Source: Rhizobium gallicum bv. gallicum R602sp (GTDB lineage Bacteria > Pseudomonadota > Alphaproteobacteria > Rhizobiales > Rhizobiaceae). Taken from it: a DNA stretch of 64,000 nucleotides. Shown here in pieces: positions 1-64,000 of this stretch. Position numbers and translations under genes: made by a program. Positions within the stretch are counted from its first letter, which is position 1. Each line of letters opens with the position of its first letter. The notes below the pieces were generated by a model. It did no database searches. It was given only the letters and a program-made list of their open reading frames with translations, and had not been told where the DNA came from. The stretch is taken from assembly GCF_000816845.1 (NCBI RefSeq), contig NZ_CP006877.1:3295001-3359000 (forward strand), in the 5' to 3' direction.

Positions 1-177
1 GTCCGGCAGGTTTCAACTATATCAGTAACGGAGCCGCCGGCGCGGTCGGCCCTGTTCGGCTGCCATTCAGCGCGCTCCCCTGCCCCCATTATTCCATTGA
101 GTTGTCGCCGCCTTTGCTGGCATCCGTCTGCCGTTCATGTAAAGAATGCGGCATTGCAACCAGGTAAGGACGGCTGA

Positions 178-984
178 GTGGGAGAGCGGCGCCAACCGCA
201 GAAATTGCGTGAACGCGAGAAAGCCGGCGCGGATGCCGGGGGCAAGCGGGTCACCCTGCCGCGTGCTCTTTCGAAGCTCGGCTATTGTTCCCGCACCCAG
301 GCCGAACGCCTGATCGCCGACGGCCGTGTTGCGGTCGACGGGCGGATTATCCGGAATCTCGACGCCTGGGTCGATCTCCAATCGGCAAAGCTTGCGGTCG
401 ACGGCGCAATGATCGCCGCCGAGGCGAAAATCTACCTGATGTTGAATAAGCCGCGCGGGCTGCTGACGACCCGGCACGATCCGGAAGAGCGTCCGACGGT
501 CTATGACTGTCTCAAGGAATTCGACATTCCGCATCTCTCACCGGTCGGCCGGCTCGACAAGGCAAGCGAGGGCCTGCTGCTGTTTACGAACGATACCGAG
601 TTCGCGCAGACCCTGCTCGATCCGATCACCCATGTGACCAAGACCTATCATGTGCAGGTCAACCGCGTCATGGATGCGGAATCGCTGGCCGAAATGACAT
701 ACGGGATCCGGCACGACGGCGAAGTGCTGGCAGCGACGGCCGCACGGCTCTTGCGAAGCGGCGACCGCAACTCCTGGATCGAGGTGGAACTCGACGAAGG
801 CCGTAACCGGCAGATCCGCCGCATGCTCGAAGCCACCGGTGCCGAGTGCCTGCGGCTGGTGCGGGTTGCAATCGGCGGACTTAAGCTTGGAGAGCTGCCG
901 AAAGGCTCGGTGCGCGCACTGACAGAGGCGGAGCTACGCGACCTGAAGCGGCGGACGGGCATGGAAAGGACTGGGCGGAATTGA
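178..984 (+). CDS. Pseudouridine synthase, RsuA/RluB family
   Basis: Isomerises uridine to pseudouridine in ribosomal RNA. The N-terminal third holds an S4 RNA-binding domain (region around SKLGYCSRTQAERLI). The catalytic domain follows, with the family signature GRLDKASEGLLLFTND; its Asp is the expected nucleophile. A later RNRQIRRML motif is also typical of RsuA/RluB enzymes. The start is a GTG with AAGGA at 166-170, 7 bases upstream. At 268 residues it has the usual family length. The next gene starts within its stop codon (TGATG), so the two are probably cotranscribed. Whether the target is 16S or 23S rRNA cannot be told from sequence reading alone. Confidence 0.9.
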   Translation: MGERRQPQKLREREKAGADAGGKRVTLPRALSKLGYCSRTQAERLIADGRVAVDGRIIRNLDAWVDLQSAKLAVDGAMIAAEAKIYLMLNKPRGLLTTRHDPEERPTVYDCLKEFDIPHLSPVGRLDKASEGLLLFTNDTEFAQTLLDPITHVTKTYHVQVNRVMDAESLAEMTYGIRHDGEVLAATAARLLRSGDRNSWIEVELDEGRNRQIRRMLEATGAECLRLVRVAIGGLKLGELPKGSVRALTEAELRDLKRRTGMERTGRN

Positions 985-1685
985 TGCAGAACGACACTAT
1001 CGCGCCGCATGACTTCTGGCAGGAGCTCCATCCCCCGGGCAGCTTTCCGGCAGATGGCGATTTTACCTCGTTCTATGTCGCGGAACTGCAGGACCGCCGC
1101 CAGCTTCGTCTGCCGATCCGGGTGCTTGCCGACAGCGAACACGCGCTCGCCTCGCTGATCGTCAACCAAGCGAGCTTCGCCGTGCTCGACGCGCTCGCCG
1201 GGCAACTGGCGTCAACGATCAGGCACTTTGACATCGATATCGTCGCAGGCCTGCCGACGCTCGGCTTGACGCTTGCTGCAGCAGTCGCCCAGAAGCTCGG
1301 TCACGCGCGCTACGTGCCCTTGGGCACCTCCCGGAAATTCTGGTACCGCAACGACCTTTCCGTAGCCCTGTCGTCGATCACGACGCCGGAGCAGCAGAAG
1401 CGTCTTTATATAGACCCGCGCATGCTGCCGCTGCTTCGGGGCCGCCGTGTCGCGCTGATCGACGATGTCATTTCTAGCGGCAGTTCCATCGTCGCGGGCC
1501 TGCATTTGATGACGGCCTGCGATATCGAGCCTGTCGTCATCGCCGCGGCGATGCTGCAATCCGAACGCTGGAAGGAAAAGCTCGCCGCTGAAGGCACCCA
1601 ATGGCCCGACCGCACCGTTGGCGTCTTCGCGACACCGATACTCGAAAGAACGGCGGAGGGCCGTTGGAGCGCTCCCACTGCCTGA
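984..1685 (+). CDS. Phosphoribosyltransferase family protein
   Basis: The protein carries the PRPP-binding signature VALIDDVISSGSS near residue 155, diagnostic of type I phosphoribosyltransferases. An upstream block (DIVAGLPTLGLTLAAAVAQ) matches the pyrophosphate-loop region of ComF/adenine-PRTase-like enzymes. The ATG at 984 overlaps the stop of the pseudouridine synthase; a TTG one codon earlier is also in frame. The base acceptor is not evident. In rhizobia such proteins are often labelled only as phosphoribosyltransferases, and I cannot narrow the substrate further. Coupling to an RNA-modification gene suggests a housekeeping nucleotide-salvage role, but that is inference. Confidence 0.8.
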   Translation: MQNDTIAPHDFWQELHPPGSFPADGDFTSFYVAELQDRRQLRLPIRVLADSEHALASLIVNQASFAVLDALAGQLASTIRHFDIDIVAGLPTLGLTLAAAVAQKLGHARYVPLGTSRKFWYRNDLSVALSSITTPEQQKRLYIDPRMLPLLRGRRVALIDDVISSGSSIVAGLHLMTACDIEPVVIAAAMLQSERWKEKLAAEGTQWPDRTVGVFATPILERTAEGRWSAPTA

Positions 1686-1787
1686 CCTCGCACAATATGA
1701 GGATTGTTCGATCTTTCCCCGCGCCCTCCCTATACAGCCCTGTCCGGATGGCTACATTCCGCTGACGGTTGAAACGCGAGCCCGCCC

Positions 1788-3533
1788 ATGACGTTCGAGC
1801 AAGCATCCCTGCTGATCCTTCTCTCGGCAATGCTCGTTCTGTTCTCCCTGAACCGTATCCGCATCGAGGTCGTGGCAATCGGGGGCCTGCTTGCCGGGTA
1901 TCTGCTCCGACTTTATCCAGCCGAACAGGTCTTTTCCGGTTTCGCGAGTCCCGTCGTCATTACCGTGGTCGAGATTCTACTGATCGTCCAGGTGCTCGCC
2001 CGGGCAAAACTGTTTGACAGCCTCGCCGCACGTTTTGCAGCCGCCGAATTGTCTGGCTTCACGGTTATCGCCAGTCTTTCGGCGGTCACCGGCCTCGTCT
2101 CGATCTTCATGAATAATATCGGCGCCTTCGCGATCATGCTGCCTGCATCGCTGCGCATCAGCAGCGTCATGAATATCCCCCGGCGCCAACTCGTCATGCC
2201 GATTTCGTTTGCGGCACTTCTCGGCGGTCTCGTCTCGCTGATTGGAACGCCGGCCAATCTGCTGGTCAGCGATGCATTGGCCAAGGCAACGGGCTCCGGC
2301 TTTCAATTTTTCGATTTCGCCTATGTCGGCCTTCCTGTCGCCATCGCCGGAATTCTGCTGATGGCCGCTCTCGTTCCGCACCTTTTTCCCGAAACGGACG
2401 ACCAACCTGCCGATGCGGCGCCAGCCCGAAGGCGCATCGTGACGGAGCGGCGCATTCCTGAGGGTTCGCCGCTCGCCGGCGTACGCCTTCTCGATTGCTC
2501 CAGCCTCTTTGAAATCCAGCCGCACGCATTGATCCGCAACGGCCGGTTCCTCTTTGGCCCGCTCGATCAGTCGACGATCGAGGCAGGCGATAGCTTGCTT
2601 GCCGAAGGCGCCGATGCAGTTTTTGCCGGTCTCGCCGCCTCGGCTGCCCTCGTTCCAGAAGCTCATCCGAATGGGCTGCAGGCGGATTTTTCCCGCATCG
2701 AGGCCGTCGTCATGCCGGAGAGTACGCTGGTCGGCTCGCGAATCCGCTCGTTGGAGGTCTTTAAGAGCCGAAGCGTCAGGGTTGCCGCTCTCTCCATGCG
2801 GTCACCACGGATCGAAGGCCGCTTCGAGGACTTGCAGCTCTCGATCGGCGATATCCTTGTGCTCGAAGGCCCGCGCGAGGCGGTCGCTGAAGCGCTTGAG
2901 GAATGCGAATGCCTGCCGCTCGCCTCCCAGCCTGCAGACGAAGCGACGTCGAATGCGTGGCAGCCCCTCCTGATCTTCGCTGCTGGCGTGACGCTTTCCG
3001 CTGTCGGGCCGGTCCGCCCGGAGATCGCATTTGCGGCTGTCGTACTCGTTCTTGCGCTGATGGGCTATCTCAACATCCGCCAGGCCATGGCGGACATCAA
3101 CTGGCCGATCATCATCATGCTGGCCGCGATGATCCCGATCGGCTCGGCTGTTGCCGCAACAGGCACGGCCCAGCTGGTCGCCGATTGGCTGAGCCTGCTC
3201 GTGCCGATATCCATGCCGCTTGCCGGTATCGCACTCCTGCTCTTCATCGCCATGGCGCTTACGCCATTCGTCAACAACGCAACAGTGGCAATTGTGCTCA
3301 GTCCCGTTGCGCTGGAATTTGCGGAGGCGGCACACCAAGCCCCGGCCGCCTACCTGATTGCCGTTGCCGCCGGCGCATCGCTCGATTTCCTCACGCCGTT
3401 CGGCCACCACAACAATACGCTGGCGATGAGCATCGGCAGTTACCGCGTCTCCGACTTCCTGCGCGCCGGCAGTCCGCTTTCGTTTGCTTCCTATTTTCTG
3501 ACCGTTCTTCTGGTCGCCCTGATCTGGCTTTGA
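1788..3533 (+). CDS. SLC13/DASS-type permease with two RCK_C domains
   Basis: A 581-residue inner-membrane transporter. N-terminal helices (residues 1-200) include the family re-entrant region ([13 protein letters not shown]). A soluble centre (about 215-380) contains two successive TrkA-C/RCK_C-like modules, and a second helical half (390-581) has the matching motif [15 protein letters not shown] and the conserved [11 protein letters not shown]. This layout is that of SLC13 permeases with inserted RCK_C domains, which move dicarboxylates, sulfate or related anions with sodium or protons. The substrate is unknown. It stands alone between the PRTase gene and purC, about 100 bases after the former. 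The ATG at 1788 gives a hydrophobic first helix. Confidence 0.85.
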
Positions 3534-3607
3534 AAGCCATTTGCTTGACATCCCCTGCAATGGAACTAGAGCAAGGTGAAACCCCGCGACAAAGGACTAT
3601 CGAGCCC

Positions 3608-4552
3608 GTGCGAATTCTTTCCGAAGCCCATTTCCCCGAACTGCCGAACTATTACCGCGGCAAGGTGCGCGAGAATTACGATCTTCCGGATGGCAGCCGC
3701 ATCATCATCAGCACCGACCGCCTCAGCGCTTTCGACCGCATCCTGACCTGCATCCCATATAAGGGCCAGGTGCTGACGCAGACGGCGCGCTACTGGTTCG
3801 AAGCGACCAAGGATATCTGCCCGAACCACGTCATTGCGTATCCGGACCCGAATGTGGTCATCGGCAAGCGGCTCGACATTCTGCCCGTCGAGGTCGTCGT
3901 CCGCGGCTATCTGGCCGGCACCACTGGCACGTCCATCCTCACTCTTTATAAGAAGGGCGAGCGAGAAATGTACGGCATGCGCCTGCCCGACGGCATGCGC
4001 GACAACCAGCGCCTGCCCGAGCCGGTGATCACGCCGACCAGCAAGGAATTCGACGGCGGCCATGACGAGCCGCTGACGCCTGACGAGATCGTCAGCCGCG
4101 GGCTGCTGACAGCGCAACAGTGGGCAACGCTTTCGAGATACGCGCTTGCGCTTTTCGCGCGCGGCCAGGAAATGGCTGCGAAACGCGGCCTCATCCTTGT
4201 CGACACCAAATACGAATTCGGAACCGACAAGGACGGCAATATTATTCTCGCCGACGAAATCCACACGCCGGACAGCAGCCGCTACTGGCTCGCAGATAGC
4301 TATCAGCAGTCCTTCGAAGCCGGCACGCGCCCCGCAAGCTTCGACAAGGACTTCGTCCGTGCCTGGGTCGCCGAGCGTTGCGATCCCTACAAGGACGAGA
4401 TCCCCGAGATCCCGGTCGAATTGGTCGAGCAGACATCGAAGGTTTATATCAGGGCCTACGAGGCGATTACGGCCCAATCTTTCGTGCCGGATGACGGCGG
4501 CGAAACCCCGGTTGCCCGTGTTCGAAGCAACCTTGCGCGCTACTTCCCTTAA
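3608..4552 (+). CDS. purC: Phosphoribosylaminoimidazole-succinocarboxamide synthase (SAICAR synthase)
   Basis: Condenses CAIR with aspartate using ATP in purine synthesis. The start region ([12 protein letters not shown]) and the ATP-binding and catalytic motifs ([44 protein letters not shown]) are all typical. The 314-residue length belongs to the longer, yeast Ade1-like form of SAICAR synthase rather than the roughly 240-residue form. The open frame extends far upstream inside the permease gene, but the family start lies at the GTG at 3608 with AAAGGA at 3591; an ATG at 3560 is a weaker alternative. Rhizobia often carry a second, short purC elsewhere, so this may be the auxiliary copy. Confidence 0.9.
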
Positions 4553-4661
4553 TAATCCGGAACGAACCGCCCGAAAGCTGCTCTCGGCTTGCGGGACTTC
4601 GCCGGAAGGCGTTAGCATGTGCAAGGAAGGGGTGCCGGCCGGAAGGCCGGCGGGGGAACGA

Positions 4662-5264
4662 ATGGCACGAAGGCCGCGGCGCAAGGCCGAGGAAACGCGG
4701 GAAGACATTCTGTCGATGGCCGAGTTGCTGTTTCGCCAGCGCGGTTTCGTCGCTGTATCGATCGCCGACATCGCCTCCTCCCTCGGTATGTCGCCGGCCA
4801 ATGTCTTCAAGCATTTTCATTCGAAAGTGGCGCTCGTCGATGCCATTGCCGAACGGCATCTCGGCAGCGCCACCGAGCGCTTTGGCTCCTTCGACCGAAA
4901 CCTCCCGCCGAAGGAGCAACTGCTGCGTTTCGTGCTTCGGCTTCTCGACAGCCACCTCAACGACATTCAGGAAAATCCCTACATCTTCGAAATGGTGCTG
5001 ACGACAGTCCAGGCCAAGCTCGAAGCGGGTAATCGCTACCGCGAGCGAATCGAGCAGCAACTCGAAGAAATCATTCGCGAGGGGGTTAGCGCAGATCATT
5101 ATAAATGTTCCGATCCGCGCCGCGCCGCTCATACCGTTGCCGATGTTCTTGCATCGGTCTTGCACCCCGTGCTGATCGCCCGTGACGATAAGGATACACT
5201 CGTGCGCAGGGCAGAGGAGATCGTCTGTTTTGTAGATACTGCACTGCAAAATAGCGCTTGCTAA
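4662..5264 (+). CDS. TetR/AcrR family transcriptional regulator
   Basis: A 200-residue regulator. Residues 8-55 form the TetR helix-turn-helix (ETREDILSMAELLF through SIADIASSLGMSPANVFKHF), followed by a helical ligand-binding domain without clear family signature. The ATG at 4662 has GGGGGA just upstream and removes a basic, low-quality extension seen if the ATG at 4617 is used. The gene lies directly upstream of, and collinear with, an RND efflux operon. A perfect inverted repeat begins at its stop codon, ahead of the efflux genes. It is therefore most likely the local repressor of that operon, released by an efflux substrate. This role is inferred from position. Confidence 0.85.
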   Translation: MARRPRRKAEETREDILSMAELLFRQRGFVAVSIADIASSLGMSPANVFKHFHSKVALVDAIAERHLGSATERFGSFDRNLPPKEQLLRFVLRLLDSHLNDIQENPYIFEMVLTTVQAKLEAGNRYRERIEQQLEEIIREGVSADHYKCSDPRRAAHTVADVLASVLHPVLIARDDKDTLVRRAEEIVCFVDTALQNSAC

Positions 5265-5290
5265 GTGACGATCATTGAATTACGTCACTT
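5263..5290. promoter_or_regulatory. Candidate TetR operator upstream of RND efflux operon
   Basis: A perfect 8-base inverted repeat, AAGTGACG (5263-5270) and CGTCACTT (5283-5290), separated by 12 bases. It starts in the TAA stop of the tetR-type gene and lies about 130 bases before the fusion-protein gene. Size and placement suit a TetR-family operator. Binding by the adjacent regulator is inferred. Confidence 0.55.
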
Positions 5291-5421
5291 CGCAGATCTT
5301 TTCTTAAGTTCGGATCGAAGGGGTATTTGAATCCCGCTAATCACGCTCCTTATAGGGATGCAGCGCTCCTCGCCGGAGCCGGTGATCCGATCCGCAAATG
5401 CCAACCGCGAGGGAATTCAGC

Positions 5422-6642
5422 ATGATACGGCGTGGCTTCATCATTTCTTCAGCTTTGGTGCTGGGCGGATTGCTTACTGCCTGCAGCGACAGCGGCAACA
5501 ACCAGGCCGGCGGCGCAGGTGCGCCCGGAGCGGCGGCTCAGCAGGCAGCCCCGGTCGGTGTCGTGCAGCTGAAGAAGGATACGTTCCCGGTCACGACAAT
5601 CCTTCCGGGCCGGGCCGAGGCCTATCAGACGGCCGATATTCGTCCGCAGGTCAGCGGCATCATCCGTGAAATCGCCTTCAGAGAAGGCAGCGAGGTGAAA
5701 AAGGGCGACCTCCTCTATCAGATCGAAGACGCGCCTTATGTTGCAACCGTCGAACAGGCCAAGGCGGCAATCGCCAAGGCCGAAGCCAGCGTGCCGAGCG
5801 CGCAGAGTAATTTCGACCGCTACCAGCGCCTGGTCGGCAGCGGCGCGACACAGATTGAATTCGAAACGGCAAAGACCACCCTTCTCCAGGCTCACGCTGA
5901 GGTCGAATCGGCCAAGGCCACCCTTGCCTCCGCGCAAATCGATCTCGACCACACGAAGATCATCGCGCCGTTCGACGGCGTCATCGACGAGACGGCCTAC
6001 AATGTGGGCAACGTGGTGGCCGCCAATCAGACAACGGCGCTGACGACGATCCGCCAGCTTGACCCGATCTATGTTTCGCTGACTGAATCGAGCACCAATC
6101 TTCTCAGGCTCCGTGATGCCTTGGCATCTGGCACCGTTCGGGGTGAAGGCGCCGATGTCGCCTTCCGGCTCATCCTGGAAAACGGCAAGGAATACGCCCA
6201 GAAGGGCAAGCTGGACATGTCGAAGCAGATCGTCAGCGAGACGACGGGCACCTTCATCATCCGCGTGCTCTTCCCGAATCCGGATCTCGTCATTTTGCCA
6301 GGCATGTATGTGCGCGCGACCGTCGAACTTGGCGCCGAGGTCGGTTATGCGCTGCCGCAACTCGCCACCAGCCGCGACGCGACCGGGCGTCTGACGGCGC
6401 AGTTCATCTCCGCTGATGGCAAAGTCGAGACACGTGTCTTCGAAAACGCCTCGCCCTCCAACAATTCCTGGCTCGTGACCGACGGCGTGAAGGATGGCGA
6501 TCAGCTGATCGTCAGCGGTCTGCAGTCGATCGCGCCCGGCATGCCGGTTACGCCCGTCCCCATGAAGATCAATGAAAGCGGCGTGGTCGTGGCTGCCGAG
6601 CAGGCAGCGGCCGGTGGCGCGCAGAAGCCGGCCGCGCAGTAG
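5422..6642 (+). CDS. RND efflux periplasmic adaptor (membrane fusion protein), AcrA/MexA type
   Basis: A periplasmic lipoprotein linking the inner-membrane pump to the outer-membrane channel. The start MIRRGF is followed by a lipoprotein signal ending in the lipobox LTAC (Cys about residue 21). Then come the barrel-sandwich (PVGVVQLKKDTFPVTTILPG, DIRPQVSGIIREI), an alpha-hairpin rich in Ala/Glu/Lys, and the beta-barrel (PFDGVIDETAYNVGNVV). The ATG at 5422 has GAGGGA at the right distance; an upstream ATG at 5398 would put residues before the signal. The 406-residue length is normal. It is the first gene of the efflux operon, 47 bases before the pump gene. Confidence 0.93.
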   Translation: MIRRGFIISSALVLGGLLTACSDSGNNQAGGAGAPGAAAQQAAPVGVVQLKKDTFPVTTILPGRAEAYQTADIRPQVSGIIREIAFREGSEVKKGDLLYQIEDAPYVATVEQAKAAIAKAEASVPSAQSNFDRYQRLVGSGATQIEFETAKTTLLQAHAEVESAKATLASAQIDLDHTKIIAPFDGVIDETAYNVGNVVAANQTTALTTIRQLDPIYVSLTESSTNLLRLRDALASGTVRGEGADVAFRLILENGKEYAQKGKLDMSKQIVSETTGTFIIRVLFPNPDLVILPGMYVRATVELGAEVGYALPQLATSRDATGRLTAQFISADGKVETRVFENASPSNNSWLVTDGVKDGDQLIVSGLQSIAPGMPVTPVPMKINESGVVVAAEQAAAGGAQKPAAQ

Positions 6643-6689
6643 GACGCGCCCGCTTTTAATATTGATCCAAGCCGCACAGGAATAATTTG

Positions 6690-9600
6690 ATGGCCAAGTT
6701 TTTCATCCGACGCCCGATTTTTGCCTGGGTCATTGCGATTTCCATCATGCTCGCAGGCCTGCTCGGCATCTTCACGCTGTCGATCTCGCAGTATCCGGAC
6801 ATCGCACCCACCACGGTGCGTATCAACGCCACCTATCGCGGCGCGAGCGCTGAAACCGTAGAGAAATCGGTGACGACGATCATAGAAGACGGCATGACCG
6901 GCCTTGATGACCTCACCTACATGACCTCGACCTCGTCTACCGGTTCGGCCAGCATCTCGCTGACGTTTGGAACAAGCGTCGACCCGGACATCGCCCAGGT
7001 GCAGGTCCAGAACAAGCTGCAGCTCGTTCAATCGCAGCTTCCCGATGACGTCATCGATGCCGGCATCAGCGTCACGCGATCGACTTCCAGTATCCTTTTG
7101 GTCGGCTCGCTGGTTTCGACCGACGGCAAGCGGAACTCCGTCGACCTCGGCAACATCCTGTCTAATCAGATCGAAGATCAGATCCAGCGTCTCGAAGGTG
7201 TCGGCAGCATCAATATTTTCGGTTCGGGTTACGCCATGCGCGTCTGGCTCGATCCCTTCAAGCTGCAGAAGTATCAGCTGACGCCAAGCGACGTCACCTC
7301 GGCTATCGAGGCCCAGAATACCCAGGTCTCGGTTGGCTCGCTCGGCGCACAGCCGCTCGTCGAGGGCCAGCAGCTGAACGTCACGATCACCGCGCAGAGC
7401 CAGCTGACGACGGTCGCGGACTTCGAGCGGATCATTCTGAAAGTGGAAAAGGACGGCTCGACGGTCCGCCTCAGCGACGTCTCGCGCATCGAAATCGGCC
7501 AGGAAAGCTACGGCGGCTCTTCGCGCTACAATGGCCAGCCCTCGAGCGGCTTTGCCGTCAACCTCGCGATCGGCGCCAACGCCATCGATACCGCGGAGCG
7601 CGTTCGCTCGGCGCTCGACACGATCGGACGCGGCCTGCCGGAAGGCGTGGATATCACCTATCCTTACGACACGACGCCCTTCGTCGAACTGTCGATCGAG
7701 AAGGTCGTCCATACCCTCATCGAAGCGATCGTTCTCGTCTTCGTGGTTCTTCTTGTCTTCCTGCAGAACCTGCGTGCGACGCTGATCCCGACCATCGCCG
7801 TGCCGGTGGTCCTGCTTGGAACCTTCGGCATTCTCGCGGCAACGGGATATTCGATCAACACGCTGACCATGTTCGCCATGGTTCTCGCAATCGGCCTCCT
7901 CGTCGATGACGCTATCGTCGTTGTCGAGAACGTCGAGCGCATCATGTCGGAAGAAAAGCTGTCACCGCTTGAGGCGACCGAGAAGTCGATGGGCGAAATC
8001 ACCGGCGCCATCGTCGGCATCGCGCTGGTTCTGACCGCCGTCTTCATTCCGATGGCCTTTTTCGGCGGTTCGACCGGCATCATCTACCGTCAGTTCTCTA
8101 TCACCATCGTTTCGGCCATGCTGCTTTCGGCCCTTGTCGCCATCGTGCTGACGCCGGCACTGTGCGCGAGCATGCTGAAACCGGTCAGCGAACACAGGAA
8201 GCACCGCGTCGGCGACTGGTTCAACCGCAACTTCACGCGCTCGACCAATGGCTACGTCCGCACCATCGGCTACCTGTTGAAGCGTCCGATCCGGGTCATG
8301 CTGGTGTTCCTGCTCGTCGGCGCCGGTTGCGCCTATCTGTTCACGCGCCTGCCGAGTTCGTTCCTGCCGCAGGAAGACCAGGGCGTTCTGCTGACGATCG
8401 TCACCACGCCGCCCGGATCGACCACGCAACAGACCCAGGCGGTCGTCGAGAAGGTCGAAAAATATTATCGCGAAAACGAGAAGGACTCCGTCGATTCGGT
8501 CTTCGGCGCCCTTGGCTTCAGCTTCAACGGCTCCGGCCAAAACAGCGCGATCGTCTTCACCAAGCTCAAGGACTTCTCGCTTCGTACCGATCCCAATCAG
8601 CACGCGCAGGCGATCGTGACGCGGGCTCTCAAGACCTTCTTCACCTTCCGCGAAGCGCAGGTCTTCGCTTTGCTGCCGCCGGCGATACAGGGTCTCGGCG
8701 TGTCCAGCGGCTTCTCGATGTACCTCGTCGATACCGGCGGACACGGCACGGCTGCGCTCGACACCGCCTCCAAGCGGCTGATCCAGATGGCCAATGCCAG
8801 CGGCAAGGTGGTCGCCCTTCGCAATAACAACAAGGAGGTCGAGCCGCAGATGCGGATCGTCATCGACCAGGAGAAGATCGGCGCCATGGGCGTTGATATC
8901 TCTGCGGTCAATGCGATGCTTTCTGTCATCTTCACAGGCCGCGACGTCAATGACTTCACGCTGAACGGCGAGATCAAGCCGGTCTACGTGCAGGGCGATG
9001 CGCCCTTCCGAATGCAGCCGACTGACCTCGACCACTGGTATGCCCGCAACTCTTCCGGCGAGATGGTTCCCTTCTCCGCCTTCACCACGACGGAATGGGT
9101 CAAGGGTGCCCCGACGCTTGCCCGCTTCAACGCGGTCAGCGCGATCCCGCTCGACGGCGCTTCGGCGCCGGGCGTCAGCTCCGGCGACGCCATGAACGAG
9201 ATGGAGGCCCTGACCGCACAGCTCGGCGGCGGCTATACGGTCGCCTGGCAGGGCATTTCCTATCAGGAGCGGCTCTCGGGTTCGCAGGCACCGATGCTTT
9301 ACGCAATTTCGGTGCTCGTCGTCTTCCTTTGCCTTGCAGCACTCTACGAAAGCTGGTCGATCCCGTTCTCGGTGATCATGGCGGTGCCGGTCGGCGTGCT
9401 CGGTGCGCTCATGGCTGCGACCCTCTTCGGGCAGGCGAACGACGTCTACTTCAAGGTCGGTCTTCTGACGACCATAGGTCTTGCGGCGAAGAACGCGATT
9501 CTGATCGTCGAGTTCGCCAAGGACCGGATGGAGACCGGAATGGGAGTCTTCGGGGCGACTCTGGAAGCGGCAAGGCTGCGTTTGCGCCCGATCATCATGA

Positions 9601-9794
9601 CATCGCTTGCCTTCATTTTGGGCGTCGTGCCTCTTGCCGTCGCCACTGGCGCAGGCTCCGCAGCCCAGAACGCAATCGGCATCGGTGTCCTCGGCGGCAT
9701 GCTTGCGGCGACTGCGCTCGGGATTTTCTTCGTGCCGTCCTTCTTCGTCGTCATCCGACGCGTATTCTCCCGCCGCAAGAAAATTGTGGCGTGA
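6690..9794 (+). CDS. RND multidrug efflux pump, AcrB/HAE1 family
   Basis: A proton-driven trimeric exporter of the inner membrane, 1034 residues and twelve expected helices with two large periplasmic loops. The opening MAKFFIRRPIFAWVIA is the AcrB-type start. The TM4 proton-relay pair is present in GLLVDDAIVVVENVER. The distal lysine region LAAKNAILIVEFAKDR is intact, as is the late motif RLRPIIMTSLAFILG. The ATG at 6690 is preceded by AGGAA; a TTG one codon upstream is less likely. It lies between the adaptor gene and the outer-membrane factor gene. Substrates cannot be predicted, but drug, bile-salt-like or plant flavonoid export is known for rhizobial members. Confidence 0.95.
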   Translation: MAKFFIRRPIFAWVIAISIMLAGLLGIFTLSISQYPDIAPTTVRINATYRGASAETVEKSVTTIIEDGMTGLDDLTYMTSTSSTGSASISLTFGTSVDPDIAQVQVQNKLQLVQSQLPDDVIDAGISVTRSTSSILLVGSLVSTDGKRNSVDLGNILSNQIEDQIQRLEGVGSINIFGSGYAMRVWLDPFKLQKYQLTPSDVTSAIEAQNTQVSVGSLGAQPLVEGQQLNVTITAQSQLTTVADFERIILKVEKDGSTVRLSDVSRIEIGQESYGGSSRYNGQPSSGFAVNLAIGANAIDTAERVRSALDTIGRGLPEGVDITYPYDTTPFVELSIEKVVHTLIEAIVLVFVVLLVFLQNLRATLIPTIAVPVVLLGTFGILAATGYSINTLTMFAMVLAIGLLVDDAIVVVENVERIMSEEKLSPLEATEKSMGEITGAIVGIALVLTAVFIPMAFFGGSTGIIYRQFSITIVSAMLLSALVAIVLTPALCASMLKPVSEHRKHRVGDWFNRNFTRSTNGYVRTIGYLLKRPIRVMLVFLLVGAGCAYLFTRLPSSFLPQEDQGVLLTIVTTPPGSTTQQTQAVVEKVEKYYRENEKDSVDSVFGALGFSFNGSGQNSAIVFTKLKDFSLRTDPNQHAQAIVTRALKTFFTFREAQVFALLPPAIQGLGVSSGFSMYLVDTGGHGTAALDTASKRLIQMANASGKVVALRNNNKEVEPQMRIVIDQEKIGAMGVDISAVNAMLSVIFTGRDVNDFTLNGEIKPVYVQGDAPFRMQPTDLDHWYARNSSGEMVPFSAFTTTEWVKGAPTLARFNAVSAIPLDGASAPGVSSGDAMNEMEALTAQLGGGYTVAWQGISYQERLSGSQAPMLYAISVLVVFLCLAALYESWSIPFSVIMAVPVGVLGALMAATLFGQANDVYFKVGLLTTIGLAAKNAILIVEFAKDRMETGMGVFGATLEAARLRLRPIIMTSLAFILGVVPLAVATGAGSAAQNAIGIGVLGGMLAATALGIFFVPSFFVVIRRVFSRRKKIVA

Positions 9795-9953
9795 GTGTGA
9801 TAAAAATACACTGCCAGAATGAATGACTCATTGATACATTGCCCGCGGACTGCTTCGGCATTGGTGTATCTCGTTGGGACGAAGCGCGGCCGACGGCAAA
9901 GCATGATGCTTTTGGCAAGAATTTAGACTTGGTCGAGTTACAGGAAGAAATGA

Positions 9954-11396
9954 ATGATATCTCTTCGTATTGCTACACCGGCACTATTGCTGTTGCTGGC
10001 GGGCTGCGTGAGCGGACCGGACCACAAGCCTCCGGAGATGCCGCTGCCGGCGAAATTCGGTGAGGGCAGCACCAAGAATATCGGTGATGTTGCGACGGTG
10101 GCCTGGTGGTCGGCCTTTCGCGACAGGCAGCTCGACAGCCTGGTGGCGCGCGGTATCGATCAGAACCTCGACGTGCTGCAGGCGATGGAGCGCATTAATT
10201 CGGCGTCCTCGAATGTGACAGTTGCCGGGGCCGGCTCGCTGCCGAGCCTGGTGGTCGGCGCCTCGCACACGGTGTCGGGCCAGATGGGCTCGGAGCGCAC
10301 CCGGATAGGTGCTACCAACACCACTGGCGGCGAGGCCAATGTCTCCTGGCTGCTCGATCTCTTCGGCCAGTACCGCCGCTCCAAGGAAAGCGCGCTTGCC
10401 TCGCTCGATTCGGCCTATGCCAGCGCCGACGTGGCCCGGCTTGCCTTCCTGCAGGATCTCGTCTCGACCTATATCGACGCCCGCTTCTACCAGGAGCGCA
10501 TTGCGCTGTCGAAGGCCAACCTGCAATCGCGCCGGGAGACCTTCGACCTCACCAAGTTCCAGCTGGAAGCCGGTGCCGCCTCCAGGCTCGACGTCGTCCA
10601 GGCCGAGGGCCTGGTGCAGTCGACGCAGGCCGAAATCCCCGGTCTGGAAACCAACTTCCGCGTCTCGGCGCATCACATCGCCACGCTGCTCGGCCTGCCG
10701 GCCTCCTCGCTGATGGCCGAACTGCAGAAAGGGGCCGCCCAGCCGGTCTACCGTGCCGGCATCATCTCCGGTGTCCCGGCCGACCTGATCCGCAACCGTC
10801 CAGACATCCGCGTGGCCGAGCGCAATCTGGCAGCGGCGACCGCCAATATCGGCGTCGCCCAATCGCAGCTTTATCCGTCGATCGCACTGTCCGGCTCGAT
10901 CTCGCCGACCTGGGTCAACCCGGCCGGTGGCAGCGGCGGCGGCCTGACCACATGGTCCTTCGGCCCGACGCTCAACCTGCCGATCTTCGACGGCGGCCGC
11001 CTGCGCGCCAATGTCGACATTGCCAAGTCGGACGCCAAGACCGCCTATCTCGCCTGGAAGGCCGCGGTGCTCAACGCCGTCGAGGAGGTGGAGAACGCGC
11101 TGTCGGCGGTGCGCCGCGACGCCCAGACGGTGGAAGCGCTGCGCGCCCAGGTCAAGACGACGCAGGAATCGCTTGAACTGTCGACGGCAAGCTACAAGGA
11201 CGGCGCCTCCTCGCTGCTCGACGTGCTCGACGCCCAGCGCCAGGTGTCGCTGGCCCAGGCGAGCCTGGCAGCCGCCGTGCAGCAGATGGCCAGGGACTAC
11301 GTCTCCCTCAACGTCGCCATCGGCGGCGGCTATGCCCCGGGCGGCAAGGTCAACTCTGTCTCCGCCACAGTGGCAAAAGGCCCAACAAAGAGCTGA
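9954..11396 (+). CDS. Outer membrane efflux channel, NodT/OprM family lipoprotein
   Basis: The TolC-like exit duct of the efflux system. A lipoprotein signal ends in LLAGC (Cys near residue 18). Two OEP repeats follow, visible as long Ala/Gln/Leu-rich helices (for example SASSNVTVAGAGSLPSL and LNAVEEVENALSAVRRD), with the family motif PADLIRNRPDIRVAERNLAAA near residue 280. The 480-residue length is typical. The ATG at 9954 follows AGGAAG. It lies 159 bases after the pump gene, so a weak internal promoter is possible. A strong terminator follows, closing the operon. Confidence 0.92.
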   Translation: MISLRIATPALLLLLAGCVSGPDHKPPEMPLPAKFGEGSTKNIGDVATVAWWSAFRDRQLDSLVARGIDQNLDVLQAMERINSASSNVTVAGAGSLPSLVVGASHTVSGQMGSERTRIGATNTTGGEANVSWLLDLFGQYRRSKESALASLDSAYASADVARLAFLQDLVSTYIDARFYQERIALSKANLQSRRETFDLTKFQLEAGAASRLDVVQAEGLVQSTQAEIPGLETNFRVSAHHIATLLGLPASSLMAELQKGAAQPVYRAGIISGVPADLIRNRPDIRVAERNLAAATANIGVAQSQLYPSIALSGSISPTWVNPAGGSGGGLTTWSFGPTLNLPIFDGGRLRANVDIAKSDAKTAYLAWKAAVLNAVEEVENALSAVRRDAQTVEALRAQVKTTQESLELSTASYKDGASSLLDVLDAQRQVSLAQASLAAAVQQMARDYVSLNVAIGGGYAPGGKVNSVSATVAKGPTKS

Positions 11397-11420
11397 TAAA
11401 GCTATCTCTATGAATGAAAA

Positions 11421-11446
11421 AAGCCCCGGCAACGGGGCTTTTTTTA
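11421..11446 (+). terminator. Rho-independent terminator of the efflux operon
   Basis: Stem AAGCCCCG / CGGGGCTT around a GCAA loop, followed by a run of five further T residues, 24 bases after the stop of the outer-membrane factor gene. Confidence 0.9.
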
Positions 11447-11525
11447 TTGCTTCTCGAAAAATCCCGTGTGCAACACGCCCATCCCACAAAATGGATTCGA
11501 CAAGCCGGTGCGCTTCGGGTACGCG

Positions 11526-11543
11526 TGATTAAACGATTAATCA
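11526..11543. promoter_or_regulatory. Candidate LacI-family operator
   Basis: An 18-base palindrome with 7-base arms TGATTAA and TTAATCA around a CG centre (11534-11535). This is the shape of LacI/PurR/GalR operators. It ends 16 bases before the start codon of the LacI-type gene, where binding would repress the regulator and the operon behind it. Confidence 0.7.
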
Positions 11544-11559
11544 AACGCATTATGAAATC

Positions 11560-12603
11560 ATGGCTCAGTTGCGCCCGGTACCGAACCTCAGCAGGATTGC
11601 GACGTCGCTTGGCGTGTCGGTCGCAACGGTGTCGAACGCGCTTTCGGGCAAGGGGCGCGTCTCGGAGCAGCTCGTCGGAAAGATCAGGGAACATGCCGCG
11701 GAGCTCGGATATATTCCAAGCCAGGCGGGTCGGGCGCTTCGCACCGGCCGAAGCGGCGTGCTCGGCCTCGTTCTCCCCGACATCGCAAACCCCCTCTTTC
11801 CTAAGATTGCGCAGGCGATTGAATTCGCCGCCGCCTCTGCCGGTTACGGCGTACTGATCGCCGACTCGCGCGGCAATGTCTCGGCGCAGACCGAAGCAAT
11901 CAACCGGCTGGTCGAACGCGGCGTCGACGGTATGGTGATCGTGCCCCGCCGCGCAACGCGCATATCCGCGGCAAGCTGCCCAGTTGCCGTCATCGACACG
12001 GCATCGACCCCCGGCAACACGGTTGCAGCCGATCACTGGCAGGGTGGCGAACTGATTGCCGCTCACCTCGCTGATCTCGGCCACAAGCGAATCCTCATCA
12101 TCGGCAACAATCCGGAATCGAACGTGCAGAACGATCGGGCGAGCGGCATCCGTTCGGGCCTTTGTCCGGGCATGAGCGCCGAAACGCTCTGGATCGAAAA
12201 ACTTGAACATCAGGCTGGCAGCGGCTGCCCGCTCGGTCTTGCAAGAAAGGTCGAGGAGGGCTTCAGCGCCTTTGCCGCCTTGTCCGACCTTCAGGCGCTG
12301 CGGGTGCTCACGGAGCTGCAGCGCGACGGCGTCGATGTGCCTGCCGAGGCCAGCGTCACCGGTTTTGACGACCTCATCTGGTCTGCGGTCGTGACGCCTG
12401 CGCTTACCACGGTGAAGATGGACATGGACGCCATTGCCGAAATCGCCGTATCGGCCTTGCTTGACAGCATAAACACAGGTCGCACCAGGGAGGGCGCACT
12501 CGTGACCGCGCAGAATGATCGCGTGCCCATGCAACTGATCATCCGCCAATCGTCCGGGCCGGCAAAGCCGGTTCAAGAAAACCTGCAGATGGAGAACTCA
12601 TGA
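11560..12603 (+). CDS. LacI family transcriptional regulator of purine uptake/salvage operon
   Basis: A 347-residue regulator. The N-terminal helix-turn-helix (LSRIATSLGVSVATVSNALSG) and hinge helix (PSQAGRALRTGRS) are followed by a periplasmic-binding-protein-like effector domain with the typical LGLVLPDIANPLFPKI opening. The ATG at 11560 follows a palindromic operator. The gene is first in a collinear run whose next start is only 2 bases after its stop, so it is probably autoregulated with the transporter. Given the downstream nucleoside hydrolase and adenine deaminase, a purine or nucleoside is the likely effector. That is inference from context. Confidence 0.88.
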   Translation: MAQLRPVPNLSRIATSLGVSVATVSNALSGKGRVSEQLVGKIREHAAELGYIPSQAGRALRTGRSGVLGLVLPDIANPLFPKIAQAIEFAAASAGYGVLIADSRGNVSAQTEAINRLVERGVDGMVIVPRRATRISAASCPVAVIDTASTPGNTVAADHWQGGELIAAHLADLGHKRILIIGNNPESNVQNDRASGIRSGLCPGMSAETLWIEKLEHQAGSGCPLGLARKVEEGFSAFAALSDLQALRVLTELQRDGVDVPAEASVTGFDDLIWSAVVTPALTTVKMDMDAIAEIAVSALLDSINTGRTREGALVTAQNDRVPMQLIIRQSSGPAKPVQENLQMENS

Positions 12604-12604
12604 C

Positions 12605-13627
12605 ATGAAGACATCCCTCATCGCATCGGCAGCGCTGCTCGCGCTTATCCCGCTCGGCGCCGTGGCGCAGGATCGCACTCTGACTATTTCCGTCTATGCC
12701 TTTGCGCAGGACGACTTCAAGACGCTGGTCTATGATCCCTTCGAAAAGCAATGTGGCTGCAAGCTCGTCGTCGAGACGGGCAACAGCGTCGAACGCCTCG
12801 CCAAGATGGAGGCGAACAAGGCAAATCCGGTTGTCGACATGGCTGTCGTCTCGATGGCGGATGCGCTGTCGGCCTCCCGCAAGGGGCTGGTGGAAAAGAT
12901 CGATCCGTCCAAGCTTACCAACTTCGGCAAGCTCTACGATCTCGCCAAGGACCCGAACGGCGACGGCATGAGCGTCGGATACACGTTCTATGCCACGTCT
13001 ATCGCCTACCGCTCGGACAAGATGAAGATCGAGTCCTGGGCCGATCTCCTGAAGCCGGAGTATGTCGGCCACGTCGCCTTTCCGAACGTGACCACCAACC
13101 AGGGACCGCCGGCGCTCTACATGCTCGGCCTCGCACTCGGCAAGGATACGCCCGACCTCAAGGGACCGATCGAAGCCGTCGGCGAAAAGAAGGATGACAT
13201 CGTCACCTTCTACGAGAAGTCCTCGCAGCTGATACAGCTCATGCAGCAAGAGGAAATCTGGGCCGCGCCGATCGGCCGTTTCTCCTGGGCTGGCTTCACC
13301 AAGCTCGACCTTCCGGTCACCTGGGCGACACCGAAGGAAGGCCAGACCGGCGGTATGAATGTCATGGTCGTGACCAAAGGCTCGAAGAATCAGGATCTGG
13401 CGCTGCAGTTCATGGATTTCTGGCTCTCGACCGACATCCAGACGAAACTCGCCGAAAAGCTGATCGATAGTCCCGCAAACAAGGACGTGAAGGTTTCCGA
13501 GGCCGCCGCCAACAACCTCACTTACGGCGAGGACACAGCCAAGAGCCTCAAGCTCATTCCGTCCGCAGCAGCGCTCGACAATCGCGACGCATGGCTTTCG
13601 GAATGGAACGACAAGGTCGGCCAGTAA
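12605..13627 (+). CDS. ABC transporter substrate-binding protein, polyamine/iron-type
   Basis: A 340-residue periplasmic binding protein with a signal peptide cleaved after AVAQ (about residue 22). The family opening LTISVYAFAQDDFKTLVYDPFEKQ resembles the spermidine/putrescine and Fe(III) binding proteins (PotD/FutA-like). Two cysteines at CGC (about residue 51) follow. It is encoded 2 bases after the LacI gene and ahead of two permeases and an ATPase. The family usually binds polyamines, metals, thiamine or opines. The salvage enzymes at the operon end suggest that here it captures a purine compound. The ligand has not been shown. Confidence 0.88.
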   Translation: MKTSLIASAALLALIPLGAVAQDRTLTISVYAFAQDDFKTLVYDPFEKQCGCKLVVETGNSVERLAKMEANKANPVVDMAVVSMADALSASRKGLVEKIDPSKLTNFGKLYDLAKDPNGDGMSVGYTFYATSIAYRSDKMKIESWADLLKPEYVGHVAFPNVTTNQGPPALYMLGLALGKDTPDLKGPIEAVGEKKDDIVTFYEKSSQLIQLMQQEEIWAAPIGRFSWAGFTKLDLPVTWATPKEGQTGGMNVMVVTKGSKNQDLALQFMDFWLSTDIQTKLAEKLIDSPANKDVKVSEAAANNLTYGEDTAKSLKLIPSAAALDNRDAWLSEWNDKVGQ

Positions 13628-13693
13628 GGCGCCCATTACCCGGTTCCGGCTTGCCGGGACCGCCCATTCCGCCGCCATACCGAAAGGCGCATC

Positions 13694-14521
13694 ATGTTTC
13701 AGAACCGAGCGGAAGCCTTGGCGCTTGCCCTGCCCGCAGCGGTCTTTGCAGCCGTGGTTTTTCTGCTCCCCGTTGCCATCCTGCTTTCGGAAGGCTTTCG
13801 CCTGGAAGGCGCCTGGACGCTTTCCGCCTATGGCGACTTCTTCTCCGGGACGCTGAACCGCACCGTCTTCATCCGCACCTTCAAGCTTGGTCTTGAGGTG
13901 ACGGCCGTTTCGGCGATCATCGGCTATGCCGCAGCTTTCGCCATCGTCAACCTGCCGCCCAAGGGCAAGGGCCGGATGATCGGCCTGGTTACCCTGCCGC
14001 TGATGATCTCGCCCGTTGCCCGTACCTATGCCTGGATCGTCATCCTCGGCCGCACCGGCATCGTCAACCAGGCGCTGACCGGCATGGGCCTCAGCGACGG
14101 ACCGCTACGCCTTCTCTTTACTGAAACGGCCGTGTTCATCGGCCTGCTGCAGCTCTTCTTGCCCCTGATGATCCTTTCATTGATCAGCGCGCTCGAAAAT
14201 ATGCCGAAGGATGCGATCCCGGCGGCGCGCGTGCTCGGCGCCAACTGGTTCCAGGTTTTCTGGAAGGTCATCCTGCCGCTCACCCGCGAGGGCCTCGTCG
14301 TCGGCGGCACGCTCGTCTTTACCGGCTCGCTGACGGCCTATATCACGCCCGCCGTGCTTGGCGGTTCCAAGGTGCTGATGCTCGAAACGCTGCTCTACCA
14401 GCAGGTCTCCGTCGCCAACAACTTCGTTTCCGCAAGCGTCATCGCCTTCATGCTGATCGTTATGAGCTTCGCCGCGAATATTCTGCTGAAGCGCCTGGCA
14501 ACTGCAAGGAACAAGCGATGA
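13694..14521 (+). CDS. ABC transporter permease, PotB-like
   Basis: A 275-residue inner-membrane permease of the binding-protein-dependent type, with about six helices. The cytoplasmic coupling motif (EAA loop) is seen around NMPKDAIPAARVLGANWFQV near residue 170. It corresponds to the first permease of polyamine/opine/phosphonate-type importers. It begins 66 bases after the binding-protein gene and overlaps the next permease by 4 bases (ATGA), so the two subunits are translationally coupled. Confidence 0.88.
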   Translation: MFQNRAEALALALPAAVFAAVVFLLPVAILLSEGFRLEGAWTLSAYGDFFSGTLNRTVFIRTFKLGLEVTAVSAIIGYAAAFAIVNLPPKGKGRMIGLVTLPLMISPVARTYAWIVILGRTGIVNQALTGMGLSDGPLRLLFTETAVFIGLLQLFLPLMILSLISALENMPKDAIPAARVLGANWFQVFWKVILPLTREGLVVGGTLVFTGSLTAYITPAVLGGSKVLMLETLLYQQVSVANNFVSASVIAFMLIVMSFAANILLKRLATARNKR

Positions 14522-15297
14522 CCGCCCGTCTGTTCTCACCGATCGTGCTTTTCCTCGTGCTGGCGTTCCTGATCGGGCCGTTTCTCATCATCATCGCCGC
14601 ATCGCTTTCGGCCGGCGATACGCTCGCCTTTCCGCCGCAAGGCCTCTCGCTTCGCTGGGTGATCAAGGTCTTCACCATAGAGAGCTTCCGCGACAGCTTT
14701 TCGATGTCGATGTTGCTTGCAGTCTTCGGAACGCTCGCCGCCCTCGTGCTCGGCATTCCGGCCGCCTACGCTCTGTCGCGCTATCGGCTGCCCTTCGGTG
14801 AAACGGTCCGAACCGTCGTCTCGCTGCCGATCATCGTCCCGGGCATCATCGTCGGCCTCGCATTATTGCGTTACCTCGTCGTGCCCTTCGGCTTCAACAT
14901 CACGCTGGCGCTCTTCTTCGCCCACACGGCGCTCGTGCTGCCCTATGCCGTGCGCGTCGTCTCCGCAAGCCTCGACAATTTGCGTTCAGACATCGAGGAA
15001 GCCGCCGTGCTGCTCGGCTCGTCGCGCCTCGGCGCCTTCTTCCGTGTCGTGATGCCGAATATCCGCGGCGGCATTCTTGCCGCCTTCATCCTCGGCTTCG
15101 TCACCAGCTTCAACCAGGTGCCGGTCTCGCTTTTTTTGTCCGGCCCTGGTGTGCGCACGCTGCCAATCGATATGCTGGGCTACATGGAAACCACTTACGA
15201 CCCGTCGATCGCCGCGCTCTCCTCGCTGCTCGCCTTCCTTTCCATCGGCATCGTCTTCCTCGCCGAACGCTTCCTGGGACTGTCTCGTTATGTCTGA
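14518..15297 (+). CDS. ABC transporter permease, PotC-like
   Basis: The second permease (259 residues) of the same importer. It has six predicted helices and an EAA-type loop near DIEEAAVLLGSSRLGAFFRV (about residue 160). A 4-base overlap joins it to the preceding permease and an 8-base overlap to the ATPase gene. Length and layout fit the PotC-like partner of a heterodimeric permease. Confidence 0.88.
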   Translation: MTARLFSPIVLFLVLAFLIGPFLIIIAASLSAGDTLAFPPQGLSLRWVIKVFTIESFRDSFSMSMLLAVFGTLAALVLGIPAAYALSRYRLPFGETVRTVVSLPIIVPGIIVGLALLRYLVVPFGFNITLALFFAHTALVLPYAVRVVSASLDNLRSDIEEAAVLLGSSRLGAFFRVVMPNIRGGILAAFILGFVTSFNQVPVSLFLSGPGVRTLPIDMLGYMETTYDPSIAALSSLLAFLSIGIVFLAERFLGLSRYV

Positions 15298-16312
15298 TGT
15301 CTATCTTCAACTCGATAAGCTGACGCTGGCCTACGGCGATACGGTCGCCGTGAAGGATCTCGACCTGTCGATCGCCAAGGGCGAACTCGTCGCCTTGCTC
15401 GGCCCTTCAGGCTGCGGCAAGACGACGACGATGCGCTCCATTGCAGGTCTGCTCGCGCCCGCCTCCGGCCGCATCAATCTCGATGGCGCCGACATCACGC
15501 GGGTTTCGGCCAACAAGCGCGCCGTCGGCCTCGTCTTCCAGTCCTACGCGCTCTTCCCGCACCTGACGGTCTATGAGAACGTCGCCTTCGGCCTTCGCCT
15601 CAAGGGTATCAACGGACAGACCCTCGATAGCCGCGTCAACGCCGGCATCAAGTCAGTCGGCCTCTCCAGTTTCGCTTCACGCAAACCCGCAGAACTCTCC
15701 GGCGGCCAGCAGCAGCGAGTGGCGCTTGCCCGTTCCATGGTCATGGAGCCGAAGGTGCTCCTGCTTGACGAGCCGCTCTCCAACCTCGACGCGCGCCTGC
15801 GCCTCGAAATGCGGGCAGAACTGCAGCGCGTGCAAAAGGAAACCGGCGTTACTATGATCTTCGTCACCCACGACCAGGCGGAGGCCCTGGCCCTTGCCGA
15901 CCGTATCGTGGTCATGCTGAACGGCGGCATAGAGCAGATCGGCACGCCGGAAGAAATCTACAACAAGCCGGTCTCCGCCTTCGTTGCCGATTTCGTCGGC
16001 TTCGAGAATGTCTTCAAGCTGCAGAACGGCAGGCTTGTCACGCCGAACGGCGCCATTGAACTTTCCCTTCCCGCTCCGCAGGCGGCAGGGCTGGCCTGGC
16101 GGCCGAGCTCGGTCGCGCTTGGTTCCGGTCCTTTCCAGGGCGCCGTGCGCGGCACCTCCTTTGCCGGCAACACGCGCGAATATCTGCTTGATACGCCGCT
16201 CGGGCGGGTCAAGGCCGAGGTGGATGCAAGCCTGCCGCCGCACGAAATCGGCGCGTCACTTTCCTTCGACCTACCGCTTGCGGCGGCTGCAACTCTCACG
16301 CGCTTCGGGTGA
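15290..16312 (+). CDS. ABC transporter ATP-binding protein, PotA-like
   Basis: A 340-residue importer ATPase. Walker A is GPSGCGKTT (about residue 38), the Q-loop is VFQSYALFPHLT, the signature is LSGGQQQR, Walker B is VLLLDEPLSNLDA, and the switch His is in FVTHDQAEA. The C-terminal 100 residues form the TOBE/MOP-like regulatory domain usual in PotA/UgpC proteins. The ATG at 15290 lies inside the end of the second permease gene. The next gene begins 4 bases after its stop, linking transport directly to nucleoside hydrolysis. Confidence 0.92.
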   Translation: MSDVYLQLDKLTLAYGDTVAVKDLDLSIAKGELVALLGPSGCGKTTTMRSIAGLLAPASGRINLDGADITRVSANKRAVGLVFQSYALFPHLTVYENVAFGLRLKGINGQTLDSRVNAGIKSVGLSSFASRKPAELSGGQQQRVALARSMVMEPKVLLLDEPLSNLDARLRLEMRAELQRVQKETGVTMIFVTHDQAEALALADRIVVMLNGGIEQIGTPEEIYNKPVSAFVADFVGFENVFKLQNGRLVTPNGAIELSLPAPQAAGLAWRPSSVALGSGPFQGAVRGTSFAGNTREYLLDTPLGRVKAEVDASLPPHEIGASLSFDLPLAAAATLTRFG

Positions 16313-16316
16313 CATC

Positions 16317-17234
16317 ATGGGCGTTTGGATTGATACCGATATGGGCTTTGACGACATCGCCGCCATTTTGGTGGTTGATCAGTCCGAGCTCGAGATCGAC
16401 GGCGTCTCACTCGTCTTCGGCAACACGCCGCTCACCCAGGTGCAGGCAAACGCCGCTGGTGCCATGCAAACCTTCGGCTGGGCATTCCCCATCCACACCG
16501 GCCGCGCCCAACCAGTCCTGGGCAAGTACGAGACCGCCCAGGCGATCCTCGGCGATACCGGCATCCCGACGATCGGAAGGGGCCTGCCAGCAGCGGCGCT
16601 TGCAATGAGCGACGCCTTCACTGCTCTTTGCCGCTGGCTCGAGGCTGACGGTCCGCGCCGTATCCTGGCGCTTGGCCCGCTGACGAATATCGCGGCCGTG
16701 GCGCTCGCGCGTCCGGATCTTTCCGCCCGCATCACCGAACTCACCTGGATGGGCGGCGGCGTCACTGCCGGCAATCATACGGCCTCGGCGGAATTCAACG
16801 CCTTTGCCGATCCCGAAGCGCTGGCGATCGTCATCGCCCATGGGATGCCACTGCGCATGGTCGATCTCGACCTCTGCCGCAAAGTGCTCGCCAGACCGGA
16901 AGACGCGGAACCCGTGCGCAGCGCAGGCGGCACGAGGGCCGAACTCCTGGCCGACATGTTTGCCGGTTACATCCGCATCGGCACCAGCCGCGGCCGCCCC
17001 GCCATGGCGATCTACGATCCGTGCGCCGCCGTGGCCTTCGTGGCGCCGGATGTTGTCAAGTTCCATCCCGCCCGTATCGATGTCGAACTGGGGGGCCGGT
17101 TGACCCGCGGCCGCACGGTGGTCGAGACGCGCGACACGCATGCCGCGTTTAACGCCCAGTTCGGCGCCGATATCGACGCCGAGACGGCGCGCACCATCAT
17201 CCTCGCAACCCTGGTCAACGAGGCCCGCAAATGA
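16317..17234 (+). CDS. Nucleoside hydrolase (inosine/uridine-preferring family)
   Basis: Cleaves the N-glycosidic bond of ribonucleosides, giving free base and ribose. The N-terminal calcium and ribose-binding cluster is DTDMGFDD (residues 6-13); family members usually have Pro where Met stands here. Further expected motifs are LALGPLTNIA, the MGGG turn and the late EFNAFADPEA block that supplies Asn/Asp ligands. The 305-residue length is standard. It starts 4 bases after the transporter ATPase gene and overlaps the adenine deaminase gene by 4 bases. A cytosolic step that frees adenine or hypoxanthine from an imported nucleoside is the natural reading. Confidence 0.88.
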   Translation: MGVWIDTDMGFDDIAAILVVDQSELEIDGVSLVFGNTPLTQVQANAAGAMQTFGWAFPIHTGRAQPVLGKYETAQAILGDTGIPTIGRGLPAAALAMSDAFTALCRWLEADGPRRILALGPLTNIAAVALARPDLSARITELTWMGGGVTAGNHTASAEFNAFADPEALAIVIAHGMPLRMVDLDLCRKVLARPEDAEPVRSAGGTRAELLADMFAGYIRIGTSRGRPAMAIYDPCAAVAFVAPDVVKFHPARIDVELGGRLTRGRTVVETRDTHAAFNAQFGADIDAETARTIILATLVNEARK

Positions 17235-19018
17235 ACGCAGAACTTGGGAGGGAACCCGCAGACATCACTGATCCGTCGCTGCGCACCCGCGCCGTTGCCG
17301 CCGCAAGGGGCGCTGCTCCGTTCGACGCGCTGATCACCAGCGGCAAACTGCTCGACGTGGTCACCGGCCGCTTCCGCGATGCGGATATCGGCCTCGTCGG
17401 CCCGCTGATCGCCAGCGTGCACGCGCCGGGCACCCGCACCGACGCCAGCGAACGCATCGATGCCGGCGGCACGTTCGTCACGCCCGGCCTGATCGATACG
17501 CACATGCATATCGAAAGCTCGATGGTGACGCCTGCCGAATATACCGCGGCCGTCCTGCCGCGCGGCGTAACGACGATCCTCTGGGATCCGCACGAATTCG
17601 CCAATGTGCATGGCCTTGACGGCGTGCGCTGGGCGATCGAGGCTTCCCGCGCTCTGCCTTTGCACATGATCCTGCTGGCCCCGTCTTGCGTTCCTTCGGC
17701 ACCCGGCCTGGAAATGGCAGGCGCCGACTTTGACGCTTCGGTCATTGCCGGAATGCTGCGCTTGCCGGCACTCGGCGGCGTTGCCGAAGTCATGAACATG
17801 CGCGGCGTCATCGACGGCGATCCGCGCATGAACGCCATCGTTCAAGCGGGGCTCGCCTCGGGCAAGCTCGTCTGCGGCCACGCCCGCGGGCTGGAAGGCG
17901 CCGATCTCAACGCCTTCATGGCGGCCGGCATCACCTCCGATCACGAGCTGACCTCCGGCGCCGACCTTCTCTCCAAGCTTAGCGCCGGAATGACGATTGA
18001 ACTCCGCGGCTCGCATGATCACCTCCTTGAGGAATTCGTCCAGACGCTGAATGGCATCGGTCATATGCCGCCAACTGTGACGCTTTGCACAGACGACGTC
18101 TTTCCGGATGAACTCGAAAGGGATGGTGCCCTCGACGACGTCATCCGCCGTCTGGTCCGCTACGGCATGAAGCCGGAATGGGCACTCCGCGCTGCGACGT
18201 TCAACGCCGCCGAACGCCTGAAACGCAACGACCTCGGCTTGATTGCCGCCGGACGACGCGCAGATATCGTCCTCTTCGAAGACCTGCAGGACTTCAAAGC
18301 CCGCACGGTCATCACCAATGGCCGCGTGACGGCGCAGAACGGCAAGCTTATGTCGCCGGTCCATTCGCTCGACTCCGCGCCGCTTACCAATTCCGTTAAG
18401 CTTTCGCCGCTAACCGAAGACGATTTCAAAGTGCCGTCGAAGGGCAATCGCGTCCGCATCGCCACGATCGACCGGCCGCGCTTCACGCAATGGGGCAAAG
18501 CCGATGCAAAGGTTAAGGACGGTTTCGTCGTTCCACCGCCGGACTGCGCCATGATCGCCGTCGCCCATCGTCACGGCAGGGCGGATGGCCGTCCGCGCAC
18601 CGGCTTCCTGAAGGGCTGGGGAAAATGGCGCGGCGCTTTCTGCACCACGGTATCCCATGACAGCCATAACCTCACCGCCTTCGGCGGCAATGCGCGCGAC
18701 ATGGCGCTCGCTGCGAACGCCGTCATCGCGGCAGGCGGCGGCATGGCCGTTGCCAGGGATGGTCAGATCGAAGCGATGCTGCCGCTGCCGCTTTCCGGCC
18801 TCGTCACCGAAATGTCGCTGAAGGACACCGCCTCGGCCTTCCGCAATATTCGCAAGGCAATGGAAAAGATCGTCGACTGGCAACCGCCCTACCTTGTCTT
18901 CAAGGCCTGCTTCGGCGCGACACTCGCCTGCAACACCGGCCCGCATCAGACGGACCGAGGGATTGCGGATGTGTTGACGGGAAAGGTGCTGGAAAGCCCG
19001 GTTCTGGAGATTTTGTAG
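17231..19018 (+). CDS. ade: Adenine deaminase
   Basis: Hydrolyses adenine to hypoxanthine and ammonia. The 595-residue amidohydrolase shows the metal-binding HMHIESS (about residue 94), DPHE, HARGL, SDHE and TDD motifs in order, plus the C-terminal adenine-deaminase domain with SHDSHNL. The ATG overlaps the nucleoside hydrolase stop by 4 bases (ATGA), so the two enzymes are made together. This is the last gene of the LacI-headed operon and completes a plausible path from adenosine through adenine to hypoxanthine. The N-terminal extension of about 25 residues before the barrel is longer than in B. subtilis-type enzymes. Confidence 0.92.
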   Translation: MNAELGREPADITDPSLRTRAVAAARGAAPFDALITSGKLLDVVTGRFRDADIGLVGPLIASVHAPGTRTDASERIDAGGTFVTPGLIDTHMHIESSMVTPAEYTAAVLPRGVTTILWDPHEFANVHGLDGVRWAIEASRALPLHMILLAPSCVPSAPGLEMAGADFDASVIAGMLRLPALGGVAEVMNMRGVIDGDPRMNAIVQAGLASGKLVCGHARGLEGADLNAFMAAGITSDHELTSGADLLSKLSAGMTIELRGSHDHLLEEFVQTLNGIGHMPPTVTLCTDDVFPDELERDGALDDVIRRLVRYGMKPEWALRAATFNAAERLKRNDLGLIAAGRRADIVLFEDLQDFKARTVITNGRVTAQNGKLMSPVHSLDSAPLTNSVKLSPLTEDDFKVPSKGNRVRIATIDRPRFTQWGKADAKVKDGFVVPPPDCAMIAVAHRHGRADGRPRTGFLKGWGKWRGAFCTTVSHDSHNLTAFGGNARDMALAANAVIAAGGGMAVARDGQIEAMLPLPLSGLVTEMSLKDTASAFRNIRKAMEKIVDWQPPYLVFKACFGATLACNTGPHQTDRGIADVLTGKVLESPVLEIL

Positions 19019-19169
19019 CGGACGCGGGAGCTTGCCGCTCCCCATCCGACCTTCCGGTGAAGTTCTGCCGCTGACAAGAAGAGGAAGGGTTGGGGCATTG
19101 CCGCGAACCCCTTCTTTCCTCGGAAAGGAAGGGCTCCGGCAGGCAGATTAAGCAGGAGGCCGCGAGCTC

Positions 19170-20345
19170 TTATGCCGGGGACGCCAACGCCTGCTCCACC
19201 AGCTTCACCCAATACGCCACGCCATAGCCGATCGCCGCATCGTTGAAGTCATAGGCGGTATTATGGTGCAGGGCACCGTCGACGGCGGGGCCATTGCCGA
19301 GCCACACGTAGCAGCCCGGGGCATTCTGTGCGAAGAAGGCAAAGTCATCGCCGGCCGTCGAAGGCGGAAAACTGGTGCGCACCTTCTCCCCCAACACCGC
19401 CCGTGCAGCAACCAGGGCCTGTTGCGTCGCATCGGCATCGTTGACGACCGGCGGAATGCGCCGCTCGAATTGATAATCCACTGCAATGCCGTACATCGCC
19501 GCCGTCCCCTGCGCCAGGCGGCCGATCTCCGCTTCGAGCTGATCGCGCACGTTGGCGCAATAGGCCCGCGCCGTCCCGCCGATCTCGACCGTGTCCGGGA
19601 TGACGTTGAGTGCCTTCGGGTCGCCCGCCTGCAGCGAACAGGCGCTAACGACGGCGGGCTGCAGCGGATCGACGACGCGGCCGACAATCGTCTGCAGCGA
19701 GGCAAGGAAGGTGCCTGCGGCGGTGATTGGGTCGCGCCCGAGATGCGGTTTTGCGCCATGCGTGCCCGTCCCGCGAAAGGTTATGCGCCAGCTATCGGAA
19801 GAGGCAAGCTGCGGCCCTTCGACCACTGCAATCTCGTCGACGGCAAGTCCCGGCATATTGTGCAGACCGTAGACGGCATCGCAGGGAAAGAGTTCGAAGA
19901 GCCCCTCCTCCACCATCCGCTTCGCGCCGCCTCGCCCTTCCTCCGCCGGCTGGAAGATGAAATGCACGGTGCCCGAAAAGCCCTTGACCGCCGCCAGATG
20001 ACGTGCGGCGCCGAGCAGCATGGCGGTATGGCCGTCATGCCCGCAGGCATGCATCTTGCCGGCCACGGTCGATTTGTACGACCGCTCGGCAATCTCCGGC
20101 ATCGCCAGCGCATCCATATCCGCGCGAAGCCCGATCACTCGCGTGCCGCTGCCGGCCTGCAGCGTGCCGACGACGCCCGTACCGCCAAGTCCGCGATGCA
20201 CCTTGATGCCCGCTTCCTCGAGCAGCTCCGCCACGATGCCGCTCGTGCGCTCCTCCTCGAAGCCAAGCTCGGGATGGGCGTGCAGGTCACGGCGCAGCGA
20301 TGTGAGAAAAGCCAGATCGTCCTTGATCCGCACGGGGATGTTCAT
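19170..20345 (-). CDS. M20 family amidohydrolase (hippurate/N-acyl amino acid hydrolase-like)
   Basis: A 391-residue dinuclear zinc peptidase-family enzyme. Conserved blocks are LRRDLHAHPELGFEE, LRADMDALAMPE, MHACGHDGHTAM, FQPAEEGRGGAKRM and the later LHNMPGL; these match bacterial M20D amidohydrolases that cleave N-acyl amino acids such as hippurate or N-acetyl amino acids. The start is the ATG at 20345; an upstream in-frame ATG adds 12 non-conserved residues. It is 85 bases downstream of tctA on the same strand, so it is probably the last gene of the tct operon. This suggests that the Tct system imports an N-acylated or related carboxylate. Confidence 0.88.
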   Translation of the reverse strand: MNIPVRIKDDLAFLTSLRRDLHAHPELGFEEERTSGIVAELLEEAGIKVHRGLGGTGVVGTLQAGSGTRVIGLRADMDALAMPEIAERSYKSTVAGKMHACGHDGHTAMLLGAARHLAAVKGFSGTVHFIFQPAEEGRGGAKRMVEEGLFELFPCDAVYGLHNMPGLAVDEIAVVEGPQLASSDSWRITFRGTGTHGAKPHLGRDPITAAGTFLASLQTIVGRVVDPLQPAVVSACSLQAGDPKALNVIPDTVEIGGTARAYCANVRDQLEAEIGRLAQGTAAMYGIAVDYQFERRIPPVVNDADATQQALVAARAVLGEKVRTSFPPSTAGDDFAFFAQNAPGCYVWLGNGPAVDGALHHNTAYDFNDAAIGYGVAYWVKLVEQALASPA

Positions 20346-20430
20346 GGGCCTGGATGTCCTGTCATACGAAACGGGCGCCAAAACGGCGCCCGCGTCAGGT
20401 TATCCTTTGTTCAACAAAGCGCGGCGAACT

Positions 20431-21936
20431 TCAACCCTCCTCGACGAAGACCTCTTCGCGCTTCTTCTTCACGCTCGGCAAGAAGACCACGATGAGGACT
20501 GCCGCGGCGATCGCAAGAAGGATCGCGCTGATCGGACGGCTGACGAAGGTCGTCGGATCGCCGCGCGAAAGGATCATCGCCCGGCGGAGGTTTTCTTCGA
20601 GCAGCGGACCCAGCACGAAACCGAGCAGCAGCGGTGCCGGCTCGCATCTGAGCTTGGCAAGCAAGTAGCCGATAAAGCCGAAGAAGGCGACGGCATAGAG
20701 ATCGTAGACGTTGGAATTGACGCTGTAGACCCCGATCGAGCAGAAGGCCATGATGATCGGGAAGAGCACGTAATACGGCACGGTCAGCAGCTTCACCCAG
20801 AGCCCGATCAGCGGCAGGTTCAAGACGACGAGCATCAGATTGCCGATCCACATCGAGGCGATGATGCCCCAGAAGAGCGCCGGCTGCTCGGTCGCAACGT
20901 TCGGCCCTGGCACGATCCCCTGAATGATCATCGCGCCGATCATCAGCGCCATCACCGGATTGGCCGGAATGCCAAGGGTGAGAAGCGGAATGAACGAGGT
21001 CTGCGCACCAGCATTGTTCGCCGACTCCGGGCCTGCGACGCCGGCAACGGCACCCTGGCCGAATTCCTTCGGCTTGTTCGAGATGCGCTTTTCAACAGTG
21101 TAGGAGGCAAAGGACGCGAGGATCGCACCTCCGCCCGGCAAGATGCCGAGAGCCGAGCCGATCGCCGTGCCGCGAAGCACCGGCGCGATCATCTCCTTGA
21201 ATTCTTCGCGTGACGGCAGCAGGCCGGAGACCTTTGCTATCAGCACCGTCCGGGTCTTTTCCCCTTCCAGGTTGCGCAGAATTTCGGCGATACCGAAGAC
21301 CCCGACGGCAAGTGCCACGAAATTCAAGCCATCCGCATATTCGCGAATGCCGAGCGTGAAGCGCGGGGTGCCTGTATAGATATCCGTTCCGACCAGGCCA
21401 AGCAGCAGCCCGAGCACGACCATCGCCAGCGCCTTGACGACGGAACCATGGGCGAGCGCGATCGACGACACCAGGCCGACGACCATCAGCGAGAAATATT
21501 CCGCAGCACCGAAGCGCAGGGCGATGTCGGTCAGCGGCGGCGCGAAGATCGCGACGAGGAAGGTCGAGACCGTTCCAGCGAAGAAGGAACCGAGTGCGGC
21601 GATCGCAAGCGCCGCCCCTGCCCTGCCGCGCCGCGCCATTTGGTAGCCGTCGATGGCCGTCACCGCCGAAGAGGATTCGCCCGGCATGTTGATCAGGATC
21701 GCCGTCGTCGAACCGCCGTACTGCGCGCCGTAGTAGATGCCGGCGAGCATGATGAGCGACGACACCGGCTCAAGCTGGAAAGTGATCGGCAAAAGCATGG
21801 CGATTGTCGCCGTGGCGCCAATGCCGGGCAGCACGCCGATCAGCGTACCGAGCAGAACGCCGATCAAACAGAAGAAAAGGTTGGCAGGCGTTGCTGCCGT
21901 CGCGAAACCGAGTGCCAGATTGCTGAAAAGTTCCAT
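20431..21936 (-). CDS. tctA: Tripartite tricarboxylate transporter large permease TctA
   Basis: A 501-residue inner-membrane protein with about twelve helices. The family signature near the start (LGTLIGVLPGIGATATIAML) and the repeat-related ESANNAGAQTSFIPLLTLGIP are both present, as is IYYGAQYGGSTTAIL. It forms the main channel of the TctABC uptake system, which uses the ion gradient to bring in carboxylates. tctB ends 9 bases upstream. The C terminus is short and charged (VKKKREEVFVEEG). Confidence 0.94.
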   Translation of the reverse strand: MELFSNLALGFATAATPANLFFCLIGVLLGTLIGVLPGIGATATIAMLLPITFQLEPVSSLIMLAGIYYGAQYGGSTTAILINMPGESSSAVTAIDGYQMARRGRAGAALAIAALGSFFAGTVSTFLVAIFAPPLTDIALRFGAAEYFSLMVVGLVSSIALAHGSVVKALAMVVLGLLLGLVGTDIYTGTPRFTLGIREYADGLNFVALAVGVFGIAEILRNLEGEKTRTVLIAKVSGLLPSREEFKEMIAPVLRGTAIGSALGILPGGGAILASFASYTVEKRISNKPKEFGQGAVAGVAGPESANNAGAQTSFIPLLTLGIPANPVMALMIGAMIIQGIVPGPNVATEQPALFWGIIASMWIGNLMLVVLNLPLIGLWVKLLTVPYYVLFPIIMAFCSIGVYSVNSNVYDLYAVAFFGFIGYLLAKLRCEPAPLLLGFVLGPLLEENLRRAMILSRGDPTTFVSRPISAILLAIAAAVLIVVFLPSVKKKREEVFVEEG

Positions 21937-21945
21937 CGCGGCCTC

Positions 21946-22407
21946 CTAGAACCGGACCCAGGGGCCAAAACGCTCGAACGGCAATCCGAGACCGTAGCTG
22001 AACACGCCAACGGAAAAGGCCGTCAGCAGAACCGAGAGCAAAATCGCATGGAGCACCGTCATCCGATGCGAGGCGAAGCATGCAATGAAAGCGGTCAGGA
22101 AGATCGAAGGCACAAATCCCAGCCCCCGAACCGTCAGCCCGAAAAAGATCGGCGCAGGCAGGATGAACAGCATGCCACGCCAGGCAAGCGGCCCCATCGG
22201 CTCGCCCTGCACGCGGATCGCTTGGACAAAGACGACCGCGCCGAGAATGATCAGCACCGCTGAAAGAAGCAGCGGGAAGTAGCCCGGCCCCATGCGAAGC
22301 GTGGTCCCCAGGTCGAGACTGTAGGATTGGATGGCGAAAAATGCGCCGGTCGCGACAAGCAGCGCCCCGCAGATCACATTGGTGGTATCGAAACTAACCG
22401 ATTTCAT
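21946..22407 (-). CDS. tctB: Tripartite tricarboxylate transporter small subunit TctB
   Basis: A 153-residue membrane protein with four expected helices, the usual size and pattern of TctB. The ATG at 22407 (MKSVSFDTTN) has GGAG upstream. A longer frame to 22461 adds 18 non-conserved residues and is rejected. It lies between tctC and tctA; a repeat element occupies the tctC-tctB gap. Confidence 0.88.
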   Translation of the reverse strand: MKSVSFDTTNVICGALLVATGAFFAIQSYSLDLGTTLRMGPGYFPLLLSAVLIILGAVVFVQAIRVQGEPMGPLAWRGMLFILPAPIFFGLTVRGLGFVPSIFLTAFIACFASHRMTVLHAILLSVLLTAFSVGVFSYGLGLPFERFGPWVRF

Positions 22408-22455
22408 GGTGTCTCCGTGGGTTGGAGATGGTTCCCTCAGCGCAAGTGGTTTTTT

Positions 22456-22544
22456 CCTCATCCGGCTGCCGCCACCTTCTCCCCACCGGGGAGATGATGC
22501 CAGAATTCCCTCCCCCCAGTGGGGAGAGGGTTAGGGTGAGGGGC
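22456..22544. repeat. Rhizobial intergenic palindromic (RIME-like) repeat
   Basis: An intergenic element with two inner hairpins, TCTCCCC/GGGGAGA (about 22478-22494) and CTCCCC/GGGGAG (about 22510-22527). Outer arms begin with CCTCATCCGGCTGCCG and end with AGGGTGAGGGG. The wording is that of the palindromic mosaic repeats scattered through Rhizobium genomes. It sits between tctC and tctB, where it could attenuate transcription or stabilise the tctC message. The family name is from memory. Confidence 0.65.
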
Positions 22545-22559
22545 CAAAGGCACTACACC

Positions 22560-23543
22560 TCAATCCGCATATTCGCCGGCAGCGTCGATCACCGGCTTCC
22601 AGCGGGCGATTTCGCTTTCAAGCTTCGCCTTCAGCGCAGCAGGCGTAGCGTCGGCCTCCGGCGATGGCGCGGTGCCCAGTTCTGCAAAGCGAGCCGCAAC
22701 GTTCTGGTCCTTCAGCGCAACTTGCAGCGACTTCGACAGGCGCTCGTTGACCTCTGCCGGAGTGCCCTTCGGCGTGTAGATCCCGTGCCAGATGCCGACT
22801 TCAAAACCGGGCAGACCGGCTTCGACCGCCGTCGGGACATCCTTCATGACGTCGAGGCGCTTCGGAGAGGTCACGGCGTAAGCCTTGATCGTGCCGCCCT
22901 TGATCTGCTTCGTCGTGTTGGTCGTCTGGTCGCACATGACGTCGACCTGGCCGCCGAGAAGATCGGTCATCGCCGGGCCGGTGCCCTTGTAGGGCACGGT
23001 CGTCAACGGCGTCTGGATAGCGCTCATGAACATCATGCCGCAAAGATGCGAGGCTGCGCCGATGCCGGCGTTCGCGACCGTCACGCTGTCCTTGTTGGCC
23101 TTCACATATTCAATAAGGCTTTTGAGGTCGGCCGGTTCGAAATCCTTGCGGGCAACGATCGTCATCGGGACTTCGGTGACAAGACCGACATATTCGAAGG
23201 CGCCGAGCGTGTCATAGGCGAGTTTGCGGTAAAGCGTGGCGCTGGTGGCCATGCCGATGTGGTGCAGCAAGATGGTGTAGCCATCCGGGCTGGCTGAAGC
23301 CACCCGTCCCGCACCGAGCGTGCCGCCCGCACCGCCGACATTTTCGACGACGATTTGCTGGCCGAGGTCCTTCGACATGGATTCGGCAACGAGGCGGGCA
23401 ACCGTATCGGTCGGGCCGCCGGCCGAGAAAGGAACGACCATTGTGATGGTGCGCTCTGGATAGGTCTGCGCGGATGCGCCGTTTGCGAGAAGCGAAACGG
23501 CAACTGCCGCCGTCATGCCAAGCATGGCCTTCAGGATTTTCAT
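22560..23543 (-). CDS. tctC: Tripartite tricarboxylate transporter substrate-binding protein TctC (Bug family)
   Basis: A 327-residue periplasmic receptor. A signal peptide ending in GASA (about residue 25) is followed by the Bug-family opening YPERTITMVVPFSAGGPTD and the ligand-loop motifs VENVGGAGGTLGAGRVA and PDGYTILLHHIG. The ATG at 23543 is preceded by GGGAGG; 15 upstream in-frame residues are not conserved. It is the first gene of tctCBA, as is usual. A candidate sigma-54 promoter lies 36 bases upstream and a long palindrome about 170 bases upstream. The bound carboxylate is unknown. Confidence 0.93.
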   Translation of the reverse strand: MKILKAMLGMTAAVAVSLLANGASAQTYPERTITMVVPFSAGGPTDTVARLVAESMSKDLGQQIVVENVGGAGGTLGAGRVASASPDGYTILLHHIGMATSATLYRKLAYDTLGAFEYVGLVTEVPMTIVARKDFEPADLKSLIEYVKANKDSVTVANAGIGAASHLCGMMFMSAIQTPLTTVPYKGTGPAMTDLLGGQVDVMCDQTTNTTKQIKGGTIKAYAVTSPKRLDVMKDVPTAVEAGLPGFEVGIWHGIYTPKGTPAEVNERLSKSLQVALKDQNVAARFAELGTAPSPEADATPAALKAKLESEIARWKPVIDAAGEYAD

Positions 23544-23578
23544 CTTTTTCCTCCCTGATGAAAACAAAATACCACCGA

Positions 23579-23595
23579 CGCTTCCCACGCGCCAA
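23579..23595 (-). promoter_or_regulatory. Candidate sigma-54 (-24/-12) promoter of tctCBA
   Basis: Read on the minus strand this is TTGGCGCGTGGGAAGCG. It has the required GG and GC elements 10 bases apart, a good -24 (TGGCGCG against TGGCACG) and a weak -12 (AAGC against TTGC). It ends 35 bases before the tctC start. The adjacent regulator is a sigma-54 activator, which raises the likelihood. Confidence 0.45.
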
Positions 23596-23714
23596 TGGAG
23601 ATAGGGCCATTAGCACGCTCCGAACCGGCTACGGCAATCAGCCCCGCTCCGCCGTTTGCCCAAATTCCGCATGGGTGCAGCGCAGCATGGGTCGATTCGG
23701 ACACAAACGGGTTT

Positions 23715-23742
23715 AGCGATGTGTGGAAATCCACCCATCGCT
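23715..23742. promoter_or_regulatory. Candidate upstream activator sequence for the DctD-like regulator
   Basis: A 28-base palindrome with 13-base arms (23715-23727 and 23730-23742), one mismatched pair and an AA centre. It lies between the regulator stop codon and tctC, about 120-160 bases upstream of the candidate sigma-54 promoter, the usual enhancer distance. No T run follows on the minus strand, so it does not look like a terminator of the regulator gene. Confidence 0.55.
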
Positions 23743-25071
23743 CTACTCGGAAACGAGCAGTTTCTTGTCGAGGCCGTATTTCTGCATCTTTTCGTACAAC
23801 GTCTTGCGGGAAATCTGCAGCGACTCGTAGACCGGTTTGAGGCTGCCGCCATGTGCAACAAGGGCGCTCGCGATCACGCTGCGCTCGAACTCGGCAACCC
23901 GATCGGCAAGGCCGCTCACCTCTCCCAGGTGCCGCTCGCCGTCGAGGCCGAGCACGAAGCGGTCCGCTGCATTGCGCAATTCGCGCACGTTGCCGGGCCA
24001 ATCCCGCTGGGCGATGTCGGAAATCACCTCGGGTGGCACTGCCATCTCGTCGCGGCCGTAGCGTGCCGCTGCCTCGCGGACGAGCTGGAGGAACAGCAGC
24101 GGGACATCCGGCCGCCGCTGCGCCAACGCCGGTACGTGCAGTGTTACGACATTTAGCCTGTAGAGGAGATCGGCGCGGAAACGTCCCGCAGCGACTTCGG
24201 CTTCGAGATCGACCTTGCTGGTCGCAATAAAGCGCACGTCGAGCGGCACGACCTCGTTCGAGCCGAGGCGGGAAATGACCCGCTCCTGCAGCACTCGAAG
24301 AAACTTTGCCTGGAGGTCAAACGGCATCGATCCGATTTCATCGAGCAGGATCGTGCCGCCGCGCCCGTGCTCGAACTTGCCGTAACGCGGCCGCACCGCA
24401 CCGGGAAAAGCGCCTGCCTCATGGCCGAAGAGTTCGCTCTCGATGAGGTTCGCAGGCAGCGCCGCGCAGTTGATCGCGATGAACGGCCGGCTCGCACGGG
24501 CACTGATGTCATGCAGCGCCCGGGCAACGACCTCCTTGCCTGCGCCGGTCTCGCCAACGATCAGCGTGTCTGCGTCGCTCGCCCCGATTGCCCGGATGCG
24601 GTAGCGTAATTCCACCATCACCTGCGTGCGGCCCGGCAAACGCGCCTCGATATCGTCGCGCTTTCCGGCGACGGCCTTGAGCAGCCGGTTTTCCAGCACG
24701 AGGCTACGGCGTTCCATGGCTCGCCTTATCACTCCGGCGAGCATTTGCGGCGTGAACGGCTTTTCGATGAAATCATAGGCGCCTTCGCGCATTGCCTTCA
24801 CTGCCAGTTGCACGTCGCCATGGCCCGTAACGAGGATGACAGGCACTTCCGCATCGATCTCGCGGATCTTCTGCATCAAAGTCATGCCGTCGGTGCCCGG
24901 CATTCGGATATCGCTGACGACGACCCCGGCGAAGCTATAGCCGATCAGCTCCAGCACATGGTCGGCATGGGAAAACGTTTCGACGTTGAAACCCGAAAGC
25001 TCCAGCGCCTGCGCCGTCGACCGGCGCAGCTCTTCCTCATCGTCAACCAGCAGGATCTTCTGTTCGCTCAC
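23743..25071 (-). CDS. Sigma-54-dependent response regulator, DctD-like
   Basis: A 442-residue NtrC-family activator. The receiver domain (1-120) has acidic DD at 10-11, phospho-acceptor D54 (VVSDIRMPG) and K104. The AAA+ domain has Walker A GETGAGKE (173-180) and Walker B-like ILLDEIGSMP (241-250). A Fis-type helix-turn-helix closes the protein (SLQISRKTLYEKMQKYGL). The sigma-54 contact loop reads GAFPGA at 220-225 instead of GAFTGA. The GTG start overlaps the kinase stop by 4 bases (GTGA). With the kinase it probably senses the Tct substrate and switches on tctCBA. Confidence 0.92.
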   Translation of the reverse strand: MSEQKILLVDDEEELRRSTAQALELSGFNVETFSHADHVLELIGYSFAGVVVSDIRMPGTDGMTLMQKIREIDAEVPVILVTGHGDVQLAVKAMREGAYDFIEKPFTPQMLAGVIRRAMERRSLVLENRLLKAVAGKRDDIEARLPGRTQVMVELRYRIRAIGASDADTLIVGETGAGKEVVARALHDISARASRPFIAINCAALPANLIESELFGHEAGAFPGAVRPRYGKFEHGRGGTILLDEIGSMPFDLQAKFLRVLQERVISRLGSNEVVPLDVRFIATSKVDLEAEVAAGRFRADLLYRLNVVTLHVPALAQRRPDVPLLFLQLVREAAARYGRDEMAVPPEVISDIAQRDWPGNVRELRNAADRFVLGLDGERHLGEVSGLADRVAEFERSVIASALVAHGGSLKPVYESLQISRKTLYEKMQKYGLDKKLLVSE

Positions 25072-26861
25072 TCGGCCGCCTCCGGCATCATGCCCGCCGC
25101 CGATTGCAGATCGATGCGGAACACGGCGCCTCCCTCCGGATGATTGGAGGCCGCCAGGCTGCCGCCGAAATCCTTGATGATGTTGTAGGAGATCGAAAGC
25201 CCGAGCCCCAGTCCCTTGCCGACGCCCTTGGTCGTGAAAAAGGGATCGAAGATGCGCTCGGCAATCGCCGCCGGTACGCCGGGTCCATGATCACGGACCG
25301 TCAGCACCACCTTGCCCTTTTCTTCGAGGGCCGTCACCTCAATCCGCCGGTCCTCGATCCCTTCGACCGCATCGGCGGCGTTCGAAATCACGTTGACCAG
25401 CACCTGCTGCAAGCGAACGGAACCGGCGCGGACGACGGGTGGGCGGATGCCAAGATCGACCCGCAGGTCGGCATCCGCCGCCTTCAGCCGCCAGGCGATG
25501 ATCTCCAGCGTATCGCGGATCGCCTCGTCGAGCGGCACCGGGCCGAGCTTCTCGTTCGGCTTGCGCGCGAAGTTGCGCAGATGCTTGCTGATGGATGCCA
25601 TGCGGTCGATAAGCCCGCCGATGCGCTGGATATTGTCCTGCGCTTCTGCAGTCCGCCCGCGGTCCAGGAGCACGGCCGCGCTGTCGGTATAGGTCTTTGC
25701 GGCGGCAAGCGGCTGGTTGAACTCGTGGGACAGTGCCGCCGACATCTGGCCGAGGCCGGCAAGCTTGCCTGCCTGTATGAGATCGGCCTGCGTCTGGCGA
25801 AGCTGTTGTTCGGTCAGCCGCCGCTCGGCGATCTCCTCTTCTATGCGGCTGTTGACGCGGGCAAGGTCGGCCGTGCGCTCCTCGACGCGCCGCTCCAGTT
25901 CGTTGCGCGCTTCGGCCTGCAGATGCATGCGCTCGTTGAGCCGCATCCGCCGCTGCCGGAGAATCGCGATCGCCAGCCCGGCGATGCAGAGAATGAGGAA
26001 GACGGCGCCAAGCGCGGTGCGCGCCTGCGTGCGAATGGAACCGGTGTCCATCAGCACGTTCACGGTCCAATCCTCGGCCAGCATATAGTGCGAGAGCACC
26101 AGATATTCCTTTTGAACACCTTCTTCGACAAGCGACATCAACTCATGCTCGTCGAAATGGCTGCGCGTGATCGGCAGCGCGGTCAGCCTCGCATTCGCGT
26201 AGCGGCGGGACGCCCCGGTACGCGCGATGCGGTCTGCGGTCAGGGGCAAAATGCCGTTATAGAGCCAATCCGGCTTGCCCGACATGAATATGATGCCCTC
26301 GGGATCCGATACGAAGATGCGGTATTCCCCGCCGCTCCACGATGCCTCGATCATGTCGATATCGACCTTGAAGACGATGACGCCGCGGATTTCCTCGCCT
26401 GCATAGATCGGCGAGGCAAAATAATATCCGCGTTTCAGCGAGGTGGTTCCTAGCGCGTAGAACCGGGACTGGCGCCCGGCAACGGCATCCTGGAAATAGG
26501 GGCGATAACTGAAATTCTCGCCGACGAAGCTGCCCGGAAGGTCGAAATTGCTTGCCGCAATCGTCTCGCCATCCGGCTTGATCACATAGATATCGGAGGA
26601 TTTTAGAAGTCCGTTGATTTCCTTGAGATAGAGATTCGCCGCATCGCGCAGCGCCTGGTCCTGCGGGCGGCTGACCAGTTCCTTGATGTTGTCGTGATCG
26701 GCAATCAGCGCCGGAAGCGCCTCATAGCGGCTCAGGTGGCCACTGAGTGCGGAAACCGCGAGCCGCAGCGCAGTCCCCGCCTGCGATGACGCCTCGCCCA
26801 TATAGGCGCGTGTTGCCACCGCCCCGCCATAATAGAAGAACGCGAAGACGACGAACGGCAC
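25068..26861 (-). CDS. Sensor histidine kinase, DctB-like
   Basis: A membrane sensor with a large periplasmic double-PAS/dCache-like domain (about 30-270), a second transmembrane helix (TALGAVFLILCIAGLAIAIL), a coiled coil (ERRVEERTADLARVNSRI), and a kinase core. The H-box is SHEFNQPLAAAKTY, followed by the N-box NVISNAADAV, and GLGLGLSISYNIIKDFGG. The listed start is the GTG at 26861, but it cuts into the first transmembrane helix and has no ribosome-binding site. The frame stays open to a stop at 26958, and a CTG at 26900 has a strong GGGGAGGAGG just before it. That site would restore the helix. Confidence 0.9.
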   Translation of the reverse strand: MPFVVFAFFYYGGAVATRAYMGEASSQAGTALRLAVSALSGHLSRYEALPALIADHDNIKELVSRPQDQALRDAANLYLKEINGLLKSSDIYVIKPDGETIAASNFDLPGSFVGENFSYRPYFQDAVAGRQSRFYALGTTSLKRGYYFASPIYAGEEIRGVIVFKVDIDMIEASWSGGEYRIFVSDPEGIIFMSGKPDWLYNGILPLTADRIARTGASRRYANARLTALPITRSHFDEHELMSLVEEGVQKEYLVLSHYMLAEDWTVNVLMDTGSIRTQARTALGAVFLILCIAGLAIAILRQRRMRLNERMHLQAEARNELERRVEERTADLARVNSRIEEEIAERRLTEQQLRQTQADLIQAGKLAGLGQMSAALSHEFNQPLAAAKTYTDSAAVLLDRGRTAEAQDNIQRIGGLIDRMASISKHLRNFARKPNEKLGPVPLDEAIRDTLEIIAWRLKAADADLRVDLGIRPPVVRAGSVRLQQVLVNVISNAADAVEGIEDRRIEVTALEEKGKVVLTVRDHGPGVPAAIAERIFDPFFTTKGVGKGLGLGLSISYNIIKDFGGSLAASNHPEGGAVFRIDLQSAAGMMPEAAE

Positions 26862-27052
26862 CGAAAACAGTGCGGCTATCAGCCTGTATCTGGACGACAG
26901 GTCCGCCTCCTCCCCTTCCTGCCTCCTCTCTTGGGAGGCATACCCGACGCTCCAAGTCTAATGACCGGATAACGGATTTCCAAGAGGCGCCTTGCCTTGA
27001 CTCACCCTGGGTCCGGATGTCCAATTGCGCCAACGCGATGAGGACACCCCGC

Positions 27053-27715
27053 ATGAGCGACGAGCACCCCCCCGCCGACAGCAAACTCACCACTTCGAAG
27101 CGCCGCTGGGCCGCCGAAGGCAAGTTCCTGACAGGTCGCATCAGCCGTCCGCAAACCGAGCGCCTGCCCCCCGGCCAGCATCTCGTCAAGAACTGGCCCG
27201 TCCTCGATCTCGGCCAGCAGCCGGTCATCTCGCTGGACACATGGCGTCTGGAAGTGCGTGGGCTCGTCGAGACACCGCTGGACCTCACCTGGACGGCCTT
27301 TCAGGCGCAGGAGCAGCGCACCAAGGTCAGCGACATTCACTGCGTCACCACGTGGTCGCGCTATGACAACAAATGGAAAGGCGTTTCGACACGCGATCTT
27401 CTCGATCTCGTAATGCCGAAGCCGGAAGCCAATTACGTCATGCTGACGAGCTATGACGGCTATACGACCAACCTGCCGCTTTCCGATTTCGCGGCCGAGG
27501 ATGCGATTCTCGCGACATCATGGGAAGGCCTGCCGCTGACGCGCGATCACGGCGGCCCCATGCGCTTGGTCGTGCCGCATCTCTACTTCTGGAAAAGCGC
27601 CAAGTGGCTTCGCCGCATCGACCTCATCCCGGCCGACGAGGCCGGCTTCTGGGAAAAGAACGGCTACCACATGTACGGCGACCCATGGCGCGAGCAGCGT
27701 TATACGGACGACTGA
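27053..27715 (+). CDS. Molybdopterin-dependent sulfite-oxidase-like oxidoreductase (YedY/MsrP family)
   Basis: A 220-residue single-domain molybdopterin protein. The conserved HCVTTWSRYDNKWKGVS block (about residue 98) supplies the cysteine expected to ligate molybdenum, and RDHGGPMRLVVPHLYFWKSAKWL is the typical cofactor-binding C-terminal motif. There is no Tat or other signal peptide, so it is probably cytosolic, unlike periplasmic MsrP. The ATG at 27053 has AGGA 8 bases upstream; an ATG five codons earlier is possible. Natural substrate unknown. Its last 16 bases overlap the convergent gene on the other strand. Confidence 0.87.
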   Translation: MSDEHPPADSKLTTSKRRWAAEGKFLTGRISRPQTERLPPGQHLVKNWPVLDLGQQPVISLDTWRLEVRGLVETPLDLTWTAFQAQEQRTKVSDIHCVTTWSRYDNKWKGVSTRDLLDLVMPKPEANYVMLTSYDGYTTNLPLSDFAAEDAILATSWEGLPLTRDHGGPMRLVVPHLYFWKSAKWLRRIDLIPADEAGFWEKNGYHMYGDPWREQRYTDD

Positions 27716-28356
27716 CCGCGAAGCAGGCGCTTGGCCGCTAAGTACACGCCGAAGAGAATGCTCACAAGCGCCGATAGCGACGCCATGCTTGCCGCGTGCA
27801 TTGGAATTTCGCTCCAGCGCGGGCGCACGATATCCGCCGTGTTGAACGCCTCGCCGCTGTAGCGGCAGGTGATCAGCGAAAGCCCGCGCCGCACCATCTC
27901 GGCATCGGCATCCGCAATGATCGCCGATGCGGCCTCCGCTTCCTGCGGCATGGCGCGCATGGCGATCAGCACGGCCTTGGCGGCCGCCAGATAAGCATGG
28001 GCGCATTCGTTGAACGGGCTCCGCTCATCGGTGACGCTGCCGGGCATCCGCCCCCAGAAGCAGTAGGAATACTGGATCTGCGCGTAGTTCAGCACGCGCC
28101 TGAACGGCTCGTTCGTATCGGTCGCCTGCGAGGCGAGATCGATGATCCGGTTCCGATAGCCGGCGATGACCGCCATCTCGCCATGCGAAATTTCGGGGAT
28201 GGGGATGCCGGCATGGCTGCCAGCGGAACTGCTGCTGTGCGCTGAGGCGTTTCCGGCGGCGGAAAAAAGAAGTGCTGCCAGACCAAGTGTCGCCAGCCCT
28301 GGCTTTGCGCAATTTCGATAATGAGATCGCTGCAACATTTCCAGGCTTTCCCTCAT
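27700..28356 (-). CDS. Secreted/periplasmic protein of unknown function in the cbtBA operon
   Basis: About 218 residues. A signal peptide ends near NASA, followed by a His/Ser-rich stretch (HSSSSAGSHAG) and a conserved-looking helical domain with a CFWGRMPGS segment and four cysteines. A single helix near the C terminus (ASLSALVSILFGVYLAAK) is followed by basic residues. It would be a periplasmic protein held in the inner membrane by its tail. It begins 69 bases after cbtA on the same strand, so it is probably under the same cobalamin riboswitch. A metal-handling role with CbtAB is inferred only from this and from the His-rich segment. The ATG at 28338 is an alternative start. Confidence 0.7.
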   Translation of the reverse strand: MRESLEMLQRSHYRNCAKPGLATLGLAALLFSAAGNASAHSSSSAGSHAGIPIPEISHGEMAVIAGYRNRIIDLASQATDTNEPFRRVLNYAQIQYSYCFWGRMPGSVTDERSPFNECAHAYLAAAKAVLIAMRAMPQEAEAASAIIADADAEMVRRGLSLITCRYSGEAFNTADIVRPRWSEIPMHAASMASLSALVSILFGVYLAAKRLLRGQSSV

Positions 28357-28425
28357 CCCTGTGACACACGGGAATGAGGAGTTCTCTTTTGACGAGCCAC
28401 GACGAGGCAATGCACCAGGCCCGGA

Positions 28426-29142
28426 TTACCGGAATGCCGGACGCAGCCGCTTTTCCGCCAGCGCTCCGAAGACAATCCCAAGCGCCGCCCACAAAATGAA
28501 ATGCATGCCGAGCGAGGCCGTGCGAAAACGCCAGAGCACCATGGCGGAATAATTTTCCGGCACCTCGTTGATTGGCGGCAGCAGGTACTGAACCAGGCCC
28601 ACGAAGACGAGATAGGCGGCACCCGCGAAAATCGCCGCATTCCAAATGCCGAAGCGCGCAGAGAGATTGCGCGCCAGCGCCACTGCGGCAATCAGCGAGG
28701 CGACGGAAACGACGATCATGAGGAAGAACACCTCGGTGCGCACGCCAATCGTATCGGGATTGCCGACCGCAGGCGGGTTGGCAGGGTACTTGATCGCCGG
28801 AACGAGAACGATCGCAACAAAGGCGGCGAGCGCGATCACTGCGGCCGTGCCGCGAGCGCCGAGCCGGCTGAAACGCCCATGAACGAAGGCGAAGGCAAGA
28901 GCAAAGAGGCCGCCAACCGCAATCGCATAGGTCATGACGCCGGTGAAGAGGCCGAGGCCGGCCTGTGTGGCGCGACTGACGAGTTCCGGTTCAGCGGTTT
29001 CGCCTGCGGCCTGGGCAGCGGCTTGTTCGAAGGCAATCGCCTGATCGACCAGCGGCTCACCGAATGTATAGGCAAAGGCAAACACCAGGATGCCAGCAAT
29101 TCCCCCCGCGAGCATGCCCCGGAGCAAAAGATTTCCAACCAT
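28426..29142 (-). CDS. cbtA: Cobalt transporter subunit CbtA
   Basis: A 238-residue membrane protein with five to six helices. The CbtA opening MVGNLLLRGMLAGGIAGIL and the internal KYPANPPAVGNPDTI and PPINEVPENY segments are recognisable CbtA features. The start at 29142 lies 13 bases after cbtB. With CbtB it forms the predicted cobalt uptake permease found next to cobalamin riboswitches in Proteobacteria. Expression should fall when cobalamin is plentiful. Confidence 0.92.
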   Translation of the reverse strand: MVGNLLLRGMLAGGIAGILVFAFAYTFGEPLVDQAIAFEQAAAQAAGETAEPELVSRATQAGLGLFTGVMTYAIAVGGLFALAFAFVHGRFSRLGARGTAAVIALAAFVAIVLVPAIKYPANPPAVGNPDTIGVRTEVFFLMIVVSVASLIAAVALARNLSARFGIWNAAIFAGAAYLVFVGLVQYLLPPINEVPENYSAMVLWRFRTASLGMHFILWAALGIVFGALAEKRLRPAFR

Positions 29143-29155
29143 GTCTGTCGTCCCT

Positions 29156-29365
29156 TTAGTGGCAGGGAAAGCCGAGAAGGTGGCGGCCGTCATGCACGAA
29201 TTCGTGGACGTAGCCGCCGGAAAACAGCGCCATGGCACCCTCTTCCGTGCCGACGAAATAGATGGCGATGATCATCAGCAAGCCCCCGAAGATCGCCCAG
29301 GGCAGGATTTCTCCTACCGGGATCGGCGCAGGTGCTGCGATGGGCTGAAGAGCGGTGTCAGACAT
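29156..29365 (-). CDS. cbtB: Cobalt transporter subunit CbtB
   Basis: A 69-residue protein with one helix (ILPWAIFGGLLMIIAIYFVG) and the CbtB C-terminal His-rich tail (YVHEFVHDGRHLLGFPCH), which likely binds cobalt. The ATG at 29363-29365 has an AGGAGG-like site upstream; the longer open frame runs back through the riboswitch and is not coding. First gene of the cbtB-cbtA operon. Confidence 0.92.
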   Translation of the reverse strand: MSDTALQPIAAPAPIPVGEILPWAIFGGLLMIIAIYFVGTEEGAMALFSGGYVHEFVHDGRHLLGFPCH

Positions 29366-29407
29366 GTTTTCCTCCTGGAAGACGCGTTCAGTCGAAAGAG
29401 CGTTGTA

Positions 29408-29505
29408 CGGTAGGGTCTGACTTCCAGCCTGCTTTCGCATCCTGGTCACAGTGGCGCGACCGCGCCGGATTTTCACCGGCTTCCAAACCCGCAACATGAT
29501 CGTTA
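29408..29505 (-). promoter_or_regulatory. Cobalamin (B12) riboswitch
   Basis: On the minus strand the leader contains GGAAGCCGGTGAAAATCCGGC, then the highly conserved GCGCCACTGTGACC, and ends with a B12-box-like CAGGCTGGAAGTCAGACC. These are the core elements of the cobalamin aptamer, in order and spacing. It sits directly before cbtB, where cobalamin binding would repress cobalt uptake. Confidence 0.92.
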
Positions 29506-29576
29506 TATCTGCGCGCGGAGAACTGTCAACGAGACTTGATCTCGCTCCCCATCGCAATTCCGGAGATTGAAGGAAC

Positions 29577-30134
29577 GTGCATACCCGGCTCACCTGGATC
29601 TGCCACGGCCCGACAAGCGCTGGTCGCAACGGTCGCTTTCCACTCGATGAACCGCTTGAAGAAAGCGCCGTCGCTGAGACGCGGGCAATTGCCGGCCGGC
29701 TGCAGCGCGCCGATCGCGTCCTGACCAGTCCGGCGCTGCGCGCGCGCCAGACTGCAGAAGCGCTCTCGCTCGGCTCTCTTCCCGATCCGCTGCTTGCCGA
29801 TTGCGATTACGGCAGGTGGGGTGGGGTGGCGATCGCCGATCTGCAAATGCAGGAGCCTGAAAATCTGCTCGCCTGGATGAGCGATCCGGAATCTGCCCCG
29901 CATGGCGGCGAAAATATCAGGCAGCTTGCAGGGCGGGCAGCCCAATCGATGGAAACGCAATCGATACTCGGCGGCCACGTCATCGCCGTCAGTCACGCCG
30001 CGCTCATCCGCGCTGCGATCCTGAACGTGCTTCAGGCGCCGCTTTCCTCGTTCTGGCTCGCGGATATCGAACCGTTATCCATCCTCCGCATGACCCATAA
30101 CGGCCGCCGCTGGGCGCTTCGCTTCGGCGACTGA
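29577..30134 (+). CDS. Histidine phosphatase family protein (CobC-like)
   Basis: A 185-residue phosphoglycerate-mutase-like protein. It retains the SPALRARQTAEAL segment, DYGRWGG and the second catalytic His in VSHAALIRAAI. The normal RHG at the N terminus reads CHG (WICHGPT), so the arginine that usually contacts phosphate is a cysteine. The start is a GTG with AAGGA very close upstream. It is divergent from the riboswitch-controlled cbtBA operon, which hints at a cobalamin-related role such as alpha-ribazole phosphate dephosphorylation; this is inference. Confidence 0.8.
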   Translation: MHTRLTWICHGPTSAGRNGRFPLDEPLEESAVAETRAIAGRLQRADRVLTSPALRARQTAEALSLGSLPDPLLADCDYGRWGGVAIADLQMQEPENLLAWMSDPESAPHGGENIRQLAGRAAQSMETQSILGGHVIAVSHAALIRAAILNVLQAPLSSFWLADIEPLSILRMTHNGRRWALRFGD

Positions 30135-30254
30135 AGCCGCTATGTCGCTAATTTTTCAACGAATAAATTAGATCAGCCTTAGGCAAGCAAGTTGCGTCAT
30201 AGCTATTGAACCCGGTTTACCGGGCGCTAAGTCCTTGCCGCGAGGAGACCGGCC

Positions 30255-30365
30255 ATGACCTATGATTGGAGTGGGGAGCGTACACGGCGTGTGCGTCTGT
30301 TGCGGATCGCGACCGCCGTTATTCTCGTCGCCCTGGTTGTCAGCATTCCGTTGCTGATGACATAG
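30255..30365 (+). CDS. 36-residue single-helix membrane protein
   Basis: A small open frame with a GAGGAG ribosome-binding site 7 bases before the ATG and a strong terminator 5 bases after its stop. The protein has a basic N terminus (GERTRRVRLLR) and one hydrophobic helix (IATAVILVALVVSIPLLM). The framing by good translation and termination signals argues that it is real. I recall similar short proteins (MTYDW/MSYDW start) in Rhizobiaceae. Function unknown. Confidence 0.7.
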   Translation: MTYDWSGERTRRVRLLRIATAVILVALVVSIPLLMT

Positions 30366-30370
30366 GCGAA

Positions 30371-30402
30371 AAAGGCGAGCAGCCGTCAAACTGCTCGCCT
30401 TT
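30371..30402 (+). terminator. Rho-independent terminator
   Basis: A 12-base perfect stem, AAAGGCGAGCAG and CTGCTCGCCTTT, around an 8-base loop. It follows the 36-residue protein gene. Confidence 0.88.
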
Positions 30403-30512
30403 CTTTAGCTCTGTCGGACGGAACGCACACAGCACTCTGCGATCAAGCGATGATCGCCGGGATTCTGGACTGTCGGGACATTCCCTTTTGTGCTTGCCCT
30501 TAGTGCTTGCCC

Positions 30513-31597
<1,085 letters not shown>

Positions 31598-31690
31598 ATG
31601 GCCAAGTCTCCTCGTTCAAAGCCTCTCCTTTCCACCGAAGGGCCCCTCCGGCGGCGTGCATCGGCGGCAAACGATCGCCCGCGCCGTGCT
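31598..31690 (+). pseudogene. Fragment of a ligD-like ligase gene (5' end only)
   Basis: The frame starting at the ATG at 31598 reads MAKSPRSKPLLSTEGPLRRR, closely matching the start of the LigD-like ligase 1.6 kb downstream (MAKSPASKPLLASDKPVRSR). The first 14 bases are identical. After about 20 codons the similarity ends. It is best read as a truncated duplicate. The following sequence to 32024 shows no recognisable gene. Confidence 0.6.
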
Positions 31691-32024
31691 GGTTAAGATG
31701 ATTGCGGCCGTGCGGCATGTCGTCTACGCCGAGCCTTCGTGGCCATGGACGACGTGTTTTTCAGGCGAACCGGGGGCCGCGTGGCGAGGTGATCGCAACG
31801 GCGAGGTGGTAAACCTCTCTTCCGGATTTTTTGCAGCGGCACTACCCGCAGCTCATGGCCACCCTGGAATTCCAGATCACAAGCCGGCGCGGAATTCGAA
31901 ACACCTCAAAAGCTGCGATTCGGCCACTCTGGCAGACTTCGATCGCGCGGAACGCTTCATCTATCTGCAGTAAACCCGTCTTCGGTGGAAGGTCGCGGGG
32001 CTGTGGCCATAGTGGCGCGACGGG

Positions 32025-32222
32025 CTAGTCTTCTGACCTTCCGAAGTGCCCGCCATAGGCTTCATCGTAACGGTGGAGCGCATTCAGATAACCTGAAAGC
32101 GCTTCGGCCATAGGACGCGACAAGCCGGTCTGGAGATGGCTCTTCCAGGTGGCTGTCTCATCGGTGTCACTGTCGACAACACGGTATTTGGCGTTGCCCT
32201 CTGCCTCAATCCGATACTTCAT
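32025..32222 (-). CDS. Small hypothetical protein (65 residues)
   Basis: A soluble protein beginning MKYRIEAEGNAKYRVVDSDT, with a following helix. The composition is protein-like and similar short proteins occur in rhizobial accessory regions. Only a weak ribosome-binding site (AGG) is visible, and no EcfG-type promoter was found. Function unknown. Confidence 0.5.
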   Translation of the reverse strand: MKYRIEAEGNAKYRVVDSDTDETATWKSHLQTGLSRPMAEALSGYLNALHRYDEAYGGHFGRSED

Positions 32223-32432
32223 GACCTAGTCACCCAGCAGATTTTGATGATGAACTGGACATCGCCAGAACGGTTTCAACCGCCCTGGTCTAACAGTTCG
32301 AGCGGCGAAGCAGATTAATTAGTCCGGCCTACCTGGTTCCGAATATCATGTCTCGAAAGGAGAGCGAGCCACACGCTTATGAGCACGCACTGCTTCTGCC
32401 AGCACAATGACAGGCGATCAAAAGAGAGCAAA

Positions 32433-32666
32433 CTAGCTAAAACGGCTTAGGCCCCTCGTGCCTTCGGCGGAGGCGCCGGGTTCTCCGGAAGCCGAACGGC
32501 TCGCCCTCAGGGCGTCGATAATCGCCGTAGCGGTCGATTCATCAAGACGTCTTAGCGGCAGAGTTTCAGCAATGACAGCGACCCTGTGCGTCTGCGTATC
32601 GACAATCGACCACCTGCCATCCGCGTCGCGTCTGGCACAATACTGCGGGCGTATGAGCATATTCAC
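32433..32666 (-). CDS. Small hypothetical protein (77 residues), paralogue of a pseudogene at 60.1 kb
   Basis: Begins with GTG overlapping the preceding gene stop (GTGA); an ATG two codons later also works. The core YCARRDADGRWSIVDTQT, then LPLRRLDESTATAIIDALR, is shared with a decayed copy at 60071-60292. That makes it a real, repeated small-protein family. It reads like a compact beta-hairpin plus helix. No function known. It is coupled to the 68-residue gene upstream. Confidence 0.62.
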   Translation of the reverse strand: MNMLIRPQYCARRDADGRWSIVDTQTHRVAVIAETLPLRRLDESTATAIIDALRASRSASGEPGASAEGTRGLSRFS

Positions 32667-32869
32667 GTCGGCCTCTGCCTCTCGGTCATGCTCACGACTA
32701 GCTCTTGCAAACTATCTTCGATTGTGACGCCGTGCTGATAGAAATAAATGATCTGGCTTGCGAGTTCGACGCGGTCATAATCGCTCGTTATGTGTCCGGT
32801 TGCGCAGATATCATCGAAGACTCTCCTGCAGATCTCAATATCTTCGGTAGCGAAATAGCCTCTGCTCAT
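32663..32869 (-). CDS. Small hypothetical protein (68 residues)
   Basis: A helical acidic protein (DIEICRRVFDDICATGHI, then ELASQIIYFYQHGV). Its stop overlaps the start of the 77-residue gene by 4 bases, so both are made from one message. An EcfG-type promoter lies about 210 bases upstream in the correct direction. Similar small proteins are common in Rhizobium accessory regions. Function unknown. Confidence 0.6.
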   Translation of the reverse strand: MSRGYFATEDIEICRRVFDDICATGHITSDYDRVELASQIIYFYQHGVTIEDSLQELVVSMTERQRPT

Positions 32870-33078
32870 GCTCGGTTCCCTAAACTCCTAAGAATTCCCA
32901 GAGAAAAGCCCGACGGAAGAGGGCGGCCTTCACGAGAACACATCGTGGCAAGGGCTCGTCTAAGAGAGGGCAAAGCGAGCCCAAGCCACTGGCTCAGTAC
33001 TTAAGGGATCATCCCCACAGCACTGCAGGTCACGCAGCTTCAGCGACTGGTGGGAAGATGAAACGCGTGATCGCAATA

Positions 33079-33103
33079 AACCGGCAGGGGAAGGAAAAGT
33101 TCC
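33079..33103 (-). promoter_or_regulatory. EcfG-type promoter (distant)
   Basis: GGAAC, 16 bases, GGTT on the minus strand. It lies 210 bases upstream of the 68/77-residue gene pair, which would give a long leader, so the assignment is less secure than for the others. Confidence 0.4.
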
Positions 33104-33237
33104 CAAGTGACCTTGCCTCTAAGTGAGGGTCGGGCGACCGCATGTCTCCCGGCCATTTGTATTTCGGCTAATATTCTTACGTCGTCATTACCGCGAATTT
33201 CATTTTCTTTTTAAGCATTCCCTGATGTAATCATCAG

Positions 33238-34281
33238 ATGGCCAAGTCTCCAGCCTCAAAGCCGCTGCTCGCATCCGATAAGCCGGTTCGATCCCGGCCT
33301 CGCAAGCCACGCGATCCAGCGCAGCCGAACCTTCCCTTCGATCCTATGCCGGACCGCATCGAGCCGTGCCTGGCGCTTCTTAAGCCGAAGCCGCCGAGGG
33401 GCGAACAGTGGGTTTACGAAATCAAATGGGACGGGTATCGCCTGGCAGTGCATATCGAACCTCAGCGCGTGCGCATCATCACGCGCGGCGGCCATGACTG
33501 GACGCATCGTTTCCCCGCCATCGAGCGGGCCGCCAGGCAGCTCGGCGTGGCGACGGCGATCCTCGATGGCGAGGCAATCGTGGTGGATGAGCGTGGCCGG
33601 TCCGATTTCGGGCTGCTGCAGCAATCGCTCGGCGGCCGGGGCGGCAAGCGGACTTCCGGCGAAGCGCTCTTCGTGGCGTTCGATCTGCTCTATTTCGACG
33701 GGCATGATCTGCGGCAACTGGAGCTATCTTCGCGACGCCATCTGCTCGAAGGGCTAATCATCGATCGGGCGGGCGTCATTCGGCTGTCGGAGGAGTTCGA
33801 GGCGGACGGCGACAGGCTGCTGGAGCTTGCCTGCGAGCATGGGCTCGAAGGCATCATCGCGAAGGATCGCCGTAGCGAGTACCGCTCCGGCCGTCTCGGC
33901 GACTGGGTAAAAATCAAGTGCCTGGAGAGCGACAGCTTCGTGATCGTTGGCTATGAGCTTTCCACCGTCGCGCGGGCCGGCATTGGCTCGTTGCTGCTGG
34001 CAGCGCGCAAGGGTAACGGCCTGGTGTACGTCGGCAATGTCGGGACCGGCTTCAACGAACGTGCGGCGCAGGAGCTGCGCGAAAAGCTCGATCGGCTGAA
34101 GGTCACGAAACCGGCGGTCACATATGACGGAAGGCGCAAGGGGCTGGTCTGGGTGCGGCCGACGCTGATTGCCGAGATCGAGTATCGCGCGTGGACGCAC
34201 GATGGGAAGCTGAGGCATGCCTCCTACAAAGGTCTGCGGGATGAAGAGGACGACGCTGTGATTTATGTGCTGGGCAAGTAG
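33238..34281 (+). CDS. ATP-dependent DNA ligase, LigD ligase-domain type (stand-alone)
   Basis: A 347-residue ligase with the nucleotidyltransferase and OB domains only; the polymerase and nuclease modules of full LigD are absent. Motif I is EIKWDGYR with the adenylated lysine at residue 63. DGEA, FDLLYFDG, EGIIAKD and the WVKIKCLESD motif follow. An N-terminal tail of about 35 basic/proline-rich residues precedes the catalytic core. Rhizobia carry several ligD-like genes used with Ku in end joining; no ku gene is visible here. A truncated duplicate of its first codons lies at 31.6 kb. Confidence 0.9.
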   Translation: MAKSPASKPLLASDKPVRSRPRKPRDPAQPNLPFDPMPDRIEPCLALLKPKPPRGEQWVYEIKWDGYRLAVHIEPQRVRIITRGGHDWTHRFPAIERAARQLGVATAILDGEAIVVDERGRSDFGLLQQSLGGRGGKRTSGEALFVAFDLLYFDGHDLRQLELSSRRHLLEGLIIDRAGVIRLSEEFEADGDRLLELACEHGLEGIIAKDRRSEYRSGRLGDWVKIKCLESDSFVIVGYELSTVARAGIGSLLLAARKGNGLVYVGNVGTGFNERAAQELREKLDRLKVTKPAVTYDGRRKGLVWVRPTLIAEIEYRAWTHDGKLRHASYKGLRDEEDDAVIYVLGK

Positions 34282-34323
34282 CGTTCGTCGACTCGCCTTT
34301 GAAGGCTCTTCGAGCATAAGACG

Positions 34324-34613
34324 ATGAAGGCATCCCAGTTTTCAAACGCCAGGGTGATGAAGGCATGTCGGTTGCCGAGATCTGCCGAAAAGCGGGGATC
34401 AGCCAGGCGACCTATTTTAACTGGAAGAAATATGCCGACATGCTGCCACCGGAGATGAAGAAGCTGAAGCAGCTCGAGGACGAGATTGAAAAAATCGTCG
34501 CGGATCTGACGCTGGATCGGGAGATGTTTCAGGACGTCATCCGGCGAAAAGCTCTAAAGCCTGCGCGCAAGCGAGAGGTGGTAAAGCGCATGTGCCGCTA
34601 TTGGGCCGCTTAG
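34324..34613 (+). mobile_element. IS3-family orfA remnant
   Basis: MKASQFSNA at 34324 and, in another frame, MSVAEICRKAGISQATYFNW from 34365, then KIVADLTLDREMFQDVIRRK, match the start and middle of IS3-group OrfA transposase. About 20 residues after MKASQFS are missing, the reading frame changes, and a further internal deletion removes part of the leucine zipper (EDEIEKIV). OrfB is absent. An inactive fragment. Confidence 0.8.
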
Positions 34614-34669
34614 CCTGGTGACGAGATCCTGCGCGCGGGTGGCAGAGCCAGAACGGGCGAGGATCTTGT

Positions 34670-34954
34670 TCACGACGACAAGCCATTTAAACGAAGGCAC
34701 GCCTCGTAGTGCTCTTCTACCTTCTGCGTTGCCCTGCCGGCCGTCTCGCTCCAACCCCAGCGTGGCCTGACGATCATCTTGATGCGCGGATCATAACCGC
34801 CGGCCCAACACCATCGGCCAGTCATCATTCCCACGCACTCGTAGAAAATTCGTCCAAACTGGATGTTGCCGTCCCAACCGCTGTAGTCTTGATCGTGTTC
34901 CGCCGGCCAAGTCATCCGCCATCGATACTTCGGCTGGTATTCAAGCTCTGTCAT
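34670..34954 (-). CDS. Small conserved-looking hypothetical protein (94 residues)
   Basis: A Trp/Tyr-rich soluble protein (YQPKYRWRMTWPAEHDQDY, then GRWCWAGGYDPR, then RPRWGWSETAGRATQ). The start is the ATG at 34954; the longer frame to 34999 lacks support. An EcfG-type promoter lies 87 bases upstream. The composition is unlike chance translation. Function unknown. Confidence 0.6.
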   Translation of the reverse strand: MTELEYQPKYRWRMTWPAEHDQDYSGWDGNIQFGRIFYECVGMMTGRWCWAGGYDPRIKMIVRPRWGWSETAGRATQKVEEHYEACLRLNGLSS

Positions 34955-35040
34955 GGCATTTCCTGATGCACAAAGGCGAGTGGTGAGGCACGTCGACATC
35001 GAAATTGTTCACCGCACACCTTCCGCACTGTCTTAGTCTT

Positions 35041-35066
35041 AACACCGTTCAGGTGAACGTTGTTCC
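35041..35066 (-). promoter_or_regulatory. EcfG-type promoter
   Basis: GGAAC, 17 bases, TGTT on the minus strand, 87 bases before the Trp-rich hypothetical gene. Confidence 0.5.
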
Positions 35067-35327
35067 GGACACAGCCGGCGCAAGCGAAGAAGGCGTGTCT
35101 TATGGATTGGGCAATCTTGCAAAGCATACGCCAGATTCGTGATGAGCCGCTTTGTGCATTCATTTGATCACCCGAGGATCGAGGCAGAACCGCGGGTCTC
35201 CAACAATGTCTTCGGCGTCGACGGGCTATCTCCGAAACGCTCGACTGTCATGCCGCCGTCACAGGTCGAATCCGACTCGATCGCGGAGCCCTCAGCCTGC
35301 GTTAGGCATGCCAACCCTCGCCGGTGC

Positions 35328-35771
35328 TCAATGAGATTTTGTGCCGGGACGCAGGCGTTCGTCTCTCCGATCGAACGGAATAAACCGCCTGTCTTCGTAG
35401 ACTCGCAGATAGTCTGAGTGAATGGGATCTGCCAACTTCCGCGATTTCATGTAGGCCAGTGCTGAACATATTGGCCCGCCGGCGACTGGTTCCACGTCTA
35501 TCACCACTCGCAGGTTCCCCGGTATGCCGATCGATTCCAGCCGATCCAACCTTGCTATCGTATCCTCGCCACACTCATAGTGTTCACCGACGACGTGATG
35601 GCCAATGCCTGGTTCGTTGAACATCATCGGCGCGAACCAAGGACCGGCAATGAGCATCGGATAACATTGTCGAGTCCTGGAAATCCCGAGAAACTTTGCA
35701 CCGGAAAGTCCCTGCTCATGGAGAGGGAAACCTTTCTTAAGGGTTCCAAAAACGAACACATCCTGTGTCAT
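35328..35771 (-). CDS. Gamma-glutamylcyclotransferase/AIG2-like family protein
   Basis: A 147-residue protein with the family phosphate-loop-like opening VFVFGTLKKG (residues 5-14), then the expected aromatic/glycine segment (WFAPMMFNEPGIGHHVVGEHYE) and LDRLESIG, whose Glu fits the catalytic position. Members cyclise or cleave gamma-glutamyl peptides such as glutathione products. The C terminus is basic. No neighbour shares a pathway and no EcfG promoter was found. Confidence 0.82.
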   Translation of the reverse strand: MTQDVFVFGTLKKGFPLHEQGLSGAKFLGISRTRQCYPMLIAGPWFAPMMFNEPGIGHHVVGEHYECGEDTIARLDRLESIGIPGNLRVVIDVEPVAGGPICSALAYMKSRKLADPIHSDYLRVYEDRRFIPFDRRDERLRPGTKSH

Positions 35772-35866
35772 CCGGATCAGCTCTGATGCGGTTTCGGCTT
35801 ATTCGATCGCAAGTTTGGTGCGATCCTGATTGCAGCATTTCGGTCCTGCCGAGACAACGGCGGCAC

Positions 35867-36130
35867 TCAGTCGCGTTTCATTGCGGGAGGCGCCGTCGCG
35901 AGGCTCTTTGCCGCGTCTGTTTCGGGCAATCCCTCTACCCTTTCATTGTCCGGTTGGTCCTGGCGCGTCGGTGGCGATCTTTCTGGGCGACTGCGGGCTG
36001 GGGTTTTACCGCGTTTGCCGGCAGTCGCACCGGGCGGGTCTTCACCTACCGGCCGGATTGGCTCGAGCTCCATCTCTGGTGGATGCACCTTATTGCGGTC
36101 TTCGATGGGGTCGTTGGATTCCTTTTGCAT
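35867..36130 (-). CDS. Small hydrophilic hypothetical protein (87 residues)
   Basis: A Pro/Glu/Arg/Asp-rich, probably disordered protein (EDRNKVHPPEMELEPIRP, then SPPTRQDQPDNERVEGLPET). The wording resembles short disordered proteins I recall from Rhizobium. AAAGG lies 8 bases before the ATG. Competing frames on the plus strand look like chance translation. Moderate to low certainty. Confidence 0.42.
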   Translation of the reverse strand: MQKESNDPIEDRNKVHPPEMELEPIRPVGEDPPGATAGKRGKTPARSRPERSPPTRQDQPDNERVEGLPETDAAKSLATAPPAMKRD

Positions 36131-36639
36131 GATCGGGGCCTTTCTTCAATGCTAACAATCCTCACAGGACGACCATGACCCGCCTTTAGCCGTGCCGATC
36201 CTGCGCTTCAGTCAGAGAATCGCCGTAGAGGCCGACGATCGAAAACGTGCCGAAGTTGCCGCAGCACTCAATTGCCGGACGAAGGACATGCGCGCGATCG
36301 GTCCCCAGGACTTTGTGTGACGTTGACGCGGTCAAGCCGTGAGTCCCAGCCTTGCCATGCAGCAAGGTAAAGGCTTTCATGTTTTCGCCTGCCTTTCGAT
36401 CTCGAGCGCGAAACCGATGCCCCGTCTTGCAGCTTTTTGAATTGGCACGTGCCGTGCAAGAAGACCGACTTCGTCGTCCCTTTGTCTTGAAATTCAAGAC
36501 CGCCAAACCACGATCGGCGGGAGTTGTTCCATTAGAAAACGAGACGGATTTACTTGGCAGGAAAAGTCCGCCTTAGGCTTGTTCAGCCGCCGAATCGACA
36601 ATGGGGCATGAAATGGCTTTTGGTCTTGATCCTTAATGT
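36131..36639. other. Region without recognisable gene
   Basis: About 500 bases. Minus-strand frames are open but neither start signals nor known domains are seen. Confidence 0.4.
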
Positions 36640-37220
36640 GGCAACGCCCCGGCACCTCAGCTGCTGATGTCGGATTGGAATTTCGACCCCTACCTGCTGG
36701 TTTCGATAGGCATTGCGGCTCGTTGACCTGGCTGCCGGCGCGTCGGGCGGCGGCTGCCGCGATCGCTCTTTCCACTTGTCGCCTTCGTTTCCCCTTTCCA
36801 TGGCTAAGTTCAACATTGCTCTCGGCAAGGGCAATTCATCATATCGTACTGATCTCGCTCGTTGCGCCGCTTGCGGGGCGCTTTATCTTTAGCCGGGCGA
36901 TGCTCCTGGATCGAGTGCCGACGATATTCATATTCGTCTTTCACACGACAATGCTTTGGCTATGGCATTTGCCCTTGCCCTATGCCTGGGCGCTCTCGGG
37001 AAGCACTCCTTACTGGATCATGGAAACACCGCGGCGGCGTGGCTTTAGAAGGAGATGCTCTACGGCCGACAGGCGGTGCACTTGTTGTCTGCGCCGCAAC
37101 GCTTCTGCAGATGACAGCCGCTTGGCGCGTTCCTCTGCGTCTCGTCCTCTGTTCAATCCGCACTACCTGACCTCGCTGACCTATAGTCTGTCACCCCTTG
37201 AAGATCAGCAACTCGCAGGC
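36640..37220 (+). pseudogene. Decayed ctaG (caa3-type cytochrome c oxidase assembly factor)
   Basis: Recognisable pieces in different frames: MSDWNFDPYLLVSIGIAA from 36667, ending at a TGA; then SARAIHHIVLISLVAPL and TMLWLWHLPLPYAWALSG in the next frame; then ALVVCAATLLQMTAAW in another; then LFNPHYLTSLTYSLSPLEDQ. The order matches the CtaG family from N to C terminus, with several frameshifts and a lost centre. The last piece runs directly into a DUF4142 remnant. Confidence 0.7.
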
Positions 37221-37565
37221 GACGATGCCCGGACCAAGGCCCTTGTTCAGCAGATGGTGCCGGACCATCAGAAAACGAGCAGCGAGCTCAAGGCGCTGAT
37301 TTCCGGCGGAAGGGTACAGGCGCAGCTGCCAGGCGCCGTGACCAGCGCCCAGCGGGGGATATGCTCGACAAGTTGAAGGGCCCTCAAGGCGATGATTTCA
37401 TCAAGCAATATCATTCCGATCAGGAATCCGCGCACGAGGACGCGATCGACCTCTTCAAACGCTTTCGCGAAGGCGGCGACAATGCGGAGCTGAAAGCTTG
37501 GGCAGCAAGCACGAGGCTGCGCTCGAACATCATCTGCAGATGGCGCTCAAGTTGCGATGAAGCAT
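37221..37565 (+). pseudogene. Decayed DUF4142 protein
   Basis: VPDHQKTSSELKALISGG, then (after a frameshift near 37360) MLDKLKGPQGDDFIKQYHSD and AHEDAIDLFKRFREGGDN, then (after another shift near 37510) LEHHLQMALKL. These are the ordered motifs of a DUF4142 helical domain. The N-terminal part is missing because the fragment is joined in frame to the end of ctaG. Confidence 0.72.
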
Positions 37566-37597
37566 TTGCATGATTTGCAGAAAGCGGAAATGCTCCC

Positions 37598-37622
37598 GGA
37601 ACCTTCTTCTTTCATCAAGGTT
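37598..37622 (+). promoter_or_regulatory. EcfG-type promoter
   Basis: GGAAC, 16 bases, GGTT, 24 bases before the start of the 88-residue membrane protein gene. Confidence 0.6.
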
Positions 37623-37645
37623 AGGCGGCCGGACATTGGGAGCCT

Positions 37646-37912
37646 ATGCGGATGAATTATCTCTGGCTGTTTGCAGTGGCAGGAGGAGCAGCACTTCTAG
37701 GCATTGCTCTTGCTTTCGGAATGATAACGCAGGACGGACGACGGTCTGTCTTCGCCATAGCGGGCGCTTTCATCGTTGCTATCGGCGCGCTGGGATTGGG
37801 CGTCTATATCGCCAAGGCGCCGACGGCGCCGGTTCTCGCCTCTGACAGAGAGCAGACGCAGCAAAGGCTTCCGGCTGCTGCAACGACGGAGAAGGATTTG
37901 CCGGGAAAGTGA
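37646..37912 (+). CDS. Small membrane protein (88 residues), stress-promoter linked
   Basis: Two helices (YLWLFAVAGGAALLGIALAF and SVFAIAGAFIVAIGALGLGVY) with a hydrophilic, Gln/Thr-rich tail. The ATG at 37646 has GGGAG 6 bases upstream; a second ATG at 37652 is possible. An EcfG-type promoter precedes it closely. The next small gene begins 71 bases downstream and may be cotranscribed. Function unknown. Confidence 0.6.
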   Translation: MRMNYLWLFAVAGGAALLGIALAFGMITQDGRRSVFAIAGAFIVAIGALGLGVYIAKAPTAPVLASDREQTQQRLPAAATTEKDLPGK

Positions 37913-37983
37913 CACGCCAAACAATCGCCGATCAGCAAGCGTTCTGGCTAAGGCCATAAGCGCTCATCGGCAGGAGGTGCATC

Positions 37984-38235
37984 ATGACGAATTTTGCGGC
38001 TGTCTCGGAGCGTGAGTTCGCCTTGGCTCTCGAGGCTATGACGGACGACGAGCTTTTCGAACTGATGGCTGAGCTGGAGAAGCAGAGTGAAGCATTAAAC
38101 CGAACCTCGGCGACCGATGAGGTCTTCGCGAAAATCGCCCTCACGGAGAGCGCGATCGAAAGGCGGTTTCCCGGCCAGATGTTGTTGCCATACAAGGAAT
38201 GGAAGAACAGGCCCGACCATTTGACGCTGCAATAG
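37984..38235 (+). CDS. Small hypothetical protein (83 residues)
   Basis: A soluble helical protein (EREFALALEAMTDDELFELM, then EKQSEALNRTSATDEVFAKI, then ESAIERRFPGQ). The ribosome-binding site AGGAGGT is strong. The regular charged-helix pattern supports a real gene, and similar proteins are frequent in rhizobia. Likely in the same stress unit as the preceding gene. Function unknown. Confidence 0.7.
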   Translation: MTNFAAVSEREFALALEAMTDDELFELMAELEKQSEALNRTSATDEVFAKIALTESAIERRFPGQMLLPYKEWKNRPDHLTLQ

Positions 38236-38246
38236 CGCCGATATCT

Positions 38247-38512
38247 TATAAAGAGATCTGAGAACTACTGGACCGCAGCCAATGAGCGATGGCCGGGGTC
38301 GTGAACGGCACGATAAAGAGTGCGGCTCCCTTCGCGTCACAAACGTGGATTTTGCCCGCTGAAGTATCTTTCCCCGAAAGCACGGCTTGGCCCATCAGCG
38401 CTCATGCGTCGCGTATCGCCTCGCGTCCTCGAGCGTCGCCAGCTCGGTGCTTCGAAGCCGGCGATCGTCCCTGCAGCGGAAACAATGTTGAAGTAAATCT
38501 CGGCATCGGCCC
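38247..38512 (-). pseudogene. Decayed DUF6894-type small protein
   Basis: Minus-strand pieces in successive frames: EIYFNIVSAAGTIAGFE, then TELATLEDARRYA, then AVLSGKDTSAGKIHVCDAKG and ALFIVPF. In order these give the DUF6894 pattern (short beta strand, EGTEL-type turn, LxxARxYA helix, closing beta hairpin). At least two frameshifts and a stop interrupt it. Confidence 0.55.
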
Positions 38513-38607
38513 CCCCGATGGTTGTGGAATCCATGCCAATTGCGGATTAGCTCCTCAAAAAATGTCGCCGGGCACCTCGGGTCGAACTGGAGCATCAATG
38601 GGGAATC

Positions 38608-38868
38608 CTACCGTTTACCGGCGTTGAGATCAGCCAACATTTTGCGAGGCTGGAGGGGTTCTCCGATGATCTTCTCCAATCAATCGTCGTCGGCTTTGGC
38701 GATCGACATGATCGAGGCTCAGATCGCCTGGAGCAGATGGTTGAGCGCCGGATACTGATCGACGGCGCTGCTTTCAGCTTCCTTGTCGCAGATCGCCTGA
38801 AGTTCACCAACGATTTGCCGCACCACAATCTGCCGATCGACGAGAGCAGTCGCATCGGCGGTAATCAT
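38608..38868 (-). pseudogene. Small hypothetical gene broken by two in-frame stops
   Basis: The minus frame from the ATG at 38868 gives a coherent helical protein (TADATALVDRQIVVRQIV, then ELQAICDKEAESSAVDQYP, then ALNHLLQAI). It is cut by TGA at 38719-38721 and again at 38680-38682, yet continues with IIGEPLQPRKMLADLNAGKR. The intact frame over 87 codons apart from two stops suggests recent inactivation. Family not recognised. Confidence 0.55.
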
Positions 38869-38889
38869 TGATATAGCCGAGTCTGTCCA

Positions 38890-39189
38890 TCACAGCATAT
38901 TGGTTTCGCTGATTTCGAAAGTCGAAGGCGAGTGCCCGGATCCCGGCGCTTTCGCCGGGATAGATAAGTTCATGAAATCCATATGCATGTACCGCATCAA
39001 GCCGCTAAGTTTACGCTGATCTCGAATGCCGCACTCAAACCAAGAGACAAGTTCCCTGGCGACATACTGCGCCGCCGGACTGGCAATCCCGTATGATTTT
39101 TCCGCGCACCATTCCTGTAAAACAGCCTGCAACATGGCGACGTCAGCAGACCGCAATGCCGGCTTGGTAATTCCTGAATGCTGCGTCAT
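38890..39189 (-). CDS. Small hypothetical protein (99 residues)
   Basis: A soluble protein with an N-terminal helical domain (SADVAMLQAVLQEWCAEKSY, then ARELVSWFECGIRDQRKLSG) of a kind often repeated in Rhizobium accessory DNA. The start is the ATG at 39189 with GGGAGGAA upstream; the open frame back to 39306 is not supported. A related but truncated sequence lies on the other strand at 39.4 kb. Function unknown. Confidence 0.65.
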   Translation of the reverse strand: MTQHSGITKPALRSADVAMLQAVLQEWCAEKSYGIASPAAQYVARELVSWFECGIRDQRKLSGLMRYMHMDFMNLSIPAKAPGSGHSPSTFEISETNML

Positions 39190-39413
39190 CGTATTCCTCC
39201 CAGTATAAGGCGATCCTAAAATACCGATTCTCGAATTCAACCGCTCGTGCGGAACCGTACGAATTTGGCACCGCGATCGTAGCCGCATTATTCGGATCTG
39301 ATGCACGATTAGGTCCGTGCGCTTGGGAGAGTTACGCTGACACTGATTGTGGCTGCATAATCCAAAGCCTTTGTACCAGGAAAGGCGCTCCGCTCGATTC
39401 TCAGTCTGCTCAT

Positions 39414-39560
39414 TTGAAAGCGCTCGGTTCAGCTGACCTCAGTTATTTGCAGGCCATTTTAGATGCCATCTGCTGTGTGAGACGGGCAAGCCTCGAGCGC
39501 CTAAGACGCAAGCGAAACTGCTGTCGGTGGGGGCTTGGCTATGACGCAGGAGCGCTAGCT
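39414..39560 (+). pseudogene. Fragment related to the 99-residue hypothetical family
   Basis: KALGSADLSYLQAILDAIC matches in pattern the start of the neighbouring minus-strand gene (RSADVAMLQAVLQEWC). The following codons lose the family pattern, and no start codon with a ribosome-binding site is present. A degenerate paralogue. The next 280 bases, to 39841, hold nothing recognisable. Confidence 0.45.
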
Positions 39561-39841
39561 TTAATCGCGGACCATTTGCCTATTCTGATTGGAAAAGACG
39601 TTCAACGCGCGAGATGGCTGCCGATCAGCCGTCGATATTCCTGCTCCGCCGCCCCGTGCCGTCGATAAGACCTGATCTACCAATCGCCGACGACGTCGGC
39701 AACACGATCTGGCGCGTCACCGCCGCGCCTTAGGTCGACATCGTTTCCGAATTAAACGCTCGCCTCTGCACCCAGTTTCGACGATTCTCCGCAAGCGCAG
39801 AGATGACAGCCCGACCATTGACAGTCGACGACACCATCCAG

Positions 39842-40105
39842 TCATTTACGGCTGACGAATTTGTTGAACCGGCTTGTCCCGCTGTCCTCGGTGCTGTCCT
39901 GATAAAGGAAGGCGAGCTCGTTTTCATCGAAGATAGCGAAGAATTCATCCCACGAGATCTTTTCCAGGTTCTCTTCCGGCTCCCCGAAGTCTATCCGCAA
40001 TATGCCACCTTGCTTGGCGCCCTTGACGCGGGAGGGGTATCCCTTGCGCGCTTCCACCCACTTGCGAATTGCTGAATGATCGGTTGTCGTGTTTGCGGTC
40101 GTCAT
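39842..40105 (-). CDS. Small hypothetical protein (often mislabelled 1,4-alpha-glucan branching enzyme)
   Basis: An 87-residue protein: DHSAIRKWVEARKGYPSRVK, then GGILRIDFGEPEENLEKISW, then DEFFAIFDENELAFLYQDST. I recall this family from many Alphaproteobacteria, where short members carry a mistaken branching-enzyme label; it has no glycosidase domain. The ATG at 40105 has GGAGG 5 bases upstream. An EcfG-type promoter lies 53 bases further up, so stress induction is expected. Function unknown. Confidence 0.78.
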   Translation of the reverse strand: MTTANTTTDHSAIRKWVEARKGYPSRVKGAKQGGILRIDFGEPEENLEKISWDEFFAIFDENELAFLYQDSTEDSGTSRFNKFVSRK

Positions 40106-40157
40106 AGAAACCTCCATTCGATTTCCGCCCACGCTCTCTCTTGGGGCGCGAGCGTCG

Positions 40158-40182
40158 AACAGATCACGCGAGGGAAAGTTCC
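40158..40182 (-). promoter_or_regulatory. EcfG-type promoter
   Basis: GGAAC, 16 bases, TGTT on the minus strand, 53 bases before the 87-residue protein gene. Confidence 0.6.
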
Positions 40183-40396
40183 GGCCGATAGTGCGCTTGG
40201 CCAATAATTCGGGGCAACGCCGGCGACACCGCCGGTATCTAAGCTCGGCAAACCGAACATGAAGCGTTACACGCGATTTTTTGGGGGACCAAATCCGTGC
40301 GTAGGGATTCAAAGATTTCCGCCGGTGCAACCGCCGGCCGAGAAATAAGCCGGCCGGTTGACAGTTGCTATCGCCCAGCGCTCCCGAGGCAAAACA

Positions 40397-40510
40397 ATGG
40401 CAGGTGATTCACTAAAGCCCAAAGAGAACTGTCTGCTGGCTGTGCTGCCGGATGATGAGTATGACGCTGTCGTATCGCAAGTCTCCTTTATACGCGAAGC
40501 TCTCTCAACG
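40397..40510 (+). pseudogene. N-terminal fragment of a Crp/Fnr-type regulator
   Basis: SLKPKENCLLAVLPDDEYDA resembles the start of rhizobial Crp/Fnr regulators (N-x-LLA-x-LP-x-x-E). The cyclic-nucleotide-binding barrel and helix-turn-helix are missing; the frame soon becomes unlike protein. A remnant at most. Confidence 0.45.
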
Positions 40511-40801
40511 GTTCGACGAAGCCTCGAAATGCGCAAAAGGTTATGCTTTTTTACGAACGAAAGTTCAGGCCCGGTAAGACCAACCGCTTTGCGCACCGCC
40601 ATCGCGCTGTTTCAACCACCGCAATGGCAAAGGAGGCCGGAACATCATAACAATGTTCCGGCCTCGCGATGTAGTGCTGCGGTCAAACTGCGGAAAGGAC
40701 TGGTTGTTTCCGCGATCGCAGCGATGCGGGTCGCAGCCTGGTGGAATTCTTTCGGGACGCGCAATGGTGAAGCAGGCGACACGGCAACCGCGATCGCGGC
40801 T

Positions 40802-41356
40802 TCACGCCGGCGGGGCTTTGGTCCCCCGACGCCGCATTTTCTCTTCAATTTCGTCCAGCACCGCTTCCGGCGTTACTTGCTCTTTCAGTTCCTCGAGTCC
40901 CTCTCTGGTCTCGATTTCGACGTCGAGCTTCTCTGCGATGGCTGCGACCAGGGTGAGCAACTCCGTCGTCTCATGCTCCGCCAGAAGACAAATCTGTAAA
41001 TTGAGATCGGCGCGCTTGTCGTCGGCTTCCGCCATACGGTTTTGGCTGATCAGCACGAACGTTGAGATGAAAATCGCTTCGACGGATGCCGCCATCGCCA
41101 GAATGACCAACGACGGGTCGAAAGCTAGCACGGGCGGAAGCGGGCCGACATTGACGATGATCCAAAGTGCAAATATCAGCAGGTGCAGGTAAACGAACAT
41201 CATGGATCCCGCGAAACGGGTAATGGCATCGGCCACCCGGTCCTGCCGGGTCGATTGGCGCGCCTCCTGCTCCCGACGCTTCAGCAGAGCCTCGATGTTG
41301 CGGTCGAGACGTTTCGATATCGTGCGTTCTTGCTGCTCGGAATTGGACGCTGACAT
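40802..41356 (-). CDS. DUF1003 family membrane protein
   Basis: A 184-residue protein. A charged N terminus is followed by the DUF1003 core: two helices (SMMFVYLHLLIFALWIIVNV and SLVILAMAASVEAIFISTFV) and the signature ISQNRMAEADDKRADLNLQI. A coiled-coil-like acidic tail (EGLEELKEQVTPEAVLDEIE) ends the protein. Intracellular membrane protein of unknown function, common among stress genes. An EcfG-type promoter lies 28 bases upstream of the start codon. Confidence 0.9.
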   Translation of the reverse strand: MSASNSEQQERTISKRLDRNIEALLKRREQEARQSTRQDRVADAITRFAGSMMFVYLHLLIFALWIIVNVGPLPPVLAFDPSLVILAMAASVEAIFISTFVLISQNRMAEADDKRADLNLQICLLAEHETTELLTLVAAIAEKLDVEIETREGLEELKEQVTPEAVLDEIEEKMRRRGTKAPPA

Positions 41357-41383
41357 TGAATGCTTCCATGTTGCGGAAATCCA

Positions 41384-41408
41384 AACCTGCGCGAAGGCGG
41401 AGAGTTCC
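41384..41408 (-). promoter_or_regulatory. EcfG-type promoter
   Basis: GGAAC, 16 bases, GGTT on the minus strand, 28 bases before the DUF1003 gene. Confidence 0.65.
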
Positions 41409-41469
41409 GCGTTTTACCATCGCCGCTCAGCGAACGCACGGTTCCCGATTGGTTAGCTCCTGCTTCCCG

Positions 41470-41691
41470 TCATTTTCTGCTCTGAGACGATCGGATGAGC
41501 TCGATGGCTCGCTTGCCTATGCCGGGAATAGCAAGAAGTTCGTCGTCGGTCATGGAAGACAATTTACTGACCCGCTTGATGCCGCTGGAAAGAAGCGCCT
41601 TGACGACCCAAACAGGGATTTTGCTGCGGGCGAGCATATCGCTCGAGGCTGCCCGCGGCTTCGACGCTGTCCGTGCTGGTCGAGAGGCCAT
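41470..41691 (-). CDS. Small helix-hairpin-helix protein
   Basis: A 73-residue basic protein whose C-terminal half reads SKLSSMTDDELLAIPGIGKR, a helix-hairpin-helix motif for sequence-independent DNA binding. The start is the ATG at 41691 with GGGA upstream; the frame continues further but without family support. An EcfG-type promoter lies 32 bases upstream. A role in DNA protection or repair under stress is plausible but not shown. Confidence 0.72.
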   Translation of the reverse strand: MASRPARTASKPRAASSDMLARSKIPVWVVKALLSSGIKRVSKLSSMTDDELLAIPGIGKRAIELIRSSQSRK

Positions 41692-41722
41692 TTTGATCCC
41701 GCAGATGATTTGCGATCGACAA

Positions 41723-41748
41723 AACCGGCAAGTGGCTCGGACGGTTCC
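41723..41748 (-). promoter_or_regulatory. EcfG-type promoter
   Basis: GGAAC, 17 bases, GGTT on the minus strand, 32 bases before the helix-hairpin-helix protein gene. Confidence 0.6.
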
Positions 41749-41804
41749 AGCTGTTAACCGGTGCCTGCAAACAATTTTATCCGGCCGGACCCGACGCCGC
41801 TGCT

Positions 41805-42812
41805 TTATGCGTGCCGATAGATGTCGTCGATAATTTTGGCGACCTCGACAAGCCGTTCGCAGGAGGGATCGTAAGCCTGACCAGTCGCGAGCCGGGCCGC
41901 CCAGTCCGCCGCCCCCCGGCCGCCCCAATCGTCGGAAGGCAGAACGAGGCCTTCAGTGGCTGTGCCGCGGAAGCGATGGGCGGTAAAGTCATAGAATGAC
42001 CCGCCGACATTCTTGAAAGATGCACCCCCGGTTGTTCCGAAGAAATCGGCCCCGATAACCGCATCGCACCCAGCCTGCAGCCGCCAGGAGCAGGCGAGGC
42101 GGATGACCGCATCCTTTGCCAACGTCAAAGTGGCGACGGCGAAGTCTTCGACATCCTCCGCCTTGTTGATCGACACGCCACCTTTCATCAGCGTACTCCT
42201 GGTCTCGGTCACCTCAGGAAAGTCAAGGCACCAAAGCGCCATGTCGATGAGGTGGACACCGAGGTCGATCACGCATCCTCCACCCGACAGTGACTTGTCG
42301 TAAAACCAGGATTTGTCCGGGCCGTAGGCATTGTGAAAGACCAGATCGGCGGCGAAGACGGTGCCAAGCTCGCCATTTCTGATCAGATCGCGGATGCGCT
42401 GCATGCCTTGCGTGTAACGATAGGACAGATCGACGCCCAACAGCCTGTCGGCTGATCTGGCGGCGGCCACGACCGCTGCCGCCTCCGCCGCGGATCGGCC
42501 GAGCGGCTTTTGGCAGAACACTGCAGCACCGGCCTGCAGCGCCCCGACCGACTGCTCAGCGTGCAAAGCGCTCGGAGTGGCAATGACGATGCCGTCGAGG
42601 CCGAGCGACAAAAGCGCATCGAGATCGGCGACGACTTCGGCATCCGGCGCAAGGCGCAGGGCTTCTTTTATCATTTCCTCAGAGGGATCGGCGATGGCAA
42701 CGGCTATGGCCATTTGCGAGCGAAGGATCGCTTCCATTCGGTTCCTGCCGATCCAGCCGACACCCAGAAAGCCAAGTCTGACGGGCTTGACCCGCGTCTC
42801 GAGCGGGCGCAT
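41805..42812 (-). CDS. Gfo/Idh/MocA family sugar oxidoreductase
   Basis: A 335-residue NAD(P)-dependent dehydrogenase. The Rossmann fold opens with RLGFLGVGWIGRNRME, the second motif is VFCQKPLGRSAAEA with the conserved lysine, and the substrate-side GGGCVIDLGVHLIDMALW supplies the catalytic Asp/His pair. It overlaps the alcohol dehydrogenase stop by one base (TGATG). Such pairs act on sugars or inositols in oxidation/reduction steps. Here they would prepare or modify the sugar used by the divergent glycosyltransferase operon. Start ATG at 42812; a TTG two codons upstream is less likely. Confidence 0.88.
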   Translation of the reverse strand: MRPLETRVKPVRLGFLGVGWIGRNRMEAILRSQMAIAVAIADPSEEMIKEALRLAPDAEVVADLDALLSLGLDGIVIATPSALHAEQSVGALQAGAAVFCQKPLGRSAAEAAAVVAAARSADRLLGVDLSYRYTQGMQRIRDLIRNGELGTVFAADLVFHNAYGPDKSWFYDKSLSGGGCVIDLGVHLIDMALWCLDFPEVTETRSTLMKGGVSINKAEDVEDFAVATLTLAKDAVIRLACSWRLQAGCDAVIGADFFGTTGGASFKNVGGSFYDFTAHRFRGTATEGLVLPSDDWGGRGAADWAARLATGQAYDPSCERLVEVAKIIDDIYRHA

Positions 42813-43798
42813 CAGCAAGTCACCATTGCCTTGAGGAAACCCTCGGGCCTGTCTCGGGTTGCGTCGAGCGCTTCACCCAAGCCTTCGAGCGGATAGACAT
42901 GCGTATAAAGCGGTGACGGATTGAGTCTGCCGGAAACAACCGCTTCGATCGCCTCGCGCATGCCACTAATATAAATCCTGGGATCGCGTTCGTGAGCATT
43001 GATAATGTCGAGGCCACGCCAATTCCAGAGCTGCATATTGACCTGTCTCGGCCCGTCCTGATGGTATCCAGCCACCACCAACCGGCCGCGCTCCGCGGTC
43101 AGTTCACCGGCCAGGTCGAGCGGCCACTGCTTGCCGACCGCCTCAATGACGCAGTGGCAGAAAGCACCGTCGGTTAGTCGTTTCACGGCATCGATGATCC
43201 GCCAGTGATCATCCATCGGCAAGGTCTCGGCGGCGCCTACGCGCTTGGCAATTTCGAGCGAGAACGGGCGGCGCGAGATTGCGATGACGCGCGCGCCTGC
43301 GCCGCTGGCAAGCTGTGTCAGCAAGGCGCCGAGAAATCCGATCCCGATGATCGCAACCGTCTGGCCGGGCTCGACCCCGCTGCGCCGGAATATGTTCATC
43401 GCGCAGCCAAGCGGCTCGCCTAGGAAGGGTTGACCGTCGAGCGCCGGCGGCAACGCCACGACCATGTCTGCATCTGCGATGTCGTGGGTAGAGTAGGCGT
43501 GATATGAGAGCGCAGCGACACGGTCTCCCAAATTAAGGGCCGACACCCCATCCCCGAGCGCATCGATTCTGCCCCAACCCTCGTGACCGAGGCCGCCCGG
43601 CTCCGTCGGAAAGGCCATCCATTCCGGTCCGGCCCAGGGCGCAAGATTGGAGGCGCACACGCCCGATCCTTCGAGCCTGATCCTAACCTGGCCCGCTCCT
43701 GGGTATGGAAGAGGCCTTTCTACGACTGACATTTGTCCGGGGCCGGTGATGATCGCCGCCCGGATCGTTCCCTCGGTCGTTCTTGGCAACATGTTCAT
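42812..43798 (-). CDS. Zinc-type alcohol dehydrogenase (MDR family)
   Basis: A 328-residue medium-chain dehydrogenase. The GroES-like half has GVCASNLAPW and GHEGWGRIDALG, the nucleotide-binding half VAIIGIGFLGALLTQLA. The zinc position after GSGVCASN (GVC) is kept. The start is the ATG at 43798 with AAGGAG 6 bases upstream; 65 further in-frame residues are rejected. It is the first gene of the minus-strand arm of the glycan locus and is preceded by an EcfG-type promoter at 43957-43933. Confidence 0.86.
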   Translation of the reverse strand: MNMLPRTTEGTIRAAIITGPGQMSVVERPLPYPGAGQVRIRLEGSGVCASNLAPWAGPEWMAFPTEPGGLGHEGWGRIDALGDGVSALNLGDRVAALSYHAYSTHDIADADMVVALPPALDGQPFLGEPLGCAMNIFRRSGVEPGQTVAIIGIGFLGALLTQLASGAGARVIAISRRPFSLEIAKRVGAAETLPMDDHWRIIDAVKRLTDGAFCHCVIEAVGKQWPLDLAGELTAERGRLVVAGYHQDGPRQVNMQLWNWRGLDIINAHERDPRIYISGMREAIEAVVSGRLNPSPLYTHVYPLEGLGEALDATRDRPEGFLKAMVTC

Positions 43799-43932
43799 GA
43801 ACTGCTCCTTCGTTTTGGGACAGCCGGCCTGCTTGACGGCAGACGTCGTTGCTGCCGCATGTGTTTCCGCTCCGACGATCCGACCTCTCACGACGTGGCC
43901 CTCCTCAGTCTTCGCTAACGGATTGGCCGCCG

Positions 43933-43957
43933 AACCAAGGACGCCGCCAGATGTTCC
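43933..43957 (-). promoter_or_regulatory. EcfG-type promoter, minus arm of glycan locus
   Basis: GGAAC, 16 bases, GGTT on the minus strand, about 135 bases before the alcohol dehydrogenase gene, in the 260-base divergent intergenic region. Confidence 0.55.
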
Positions 43958-43997
43958 GGATGAAGTCAAAGAACATGTCAAAGATGATGTCATTGAA

Positions 43998-44022
43998 GGA
44001 ACAATCTTCGCCGACCTCGGTT
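43998..44022 (+). promoter_or_regulatory. EcfG-type promoter, plus arm of glycan locus
   Basis: GGAAC, 16 bases, GGTT on the plus strand, 36 bases before the first epimerase gene. It lies 40 bases from the oppositely directed copy. Confidence 0.62.
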
Positions 44023-44058
44023 CGGCAGGTCACCTTCAACTCGAGCGGACGGAATGAG

Positions 44059-45165
44059 ATGGCGACGATCCTTGTAACTGGTGGCTGCGGCTTCATCGGA
44101 AGACATGTTGTCGAAGAACTTCTCGAAAGCGGCTATGAGGTGCGAGTCCTCGATGCGTTGCTTGATCAGGTTCACGGCGGTGCTGAAACGTTGCTGCCCG
44201 AGACTGCCGAAATCATGCGCGGCGACGTCAGGGACAAGACTGCGGTCGAACGGGCTTTATCAGGCGCCGCGGGCGTCATCCATCTTGCCGCAGAGGTCGG
44301 CGTCGGACAGTCGATGTACGAGATCGCCCGATATGTCGGAGGCAATGATCTCGGCACGGCTGTCCTTCTGGAGGCGATGATCGGTCGCCCGCCCAAACGC
44401 ATTGTCGTCGCCTCGTCCATGAGTGTCTATGGCGAGGGTCGATATGAAACCTCCGACGGTGCGCAGCTCGAGCTGGTCAGGCGACGCAGCGACCAGATCA
44501 AGATCGGCCAATGGAATCCGCGCGGTGCTGACGGCGAAGTGCTAAGGCCGGTGGCGACGGATGAGGAAAAGCCCGTTGATCTCGCCTCGATCTATGCGCT
44601 GACCAAATATGCGCAGGAAAAACAGGTTCTGATTTTTGGCGAAGCCTATGGCGTCGAAGCGGTAGCGCTACGCCTTTTCAACGTGTTCGGCGCCGGCCAG
44701 GCTTTGTCCAATCCCTATACCGGCGTATTGGCAAACTTCGCCTCGAGGCTCGCCAATGGCCAGCCCCCGATGATCTTCGAGGACGGCGAGCAGCGGCGAG
44801 ATTTTATCCATGTGCGCGACGTGGCGCACGCCTTCCGCCTCGCACTCGAAAAACCCAATGTTGCAGGGCATGTCATTAATATCGGCAGCGGCCATGCCTA
44901 TACGATCGCTGAGGTCGCAACGCTTCTCGCCGATGCGATGGGCGTGCCGGAGATACGGCCTGAGATCATGAACAAAGCGCGGTCCGGCGATATCCGCAAC
45001 TGCTTTGCGGACATCGCAAAAGCGCGCGAACTCCTCGGCTTCGAGCCGCGCTTCAAGCTGGAAAACACGCTCGGACCGTTCGCCGAGTGGGTGAGACATA
45101 CCGGAGCGATCGACCGCGGCGCGGAGATGAAACGGCATTTGGAAGAAAGAGGATTGGTGTCATGA
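44059..45165 (+). CDS. NAD-dependent sugar epimerase (dTDP-L-rhamnose 4-epimerase/WbiB-like)
   Basis: A 368-residue extended short-chain dehydrogenase. TGGCGFIG (residues 7-14) binds NAD. HLAAEVGVGQSMYEIARYV and VVASSMSVYGEGRYE are followed by the catalytic YALTK, then ALRLFNVFGAGQALSNPYTG and DGEQRRDFIHV. This pattern matches the WbiB/dTDP-L-rhamnose 4-epimerase branch, which gives 6-deoxy-L-talose. The substrate is inferred. The start is the ATG at 44059; it ends with an ATGA overlap onto the fusion gene and opens the plus operon. Confidence 0.87.
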   Translation: MATILVTGGCGFIGRHVVEELLESGYEVRVLDALLDQVHGGAETLLPETAEIMRGDVRDKTAVERALSGAAGVIHLAAEVGVGQSMYEIARYVGGNDLGTAVLLEAMIGRPPKRIVVASSMSVYGEGRYETSDGAQLELVRRRSDQIKIGQWNPRGADGEVLRPVATDEEKPVDLASIYALTKYAQEKQVLIFGEAYGVEAVALRLFNVFGAGQALSNPYTGVLANFASRLANGQPPMIFEDGEQRRDFIHVRDVAHAFRLALEKPNVAGHVINIGSGHAYTIAEVATLLADAMGVPEIRPEIMNKARSGDIRNCFADIAKARELLGFEPRFKLENTLGPFAEWVRHTGAIDRGAEMKRHLEERGLVS

Positions 45166-47204
45166 CCGTATCCGGATTGTCCGCCGGGACCGGCACAGCC
45201 TTGAGATCTTATGGCTTCGTCGACTGGTTCCGTCCGGGAGAATACGAACGGACGTCGCAGACGATTTCGGAGGTCGGATTAAGCGGCGCGAGTTATTTGC
45301 GCACGCATCTGTCATGGGCCGAATATCTCGCTCCTGGTGGCGAAGCGTGGTTTGATTGGCTGATCCCGAAGCTTGGGCGCGAGATCGATCTTCTGCCCTG
45401 CATTCACTACACGCCGCCGTCCTTGTCACGGACAGGACGGTCCTCCGGCGCACCGGCCGATCTCAAATCATATGCCGACTTCGTCGACCACGTGTTGACC
45501 CGATACGGACGGTATTTCAGCCACATCGAATTGTGGAACGAACCAAACAACCTGCTCGACTGGGACTGGCGCGAGGACAAGGACTTCCTGCTCTTTTGCG
45601 AGATGGTCGGCGGCGCCGCCTTTTGGGCCAAACATCGAGGCTGGCAGCCGGTACTCGGGGGCCCATGCCCCTTCGACCCCTACTGGCTCAACCTGATGGG
45701 AGAGCGGGGCGTACTTGGCGTCGTCGATGCCGTCGGCTTTCACGGTTTCCCCGGCACATGGGACAGCGAGGAAGGCACCTGGGGCGGCTGGGATATGCAT
45801 CTTGGCGAGATGCGAAGAATTATCGACCGGTTCAATGACAACGCTGAGATCTGGATCACCGAAACCGGCTATTCGACCTGGCGCAACGACGATGTGGAGC
45901 AGGCCCGGCGTTTTGTAAAGGCTCTGAGTGTGCCAGCCGACCGGATGTATTGGTATTCCTGGCGGGATGTGCCGCCGGATGTGCCGGTGCAGGAAGGCCT
46001 TTGGTTCGACCCTCGGCACTACCATCTCGGTGCCGTCACCCACGACAACCAGCCGAAGCTGCTCGCTCGCCTGCTGATGGAAGGCGGGGTCGACCGGCTC
46101 GAACAGGTCGCACGGCTCGCCACCCCCAACGTCGCCAGAGGAGCCGCGCCGATCGTCATCACCGGAGGCTGCGGCTTCATCGGCTCCAACCTCGCCGACA
46201 GCTACCTCCAGGACGGCGAAGACGTCGTCGTTCTCGATAATCTGGGGCGGCCAGGCGTCGACCAAAACCTCGGGTGGCTGACTGACAGGCATGGCTCAAG
46301 TGTACATCCTGTGCTTGCCGACGTGCGCGACGCCAGAAGTATTGAAGCAGCCTTTGCCGACGCCAAGTCAGTATTTCATTTCGCCGCCCAGACCGCGGTC
46401 ACCACTAGTCTCATCCATCCGATCGACGACTTCGAGGCCAATGCTCGCGGCACGATCAATGTGCTGGAATCGGTGCGCAAGGCGGGCCGCCATGCTCCGG
46501 TGGTCTTTGCCAGCACCAACAAAGTCTATGGCGGACTCGACAACCTTGCTATGCGTGAGTTCGAGGACCGCTACATTCCGGTCGATGAGATCATCCGGTC
46601 ATACGGTATCGGCGAAGACAGGCCGCTCGATTTCTGCACCCCCTATGGCTGCTCGAAAGGCGTGGCCGACCAGTATGTGCTGGACTATGCGAAGTCCTTC
46701 GGCATCCCGACGGCCGTGCTGCGCATGAGCTGCATCTACGGTCCTCGCCAGTTCGGCACCGAGGATCAGGGCTGGGTAGCGCATTTCCTGATACGGGCGC
46801 TCGCTGGAGAGCCCGTCTCGATCTACGGCGACGGCAAACAGGTCCGAGATATTCTTCACGTTGCGGACGCGATTGCCGCCTATCGCAGCGTTCTCAACGG
46901 CATTGACGGGATCAAGGGCCACGTCTTCAACCTGGGGGGCGGCCCGGTGAATGCCGTCAGCGTCCTGGCGGTCCTGCGCGAGATCGGCAGGCTCATTGGG
47001 CGTCCGGTCGAGACTTTCTTCGACGACTGGAGGGCGGGCGATCAGTATTTCTTCGTCGCAGACACCCGCAAGCTGGAGCACACGCTCGGCTGGAGCGCGC
47101 GTGTCGGCTGGGAAAGCGGACTGCAGCACCTGGCGGAGTGGCTTATTGAAAACCGTTTCGGCGGCAGACCGATCTTGGGCCACGATCGAAAGGTGTCCGC
47201 ATGA
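45162..47204 (+). CDS. Glycoside hydrolase-like domain fused to CDP-tyvelose-epimerase-like SDR
   Basis: A 680-residue, two-domain protein. Residues 1-310 form a TIM-barrel glycosidase-like domain with LWNEPNN (acid/base Glu 127) and WITETGYSTW (nucleophile Glu 234), as in clan GH-A families. Residues 330-680 form an extended SDR: TGGCGFIG (334-341), STNKVYGG, catalytic YGCSK (Tyr 495, Lys 499), and the RMSCIYGPRQFGTEDQGW segment typical of CDP-paratose/tyvelose 2-epimerases. There is no signal peptide, so both act in the cytoplasm. The frame is continuous with no stop at the junction. It overlaps both neighbours by 4 bases. Confidence 0.86.
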   Translation: MTVSGLSAGTGTALRSYGFVDWFRPGEYERTSQTISEVGLSGASYLRTHLSWAEYLAPGGEAWFDWLIPKLGREIDLLPCIHYTPPSLSRTGRSSGAPADLKSYADFVDHVLTRYGRYFSHIELWNEPNNLLDWDWREDKDFLLFCEMVGGAAFWAKHRGWQPVLGGPCPFDPYWLNLMGERGVLGVVDAVGFHGFPGTWDSEEGTWGGWDMHLGEMRRIIDRFNDNAEIWITETGYSTWRNDDVEQARRFVKALSVPADRMYWYSWRDVPPDVPVQEGLWFDPRHYHLGAVTHDNQPKLLARLLMEGGVDRLEQVARLATPNVARGAAPIVITGGCGFIGSNLADSYLQDGEDVVVLDNLGRPGVDQNLGWLTDRHGSSVHPVLADVRDARSIEAAFADAKSVFHFAAQTAVTTSLIHPIDDFEANARGTINVLESVRKAGRHAPVVFASTNKVYGGLDNLAMREFEDRYIPVDEIIRSYGIGEDRPLDFCTPYGCSKGVADQYVLDYAKSFGIPTAVLRMSCIYGPRQFGTEDQGWVAHFLIRALAGEPVSIYGDGKQVRDILHVADAIAAYRSVLNGIDGIKGHVFNLGGGPVNAVSVLAVLREIGRLIGRPVETFFDDWRAGDQYFFVADTRKLEHTLGWSARVGWESGLQHLAEWLIENRFGGRPILGHDRKVSA

Positions 47205-48307
47205 TCCGTCGACGAGCCCGGATATTGATGACCCTCGATGCAGTTGGCGGCGTCTGGCGCTATGCGATGGATCTGGCCGCCGGGCTTCGGGGCCGAGGGG
47301 TGGAAATCGTCTTCACAGGCCTCGGTCCCGCACCGTCGGCAACACAGACCGGAGAGGCGAAAGCGCTGGGACAGCTGGTGTGGCTCGATGCCCCTCTCGA
47401 CTGGATGGCGACGAACAGGGCTGAGATATCCGTAGCTCCCGCCGAAATTTCTCAGATTGCCAGAGACTACGGGGTCGATCTGCTGCATCTCAACCTGCCC
47501 TCCCAGGCTGCTGGAATCGATACGCCGTTGCCGGTTGTCGTGGTTTCCCATTCCTGTGTCGTCACGTGGTTTGCTGCAGTGCGCGGGACGCCGGTGCCGC
47601 CGGAGTGGTCATGGCAGCGCGATGCAAACTGTGAAGGCTTTGATCGCGCCGATGCCGTGCTTTCGCCTAGCAGGAGCCATGCGGATGCACTACGAGCCGC
47701 CTATGGTCTGATCCCCCGGCTCAGGGTGATCCACAACGCCAGCCGCGTCGGTTCCGACCAGCGTCCAAAGAATATTTTCGTCTTCGCAGCCGGGCGCTGG
47801 TGGGATGAGGGAAAAAACGGCGCGGTGCTCGACAGGGCGGCGGCAGCAATGCCTCTGCCCGTCATCATGGCAGGTTCTTGCTTAGGTCCCAACGGCCAGC
47901 GCCTGAAACTCAACGACGCCCACGAGCGCGGGCCGCTGCCATATCCGAAGACCATTGCTATGATGCAGCGCGCAAAAATCCTCGTATCGCCATCAGTCTA
48001 CGAACCTTTCGGCCTGACCGCCCTTGAGGCAGCGCGATGCGGCGCGGCTCTGGTGCTGTCTGATATCCCCACCCATCGCGAGCTATGGGACGGATGCGCG
48101 CTGTTCTTCGATCCACATGATCCCCAGTCCTTGGCAGCCACGTGCATGCGCCTCGGCGAAGACGAGCAACTGCGCAACGAGCTCGTGGTGAGATCACTGG
48201 AGCGCTCGCGAGCCTTCCGTTTGGAACGGCAGGCGGCATCGGTGCTCGAAACATATACGCAACTGATGAATGACACTTTCACCCTGGCAGCGGCGGAGGG
48301 ATCATGA
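47201..48307 (+). CDS. Glycosyltransferase family 4-type protein
   Basis: A 368-residue GT-B glycosyltransferase. The N-terminal domain contains DAVGGVWRYAMDLAAGLRGR. The C-terminal donor-binding domain has the E-x7-E motif in VSPSVYEPFGLTALEAARCG. Cytoplasmic or peripheral membrane. The start overlaps the fusion gene and the stop overlaps the next gene, each by 4 bases. Donor and acceptor unknown. Confidence 0.88.
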   Translation: MIRRRARILMTLDAVGGVWRYAMDLAAGLRGRGVEIVFTGLGPAPSATQTGEAKALGQLVWLDAPLDWMATNRAEISVAPAEISQIARDYGVDLLHLNLPSQAAGIDTPLPVVVVSHSCVVTWFAAVRGTPVPPEWSWQRDANCEGFDRADAVLSPSRSHADALRAAYGLIPRLRVIHNASRVGSDQRPKNIFVFAAGRWWDEGKNGAVLDRAAAAMPLPVIMAGSCLGPNGQRLKLNDAHERGPLPYPKTIAMMQRAKILVSPSVYEPFGLTALEAARCGAALVLSDIPTHRELWDGCALFFDPHDPQSLAATCMRLGEDEQLRNELVVRSLERSRAFRLERQAASVLETYTQLMNDTFTLAAAEGS

Positions 48308-49434
48308 AATTCCTGTTTTACACCCATTCGCTAATTTCGGACTGGAATCATGGCAACGCCCATTTCCTGCGCGGCATTATGCGGGAGCTGACCAGCCGAC
48401 GTCACGAGACACTGGCGCTGGAACCCGAGGAGTCCTGGAGCCGGTGTAATCTCGTCAGCGATCAGGGACCGAGGGCGGTCGAGAAATTTCACGACACGTT
48501 CCCGCAGCTCCGGTCCCAAATTTACGGACCGCATTTCGATCACGAGGCGGCGATCGCCGAGGCCGACGTCGTGGTGGTCCACGAATGGACGGAACCGGCG
48601 CTGGTGGAGCGAATCGGCCGAGCCAGGCGTAGCAGTGCCAATTTCACCCTGTTGTTCCACGACACACATCACCGGGCCGTGTCGGCAAAGAGTGATATCG
48701 CCGGACTGACGCTTCAAGATTATGACGGTGTGCTCGCCTTCGGCGAAACGCTGCGGCAGCGCTATCTGCAGGCTGGTTGGGGGAGATCCGTCTTTACCTG
48801 GCACGAGGCGGCTGACGACGCGCTGTTTTACCCGCGGCCGGAGATCGCCAAGATCGGAGATCTCATCTGGATCGGCAATTGGGGCGACAACGAGCGGTCC
48901 GCCGAGCTGATGGAATTCCTCATTCGCCCAGCTCGTGAGCTCGGGCTGAAAACGACCGTTCGTGGTGTGCGCTACCCCAAACAGGCGCTCGAGGCTCTTG
49001 GCGAGGCAGGCATCGCCTATGGCGGCTGGATTGCCAATGCAGAGGCGCCGCTCGCTTTCGCCAATCATAAAGTAACGATCCATGTACCTCGGCGCCCCTA
49101 TGTCGAAAATCTCCCTGGCATTCCGACGATCCGCGTGTTCGAAGCGCTTGCCTGCGGCATTCCGCTGATCTGCGCACCCTGGCACGATGCCGAGGCGCTT
49201 TTCAGGCCGGGCAGCGATTATCTCGTCGCTCAGAATGGCCGAGAGATGACGCGCCTGCTGCGCGAGGTACTGACGGACGATGCTCTCGCGGCTGCGCTTA
49301 TCGCATCCGGTCTCGAGACGATCCGGGCGCGTCACACCTGCCGGCATCGCGTCGATGAGCTTTTTGCCATCCTGGAGCAATGCGGCACGGCTGGCGTCAC
49401 CCGGCAGCTATCAACCGAGGAGGCGGCCGAATGA
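48304..49434 (+). CDS. CgeB-like glycosyltransferase 1
   Basis: A 376-residue protein whose C-terminal half matches the CgeB-like glycosyl transferase domain (DLIWIGNWGDNERSAELMEF, VPRRPYVENLPGIPTIRVFE, ALACGIPLICAPW). The N-terminal half has a GT-B-like opening (FLFYTHSLISDWNHGNAHFL). No signal peptide. It is the first of three successive CgeB-like enzymes with linked start and stop codons. Such proteins add sugars to glycans or small molecules; the target here is unknown. Confidence 0.82.
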   Translation: MKFLFYTHSLISDWNHGNAHFLRGIMRELTSRRHETLALEPEESWSRCNLVSDQGPRAVEKFHDTFPQLRSQIYGPHFDHEAAIAEADVVVVHEWTEPALVERIGRARRSSANFTLLFHDTHHRAVSAKSDIAGLTLQDYDGVLAFGETLRQRYLQAGWGRSVFTWHEAADDALFYPRPEIAKIGDLIWIGNWGDNERSAELMEFLIRPARELGLKTTVRGVRYPKQALEALGEAGIAYGGWIANAEAPLAFANHKVTIHVPRRPYVENLPGIPTIRVFEALACGIPLICAPWHDAEALFRPGSDYLVAQNGREMTRLLREVLTDDALAAALIASGLETIRARHTCRHRVDELFAILEQCGTAGVTRQLSTEEAAE

Positions 49435-50519
49435 AAATCGCGTTTTACGGATCAAGCCTGCTTTCCGCTTACTGGAACGGTGCTGCCACTTATTATCGTG
49501 GCCTGCTGCGCGCTCTGGCGCAGAAAGGCTATGACATCACCTTCTACGAACCCGACGTGTACGACCGGCAGAAAAACCGCGATATCGATCCACCGGAATG
49601 GTGCAAGGTCGTCGTCTACCAAGGTACTATCGAGTCGCTGAAGGGGGTGGCGGCGGCTGCGACCGAAGCCGATATCGTCGTCAAAGCCAGCGGCGTCGGT
49701 TTCGAGGATGATCTCCTGCTCCAGGAAGTCCTTCGCCACGCCAGGCGGGGCGCTCTGAAAATCTTTTGGGACGTTGATGCGCCGGCAACGCTTTCGGAGC
49801 TGCGGCAGAGCCCCGAGCACCCGCTGCGCAAATCCTTGAGCCGGATCGACCTCGTCCTGACCTATGGCGGCGGTGACCCCGTAGTCGACGCCTATCGCGG
49901 CCTCGGGGCGGCGGACTGCGTACCGATCTATAACGCGCTCGATTCTCAAACCCATCATCCGGTGCGGGAAGAGGCGCGTTTCACCGCAGAGCTTGCCTTT
50001 CTCGGCAACCGTCTCTCCGATCGCGAAGCGCGGGTCGAACAATTCTTCCTCGAACCGGCGACCCGCTTGCCCCAGCAAAGGTTCCTGCTCGGCGGGTCCG
50101 GCTGGAGCGACAAGCCGTTGTCTTCGAACATTGTTCACATCGGTCACGTCCCGACCCGCGACCACAACGCTTTCAACGCGACGCCAAAAGCGGTCCTCAA
50201 TATTTCCCGTGCCAGCATGGCCGAAAACGGCTTTTCGCCTGCAACCCGTGTTTTCGAAGCGGCAGGCGCCGGCGCCTGCCTGATCACCGACTATTGGCAT
50301 GGCATCGCCCTGTTTCTCAAGCCTGGTGAAGAAATACTGGTGGCGCGCGACGGCCAAGATGTCGCCGATCTTTTGGGCGGTCTGACACGGCAGCAGGCCA
50401 AGGCGATCGGACAGCGGGCGCTCAAACGCGTGCTCAATGAACACACCTATGCCAATCGCGCCGAGACGGCCGACGCCATCTTCCGCGTTCGCGCCGCGCA
50501 AGCGGAGGCTGCCGAATGA
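49431..50519 (+). CDS. CgeB-like glycosyltransferase 2
   Basis: A 362-residue relative of its neighbours. Opening IAFYGSSLLSAYWNGAATYY; later ELAFLGNRLSDREARVEQFF, NISRASMAENGFSPATRVFE and AAGAGACLITDYW. The start is the ATG at 49431 in the overlap with the preceding stop; the frame extends upstream inside that gene. Coupled at both ends by 4-base overlaps. Sequence wording differs enough from gene 1 to suggest a different sugar or acceptor. Confidence 0.84.
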   Translation: MKIAFYGSSLLSAYWNGAATYYRGLLRALAQKGYDITFYEPDVYDRQKNRDIDPPEWCKVVVYQGTIESLKGVAAAATEADIVVKASGVGFEDDLLLQEVLRHARRGALKIFWDVDAPATLSELRQSPEHPLRKSLSRIDLVLTYGGGDPVVDAYRGLGAADCVPIYNALDSQTHHPVREEARFTAELAFLGNRLSDREARVEQFFLEPATRLPQQRFLLGGSGWSDKPLSSNIVHIGHVPTRDHNAFNATPKAVLNISRASMAENGFSPATRVFEAAGAGACLITDYWHGIALFLKPGEEILVARDGQDVADLLGGLTRQQAKAIGQRALKRVLNEHTYANRAETADAIFRVRAAQAEAAE

Positions 50520-51634
50520 CCAGTTCGCTTGATATCATCATCCTCGGCCTCTCCCTGTCGTCGTCCTGGGGCAACGGCCACGCAACGACGTACCGCGCCC
50601 TCATCGGTGGCTTGCACGCACAGGGGCACCGGGTGTTGTTCCTGGAGCGGGACGTACCTTGGTATGCAGCCCACCGCGATCTCCCGGATCCCGACTTCTG
50701 TGAACTCGTCTACTATCGCGATATCGACGAGATGATTGAAAACCATGCCGGTCGGATCAAGGCGGCGGACGCGGTGATCATCGGATCATACGTCCCATCC
50801 GGTGTGACTGTCATCGACGGGATCGTCGCCCTTAAGCCGCGACGGTTATGCCTTTATGACATCGATACTCCGGTCACGCTGGCAAAGCTTGATCGCGGCG
50901 ATGAGGAATATCTGGCTCGCCGACAGCTTCCGACCTTCGACGCCTACTTCTCGTTTTCGGGCGGAGACATTTTGACCAGGCTCGAACGCAGCTACGGCGC
51001 GCGCAAGGCGATCGCTCTTTACTGCTCCGTCGATGCGAGCCGATATCAGGCAACGGGCGAAGCCTTCTGCTGGGATTTCGGCTATCTCGGCACCTATAGC
51101 CCCGACCGGCAGCCATCGCTGGAGCGGCTCCTGATCGAGCCCGCCCGTCAGTTGCCGCATCTTCGCTTCGCAGTTGCCGGTCCGCAATATCCTGAAGATA
51201 TCGACTGGCCGGCAAACGTCGAGCGGATCGAGCACCTGCCTCCAGCCGATCATCCGAGTTTCTATAGCCGCCAACGCTTTACGCTGAACGTCACGCGAAG
51301 CGACATGATTGCAGCAGGCTGGTCGCCTAGCGTGCGGCTGTTCGAGGCCGCTGCCTGCGGCACGCCAATCATCAGCGACGACTGGCGCGGCCTCCACGAG
51401 CTTTTCGTCAACGATCGGGCAATCGTCATCGCCCGACGATCGAAGGATGTGGTCGACGCCCTGACGACGATCAACGCAGCAGGGCGCCTTGCACTGGCAT
51501 CGGCCGCCAGGGCGACGGTGGTCCAGCGCCATACCGGCGATGTGCGGGCTCGTGAACTCGCCGCCGCGTTGCGAGAACTGCCAGAAGAACGGGTGAACGA
51601 CAGCCGCCCTCACCGTCAATCCATTTCAGTTTAG
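50516..51634 (+). CDS. CgeB-like glycosyltransferase 3
   Basis: A 372-residue third member. Opening IIILGLSLSSSWGNGHATTY; donor domain with FGYLGTYSPDRQPSLERLLI, VTRSDMIAAGWSPSVRLFEA and AACGTPIISDDWRGL. It resembles gene 2 more than gene 1 in the NVTRSDM/NISRASM region. It ends 7 bases before the decarboxylase-like gene. Confidence 0.84.
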   Translation: MTSSLDIIILGLSLSSSWGNGHATTYRALIGGLHAQGHRVLFLERDVPWYAAHRDLPDPDFCELVYYRDIDEMIENHAGRIKAADAVIIGSYVPSGVTVIDGIVALKPRRLCLYDIDTPVTLAKLDRGDEEYLARRQLPTFDAYFSFSGGDILTRLERSYGARKAIALYCSVDASRYQATGEAFCWDFGYLGTYSPDRQPSLERLLIEPARQLPHLRFAVAGPQYPEDIDWPANVERIEHLPPADHPSFYSRQRFTLNVTRSDMIAAGWSPSVRLFEAAACGTPIISDDWRGLHELFVNDRAIVIARRSKDVVDALTTINAAGRLALASAARATVVQRHTGDVRARELAAALRELPEERVNDSRPHRQSISV

Positions 51635-51641
51635 GAGACGC

Positions 51642-52700
51642 ATGATGCTGCAAAGGACGAGAAACCGAAGAGTAAAGACCGTGCTTGTTGCAGGAGGAGC
51701 CGGTTTCGTCGGCTCGCATTTATGCGACGCGATGCTGGCGCGCGGCGACCGGGTGATTTGCGTCGACAGCTATGTCACCGGATCGGAAGACAATGTCCGG
51801 CCGCTGATCAACCATCCCAAGTTCCGTTTGATCGAGAAGGACATCTGCCACCTGGATAGCCTCGACGAGCCTTTGGACGAGATCTACAATCTCGCCTGCG
51901 CGGCCTCGCCCCCTCAGTACCAGGCAGACCCGGTGCATACGATGATGACCTGTGTAGCCGGCACAGGCAATTTGCTTTCGCTGGCCGAACAGCATCGTGC
52001 CTCGCTGCTCCAGGCGTCGACGAGCGAGGTCTATGGTGATCCCGTAGAGCATCCGCAGACGGAAGACTACCGCGGCAATGTCAGCTGCATAGGCCCACGC
52101 GCCTGTTACGACGAAGGCAAACGCGCGGCGGAAGCGCTTTGTTTCGATATGCTGCGGGCTGGAAAGGTGGATGCGCGCGTTGCCCGTATCTTCAACACCT
52201 ACGGGCCACGCATGCAGCCGAGCGATGGGAGGATCATTTCCAACCTTCTGGTGCAAGCCATTTCCGGCGCACCGCTGACGATTTATGGAAGCGGTGATCA
52301 GACGCGCTCCTTCTGCTTTGTCAGTGATCTCGTTGCAGGGTTGATGGCACTGATGGACGTCGACCCCAATCCTGGCGCTCCGGTCAACCTCGGCAATCCC
52401 GGCGAGTTCACGATTAACCAGCTTGTCGACATGGTGATGGCCATGGTGCCGTCGACATCCATCGTCGTCCACAAGCCGCTGCCGGAAGACGATCCTCAGC
52501 GCAGACGGCCTGACATTTCACGGGCAAAAGAACTGCTGCGCTGGGAGCCGACCATCCCGCTTGCCGAAGGCCTTCGTCTGACCGCCGATTGGTTCATTGC
52601 CGCGGCCCGTCCTGATGGAGGCTTCGACAACGCACAGGTTACCCGGCGCTCGAACTGGCGGCGGCGTGCAAAAGCTGGACGTACCGCGATCGGCGTCTGA
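51642..52700 (+). CDS. UDP-glucuronate decarboxylase (UXS)-like SDR
   Basis: A 352-residue extended SDR. AGGAGFVGSHLCDAM binds NAD, LACAASPPQYQADPV is the UXS signature (usually ASPPxYxxDP), the catalytic pair is in YDEGK, and FNTYGPRMQPSDGRIISNLL plus QTRSFCFV follow, all typical of UDP-xylose synthase relatives. It would give UDP-xylose from UDP-glucuronate, or carry out a related reaction, in the cytoplasm. The C-terminal 30 residues are basic and not conserved-looking. The start is the ATG at 51642, or the second ATG one codon later. Confidence 0.88.
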   Translation: MMLQRTRNRRVKTVLVAGGAGFVGSHLCDAMLARGDRVICVDSYVTGSEDNVRPLINHPKFRLIEKDICHLDSLDEPLDEIYNLACAASPPQYQADPVHTMMTCVAGTGNLLSLAEQHRASLLQASTSEVYGDPVEHPQTEDYRGNVSCIGPRACYDEGKRAAEALCFDMLRAGKVDARVARIFNTYGPRMQPSDGRIISNLLVQAISGAPLTIYGSGDQTRSFCFVSDLVAGLMALMDVDPNPGAPVNLGNPGEFTINQLVDMVMAMVPSTSIVVHKPLPEDDPQRRRPDISRAKELLRWEPTIPLAEGLRLTADWFIAAARPDGGFDNAQVTRRSNWRRRAKAGRTAIGV

Positions 52701-52834
52701 CATGCGAGGGATAGACCACTGCATAATTCCTTATATCGGAATTTGGGAAACTTATGCAGAAATTCAAAGCGTTACCGCGTCCTTTGCGTCTGAAAAGACG
52801 CGGCGCTGTAATCGACGACGAAGGAGAGCCCGAC

Positions 52835-53599
52835 ATGGATGCAGCACACCCGACTGGACATCAGGACCTGCAAAAACGGATTCGAGAACTTGGGCCGTGG
52901 TTTCAGAATTTAAACATCGGGGGTCACATGACCGCGGCCGATCATTTCCTCGGCGATTATCCGACCTTCAAGTGGAAGGGATTCCAGCATGTGCTCCCGG
53001 CCGATCTCAGTGGTCTCAGCGTGCTCGATGTCGGCTGCAATGCGGGTTTCTATGCCCTCGAGATGAAACGGCGCAACGCTGCCCGTGTCGTTGGTATTGA
53101 TTCCGATCCACGCTATCTGGCACAGGCCCGCTTCGCCGCGGAGCAATTGGCAGCGGAAATCGAATTCAGACAGATGTCAGTCTATGATGTCGCCAGACTG
53201 AGTGAAAAATTCGACCTGGTGATCTTTATGGGCGTGTTCTATCACCTGCGTCACCCCCTGCTGGCATTGGATCTTCTTTATGAACATGTTGTCGGCGATA
53301 CGATGCTGTTTCAGTGCCTCCAGCGCGGCGATGAGCGTGTTCCCGATCTCAGGGAGGATTACGATTTTTCCGAGTGGAGCATTTTCGACCAGCCCGAATA
53401 TCCGAAGCTTTTCTTTGTCGAGGAACGCTATGCATCCGATCCCACAAACTGGTTCATTCCCAACCAGGCGGCAGTCGAGGCAATGTTGCGCAGCGCCGGA
53501 TTTCGAATCGACGACCATCCCGAACGCGAGGTCTATCTGTGCCGACGTGGCCAACGCCACTATGCGGTTGAACCGCCGCCGGTGGCCGCGTCTTGTTAG
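52835..53599 (+). CDS. SAM-dependent methyltransferase (tRNA mo5U34 methyltransferase-like)
   Basis: A 254-residue class I methyltransferase. SVLDVGCNAGFYALEMKRRN is the SAM-binding motif I; VVGIDSDPRYLAQARFAAEQ and DLVIFMGVFYHLRHPLLALD follow. WFQNLNIGG near the start and the overall plan match CmoB-like methyltransferases. I recall an NCBI family (TIGR04290) of such proteins beside glycan genes; check by HMM. The ATG at 52835 has AAGGAG 8 bases upstream, while the ATG at 52754 has none. It is 134 bases after the decarboxylase-like gene and probably methylates the glycan or a sugar precursor. Confidence 0.82.
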   Translation: MDAAHPTGHQDLQKRIRELGPWFQNLNIGGHMTAADHFLGDYPTFKWKGFQHVLPADLSGLSVLDVGCNAGFYALEMKRRNAARVVGIDSDPRYLAQARFAAEQLAAEIEFRQMSVYDVARLSEKFDLVIFMGVFYHLRHPLLALDLLYEHVVGDTMLFQCLQRGDERVPDLREDYDFSEWSIFDQPEYPKLFFVEERYASDPTNWFIPNQAAVEAMLRSAGFRIDDHPEREVYLCRRGQRHYAVEPPPVAASC

Positions 53600-53673
53600 G
53601 CGAGCACTGACATTGACGAAGAAAGGCCGCACCAACTCTGATCCTTGATTGGTGCATGCAACGTCGATGCAGC

Positions 53674-53698
53674 GGAACAGAAGCCTGCTGGCAACGTT
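53674..53698 (+). promoter_or_regulatory. EcfG-type promoter (exact consensus)
   Basis: GGAAC, 16 bases, CGTT, 30 bases before the flavodoxin-family gene. An exact match to the stress sigma factor consensus. Confidence 0.75.
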
Positions 53699-53728
53699 GT
53701 GTCGAACGCAGATATGCGTGGAGGCCCT

Positions 53729-54823
53729 ATGCCTGACGAACCAGCCGCAACCGCACCTGACCTCGAACCGCGAAAAGGCAGTCCAAGCCCTCGACTGGAC
53801 GAAAGCGAATTCAAAAAGCGTTTCCTGAGCCAGTTCAAGGATCGGGCGTATGCAACCCTGGAAGAGGAGCTCGGCAAAGTCGCCGCGGCTGCCTGGGATG
53901 CTTACGCCAATTCACGAAAGAGCCCGATAACTAAAAAGGCGGGACCCGGCTTTGCCGATCCCGACTATGATATTGCCCTCGATTGGCTTTCGGCGAGAGA
54001 CGAAATCCGCGCTGCCCAAGCGCGGTTCGAGGACAAGACCGCGCCATTGCGTGTTCTTCTCATCAACGGCTCGTCACGAAGCGAACATACCTGTCCGGGC
54101 GAGCTTTCGAAAAGTTTTCGAATGGTCGATATCGCCAAAGACGTGTTTGCCGCTGCCGGCGTCGTCGTCAACGTCCTCGATCTCAGTCGCATCGCTTCCG
54201 AATACGGCAGGCAGATTCATCCGTGCAAGGCGTGCTTCTCGACATCGGCCGCGCTCTGTCATTGGCCGTGCTCCTGCTACCCGAACTATTCCCTCGGACA
54301 GATCCACGATTGGATGAACGACATCTATCCGATGTGGGTCGAGGCACATGGCATCATGATCGTGAGCCCGGTCAACTGGTACCAGACGCCATCGCCGATG
54401 AAACTGATGATCGACCGGCTTGTCTGCGCCGATGGCGGCAACCCAGATCCAACAAGCACGCATGGCAAACATGCCAAAGAGGCCAAGGAGCTTGAGATGC
54501 AGGGGTGGGACTATCCCCGCCATCTTTCAGGCCGCCTGTTTTCGGTCGTCGTCCACGGCGACACGGAAGGGGTAGAGAGTGTCCGTCGCAGCGTCTCGAA
54601 CTGGCTGACGTCGATGGACCTCATCCCGGCAGGACCGTTAGCCGAAGTCGAACGTTACATAGGTTATTGGGAGCCCTACGCCACCAGCCACGATGCCTTT
54701 GAAAGAGACAGAGCCTTTCAGGAGGAGGTGCGCAATGCCGCCCGAACCCTTTTGGAAGGCATTGTGTCACGACGGCAACGGCAAGATGGTAGCGGCAGGA
54801 AGGCGGTTGAAGCCACCACGTGA
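53729..54823 (+). CDS. Flavodoxin-fold NAD(P)H-dependent FMN reductase-like protein
   Basis: A 364-residue protein. Residues 1-120 are a hydrophilic extension (MPDEPAATAPDLEPRKGS, and a ChaB-like helical stretch FKDRAYATLEEELGKVAAAA). The flavodoxin-like core follows, with the phosphate loop INGSSRSEHTCPGELSKS, VSPVNWYQTPSPMKLMIDRL and a Cys-rich loop (CKACFSTSAALCHWPCSC). It probably binds FMN and reduces quinones or similar compounds. The start is the ATG at 53729 with GGAGG upstream, 30 bases after an exact EcfG promoter, so stress induction is expected. Confidence 0.82.
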   Translation: MPDEPAATAPDLEPRKGSPSPRLDESEFKKRFLSQFKDRAYATLEEELGKVAAAAWDAYANSRKSPITKKAGPGFADPDYDIALDWLSARDEIRAAQARFEDKTAPLRVLLINGSSRSEHTCPGELSKSFRMVDIAKDVFAAAGVVVNVLDLSRIASEYGRQIHPCKACFSTSAALCHWPCSCYPNYSLGQIHDWMNDIYPMWVEAHGIMIVSPVNWYQTPSPMKLMIDRLVCADGGNPDPTSTHGKHAKEAKELEMQGWDYPRHLSGRLFSVVVHGDTEGVESVRRSVSNWLTSMDLIPAGPLAEVERYIGYWEPYATSHDAFERDRAFQEEVRNAARTLLEGIVSRRQRQDGSGRKAVEATT

Positions 54824-55398
54824 GAAGTGAGCGACCGGATTGGCGGACTGGCTTTGGCGAGATTTATATTCTTGATGGAGACCAAGTCGGACGGATCTCG
54901 AGTTTAGAAATTTCCAATGTCCAGGATTTGAGAGAGCTGCCGGGATGATAAAGCTGGATCGAATTCAACGCCTACAGCAGTTCCCAGCACGAGATCATCG
55001 ATATTGTCCTCACTGCGCAGGTGTCGCCGGGCAAAGGCGCGTAACGCCGGGATCAGTTCGACAATCTCCAACTCGATCGAGAGATTTTTTCAACTGGACG
55101 CGGGACGTAGTGAAGATAAGGACGTCATTCTTTCTCTCGGAAGGAAAGGAAAGTCCCGCACTTCCTAATCTTGCCGTGCGGTATCGGACAAACGTGTCGT
55201 TTTCGCTTATCGGCCTTTCCCACAACGACAGCACGCTCAAAGACCAAGGGCTTTGCAGGAAGCGGACACGATCCGAATTCCAATCGGCAATCGGGCCAAA
55301 AATCGTTTCTGCGCGATGCCGCACCGTATTGAGAACGTTCACATTATTCGGCGATCCGCAAAACAACCTGCCAAAGCTGGTGAAAAATAATGAAGTTA
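54824..55398. other. Region without a convincing gene
   Basis: A 42-codon frame (GTG at 54820, ending 54948; GEIYILDGDQVGRISSLEIS) has protein-like wording and overlaps the preceding stop by GTGA. It is probably a remnant. The rest, to 55398, shows no ribosome-binding site with a plausible frame; the long open frame over it looks non-coding. Confidence 0.4.
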
Positions 55399-55423
55399 GG
55401 AACAACAAGTGTCGGCAATTGTT
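55399..55423 (+). promoter_or_regulatory. EcfG-type promoter
   Basis: GGAAC, 16 bases, TGTT, about 140 bases before the ferritin-like DUF892 gene. The leader would be long, so moderate certainty. Confidence 0.5.
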
Positions 55424-55564
55424 TGGACTGTCGCCGACTGAAGCCTTTAAGTCGGTCTCGTCTGGCCGGATTGAGATGATGCCTCCAACACCGGCGGGTC
55501 ATCTCCGCGCTTTAATGTTCGACCCTGCGAGAGCATATTTCCCAACATGCCATAGGAGGACTAA

Positions 55565-56065
55565 ATGGCAACCGAGAAAACGCTGAACGATCTGTTCCTC
55601 GAGACGCTCAAGGACATTTACTATGCCGAAAAACAGATCTTAAAGGCGCTGCCGAAGATGGCCCGCGCCGCCCAGTCGGAGGAGGGCAAAGCCGGTTTTC
55701 TGCAGCATCGTGACGAGACCCAAGCCCAGATCGAACGTCTGGAACAGGTTTTTGAAATCATCGGCAAGCCGGCGCGCGGAAAGACCTGCGAAGCCATTCA
55801 GGGCATCATTGCCGAAGCTGATGAGATCATGGACGAGTTCAAGGGAACGGTTGCCCTGGATGCCGGTCTGATCTCTTCAGCGCAGGCCGTCGAGCACTAC
55901 GAGATCGCCCGCTATGGCACATTGATCGCATGGGCCAAACAACTCGGTCTTAAGGACGCAATCCCGCTGCTGCAGGCAACGCTTGCGGAAGAAGAAGCGA
56001 CCGATAAGAAACTGACGCAGCTTGCCGAGTCCTCTGCAAACGCCAAGGGAAAGCGGGCAGCTTGA
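55565..56065 (+). CDS. Ferritin-like DUF892 protein (YciE/YciF family)
   Basis: A 166-residue four-helix protein. LNDLFLETLKDIYYAEKQIL is the family start, then FLQHRDETQAQIERLEQVFE, AIQGIIAEADEIMDEF and SAQAVEHYEIARYGTLIAWA, which provide the carboxylate and His ligands of a ferritin-like di-iron site. YciF proteins are stress-induced. AGGAGGA lies just before the ATG, and an EcfG-type promoter lies further up. Cytoplasmic; function in oxidative or osmotic stress is presumed. Confidence 0.92.
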   Translation: MATEKTLNDLFLETLKDIYYAEKQILKALPKMARAAQSEEGKAGFLQHRDETQAQIERLEQVFEIIGKPARGKTCEAIQGIIAEADEIMDEFKGTVALDAGLISSAQAVEHYEIARYGTLIAWAKQLGLKDAIPLLQATLAEEEATDKKLTQLAESSANAKGKRAA

Positions 56066-56081
56066 AATCTTGACATATTAA

Positions 56082-56103
56082 ACGGCCGCCGCAGGGCGGC
56101 CGT
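56082..56103 (+). terminator. Hairpin after the DUF892 gene
   Basis: A perfect 9-base stem, ACGGCCGCC and GGCGGCCGT, around GCAG, 17 bases after the stop. It lacks a T run, so termination is uncertain. Confidence 0.45.
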
Positions 56104-56191
56104 GCTGACGTTCCGCAGCCCGACGGCGGACGCAGAACGAAGCGGCCCAGATGATCAGCATGGACGACCGACTATCATGGGATAATGCCGG

Positions 56192-56443
56192 ATGAGTTCC
56201 GATATGAGCGTAATCAATTTTGACAGAATCCGCGACACGCAGGAACGGCCCGACGCTCAGTTCGTCCGCAAGGATGAGCACGGAAAAGCAATGTATCTGT
56301 TCGCACTGGAATACAAGATCGGCACATCGATGTGGTCTGCCCAGATATGGGCCTATTCATTTGAAGATGCCGAAATGCGCGTGAAGGCGATGCGTGAGAG
56401 CCTCACGGTCTGCGGCCAGCTTCATGCGTCGATACGAGCTTAG
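56192..56443 (+). CDS. Small hypothetical protein (83 residues)
   Basis: A soluble protein (INFDRIRDTQERPDAQFVRK, then FALEYKIGTSMWSAQIWAYS, then FEDAEMRVKAMRESLTVCGQ). The patterned aromatic and charged residues and the closing helix resemble a short rhizobial family I recall. The start may instead be the ATG at 56204. No EcfG promoter seen. Function unknown. Confidence 0.65.
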   Translation: MSSDMSVINFDRIRDTQERPDAQFVRKDEHGKAMYLFALEYKIGTSMWSAQIWAYSFEDAEMRVKAMRESLTVCGQLHASIRA

Positions 56444-56639
56444 CCGACTGAGACGCGATCGATCACGGTGGACACCTGCCCCCTGGATCGTTAAGCCGAG
56501 AGCGGTTGCCGGCTGGTCGGCGATGAGACAGCTTGCTTGCAAGCCAGCCCCATGCGATGATGACATGACACACTAGTGCATCCCATGGAAAACTGGTGCG
56601 GGTGATCGTTGTAAGGGTTTTTGGAGTTGTGAAGACACA

Positions 56640-57031
56640 CCCTCTCCAGCAGCCGAATGACCTCGGCCGCGATGGATTATCAGCGCCTCGCGGATCTGCC
56701 TACCTAGCTGGAAAACCGGATTAAGGCTGGTCAGCGGGCTCCTGAAAGATCAGGCCAACTTTACTGCCTCGAATGAGCCGCATCTGCTCTTCATGAAGCG
56801 CCAGCGAATCCTTGCCGCAAAGCAGCACTTGCCCTCGACTCTGCTCGCATATCGCGGCAAAAGCTGAATGGCGGCCAGCAAAGTCACGCCCTTTCCGGAG
56901 CCGGAATCGCCCACGACGGCAAGAGTTTCACCGGCGGCAATATCGAGGTCGATCCCCTTGACGAAGCGTCGCCAGTCTGTTGTTCGAGAGGGTGCTTCCG
57001 ATTGACAGAGCAGTCGTCGGCCCAAGCACAT
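56640..57031 (-). pseudogene. Decayed peptide-type ABC transporter ATPase (DppD/GsiA-like)
   Basis: VKGIDLDIAAGETLAVVGDS with a Walker A that ends GKG instead of GKS; then, in other frames, GKDSLALHEEQMRLIRGSKV, LTSLNPVFQLGRQIREALII and AEVIRLLERV. These are ordered pieces of an oligopeptide-type ATPase, split by several frameshifts. No intact partner is nearby. Confidence 0.72.
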
Positions 57032-57108
57032 CTACGATCTTCGTTGAACGATCCAATCCGACTGATTGAAGCGCCAACGCCTATGTAAGATTCAAGATAA
57101 ATGCGACC

Positions 57109-58032
57109 TTAGAGTACGTGATCTCGGTTGCCAGGACCATGGGCTCGAACACGCGTCCACCACGGCCAGAGATGCCACAGTCCAATCAGGACAAGAGCGG
57201 TGCTTGCTGCAGTAATATGGGCGAGAATTTGACTTTCGGAGATTTTGCCAATCACAACATGTACATCCGCAGCCAGGCCAAGCGCCAGAAACACAGTGGC
57301 CGCGAGTAACAAACGACTCGCTACATCATAAACTTCTGGGACATCGGCGCCGTTGTGGACGATGCGATGGTATGCTGCAGGTGCCATCAAGAGTATCGTT
57401 GTAAGCGCGACCGAACCAAGCGCCACACAATGAGGCGCTTTTGCAGAACCAGCGAGGTCATTAAACCCGCTCGTCAGCGCGATTGCGAGCTGGAAACCCA
57501 GCAGCGCTTGCGCGCCTGGTAATACGACGCGCGCTTCCGTCAATACATAATCGATCTTAGCGGCGGTCGGCGTCTTTTCATCAGAGGTAACCATGTCTGC
57601 ATCTCCATGGCGTTGACGAAATAGCATGGGTCCGTACCACAGCCCGAGCGCTGAGAGGCCGCATGCGATACCAGCGGTCAGTCCGACCCATGTGCCGAGG
57701 CCGCGGCTAGTGGCGACCCCAAGATCCAGGCCGAGCGCCAAGGCGAAGGGGGCGAGCGTCAACATAGATACGCGCGTGATAAAGTCGTTAAAACGTTGCG
57801 TTGCTTCTCCTCGCTCCACGACCCGATGGCGCGCGCTTGGCGCGATTAGGAGTCCCACGATGACCACCATGACGCAGAGCACGATGGCCCCGATCTCCTT
57901 CTCGTATAGGCTGAGAGAAGGACGCGCGTTCTGGAACGGCCCATGAAACTGAAACCCAAGCAAGATTTGCGCGCCCAACATCAGCATTCGCAATTCATCC
58001 AGAGCTGTCTTGGTTTTATCAGGCAAAGGCAT
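57109..58032 (-). CDS. Membrane protein with two tandem DUF6328-like units
   Basis: A 307-residue protein with about eight helices in two similar halves. Unit 1 (about 10-135): LDELRMLMLGAQILLGFQFH, IVGLLIAPSARHRVVERG. Unit 2 (about 155-290): LTEARVVLPGAQALLGFQLA, ILLMAPAAYHRIVHNG. The shared E-x-R...GAQ-x-LLGFQ and AP-x-A-x-HR-x-V patterns show internal duplication. Usual family members have one unit of about 150 residues. Function unknown. The start is the ATG at 58032 with a weak ribosome-binding site; the protein ends with a basic tail. Confidence 0.78.
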   Translation of the reverse strand: MPLPDKTKTALDELRMLMLGAQILLGFQFHGPFQNARPSLSLYEKEIGAIVLCVMVVIVGLLIAPSARHRVVERGEATQRFNDFITRVSMLTLAPFALALGLDLGVATSRGLGTWVGLTAGIACGLSALGLWYGPMLFRQRHGDADMVTSDEKTPTAAKIDYVLTEARVVLPGAQALLGFQLAIALTSGFNDLAGSAKAPHCVALGSVALTTILLMAPAAYHRIVHNGADVPEVYDVASRLLLAATVFLALGLAADVHVVIGKISESQILAHITAASTALVLIGLWHLWPWWTRVRAHGPGNRDHVL

Positions 58033-58388
58033 CCCGCGCGACCTATGTTCTTCTGCGCGAACGCGATTTCATTGCGCCGCAGCTTGACAATTGGACGAAA
58101 AATGCTCCAGCGGATCGGAGCTTCGGACCCGGCAGCGTAGATCGACGTGACAGTGTCTGCAATACGACCATAAGGTCGCCACTTGATTGGGCCATTCTGG
58201 CTCGGTCGACGGCTATCTCGATCCTTTCGAAAACCGCGTCTGCGCTTTCGTCGCCCGAATGTGAGCTGGTGAGGATACTCCAAGAGCAGAGTTATTCGAC
58301 GTATCATGATCGCAGTCGGCTCGGTACATTGGCGGTTTTCTGGATTGGAGAACCAGTTTGTGCCGGGTCGCCATGTAACCGATTATTC

Positions 58389-58632
58389 ATGAAGTATCGA
58401 CAAACGCACTCTGTCGAGGCTGCCGCCGCGAAAGCGTCTACCAGCCGGGCCATTGCTTACCGCCTCGATAAAGAGACGCGTCTTCCAGAGCAAAACGCCA
58501 CGCGGACGTCGTGGCCCCGATCCACTTGAGCCCATATCCGATTCCGAGTTTGTCCCGCTCGTCAAGGCAGCACCCGGCATCCGCGCCGACGCCGTTTACA
58601 ATAGCTTCAATGAAGTAGTCCCTCAATTGTGA
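58389..58632 (+). mobile_element. IS21-family transposase (istA) remnant
   Basis: KYRQTHSVEAAAAKASTSRA and AYRLDKETRLP in one frame, then GRRGPDPLEPISDSEFVPLV and KAAPGIRADAV in another, match the N-terminal part of IS21-type IstA transposases. One frameshift and loss of the catalytic core leave it inactive. Confidence 0.7.
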
Positions 58633-58670
58633 ATTCGATTGGACGCACCACCTAAGAGCATCCGGTCGCC

Positions 58671-59189
58671 TCAGCGCCAGGACAGCTGGTCCTTCGGTAG
58701 CCGACCGCTTGGATCGACCACCGTTACCTTGTGCGGAAGCTCCGCGCCCCAGTCCCAGAGCACGAGGTTCTTGTCATCGCCCTCGGCTCCGGGCGCGAAG
58801 CTCGGAACAATAATACCTGAAACGCCTTGAGGTCGCAGGCGATCGTAAATCGCCCACGACGCCGGCCGATCTCCCATACTGAGCGCCGTAGCCCATGCAC
58901 AGGCCATATCCTCCAATGCGACGTTGAATTCTACCCTTCTCTCTTCTACCGTCAGGTCCACGACATGGTCGCAATCGACCTCGTAGGAGCAGAGCACACA
59001 CGGATCGATCCGATGAGCAAACCCCTGATTGGCCTCCTTCACAGCCGTCATGATGCTCAGGCCCAAATATAGCGCTGGCACACCCTTGGGATTGAAACGC
59101 GCACCCCTTATCGCCGCTCCATCACCGGAGATCGGCTTGAATGCCCAACGAGGATCATGCGCCCGATAGCAGGTTCCCACGCACCTCAA
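58671..59189 (-). CDS. RES-domain toxin
   Basis: A 172-residue RES protein, the toxin of type II RES-Xre modules that degrade NAD+. The Arg of the RES trio is in CYRAHDPRWAF, the Glu in TAVKEANQGF, and later conserved segments are FNPKGVPALYLG and ASWAIYDRLRPQGVSGIIVP. The TTG start overlaps the antitoxin stop by 4 bases (TTGA), a weak start that would keep toxin below antitoxin. No frameshift seen; it looks intact. Confidence 0.9.
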   Translation of the reverse strand: MRCVGTCYRAHDPRWAFKPISGDGAAIRGARFNPKGVPALYLGLSIMTAVKEANQGFAHRIDPCVLCSYEVDCDHVVDLTVEERRVEFNVALEDMACAWATALSMGDRPASWAIYDRLRPQGVSGIIVPSFAPGAEGDDKNLVLWDWGAELPHKVTVVDPSGRLPKDQLSWR

Positions 59190-59575
59190 GCAAAACCGCC
59201 GAGGGCCATATGATCGAGGTATTCGCGAACCGCAGCTGCCTTGCCGTCTTTCACGAGCGATTCGGCGGTGCGCCCGCCGAATGCCGGAAGCGGATGGGCC
59301 CGATACCAGGCCATAGCCTGCTCTTTACCGCCCGCCCATTCTGTAACGCGGCTGATGATCTCGAGCATTTCACGCAGGCGACCTTGGGTTTTGGCCGTGC
59401 CGCTGCGCTCCACCCGATAGAGCGTCTCCCGTGCAAGTCCTGCCGTTTCTGCGAGCTGGGTCTTGGACATGCCGAACCCGTCCGCGAGCCGATCGACTAT
59501 GATCCTACCAGACCTATCCATATACGATAGAACCAGCGGTCCATTTTGCATTGCAACCTTCATGGTCCCGGCCAT
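59186..59575 (-). CDS. Xre/MbcA/ParS-type antitoxin of the RES module
   Basis: About 129 residues. An N-terminal helix-turn-helix (GFGMSKTQLAETAGLARETL) and the C-terminal toxin-binding domain (EWAGGKEQAMAWYRAHPLPA, then GGRTAESLVKDGKAAAVREY) match Xre antitoxins paired with RES toxins. Start choice is between ATGs at 59581 and 59575; AAGG precedes both. It lies before the toxin gene, with a palindromic operator just upstream. Confidence 0.88.
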   Translation of the reverse strand: MAGTMKVAMQNGPLVLSYMDRSGRIIVDRLADGFGMSKTQLAETAGLARETLYRVERSGTAKTQGRLREMLEIISRVTEWAGGKEQAMAWYRAHPLPAFGGRTAESLVKDGKAAAVREYLDHMALGGFA

Positions 59576-59601
59576 CGCCATCACCTTGCCACATCCAATG
59601 C

Positions 59602-59625
59602 CATATATTTCGTACAGAATATATG
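59602..59625. promoter_or_regulatory. Candidate operator of the RES-Xre operon
   Basis: A palindrome with perfect 8-base arms CATATATT (59602-59609) and AATATATG (59618-59625) around TCGTACAG, which itself has a GTAC centre. It lies 27 bases before the antitoxin start and is the expected site for autorepression. Confidence 0.7.
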
Positions 59626-59679
59626 ACCTCTCCGCGCGCAATGCAACCTCCGAACAATTGCCGGCAAAGGCTCCTGAAA

Positions 59680-59880
59680 CGCATGCTTGAAGGATTATCG
59701 CGTGATTCAGCGCCGCTCACGCCCGCCATCAAACGCCAGATGCGACGACGATCGGCGGTCGAGCCCGTCATCGGACACCTGAAGAGCTAACGCAGTCGTT
59801 GGCTAACACGGTGATGCCGTTAATGCCGTTCTGGCGGCCGCCATGGTTGCTTTTAGGTTTGTTAGCAGCACTACTCTTCA
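59680..59880 (+). mobile_element. IS5-family transposase C-terminal remnant
   Basis: LTPAIKRQMRRRSAVEPVIG followed by HLKS and a stop, then in another frame GDAVNAVLAAA, match the end of an IS5-type transposase. The normal intervening HRMGRN segment is lost. Inactive. Confidence 0.68.
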
Positions 59881-60070
59881 CGTTCCAGAGCCGGCCAATC
59901 CGGCATCTGCCTGCTTGAAAACGAGCCGTTTACGATCGGCTACTTCGGACATGTCGAATAAGCACCGTGCAGTGGCAGGTCTCAGCCTCGTGCAGCAGGG
60001 GCACATCTCAATCCCGCTGCACTCCGGCGGTTCGGCCCGATCATTCTGGGCGTTAATGGCGCAATAGGAA

Positions 60071-60292
60071 TCATGTTAATTCCCTGTTCCGCAAGGGGCT
60101 AGTTTTCCAGCCACGTGTTAAAGCCGTCTCGCGCAGAGCATCAACGATTTCCACGATGGTGGCCTCATTAAGATGCTTGAGTGGCAGGGTTCCTGCGATG
60201 AGAACGATCTTCCCGGTCCTCATGTCAACTATCGACTAAGTCGAGTCCGGGTCACGTCTTGCATAGTAGGGCCGGGATCTGCGCATAATCAT
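60071..60292 (-). pseudogene. Inactive paralogue of the 77-residue protein at 32.4 kb
   Basis: The minus frame from the ATG at 60292 reads RPYYARRDPDST, a TAG stop at 60236-60238, then SIVDMRTGKIVLIAGTLPLK and HLNEATIVEIVDALRE. The intact copy has YCARRDADGRWSIVDTQT and LPLRRLDESTATAIIDALR. The stop stands where the intact protein has Trp, so a single change (TGG to TAG) may have ended it. The frame then closes at 60071. Confidence 0.75.
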
Positions 60293-60548
60293 ATTGGCTC
60301 CTTCAATCGAAGTTTCCAAGTTCTGCCCAGCGTGTGGCAATCGAGTGCCAACTTGCTGGATTCGATCTCGAACATGTCGCTGCTGGCAGCCTCTTTCACC
60401 GAAATCCTCGCTTCGGTGCTGCCCAGGCCGCCAAAAGGAAGACGCAGATCACTCGAACGAAAGCCAGGAAAGCAGGATTTCGAGAAGGTGGGCCATAGGA
60501 TGGCTGGTCCAGGTGAACCGCGAAGGAGCCGGTCAATTCCATCGTGCT

Positions 60549-60573
60549 GGAACTTCGCCCTGGGATGTCGGTT
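60549..60573 (+). promoter_or_regulatory. EcfG-type promoter
   Basis: GGAAC, 16 bases, GGTT, 45 bases before the TTG start of the 93-residue protein gene. Confidence 0.55.
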
Positions 60574-60618
60574 AATCCACAGTCGCACAGTGTGCGGTCG
60601 CAAGCCACGGAGGTCGAA

Positions 60619-60900
60619 TTGAATACAGCCAACCTGCAGCTCGAAGGTTTTATTATGGCCGTCGCCGCTCTTTCGGACATGCTTGTTGCCAAAGGCGTCG
60701 TCACTCATCAAGAATTGTCCGCTGCCCTTGGGCAGGCCGAGAGGGCCGTCGAACAGGACGATGAACACGATCTTTCGGACTCGAACCGTGCGGCGACGCT
60801 TTTTCCAATCCGCGTTCTGCTCCTGGCCAACGAGGCTTCCCAGCGTGGCAAGAAGTTCGCGTTCTCTGATTACGCGGAACTCGTCGGAAGGCTGACCTGA
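60619..60900 (+). CDS. Small hypothetical protein (93 residues)
   Basis: A helical protein (NTANLQLEGFIMAVAALSDM, then GVVTHQELSAALGQAERAVE, then ATLFPIRVLLLANEASQRGK). This wording is that of a short rhizobial family I recall with an NTANLQLEG start. The TTG at 60619 has GGAGG 5 bases upstream; the open frame extends upstream, past the promoter, but that part is not protein-like. EcfG-type promoter close upstream. Function unknown. Confidence 0.68.
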   Translation: MNTANLQLEGFIMAVAALSDMLVAKGVVTHQELSAALGQAERAVEQDDEHDLSDSNRAATLFPIRVLLLANEASQRGKKFAFSDYAELVGRLT

Positions 60901-61060
60901 CGAATTGGAGGCGTTGGAACTGGAAGATGGTCGACGTGCCGGTGGTCCACCGGCTTTGCATCGGAAGATGTGGTCCGACATCACTCAGCGTGCCGCGGCA
61001 GCCGCGTGATGGTAATAGAGCATACAATGTTGAAGGCCGCACGTGCGCGCGGCCAACTTT

Positions 61061-61453
61061 TCATGTTCCATGGCCATGCGGTTTTGCATGTCCGTGAGTC
61101 CGCATGTAACGCTCGTCCAATGCCGCGATCAGCGCTTCAGCTTTCTCCCCGGCACCGATCTTCAGCAATTCATCAATCTTGGCTTCCATGCGGTCATCGT
61201 TTTCCTTCGAGGAAGGCGAGCCGACGTAGAGGAAATAGGCAAGGCCCACCACTTGCCAGAGCAACTGCAGGAATTCCGACTGCCAGTTTTCCAACGTGTC
61301 TCTACCAACCTGGATGAGATACGCCGACAACTCGGGCGACTCACCATGCTGGGCAGCCTCATCCACGAAGGCGAACCAACCCAGGATCCAGTGACCCGAG
61401 ATCGTGATGAGGAAAAAGGCGGCCGTGATATAGGCGTATCCATAACGCTTCAT
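61061..61453 (-). CDS. DUF6766-type membrane protein
   Basis: A 130-residue protein. First helix AYITAAFFLITISGHWILGW, then an acidic loop FAFVDEAAQHGESPELSAYL, RDTLENWQSEFLQLLWQVVG, and a second helix VVGLAYFLYVGSP followed by SKENDDRMEAKIDELLKIGA. The W-Q-S-E-F-L-Q motif and layout match DUF6766 proteins. The C terminus is His-rich (HGHAKPHGHG). The ATG at 61453 has GGGAG upstream. No EcfG promoter was found. Function unknown. Confidence 0.82.
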   Translation of the reverse strand: MKRYGYAYITAAFFLITISGHWILGWFAFVDEAAQHGESPELSAYLIQVGRDTLENWQSEFLQLLWQVVGLAYFLYVGSPSSKENDDRMEAKIDELLKIGAGEKAEALIAALDERYMRTHGHAKPHGHGT

Positions 61454-61857
61454 CGTCAAGGCTCCCAAATTGCGATTTGAGGAAATGCCTTACGTTGTCT
61501 TAATGTTCCGCAATGACGCTTGAGGCGAGGTCAGCGGGAAAATCAAATAAGATCGTGATCTTCGAGCGCAACGTCTGGGCTGACTCTACGGGCCAGCAAC
61601 CTTCAGGGTGGATGTCGAAAAGTTCGCAAAATGGCGACAGCATAGACGATTTTGTCGGTCTGACGGAGAACGGTCGTCGGCCTCCGCACGTTGAGAGCCT
61701 CCGTTCCTAATCGGCCAAGATTGCCGCAACACACGCTCCACCGCGTTGCCTGCGCTCCCAGCTGTGAGCACTGCATCGATTTTCAGCCAGCGAAACGAGA
61801 CTGCATCAGTAACGGGGTCGGATCCTAGTTCCCTCCACTCTCGATGTCGCTGTAGGA
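61454..61857. other. Region without recognisable gene
   Basis: About 400 bases. Open frames exist on both strands but none has a supported start or known domain. A minus-strand stretch (AVERVLRQSWP) is faintly like a DUF982 remnant. Confidence 0.35.
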
Positions 61858-62118
61858 CTAGGCCAACATGGCAGCTTCAATACTGGCAGCGATGAAGGCG
61901 TCGCTAGCAAAATCGGGCGATTCTTTGCGCTCGACAGCAGCGGCACAGATGCGCAGAGCGCTCAGATACTGGGGACTGTTCGTCGTTGGCCATCGATGTT
62001 TAAGATACTCGACTGCGGCCACGGGGCCGAAAATCGGTTCGCTGAAACCGTTTCCTGCTCTGACATTCACTGGTGCACTCCAAAATATCTGGGAGAACTT
62101 TCTTGCCTCGATGCTCAT
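61858..62118 (-). CDS. DUF982 family protein
   Basis: An 86-residue protein with the DUF982 pattern: WSAPVNVRAGNGFSEPIFGP, AVEYLKHRWPTTNSPQYLSA, ALRICAAAVERKESPDFASD, then AFIAASIEA. These small proteins are abundant in Rhizobiaceae and of unknown function. AGGAGG precedes the ATG at 62118, and an EcfG-type promoter lies 29 bases upstream. Confidence 0.88.
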   Translation of the reverse strand: MSIEARKFSQIFWSAPVNVRAGNGFSEPIFGPVAAVEYLKHRWPTTNSPQYLSALRICAAAVERKESPDFASDAFIAASIEAAMLA

Positions 62119-62147
62119 CGTGGGCGCCTCCTGAAGTCTAATTGCCG

Positions 62148-62172
62148 AACTATCAGGGGATTGGAACGTTCC
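62148..62172 (-). promoter_or_regulatory. EcfG-type promoter
   Basis: GGAAC, 16 bases, AGTT on the minus strand, 29 bases before the DUF982 gene. Confidence 0.6.
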
Positions 62173-62512
62173 ACCCGAAAATCGAAGTGGGGCATTGATG
62201 TTGCGCGCGATTTTGCACAGCAGCCAGATCGGTGCTACGTCAGGATTCTTCGTTTTCGGGAACTCGCTGAGGTCTTGGGCTCTCGACGCCGCCGACCGAT
62301 TTCAAGAAGGGAATCGCGGTGACCCTGGGCCCGAAATGTTGCGGCCGCACAAAAACCCGCGGGAATGGCGGCCTCACCGTCTGAACCGAAAAACACCGCG
62401 CCGTGATGCACATGACGACGGCGGCCGTGAGACCGCCATGGTGTATCCAAGGCATATCGGCTCGACTGGAGCCCGCGGAACCGCGGGCCGTCCAAATCCA
62501 TCAAATGATCGT

Positions 62513-62671
62513 TTACTTCGCGTTCTTGTGGCTCTGCTGACCGGCTTTGACATGCTGTTCGTGGGAACCGCCTTGCTTTCCGGACGAAGAAGACTTCCGA
62601 GACGAAGAGCTGGATGCGCTCTTTTCGCCCTTGCCCGAGCTACTCCCCTGCCTGTTTTCATTTGGTGCCAT
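62513..62671 (-). CDS. Small Gly/Ser/Lys-rich stress-type protein (52 residues)
   Basis: A low-complexity hydrophilic protein (NENRQGSSSGKGEKSASSSS, then GGSHEQHVKAGQQSHKN). The GG-x-x-x-x-x-x-x-AGQQSHKN tail recalls KGG-repeat stress proteins. The start is the ATG at 62671 with GGAGGAAC upstream; the frame continues 11 codons further without need. An EcfG-type promoter lies 40 bases upstream. Probably intrinsically disordered; function unknown. Confidence 0.75.
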   Translation of the reverse strand: MAPNENRQGSSSGKGEKSASSSSSRKSSSSGKQGGSHEQHVKAGQQSHKNAK

Positions 62672-62711
62672 GGGTGTTCCTCCATCGAGACCGTGATTGG
62701 CCACGCTATCT

Positions 62712-62736
62712 AACCTCGGTCAGCACTGTCGGTTCC
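62712..62736 (-). promoter_or_regulatory. EcfG-type promoter
   Basis: GGAAC, 16 bases, GGTT on the minus strand, 40 bases before the Gly/Ser/Lys-rich protein gene. Confidence 0.6.
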
Positions 62737-63777
62737 ACGCATCACATCCTGTGTAGTGACGACAAAAGAATCGCACGGCCCGCGCTCTTGTTACCTTCTG
62801 ACGCGCGTCGAGAACGCAAGTTACACCGATATCAAAAGTCTGAAGCTCGATGACAAGGCGATTTGGATGGCGTTGGCCCCTGATGGCCATTCCAAAAAGA
62901 AGGATTGAGGCCTTCGGCGCCTTCGACATGTTCTCGATCAATCCCATTGCGAGGATGATTATGGCGGCGACGATCCCCTCCTAATGAAACTCTTTCTCCC
63001 CAGACGCTACAGCCGAGTAAATGAATCCGCCCGTCTCGAGCTGATGAGTTCATCAATTCGTCTGAGGCCGCGGTGGCACGTTATCATTGTCCCATCATAA
63101 AGCGGGACTTGGATCGCAGCCTCACCGGTCGCAGCTTTTATGGCAGATCACGAAACCTTCTATCAAGCGTTTGAAAAGATGATCCGGACAACTCATACAT
63201 GTCGGCCTGGTGATCCTGCTCGCGACCACCTCCACAGGGAAACGCACGCAGACTTTTACAGGCGACAGGCAGTCCCCATCATTCAGGCGCGATCCTCATA
63301 TGCGTGGATGCGGTTCTTAAGGATAAAAACTCGTCGCACTCCGCTCGGTAATTTCGCGTGACCAGAGTGAAGAGATCGAGCAGATGAATGCGGTCAAAGC
63401 TCGCCTTAATGATCTCGACTGATTGCCTTCAGTACGGCGCTAAGCGGCTGGATGAAAGAAGGCGCGAATTTCGCTGCACCTTTTGCGGTTGAGTGCGTTG
63501 AGGTGATCTGGATTGAGCATTTCTCTCGCTCGCCCCATAAACGCGGACTCGCGTCACGTGGATTGAACCCCGCGCTTGATCGCAGGCGTGATCTCGCTGT
63601 CGTGGAATGCCTTTATAATCATCAGGGCGCGGAGTTTCGGCGTGAACTCCTCGCCGGGAACCGTGGTGAACTTCACATGAGCTTGCGCAAATACTGCCAG
63701 TGGCTGTTCACACGGCCACTGGCAAAACACATCTCAGGCCCGAGGTATCTCCCAGCTCAAGTTTGCCGTTCGAAAAC
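62737..63777. other. Region without recognisable gene
   Basis: About 1 kb. Several open frames (for example around 63140 and 63452 on the plus strand) lack ribosome-binding sites and known motifs. The end of one plus frame (EEIEQMNAVKARLNDLD, before 63423) is protein-like and may be the tail of a lost gene. Confidence 0.4.
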
Positions 63778-64000
63778 TCACTGAGTAGCCAGGGCCGGAA
63801 GCTGCACCTTCCTGACGGGCGGCGGATTCCATTTTCCGATCAGCGCTTCGGATTTCGGAGCGTACATGCGCATCGTCAGAGTGAACGCTCCTTTCGGCGT
63901 AGGTAGCCAGTTGGCCTCCTTATCCGGACCGGGGGACTCGTTTTGAATGTAGAGATCGAGCGAGCCATCGGCGTTGTGTGTGAACGGCATCCAGCTACTG
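63778..64000 (-). CDS. DUF1254/DUF1214-type protein, C-terminal part (runs off the window)
   Basis: The minus frame is open from the window edge to a TGA at 63778. The residues (MPFTHNADGSLDLYIQNESP, then GPDKEANWLPTPKGAFTLTM, then RMYAPKSEALIGKWNPPPV) are the typical end of DUF1254/DUF1214 proteins, with the NWLP and R-x-Y-x-P motifs. These are secreted or periplasmic proteins of unknown function. The N-terminal majority lies beyond the window. Confidence 0.85.
   Translation of the reverse strand, partial: SSWMPFTHNADGSLDLYIQNESPGPDKEANWLPTPKGAFTLTMRMYAPKSEALIGKWNPPPVRKVQLPALATQ

Follow-up and report, generated by a model that had tools for sequence, protein, structure and literature searches.

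A conserved glycan gene cassette with divergent EcfG-type promoter sites in Rhizobium gallicum: a candidate stress-controlled pathway

The window analysed here is a stretch of 64,000 nucleotides from Rhizobium gallicum bv. gallicum R602sp (contig NZ_CP006877.1), which carries ten genes in two divergent units between positions 41805 and 53599. An earlier note had listed these ten genes, and all of them proved to be real and about rightly named; the region between the two facing start codons (43799 to 44058) is exactly the 260 bases that had been given. The overlap of 4 bases ascribed to most plus-strand genes holds at five of the seven junctions; at the last two, the genes lie 7 and 53 bases apart. 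The related loci referred to throughout are the best 80 of 133 by similarity, and since they were chosen in this way and are mutually related, they do not amount to 80 independent events.

The minus-strand unit consists of a zinc-binding alcohol dehydrogenase (ADH, 42812 to 43798; Pfam PF00107/PF08240) and a Gfo/Idh/MocA oxidoreductase (41805 to 42818; PF22725/PF01408). The likely start of the ADH is the ATG at 43798; the longest open reading frame starts at 43993, upstream of the minus-strand EcfG-type site. Its Cys48, His72-Glu73 and Glu128 are unchanged in 78/78 sequences, and the Gfo gene, present in 75 of the 80 related loci, keeps its QKP and GGG..D..H residues in every one of the 75. 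The nearest PDB chains of the Gfo protein are 6jw6 and DgpA, and the best NCBIfam matches of both proteins, which are sub-threshold, are inosose/inositol dehydrogenases.

The plus-strand unit opens with epi1 (44059 to 45165; PF01370), an extended SDR of the GalE-like sugar-nucleotide epimerase/dehydratase type with an insertion, whose Y-x3-K is unchanged in 80/80. The gene which follows (45162 to 47204) encodes a fusion of an N-terminal glycosidase of the clan GH-A type, at about residues 1–320, with an SDR of the CDP-tyvelose/paratose 2-epimerase type, at about residues 329–661. For the glycosidase (GH) half, Pfam gave nothing even with the threshold relaxed to E 10, and a profile search of the PDB had a beta-xylosidase as its top but non-significant chain (E 0.11); for this reason it was examined by a structure model. 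The model, with a mean pLDDT of 75, resembles PslG and many other GH-A chains, and the comparison singles out no closest GH family, the ranking within GH-A being tied. The predicted (beta/alpha)8 fold, together with two catalytic glutamates (Glu127 and Glu234, unchanged in 80/80), places this half in clan GH-A. It has the fold and the two conserved glutamates of PslG and the GH39-type glycosidases, but it differs from them in being fused to an epimerase and in lacking a Pfam match. The second half, an epimerase in the earlier note, is more precisely an enzyme of the CDP-tyvelose 2-epimerase type, as it matches PDB 9rl0 and 1orr at E 4e-81 and 1e-79 while the next family follows at E 3e-34. It shares with these TyvE enzymes the T-N-K segment, each residue of which is found in 80/80, and two residues of the D-Q-G-W loop, Gln and Trp (residues as given in PMC13098431). 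Unlike TyvE, it is fused to a glycosidase and has no CDP-sugar synthesis beside the cassette.

Four glycosyltransferases come next. The first is of the GT4 type (47201 to 48307; PF13439/PF00534) with PimA as its nearest PDB chains (E 2e-6), and the other three are CgeB-like (48304 to 49434, 49431 to 50519 and 50516 to 51634), present in 80/80, 79/80 and 78/80 loci, respectively. The three score 123.8, 133.9 and 130 bits for PF13524 against a gathering score of 25, the second having been scanned from 49380; a sequence search with this second transferase gave no significant relative of known structure. The next protein (51642 to 52700) is by family a UDP-glucuronate decarboxylase, or UDP-xylose synthase (UXS): it matches UXS1 in the PDB at E 7e-100, with the next family at E 4e-31, and has the catalytic Glu and YxxxK expected of such an enzyme, its STSE and YxxxK being unchanged in 76/76. 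The unit ends with a SAM methyltransferase of the TIGR04290 family (52754 to 53599; 382.7 bits vs. a cut-off of 300), which is present in 65/80 loci; the family is above this cut-off in 14/398 genomes of the phylum. Its true start may be at 52835, because the matches begin near residue 27–39.

One EcfG-type promoter per strand had been proposed at 43957–43933 and 43998–44022, and both sites were found there. Each reads GGAAC-N17-GTT, and the plus-strand site lies 61 bases upstream of the start of epi1. The published consensus is GGAAC-N16-CGTT (PMC3892343), and both sites depart from it in having a G instead of a C before GTT. A single match of this kind is weak evidence, since in the genome the reversed control is commoner (44+48 occurrences) than GGAAC-N17-CGTT itself (27+30). 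The window as a whole has 17 matches to GGAAC-N16..18-GTT vs. an average of 3.96 over 100 shuffled versions, all of which stayed below 17. The stronger case comes from the related loci, where a plus-strand site is found in 76/80, a minus-strand site in 73/80 and both in 70/80. The plus-strand site falls at −95 to −50 in 70/80, with 0.0048 expected per locus; across the 80 loci the rate is 3.94 sites per kb in the upstream regions vs. 0.29 per kb over the whole loci, and the reversed pattern occurs just twice in those upstream regions. In a thinned set of 46 sites, the central part of the spacer shows no conservation (0.02–0.2 bits) and the flanks show little, so the conservation of the sites goes beyond overall sequence identity. 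Ordinary chance as the source of the sites is ruled out by this conservation across loci. Judged by sequence, both units carry the promoter mark of the EcfG regulon, namely a site at promoter-like distance on either strand. NepR was over the cut-off in 32/32 genomes tested (the window's own and 31 of those of the 80 loci), a presence which is non-specific because NepR is common in the class. EcfG-type sites are, however, far from being present everywhere: none was seen upstream of epi1 in four further regions (L111–L114), nor at epi1 or at ino1/phosphatase in L151, L152 and the clusters of Azospirillum (L155) and Roseomonas (L156).

A comparison of gene order, which the earlier note had asked for, gave the first seven plus-strand genes in one order in 75/80 related loci and the divergent adh-gfo pair upstream of them in 66/80. 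The active-site residues that were checked are nearly invariant among these loci. No outside ORF group recurs in more than 19/80, and the commonest (19/80) lies on mixed strands. These comparisons support taking the ten genes and the divergent EcfG-type sites as one conserved cassette.

Most of these genes are also shared by the TIGR04290 clusters of Sinorhizobium pSymB, Azospirillum, Roseomonas, Sphingobium and Bradyrhizobium. The Sinorhizobium cluster retains the full set of ten in unchanged order, with a fusion gene lacking its GH half, and carries an EcfG-type site at each of epi1, adh and ino1. In the Azospirillum cluster no UXS was seen, and ADH and Gfo were seen neither there nor in the Bradyrhizobium cluster. 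What the five clusters have in addition is an inositol-3-phosphate synthase (Ino1), a histidine phosphatase and a stand-alone, circularly permuted GH; a B12 radical SAM protein (TIGR04295) is a further addition in two of them and a nucleotidyltransferase in one. The three extra genes occur together in 5/5 of these chosen, named records, and within 15–17 kb around the TIGR04290 gene in 11/12 regions of other genomes. In the window's own genus, Ino1 is present in 7/12 carriers of the cassette vs. 0/25 non-carriers (Fisher p 8e-5, uncorrected for kinship); it is on another contig than the cassette in 3 of the 7, and in 7/7 an EcfG-type site precedes it, between −57 and −66. Ino1 was not found in the window's genome or in four other carriers of the genus, nor was it seen in the retrieved stretches of any of the 80 fused-type loci, of any of 7 further fused-type regions (L111–L117) or of L148. 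A Pfam PF07994 result of 0/61 relatives with Ino1 was discarded as a false negative, because a protein query found Ino1 in 14 of the same 61. As far as gene content can tell, the inositol-phosphate module belongs to the wider cassette system.

The reading we prefer, at a probability of roughly 45%, is that the cassette encodes a cytoplasmic pathway under EcfG control, whose product would be a soluble oligoside that contains xylose, is O-methylated, probably has an inositol primer and serves as a stress protectant. On its release by PhyR/NepR, the sigma factor EcfG would transcribe both units from the back-to-back promoters. The cytoplasmic UXS enzyme would supply UDP-xylose, while the other two epimerases of the SDR type may reshape sugar nucleotides. 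The GT4 and the three CgeB-like transferases would then use a small soluble molecule as the acceptor for a short oligosaccharide, which the methyltransferase would cap; the ADH and Gfo proteins may oxidise and then re-reduce a hydroxyl, and the glycosidase could trim, edit or recycle the product. Inositol is the most likely primer because the Ino1 and phosphatase of most of the non-fused relatives seen could provide the acceptor; the window's genome, having no Ino1, would need inositol uptake or another acceptor. The leads to inositol from the GT4, ADH and Gfo proteins are weak (E 2e-6 for the first, scores far below the cut-offs for the others) and could be superfamily signal alone. Family type, more than hydropathy, is the ground for placing the pathway in the cytoplasm, since five of the ten proteins reach Kyte-Doolittle values of 1.6–1.8, with no 19-residue segment above 2.0 in any of the ten.

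The product might instead be part of an exopolysaccharide, capsule or LPS, made or modified by the cassette, with the exporter and lipid starter elsewhere in the genome. PslG, which the GH domain resembles, belongs to the Psl polysaccharide system. O-antigen sugars are made by CDP-tyvelose-type epimerases (PMC13098431), and in Sphingomonas melonis EcfG controls, perhaps indirectly, a run of genes annotated as glycosyltransferases and an exopolysaccharide protein (PMC6599016). We nevertheless consider a surface glycan rather unlikely on account of what surrounds the genes. As had been claimed, the locus has no flippase, Wzy polymerase, ABC exporter or starter: no exporter, polymerase or initiating transferase was seen among the 40 window proteins scanned, whose transport proteins comprise a citrate transporter, an RND efflux set, a sugar-type ABC importer and a CbtA protein. 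Nor does any exporter, flippase, polymerase or lipid starter recur beside the cassette across the 80 loci, where a polysaccharide export locus would have an exporter together with a lipid starter or synthase. The Wzx/Wzy, ABC-dependent and synthase-dependent polysaccharide loci do have similar sugar-nucleotide enzymes and transferases, but differ from the cassette in the exporter, polymerase and lipid starter, none of which was seen here.

The Ino1 of many relatives, and the PimA chains nearest to the GT4, would also suit a glycolipid, in which a PimA-like step starts the glycosylation of an inositol or glycerol lipid headgroup. This we regard as improbable, given that the PimA match is weak, that the phosphatase adjoining Ino1 points to free inositol and that no CDP-alcohol phosphatidyltransferase is named in the (incomplete) gene tables of the five clusters. 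Mycothiol synthesis starts with Ino1, MshA and a phosphatase, and the relatives likewise have an Ino1 of the mycothiol type alongside a phosphatase and a GT4. Membership in this pathway was rejected on scores: the Ino1 of the relatives scores 555.6 vs. a cut-off of 638, and the GT4 of the window, whose genome is without Ino1, scores 35.4 bits for MshA vs. 462.5.

CgeB decorates the Bacillus spore surface, and three CgeB-like transferases in one cassette could mean a glycan that decorates a surface protein or a stress protein; PF13524 is a broad family, though, and no acceptor protein recurs beside the cassette, which makes such a decoration quite improbable. A last possibility is a catabolic or detoxifying locus for plant glycosides, with the glycosidase, ADH and Gfo as degraders: members of these three families often serve in catabolism, and the PDB chains nearest to Gfo include DgpA, one entry of which contains isoorientin. 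We consider it highly improbable, since the four transferases, the UXS and the methyltransferase are enzymes of a biosynthetic kind and no importer recurs beside the cassette.

To return to the soluble oligoside, mutants of EcfG are stress-sensitive and, to our knowledge, the role of most EcfG targets is poorly known. With a complete, patchily distributed enzyme set that has an EcfG link conserved across two orders and orthologs in tractable laboratory rhizobia, one could go straight from the regulator to a chemical product fit for isolation, possibly a new compatible-solute-like glycoside, and the sugar made may help cells survive stress. The idea can be taken further, though we regard it as possible rather than likely, to an unrecognised class of general-stress-response protectants in Alphaproteobacteria: an inositol-primed, O-methylated oligoside that contains xylose together with a 2-epimerised sugar of the mannose or even the lyxose type. 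The GT4 and three CgeB-like transferases would put it together in the cytoplasm, and glycosidases of two topologies would edit it. The claim of a stress-controlled glycan locus with a candidate undescribed pathway is supported in part, as to the conserved cassette and its EcfG-type sites. TIGR04290 of the window and TIGR04295 of the relatives are already hypothetical equivalogs at NCBI. A search of the open-access literature found no description of the cassette; PMC8877191 has none of the terms sought, and the presumed locus names that were sought are absent from passages of PMC6180224, PMC2912261 and PMC10315480. The glycosidase itself appears to exist both as a fusion with the 2-epimerase and as a free, circularly permuted protein, and glycosidases related by circular permutation make a natural pair.

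The window lies within contig 1 (3295001-3359000) of a 7.3 Mb genome. The ten-gene list of the earlier note for the cassette (41805..53599) was borne out, the only change being the start of the alcohol dehydrogenase gene (adh), now at 43798. The two units do diverge across exactly 260 bases, and the 4-base overlaps ascribed to most plus genes occur at 5/7 plus-strand junctions. Relatives were sought by scanning genome contigs with two peptide patterns, and the best 80 of 133 were kept as the locus set; since both patterns come from the GH (glycosidase) domain of the GH-epimerase fusion gene (45162..47204), the fusion is present in 80/80 loci by construction. Their record titles name genera of the orders Rhizobiales and Rhodobacterales. 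The comparison of gene order proposed in the earlier note shows that the cassette recurs, with all ten genes in 60 of these 80 loci and an identical order on Sinorhizobium meliloti pSymB. Gene by gene, the counts are 75 for gfo, 78 for adh, 80 for the GalE-like epi1 (44059..45165), 80 for GT4, 80/79/78 for the CgeB-like transferases, 76 for UXS and 65 for the methyltransferase, some loci being cut short by the end of the contig or by the 10-kb limit of the flank. The nearest fusion proteins among named genome records are those of Rhizobium laguerreae (94% identity) and R. leguminosarum (93%). The distribution is nonetheless patchy: the fusion or its epimerase half was found in 13/61 relatives and the GH domain in 8/385 genomes of the class, and in 50 plasmid records a single place covers 80% or more of the fusion protein.

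The region upstream of the first plus gene was scanned in the 80 loci for GGAAC-N16..18-GTT, the R. etli EcfG consensus being GGAAC-N16-CGTT (PMC3892343). The scan took in the divergent gap plus 30 bases on each side (up to 2.1 kb in a few loci) or, for the 11 loci treated as not divergent, 300 bases. Sites occur on the plus strand in 76/80 loci, on the minus strand in 73/80 and on both in 70/80 (61/69 of those treated as divergent), and the plus site falls at -95..-50 in 70/80, against an expectation of 0.0048 per locus. In five Paracoccus loci (L093, L094, L095, L097, L100) the two divergent -35 elements overlap as a palindrome, GGAACAAATGTTCC or GGAACAATTGTTCC, so that both promoters would share one element. 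The picture is mixed in more distant clusters. A site stands within 300 bases of epi1 in 7/11 regions L111-L121, L111-L114 having none, and in 12 of the 16 regions with a non-fused epimerase (L142-L147, where epi1 is out of view, and L149-L158) one precedes epi1, ino1 or the phosphatase gene; none precedes these genes in L151, L152, L155 and L156.

Every one of the 13 carriers of the fusion or its epimerase half has a GH, either fused or stand-alone (the copy in genome G018 with one in-frame stop), and the stand-alone form occurs in 8/13 carriers versus 0/48 other genomes. Fused residues 124-300 align to residues 7-185 of the stand-alone protein of Sinorhizobium pSymB (35%, E 6e-23; L154:1184-2146 against window 45162-46130), while fused 18-123 align to 198-301 (29%, E 6e-10), so the segment order is reversed. 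By these alignments the stand-alone and fused GHs appear to be related by circular permutation.

The wider system includes inositol-3-phosphate synthase (Ino1). The TIGR04290 methyltransferase scores above cut-off in 14/398 phylum genomes, all within the class: the window's own, G250 and 12 with fetched regions. Ino1, a histidine phosphatase and the stand-alone GH lie nearby in 11/12 of the latter, the single exception (L148) being of the fused type; G250, also fused (L115), has no Ino1 within its 14 kb. All three are likewise present in 5/5 named plasmid records, hand-chosen among 60 matches listed of 133, one each from Sinorhizobium, Azospirillum, Roseomonas, Sphingobium and Bradyrhizobium. 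On S. meliloti pSymB, EcfG-type sites stand 68 bases before epi1 and 64 before ino1. In the window's genus Ino1 occurs in 7/12 carriers versus 0/25 non-carriers, with a site at -57 to -66 in 7/7 of the Ino1-bearing carriers; over all 61 genomes the figures are 8/13 versus 6/48. Both Ino1 and the stand-alone GH are present in all four carriers of the epimerase half only (G013, G018, G031, G046), whose fused counterparts have Ino1 in 4/9 cases; Ino1 was not found in the window's own genome. It is worth pointing out that a PF07994 profile search of the 61 genomes failed to detect Ino1 genes of the mycothiol type, which a protein query did recover, a caution for absence claims resting on family profiles. 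A fourth CgeB-like transferase lies near Ino1 and the methyltransferase in L142-L145, L147 and L158, and a nucleotidyltransferase also in L158 and, by eye, in L142.

Read together, these data most simply suggest a soluble oligoside that is primed with inositol and produced under the general stress response. The cassette enzymes would make sugar nucleotides, several sugars would be joined and edited by methylation and redox steps, and the companion genes would supply inositol phosphate and probably strip the phosphate; no route to the cell exterior was seen in the cassette set. Support comes from the genes present, the families they belong to, their conservation and their co-occurrence; the substrates and the product, actual regulation and benefit we infer.

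No description of the cassette was found in searches of an open-access library; its orthologs may well be listed in S. meliloti RpoE2 regulon tables. According to PMC6599016, a gene run of Sphingomonas melonis made up mostly of glycosyltransferases (IDs 3505-3509) depends on EcfG, 3505 having been assayed with lacZ as a putative indirect target; this run may or may not be the same cluster. TIGR04290 and TIGR04295 (B12_rSAM_oligo) are already held at NCBI as hypothetical equivalogs. The TIGR04295 protein, a B12-binding radical SAM protein, lies within the Azospirillum (L155:8464-9756) and Bradyrhizobium (L158:19269-20555) clusters, whereas the window's cassette has none.

The window holds 17 GGAAC-N16..18-GTT sites versus 3.96 expected, 16/17 of them inside 30882-62736, where genes for DNA ligase, DUF892, DUF6328 and FMN-reductase adjoin sites; this stretch looks like a general-stress island. 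An RND efflux set (HlyD, AcrB, OEP; 5398-11396) and an ABC importer (12605-16312) with a LacI-type regulator alongside (11560-12603) are apparently unrelated to the cassette, and a RES-domain and Xre/MbcA/ParS pair (58671-59641) is likely a toxin-antitoxin module.
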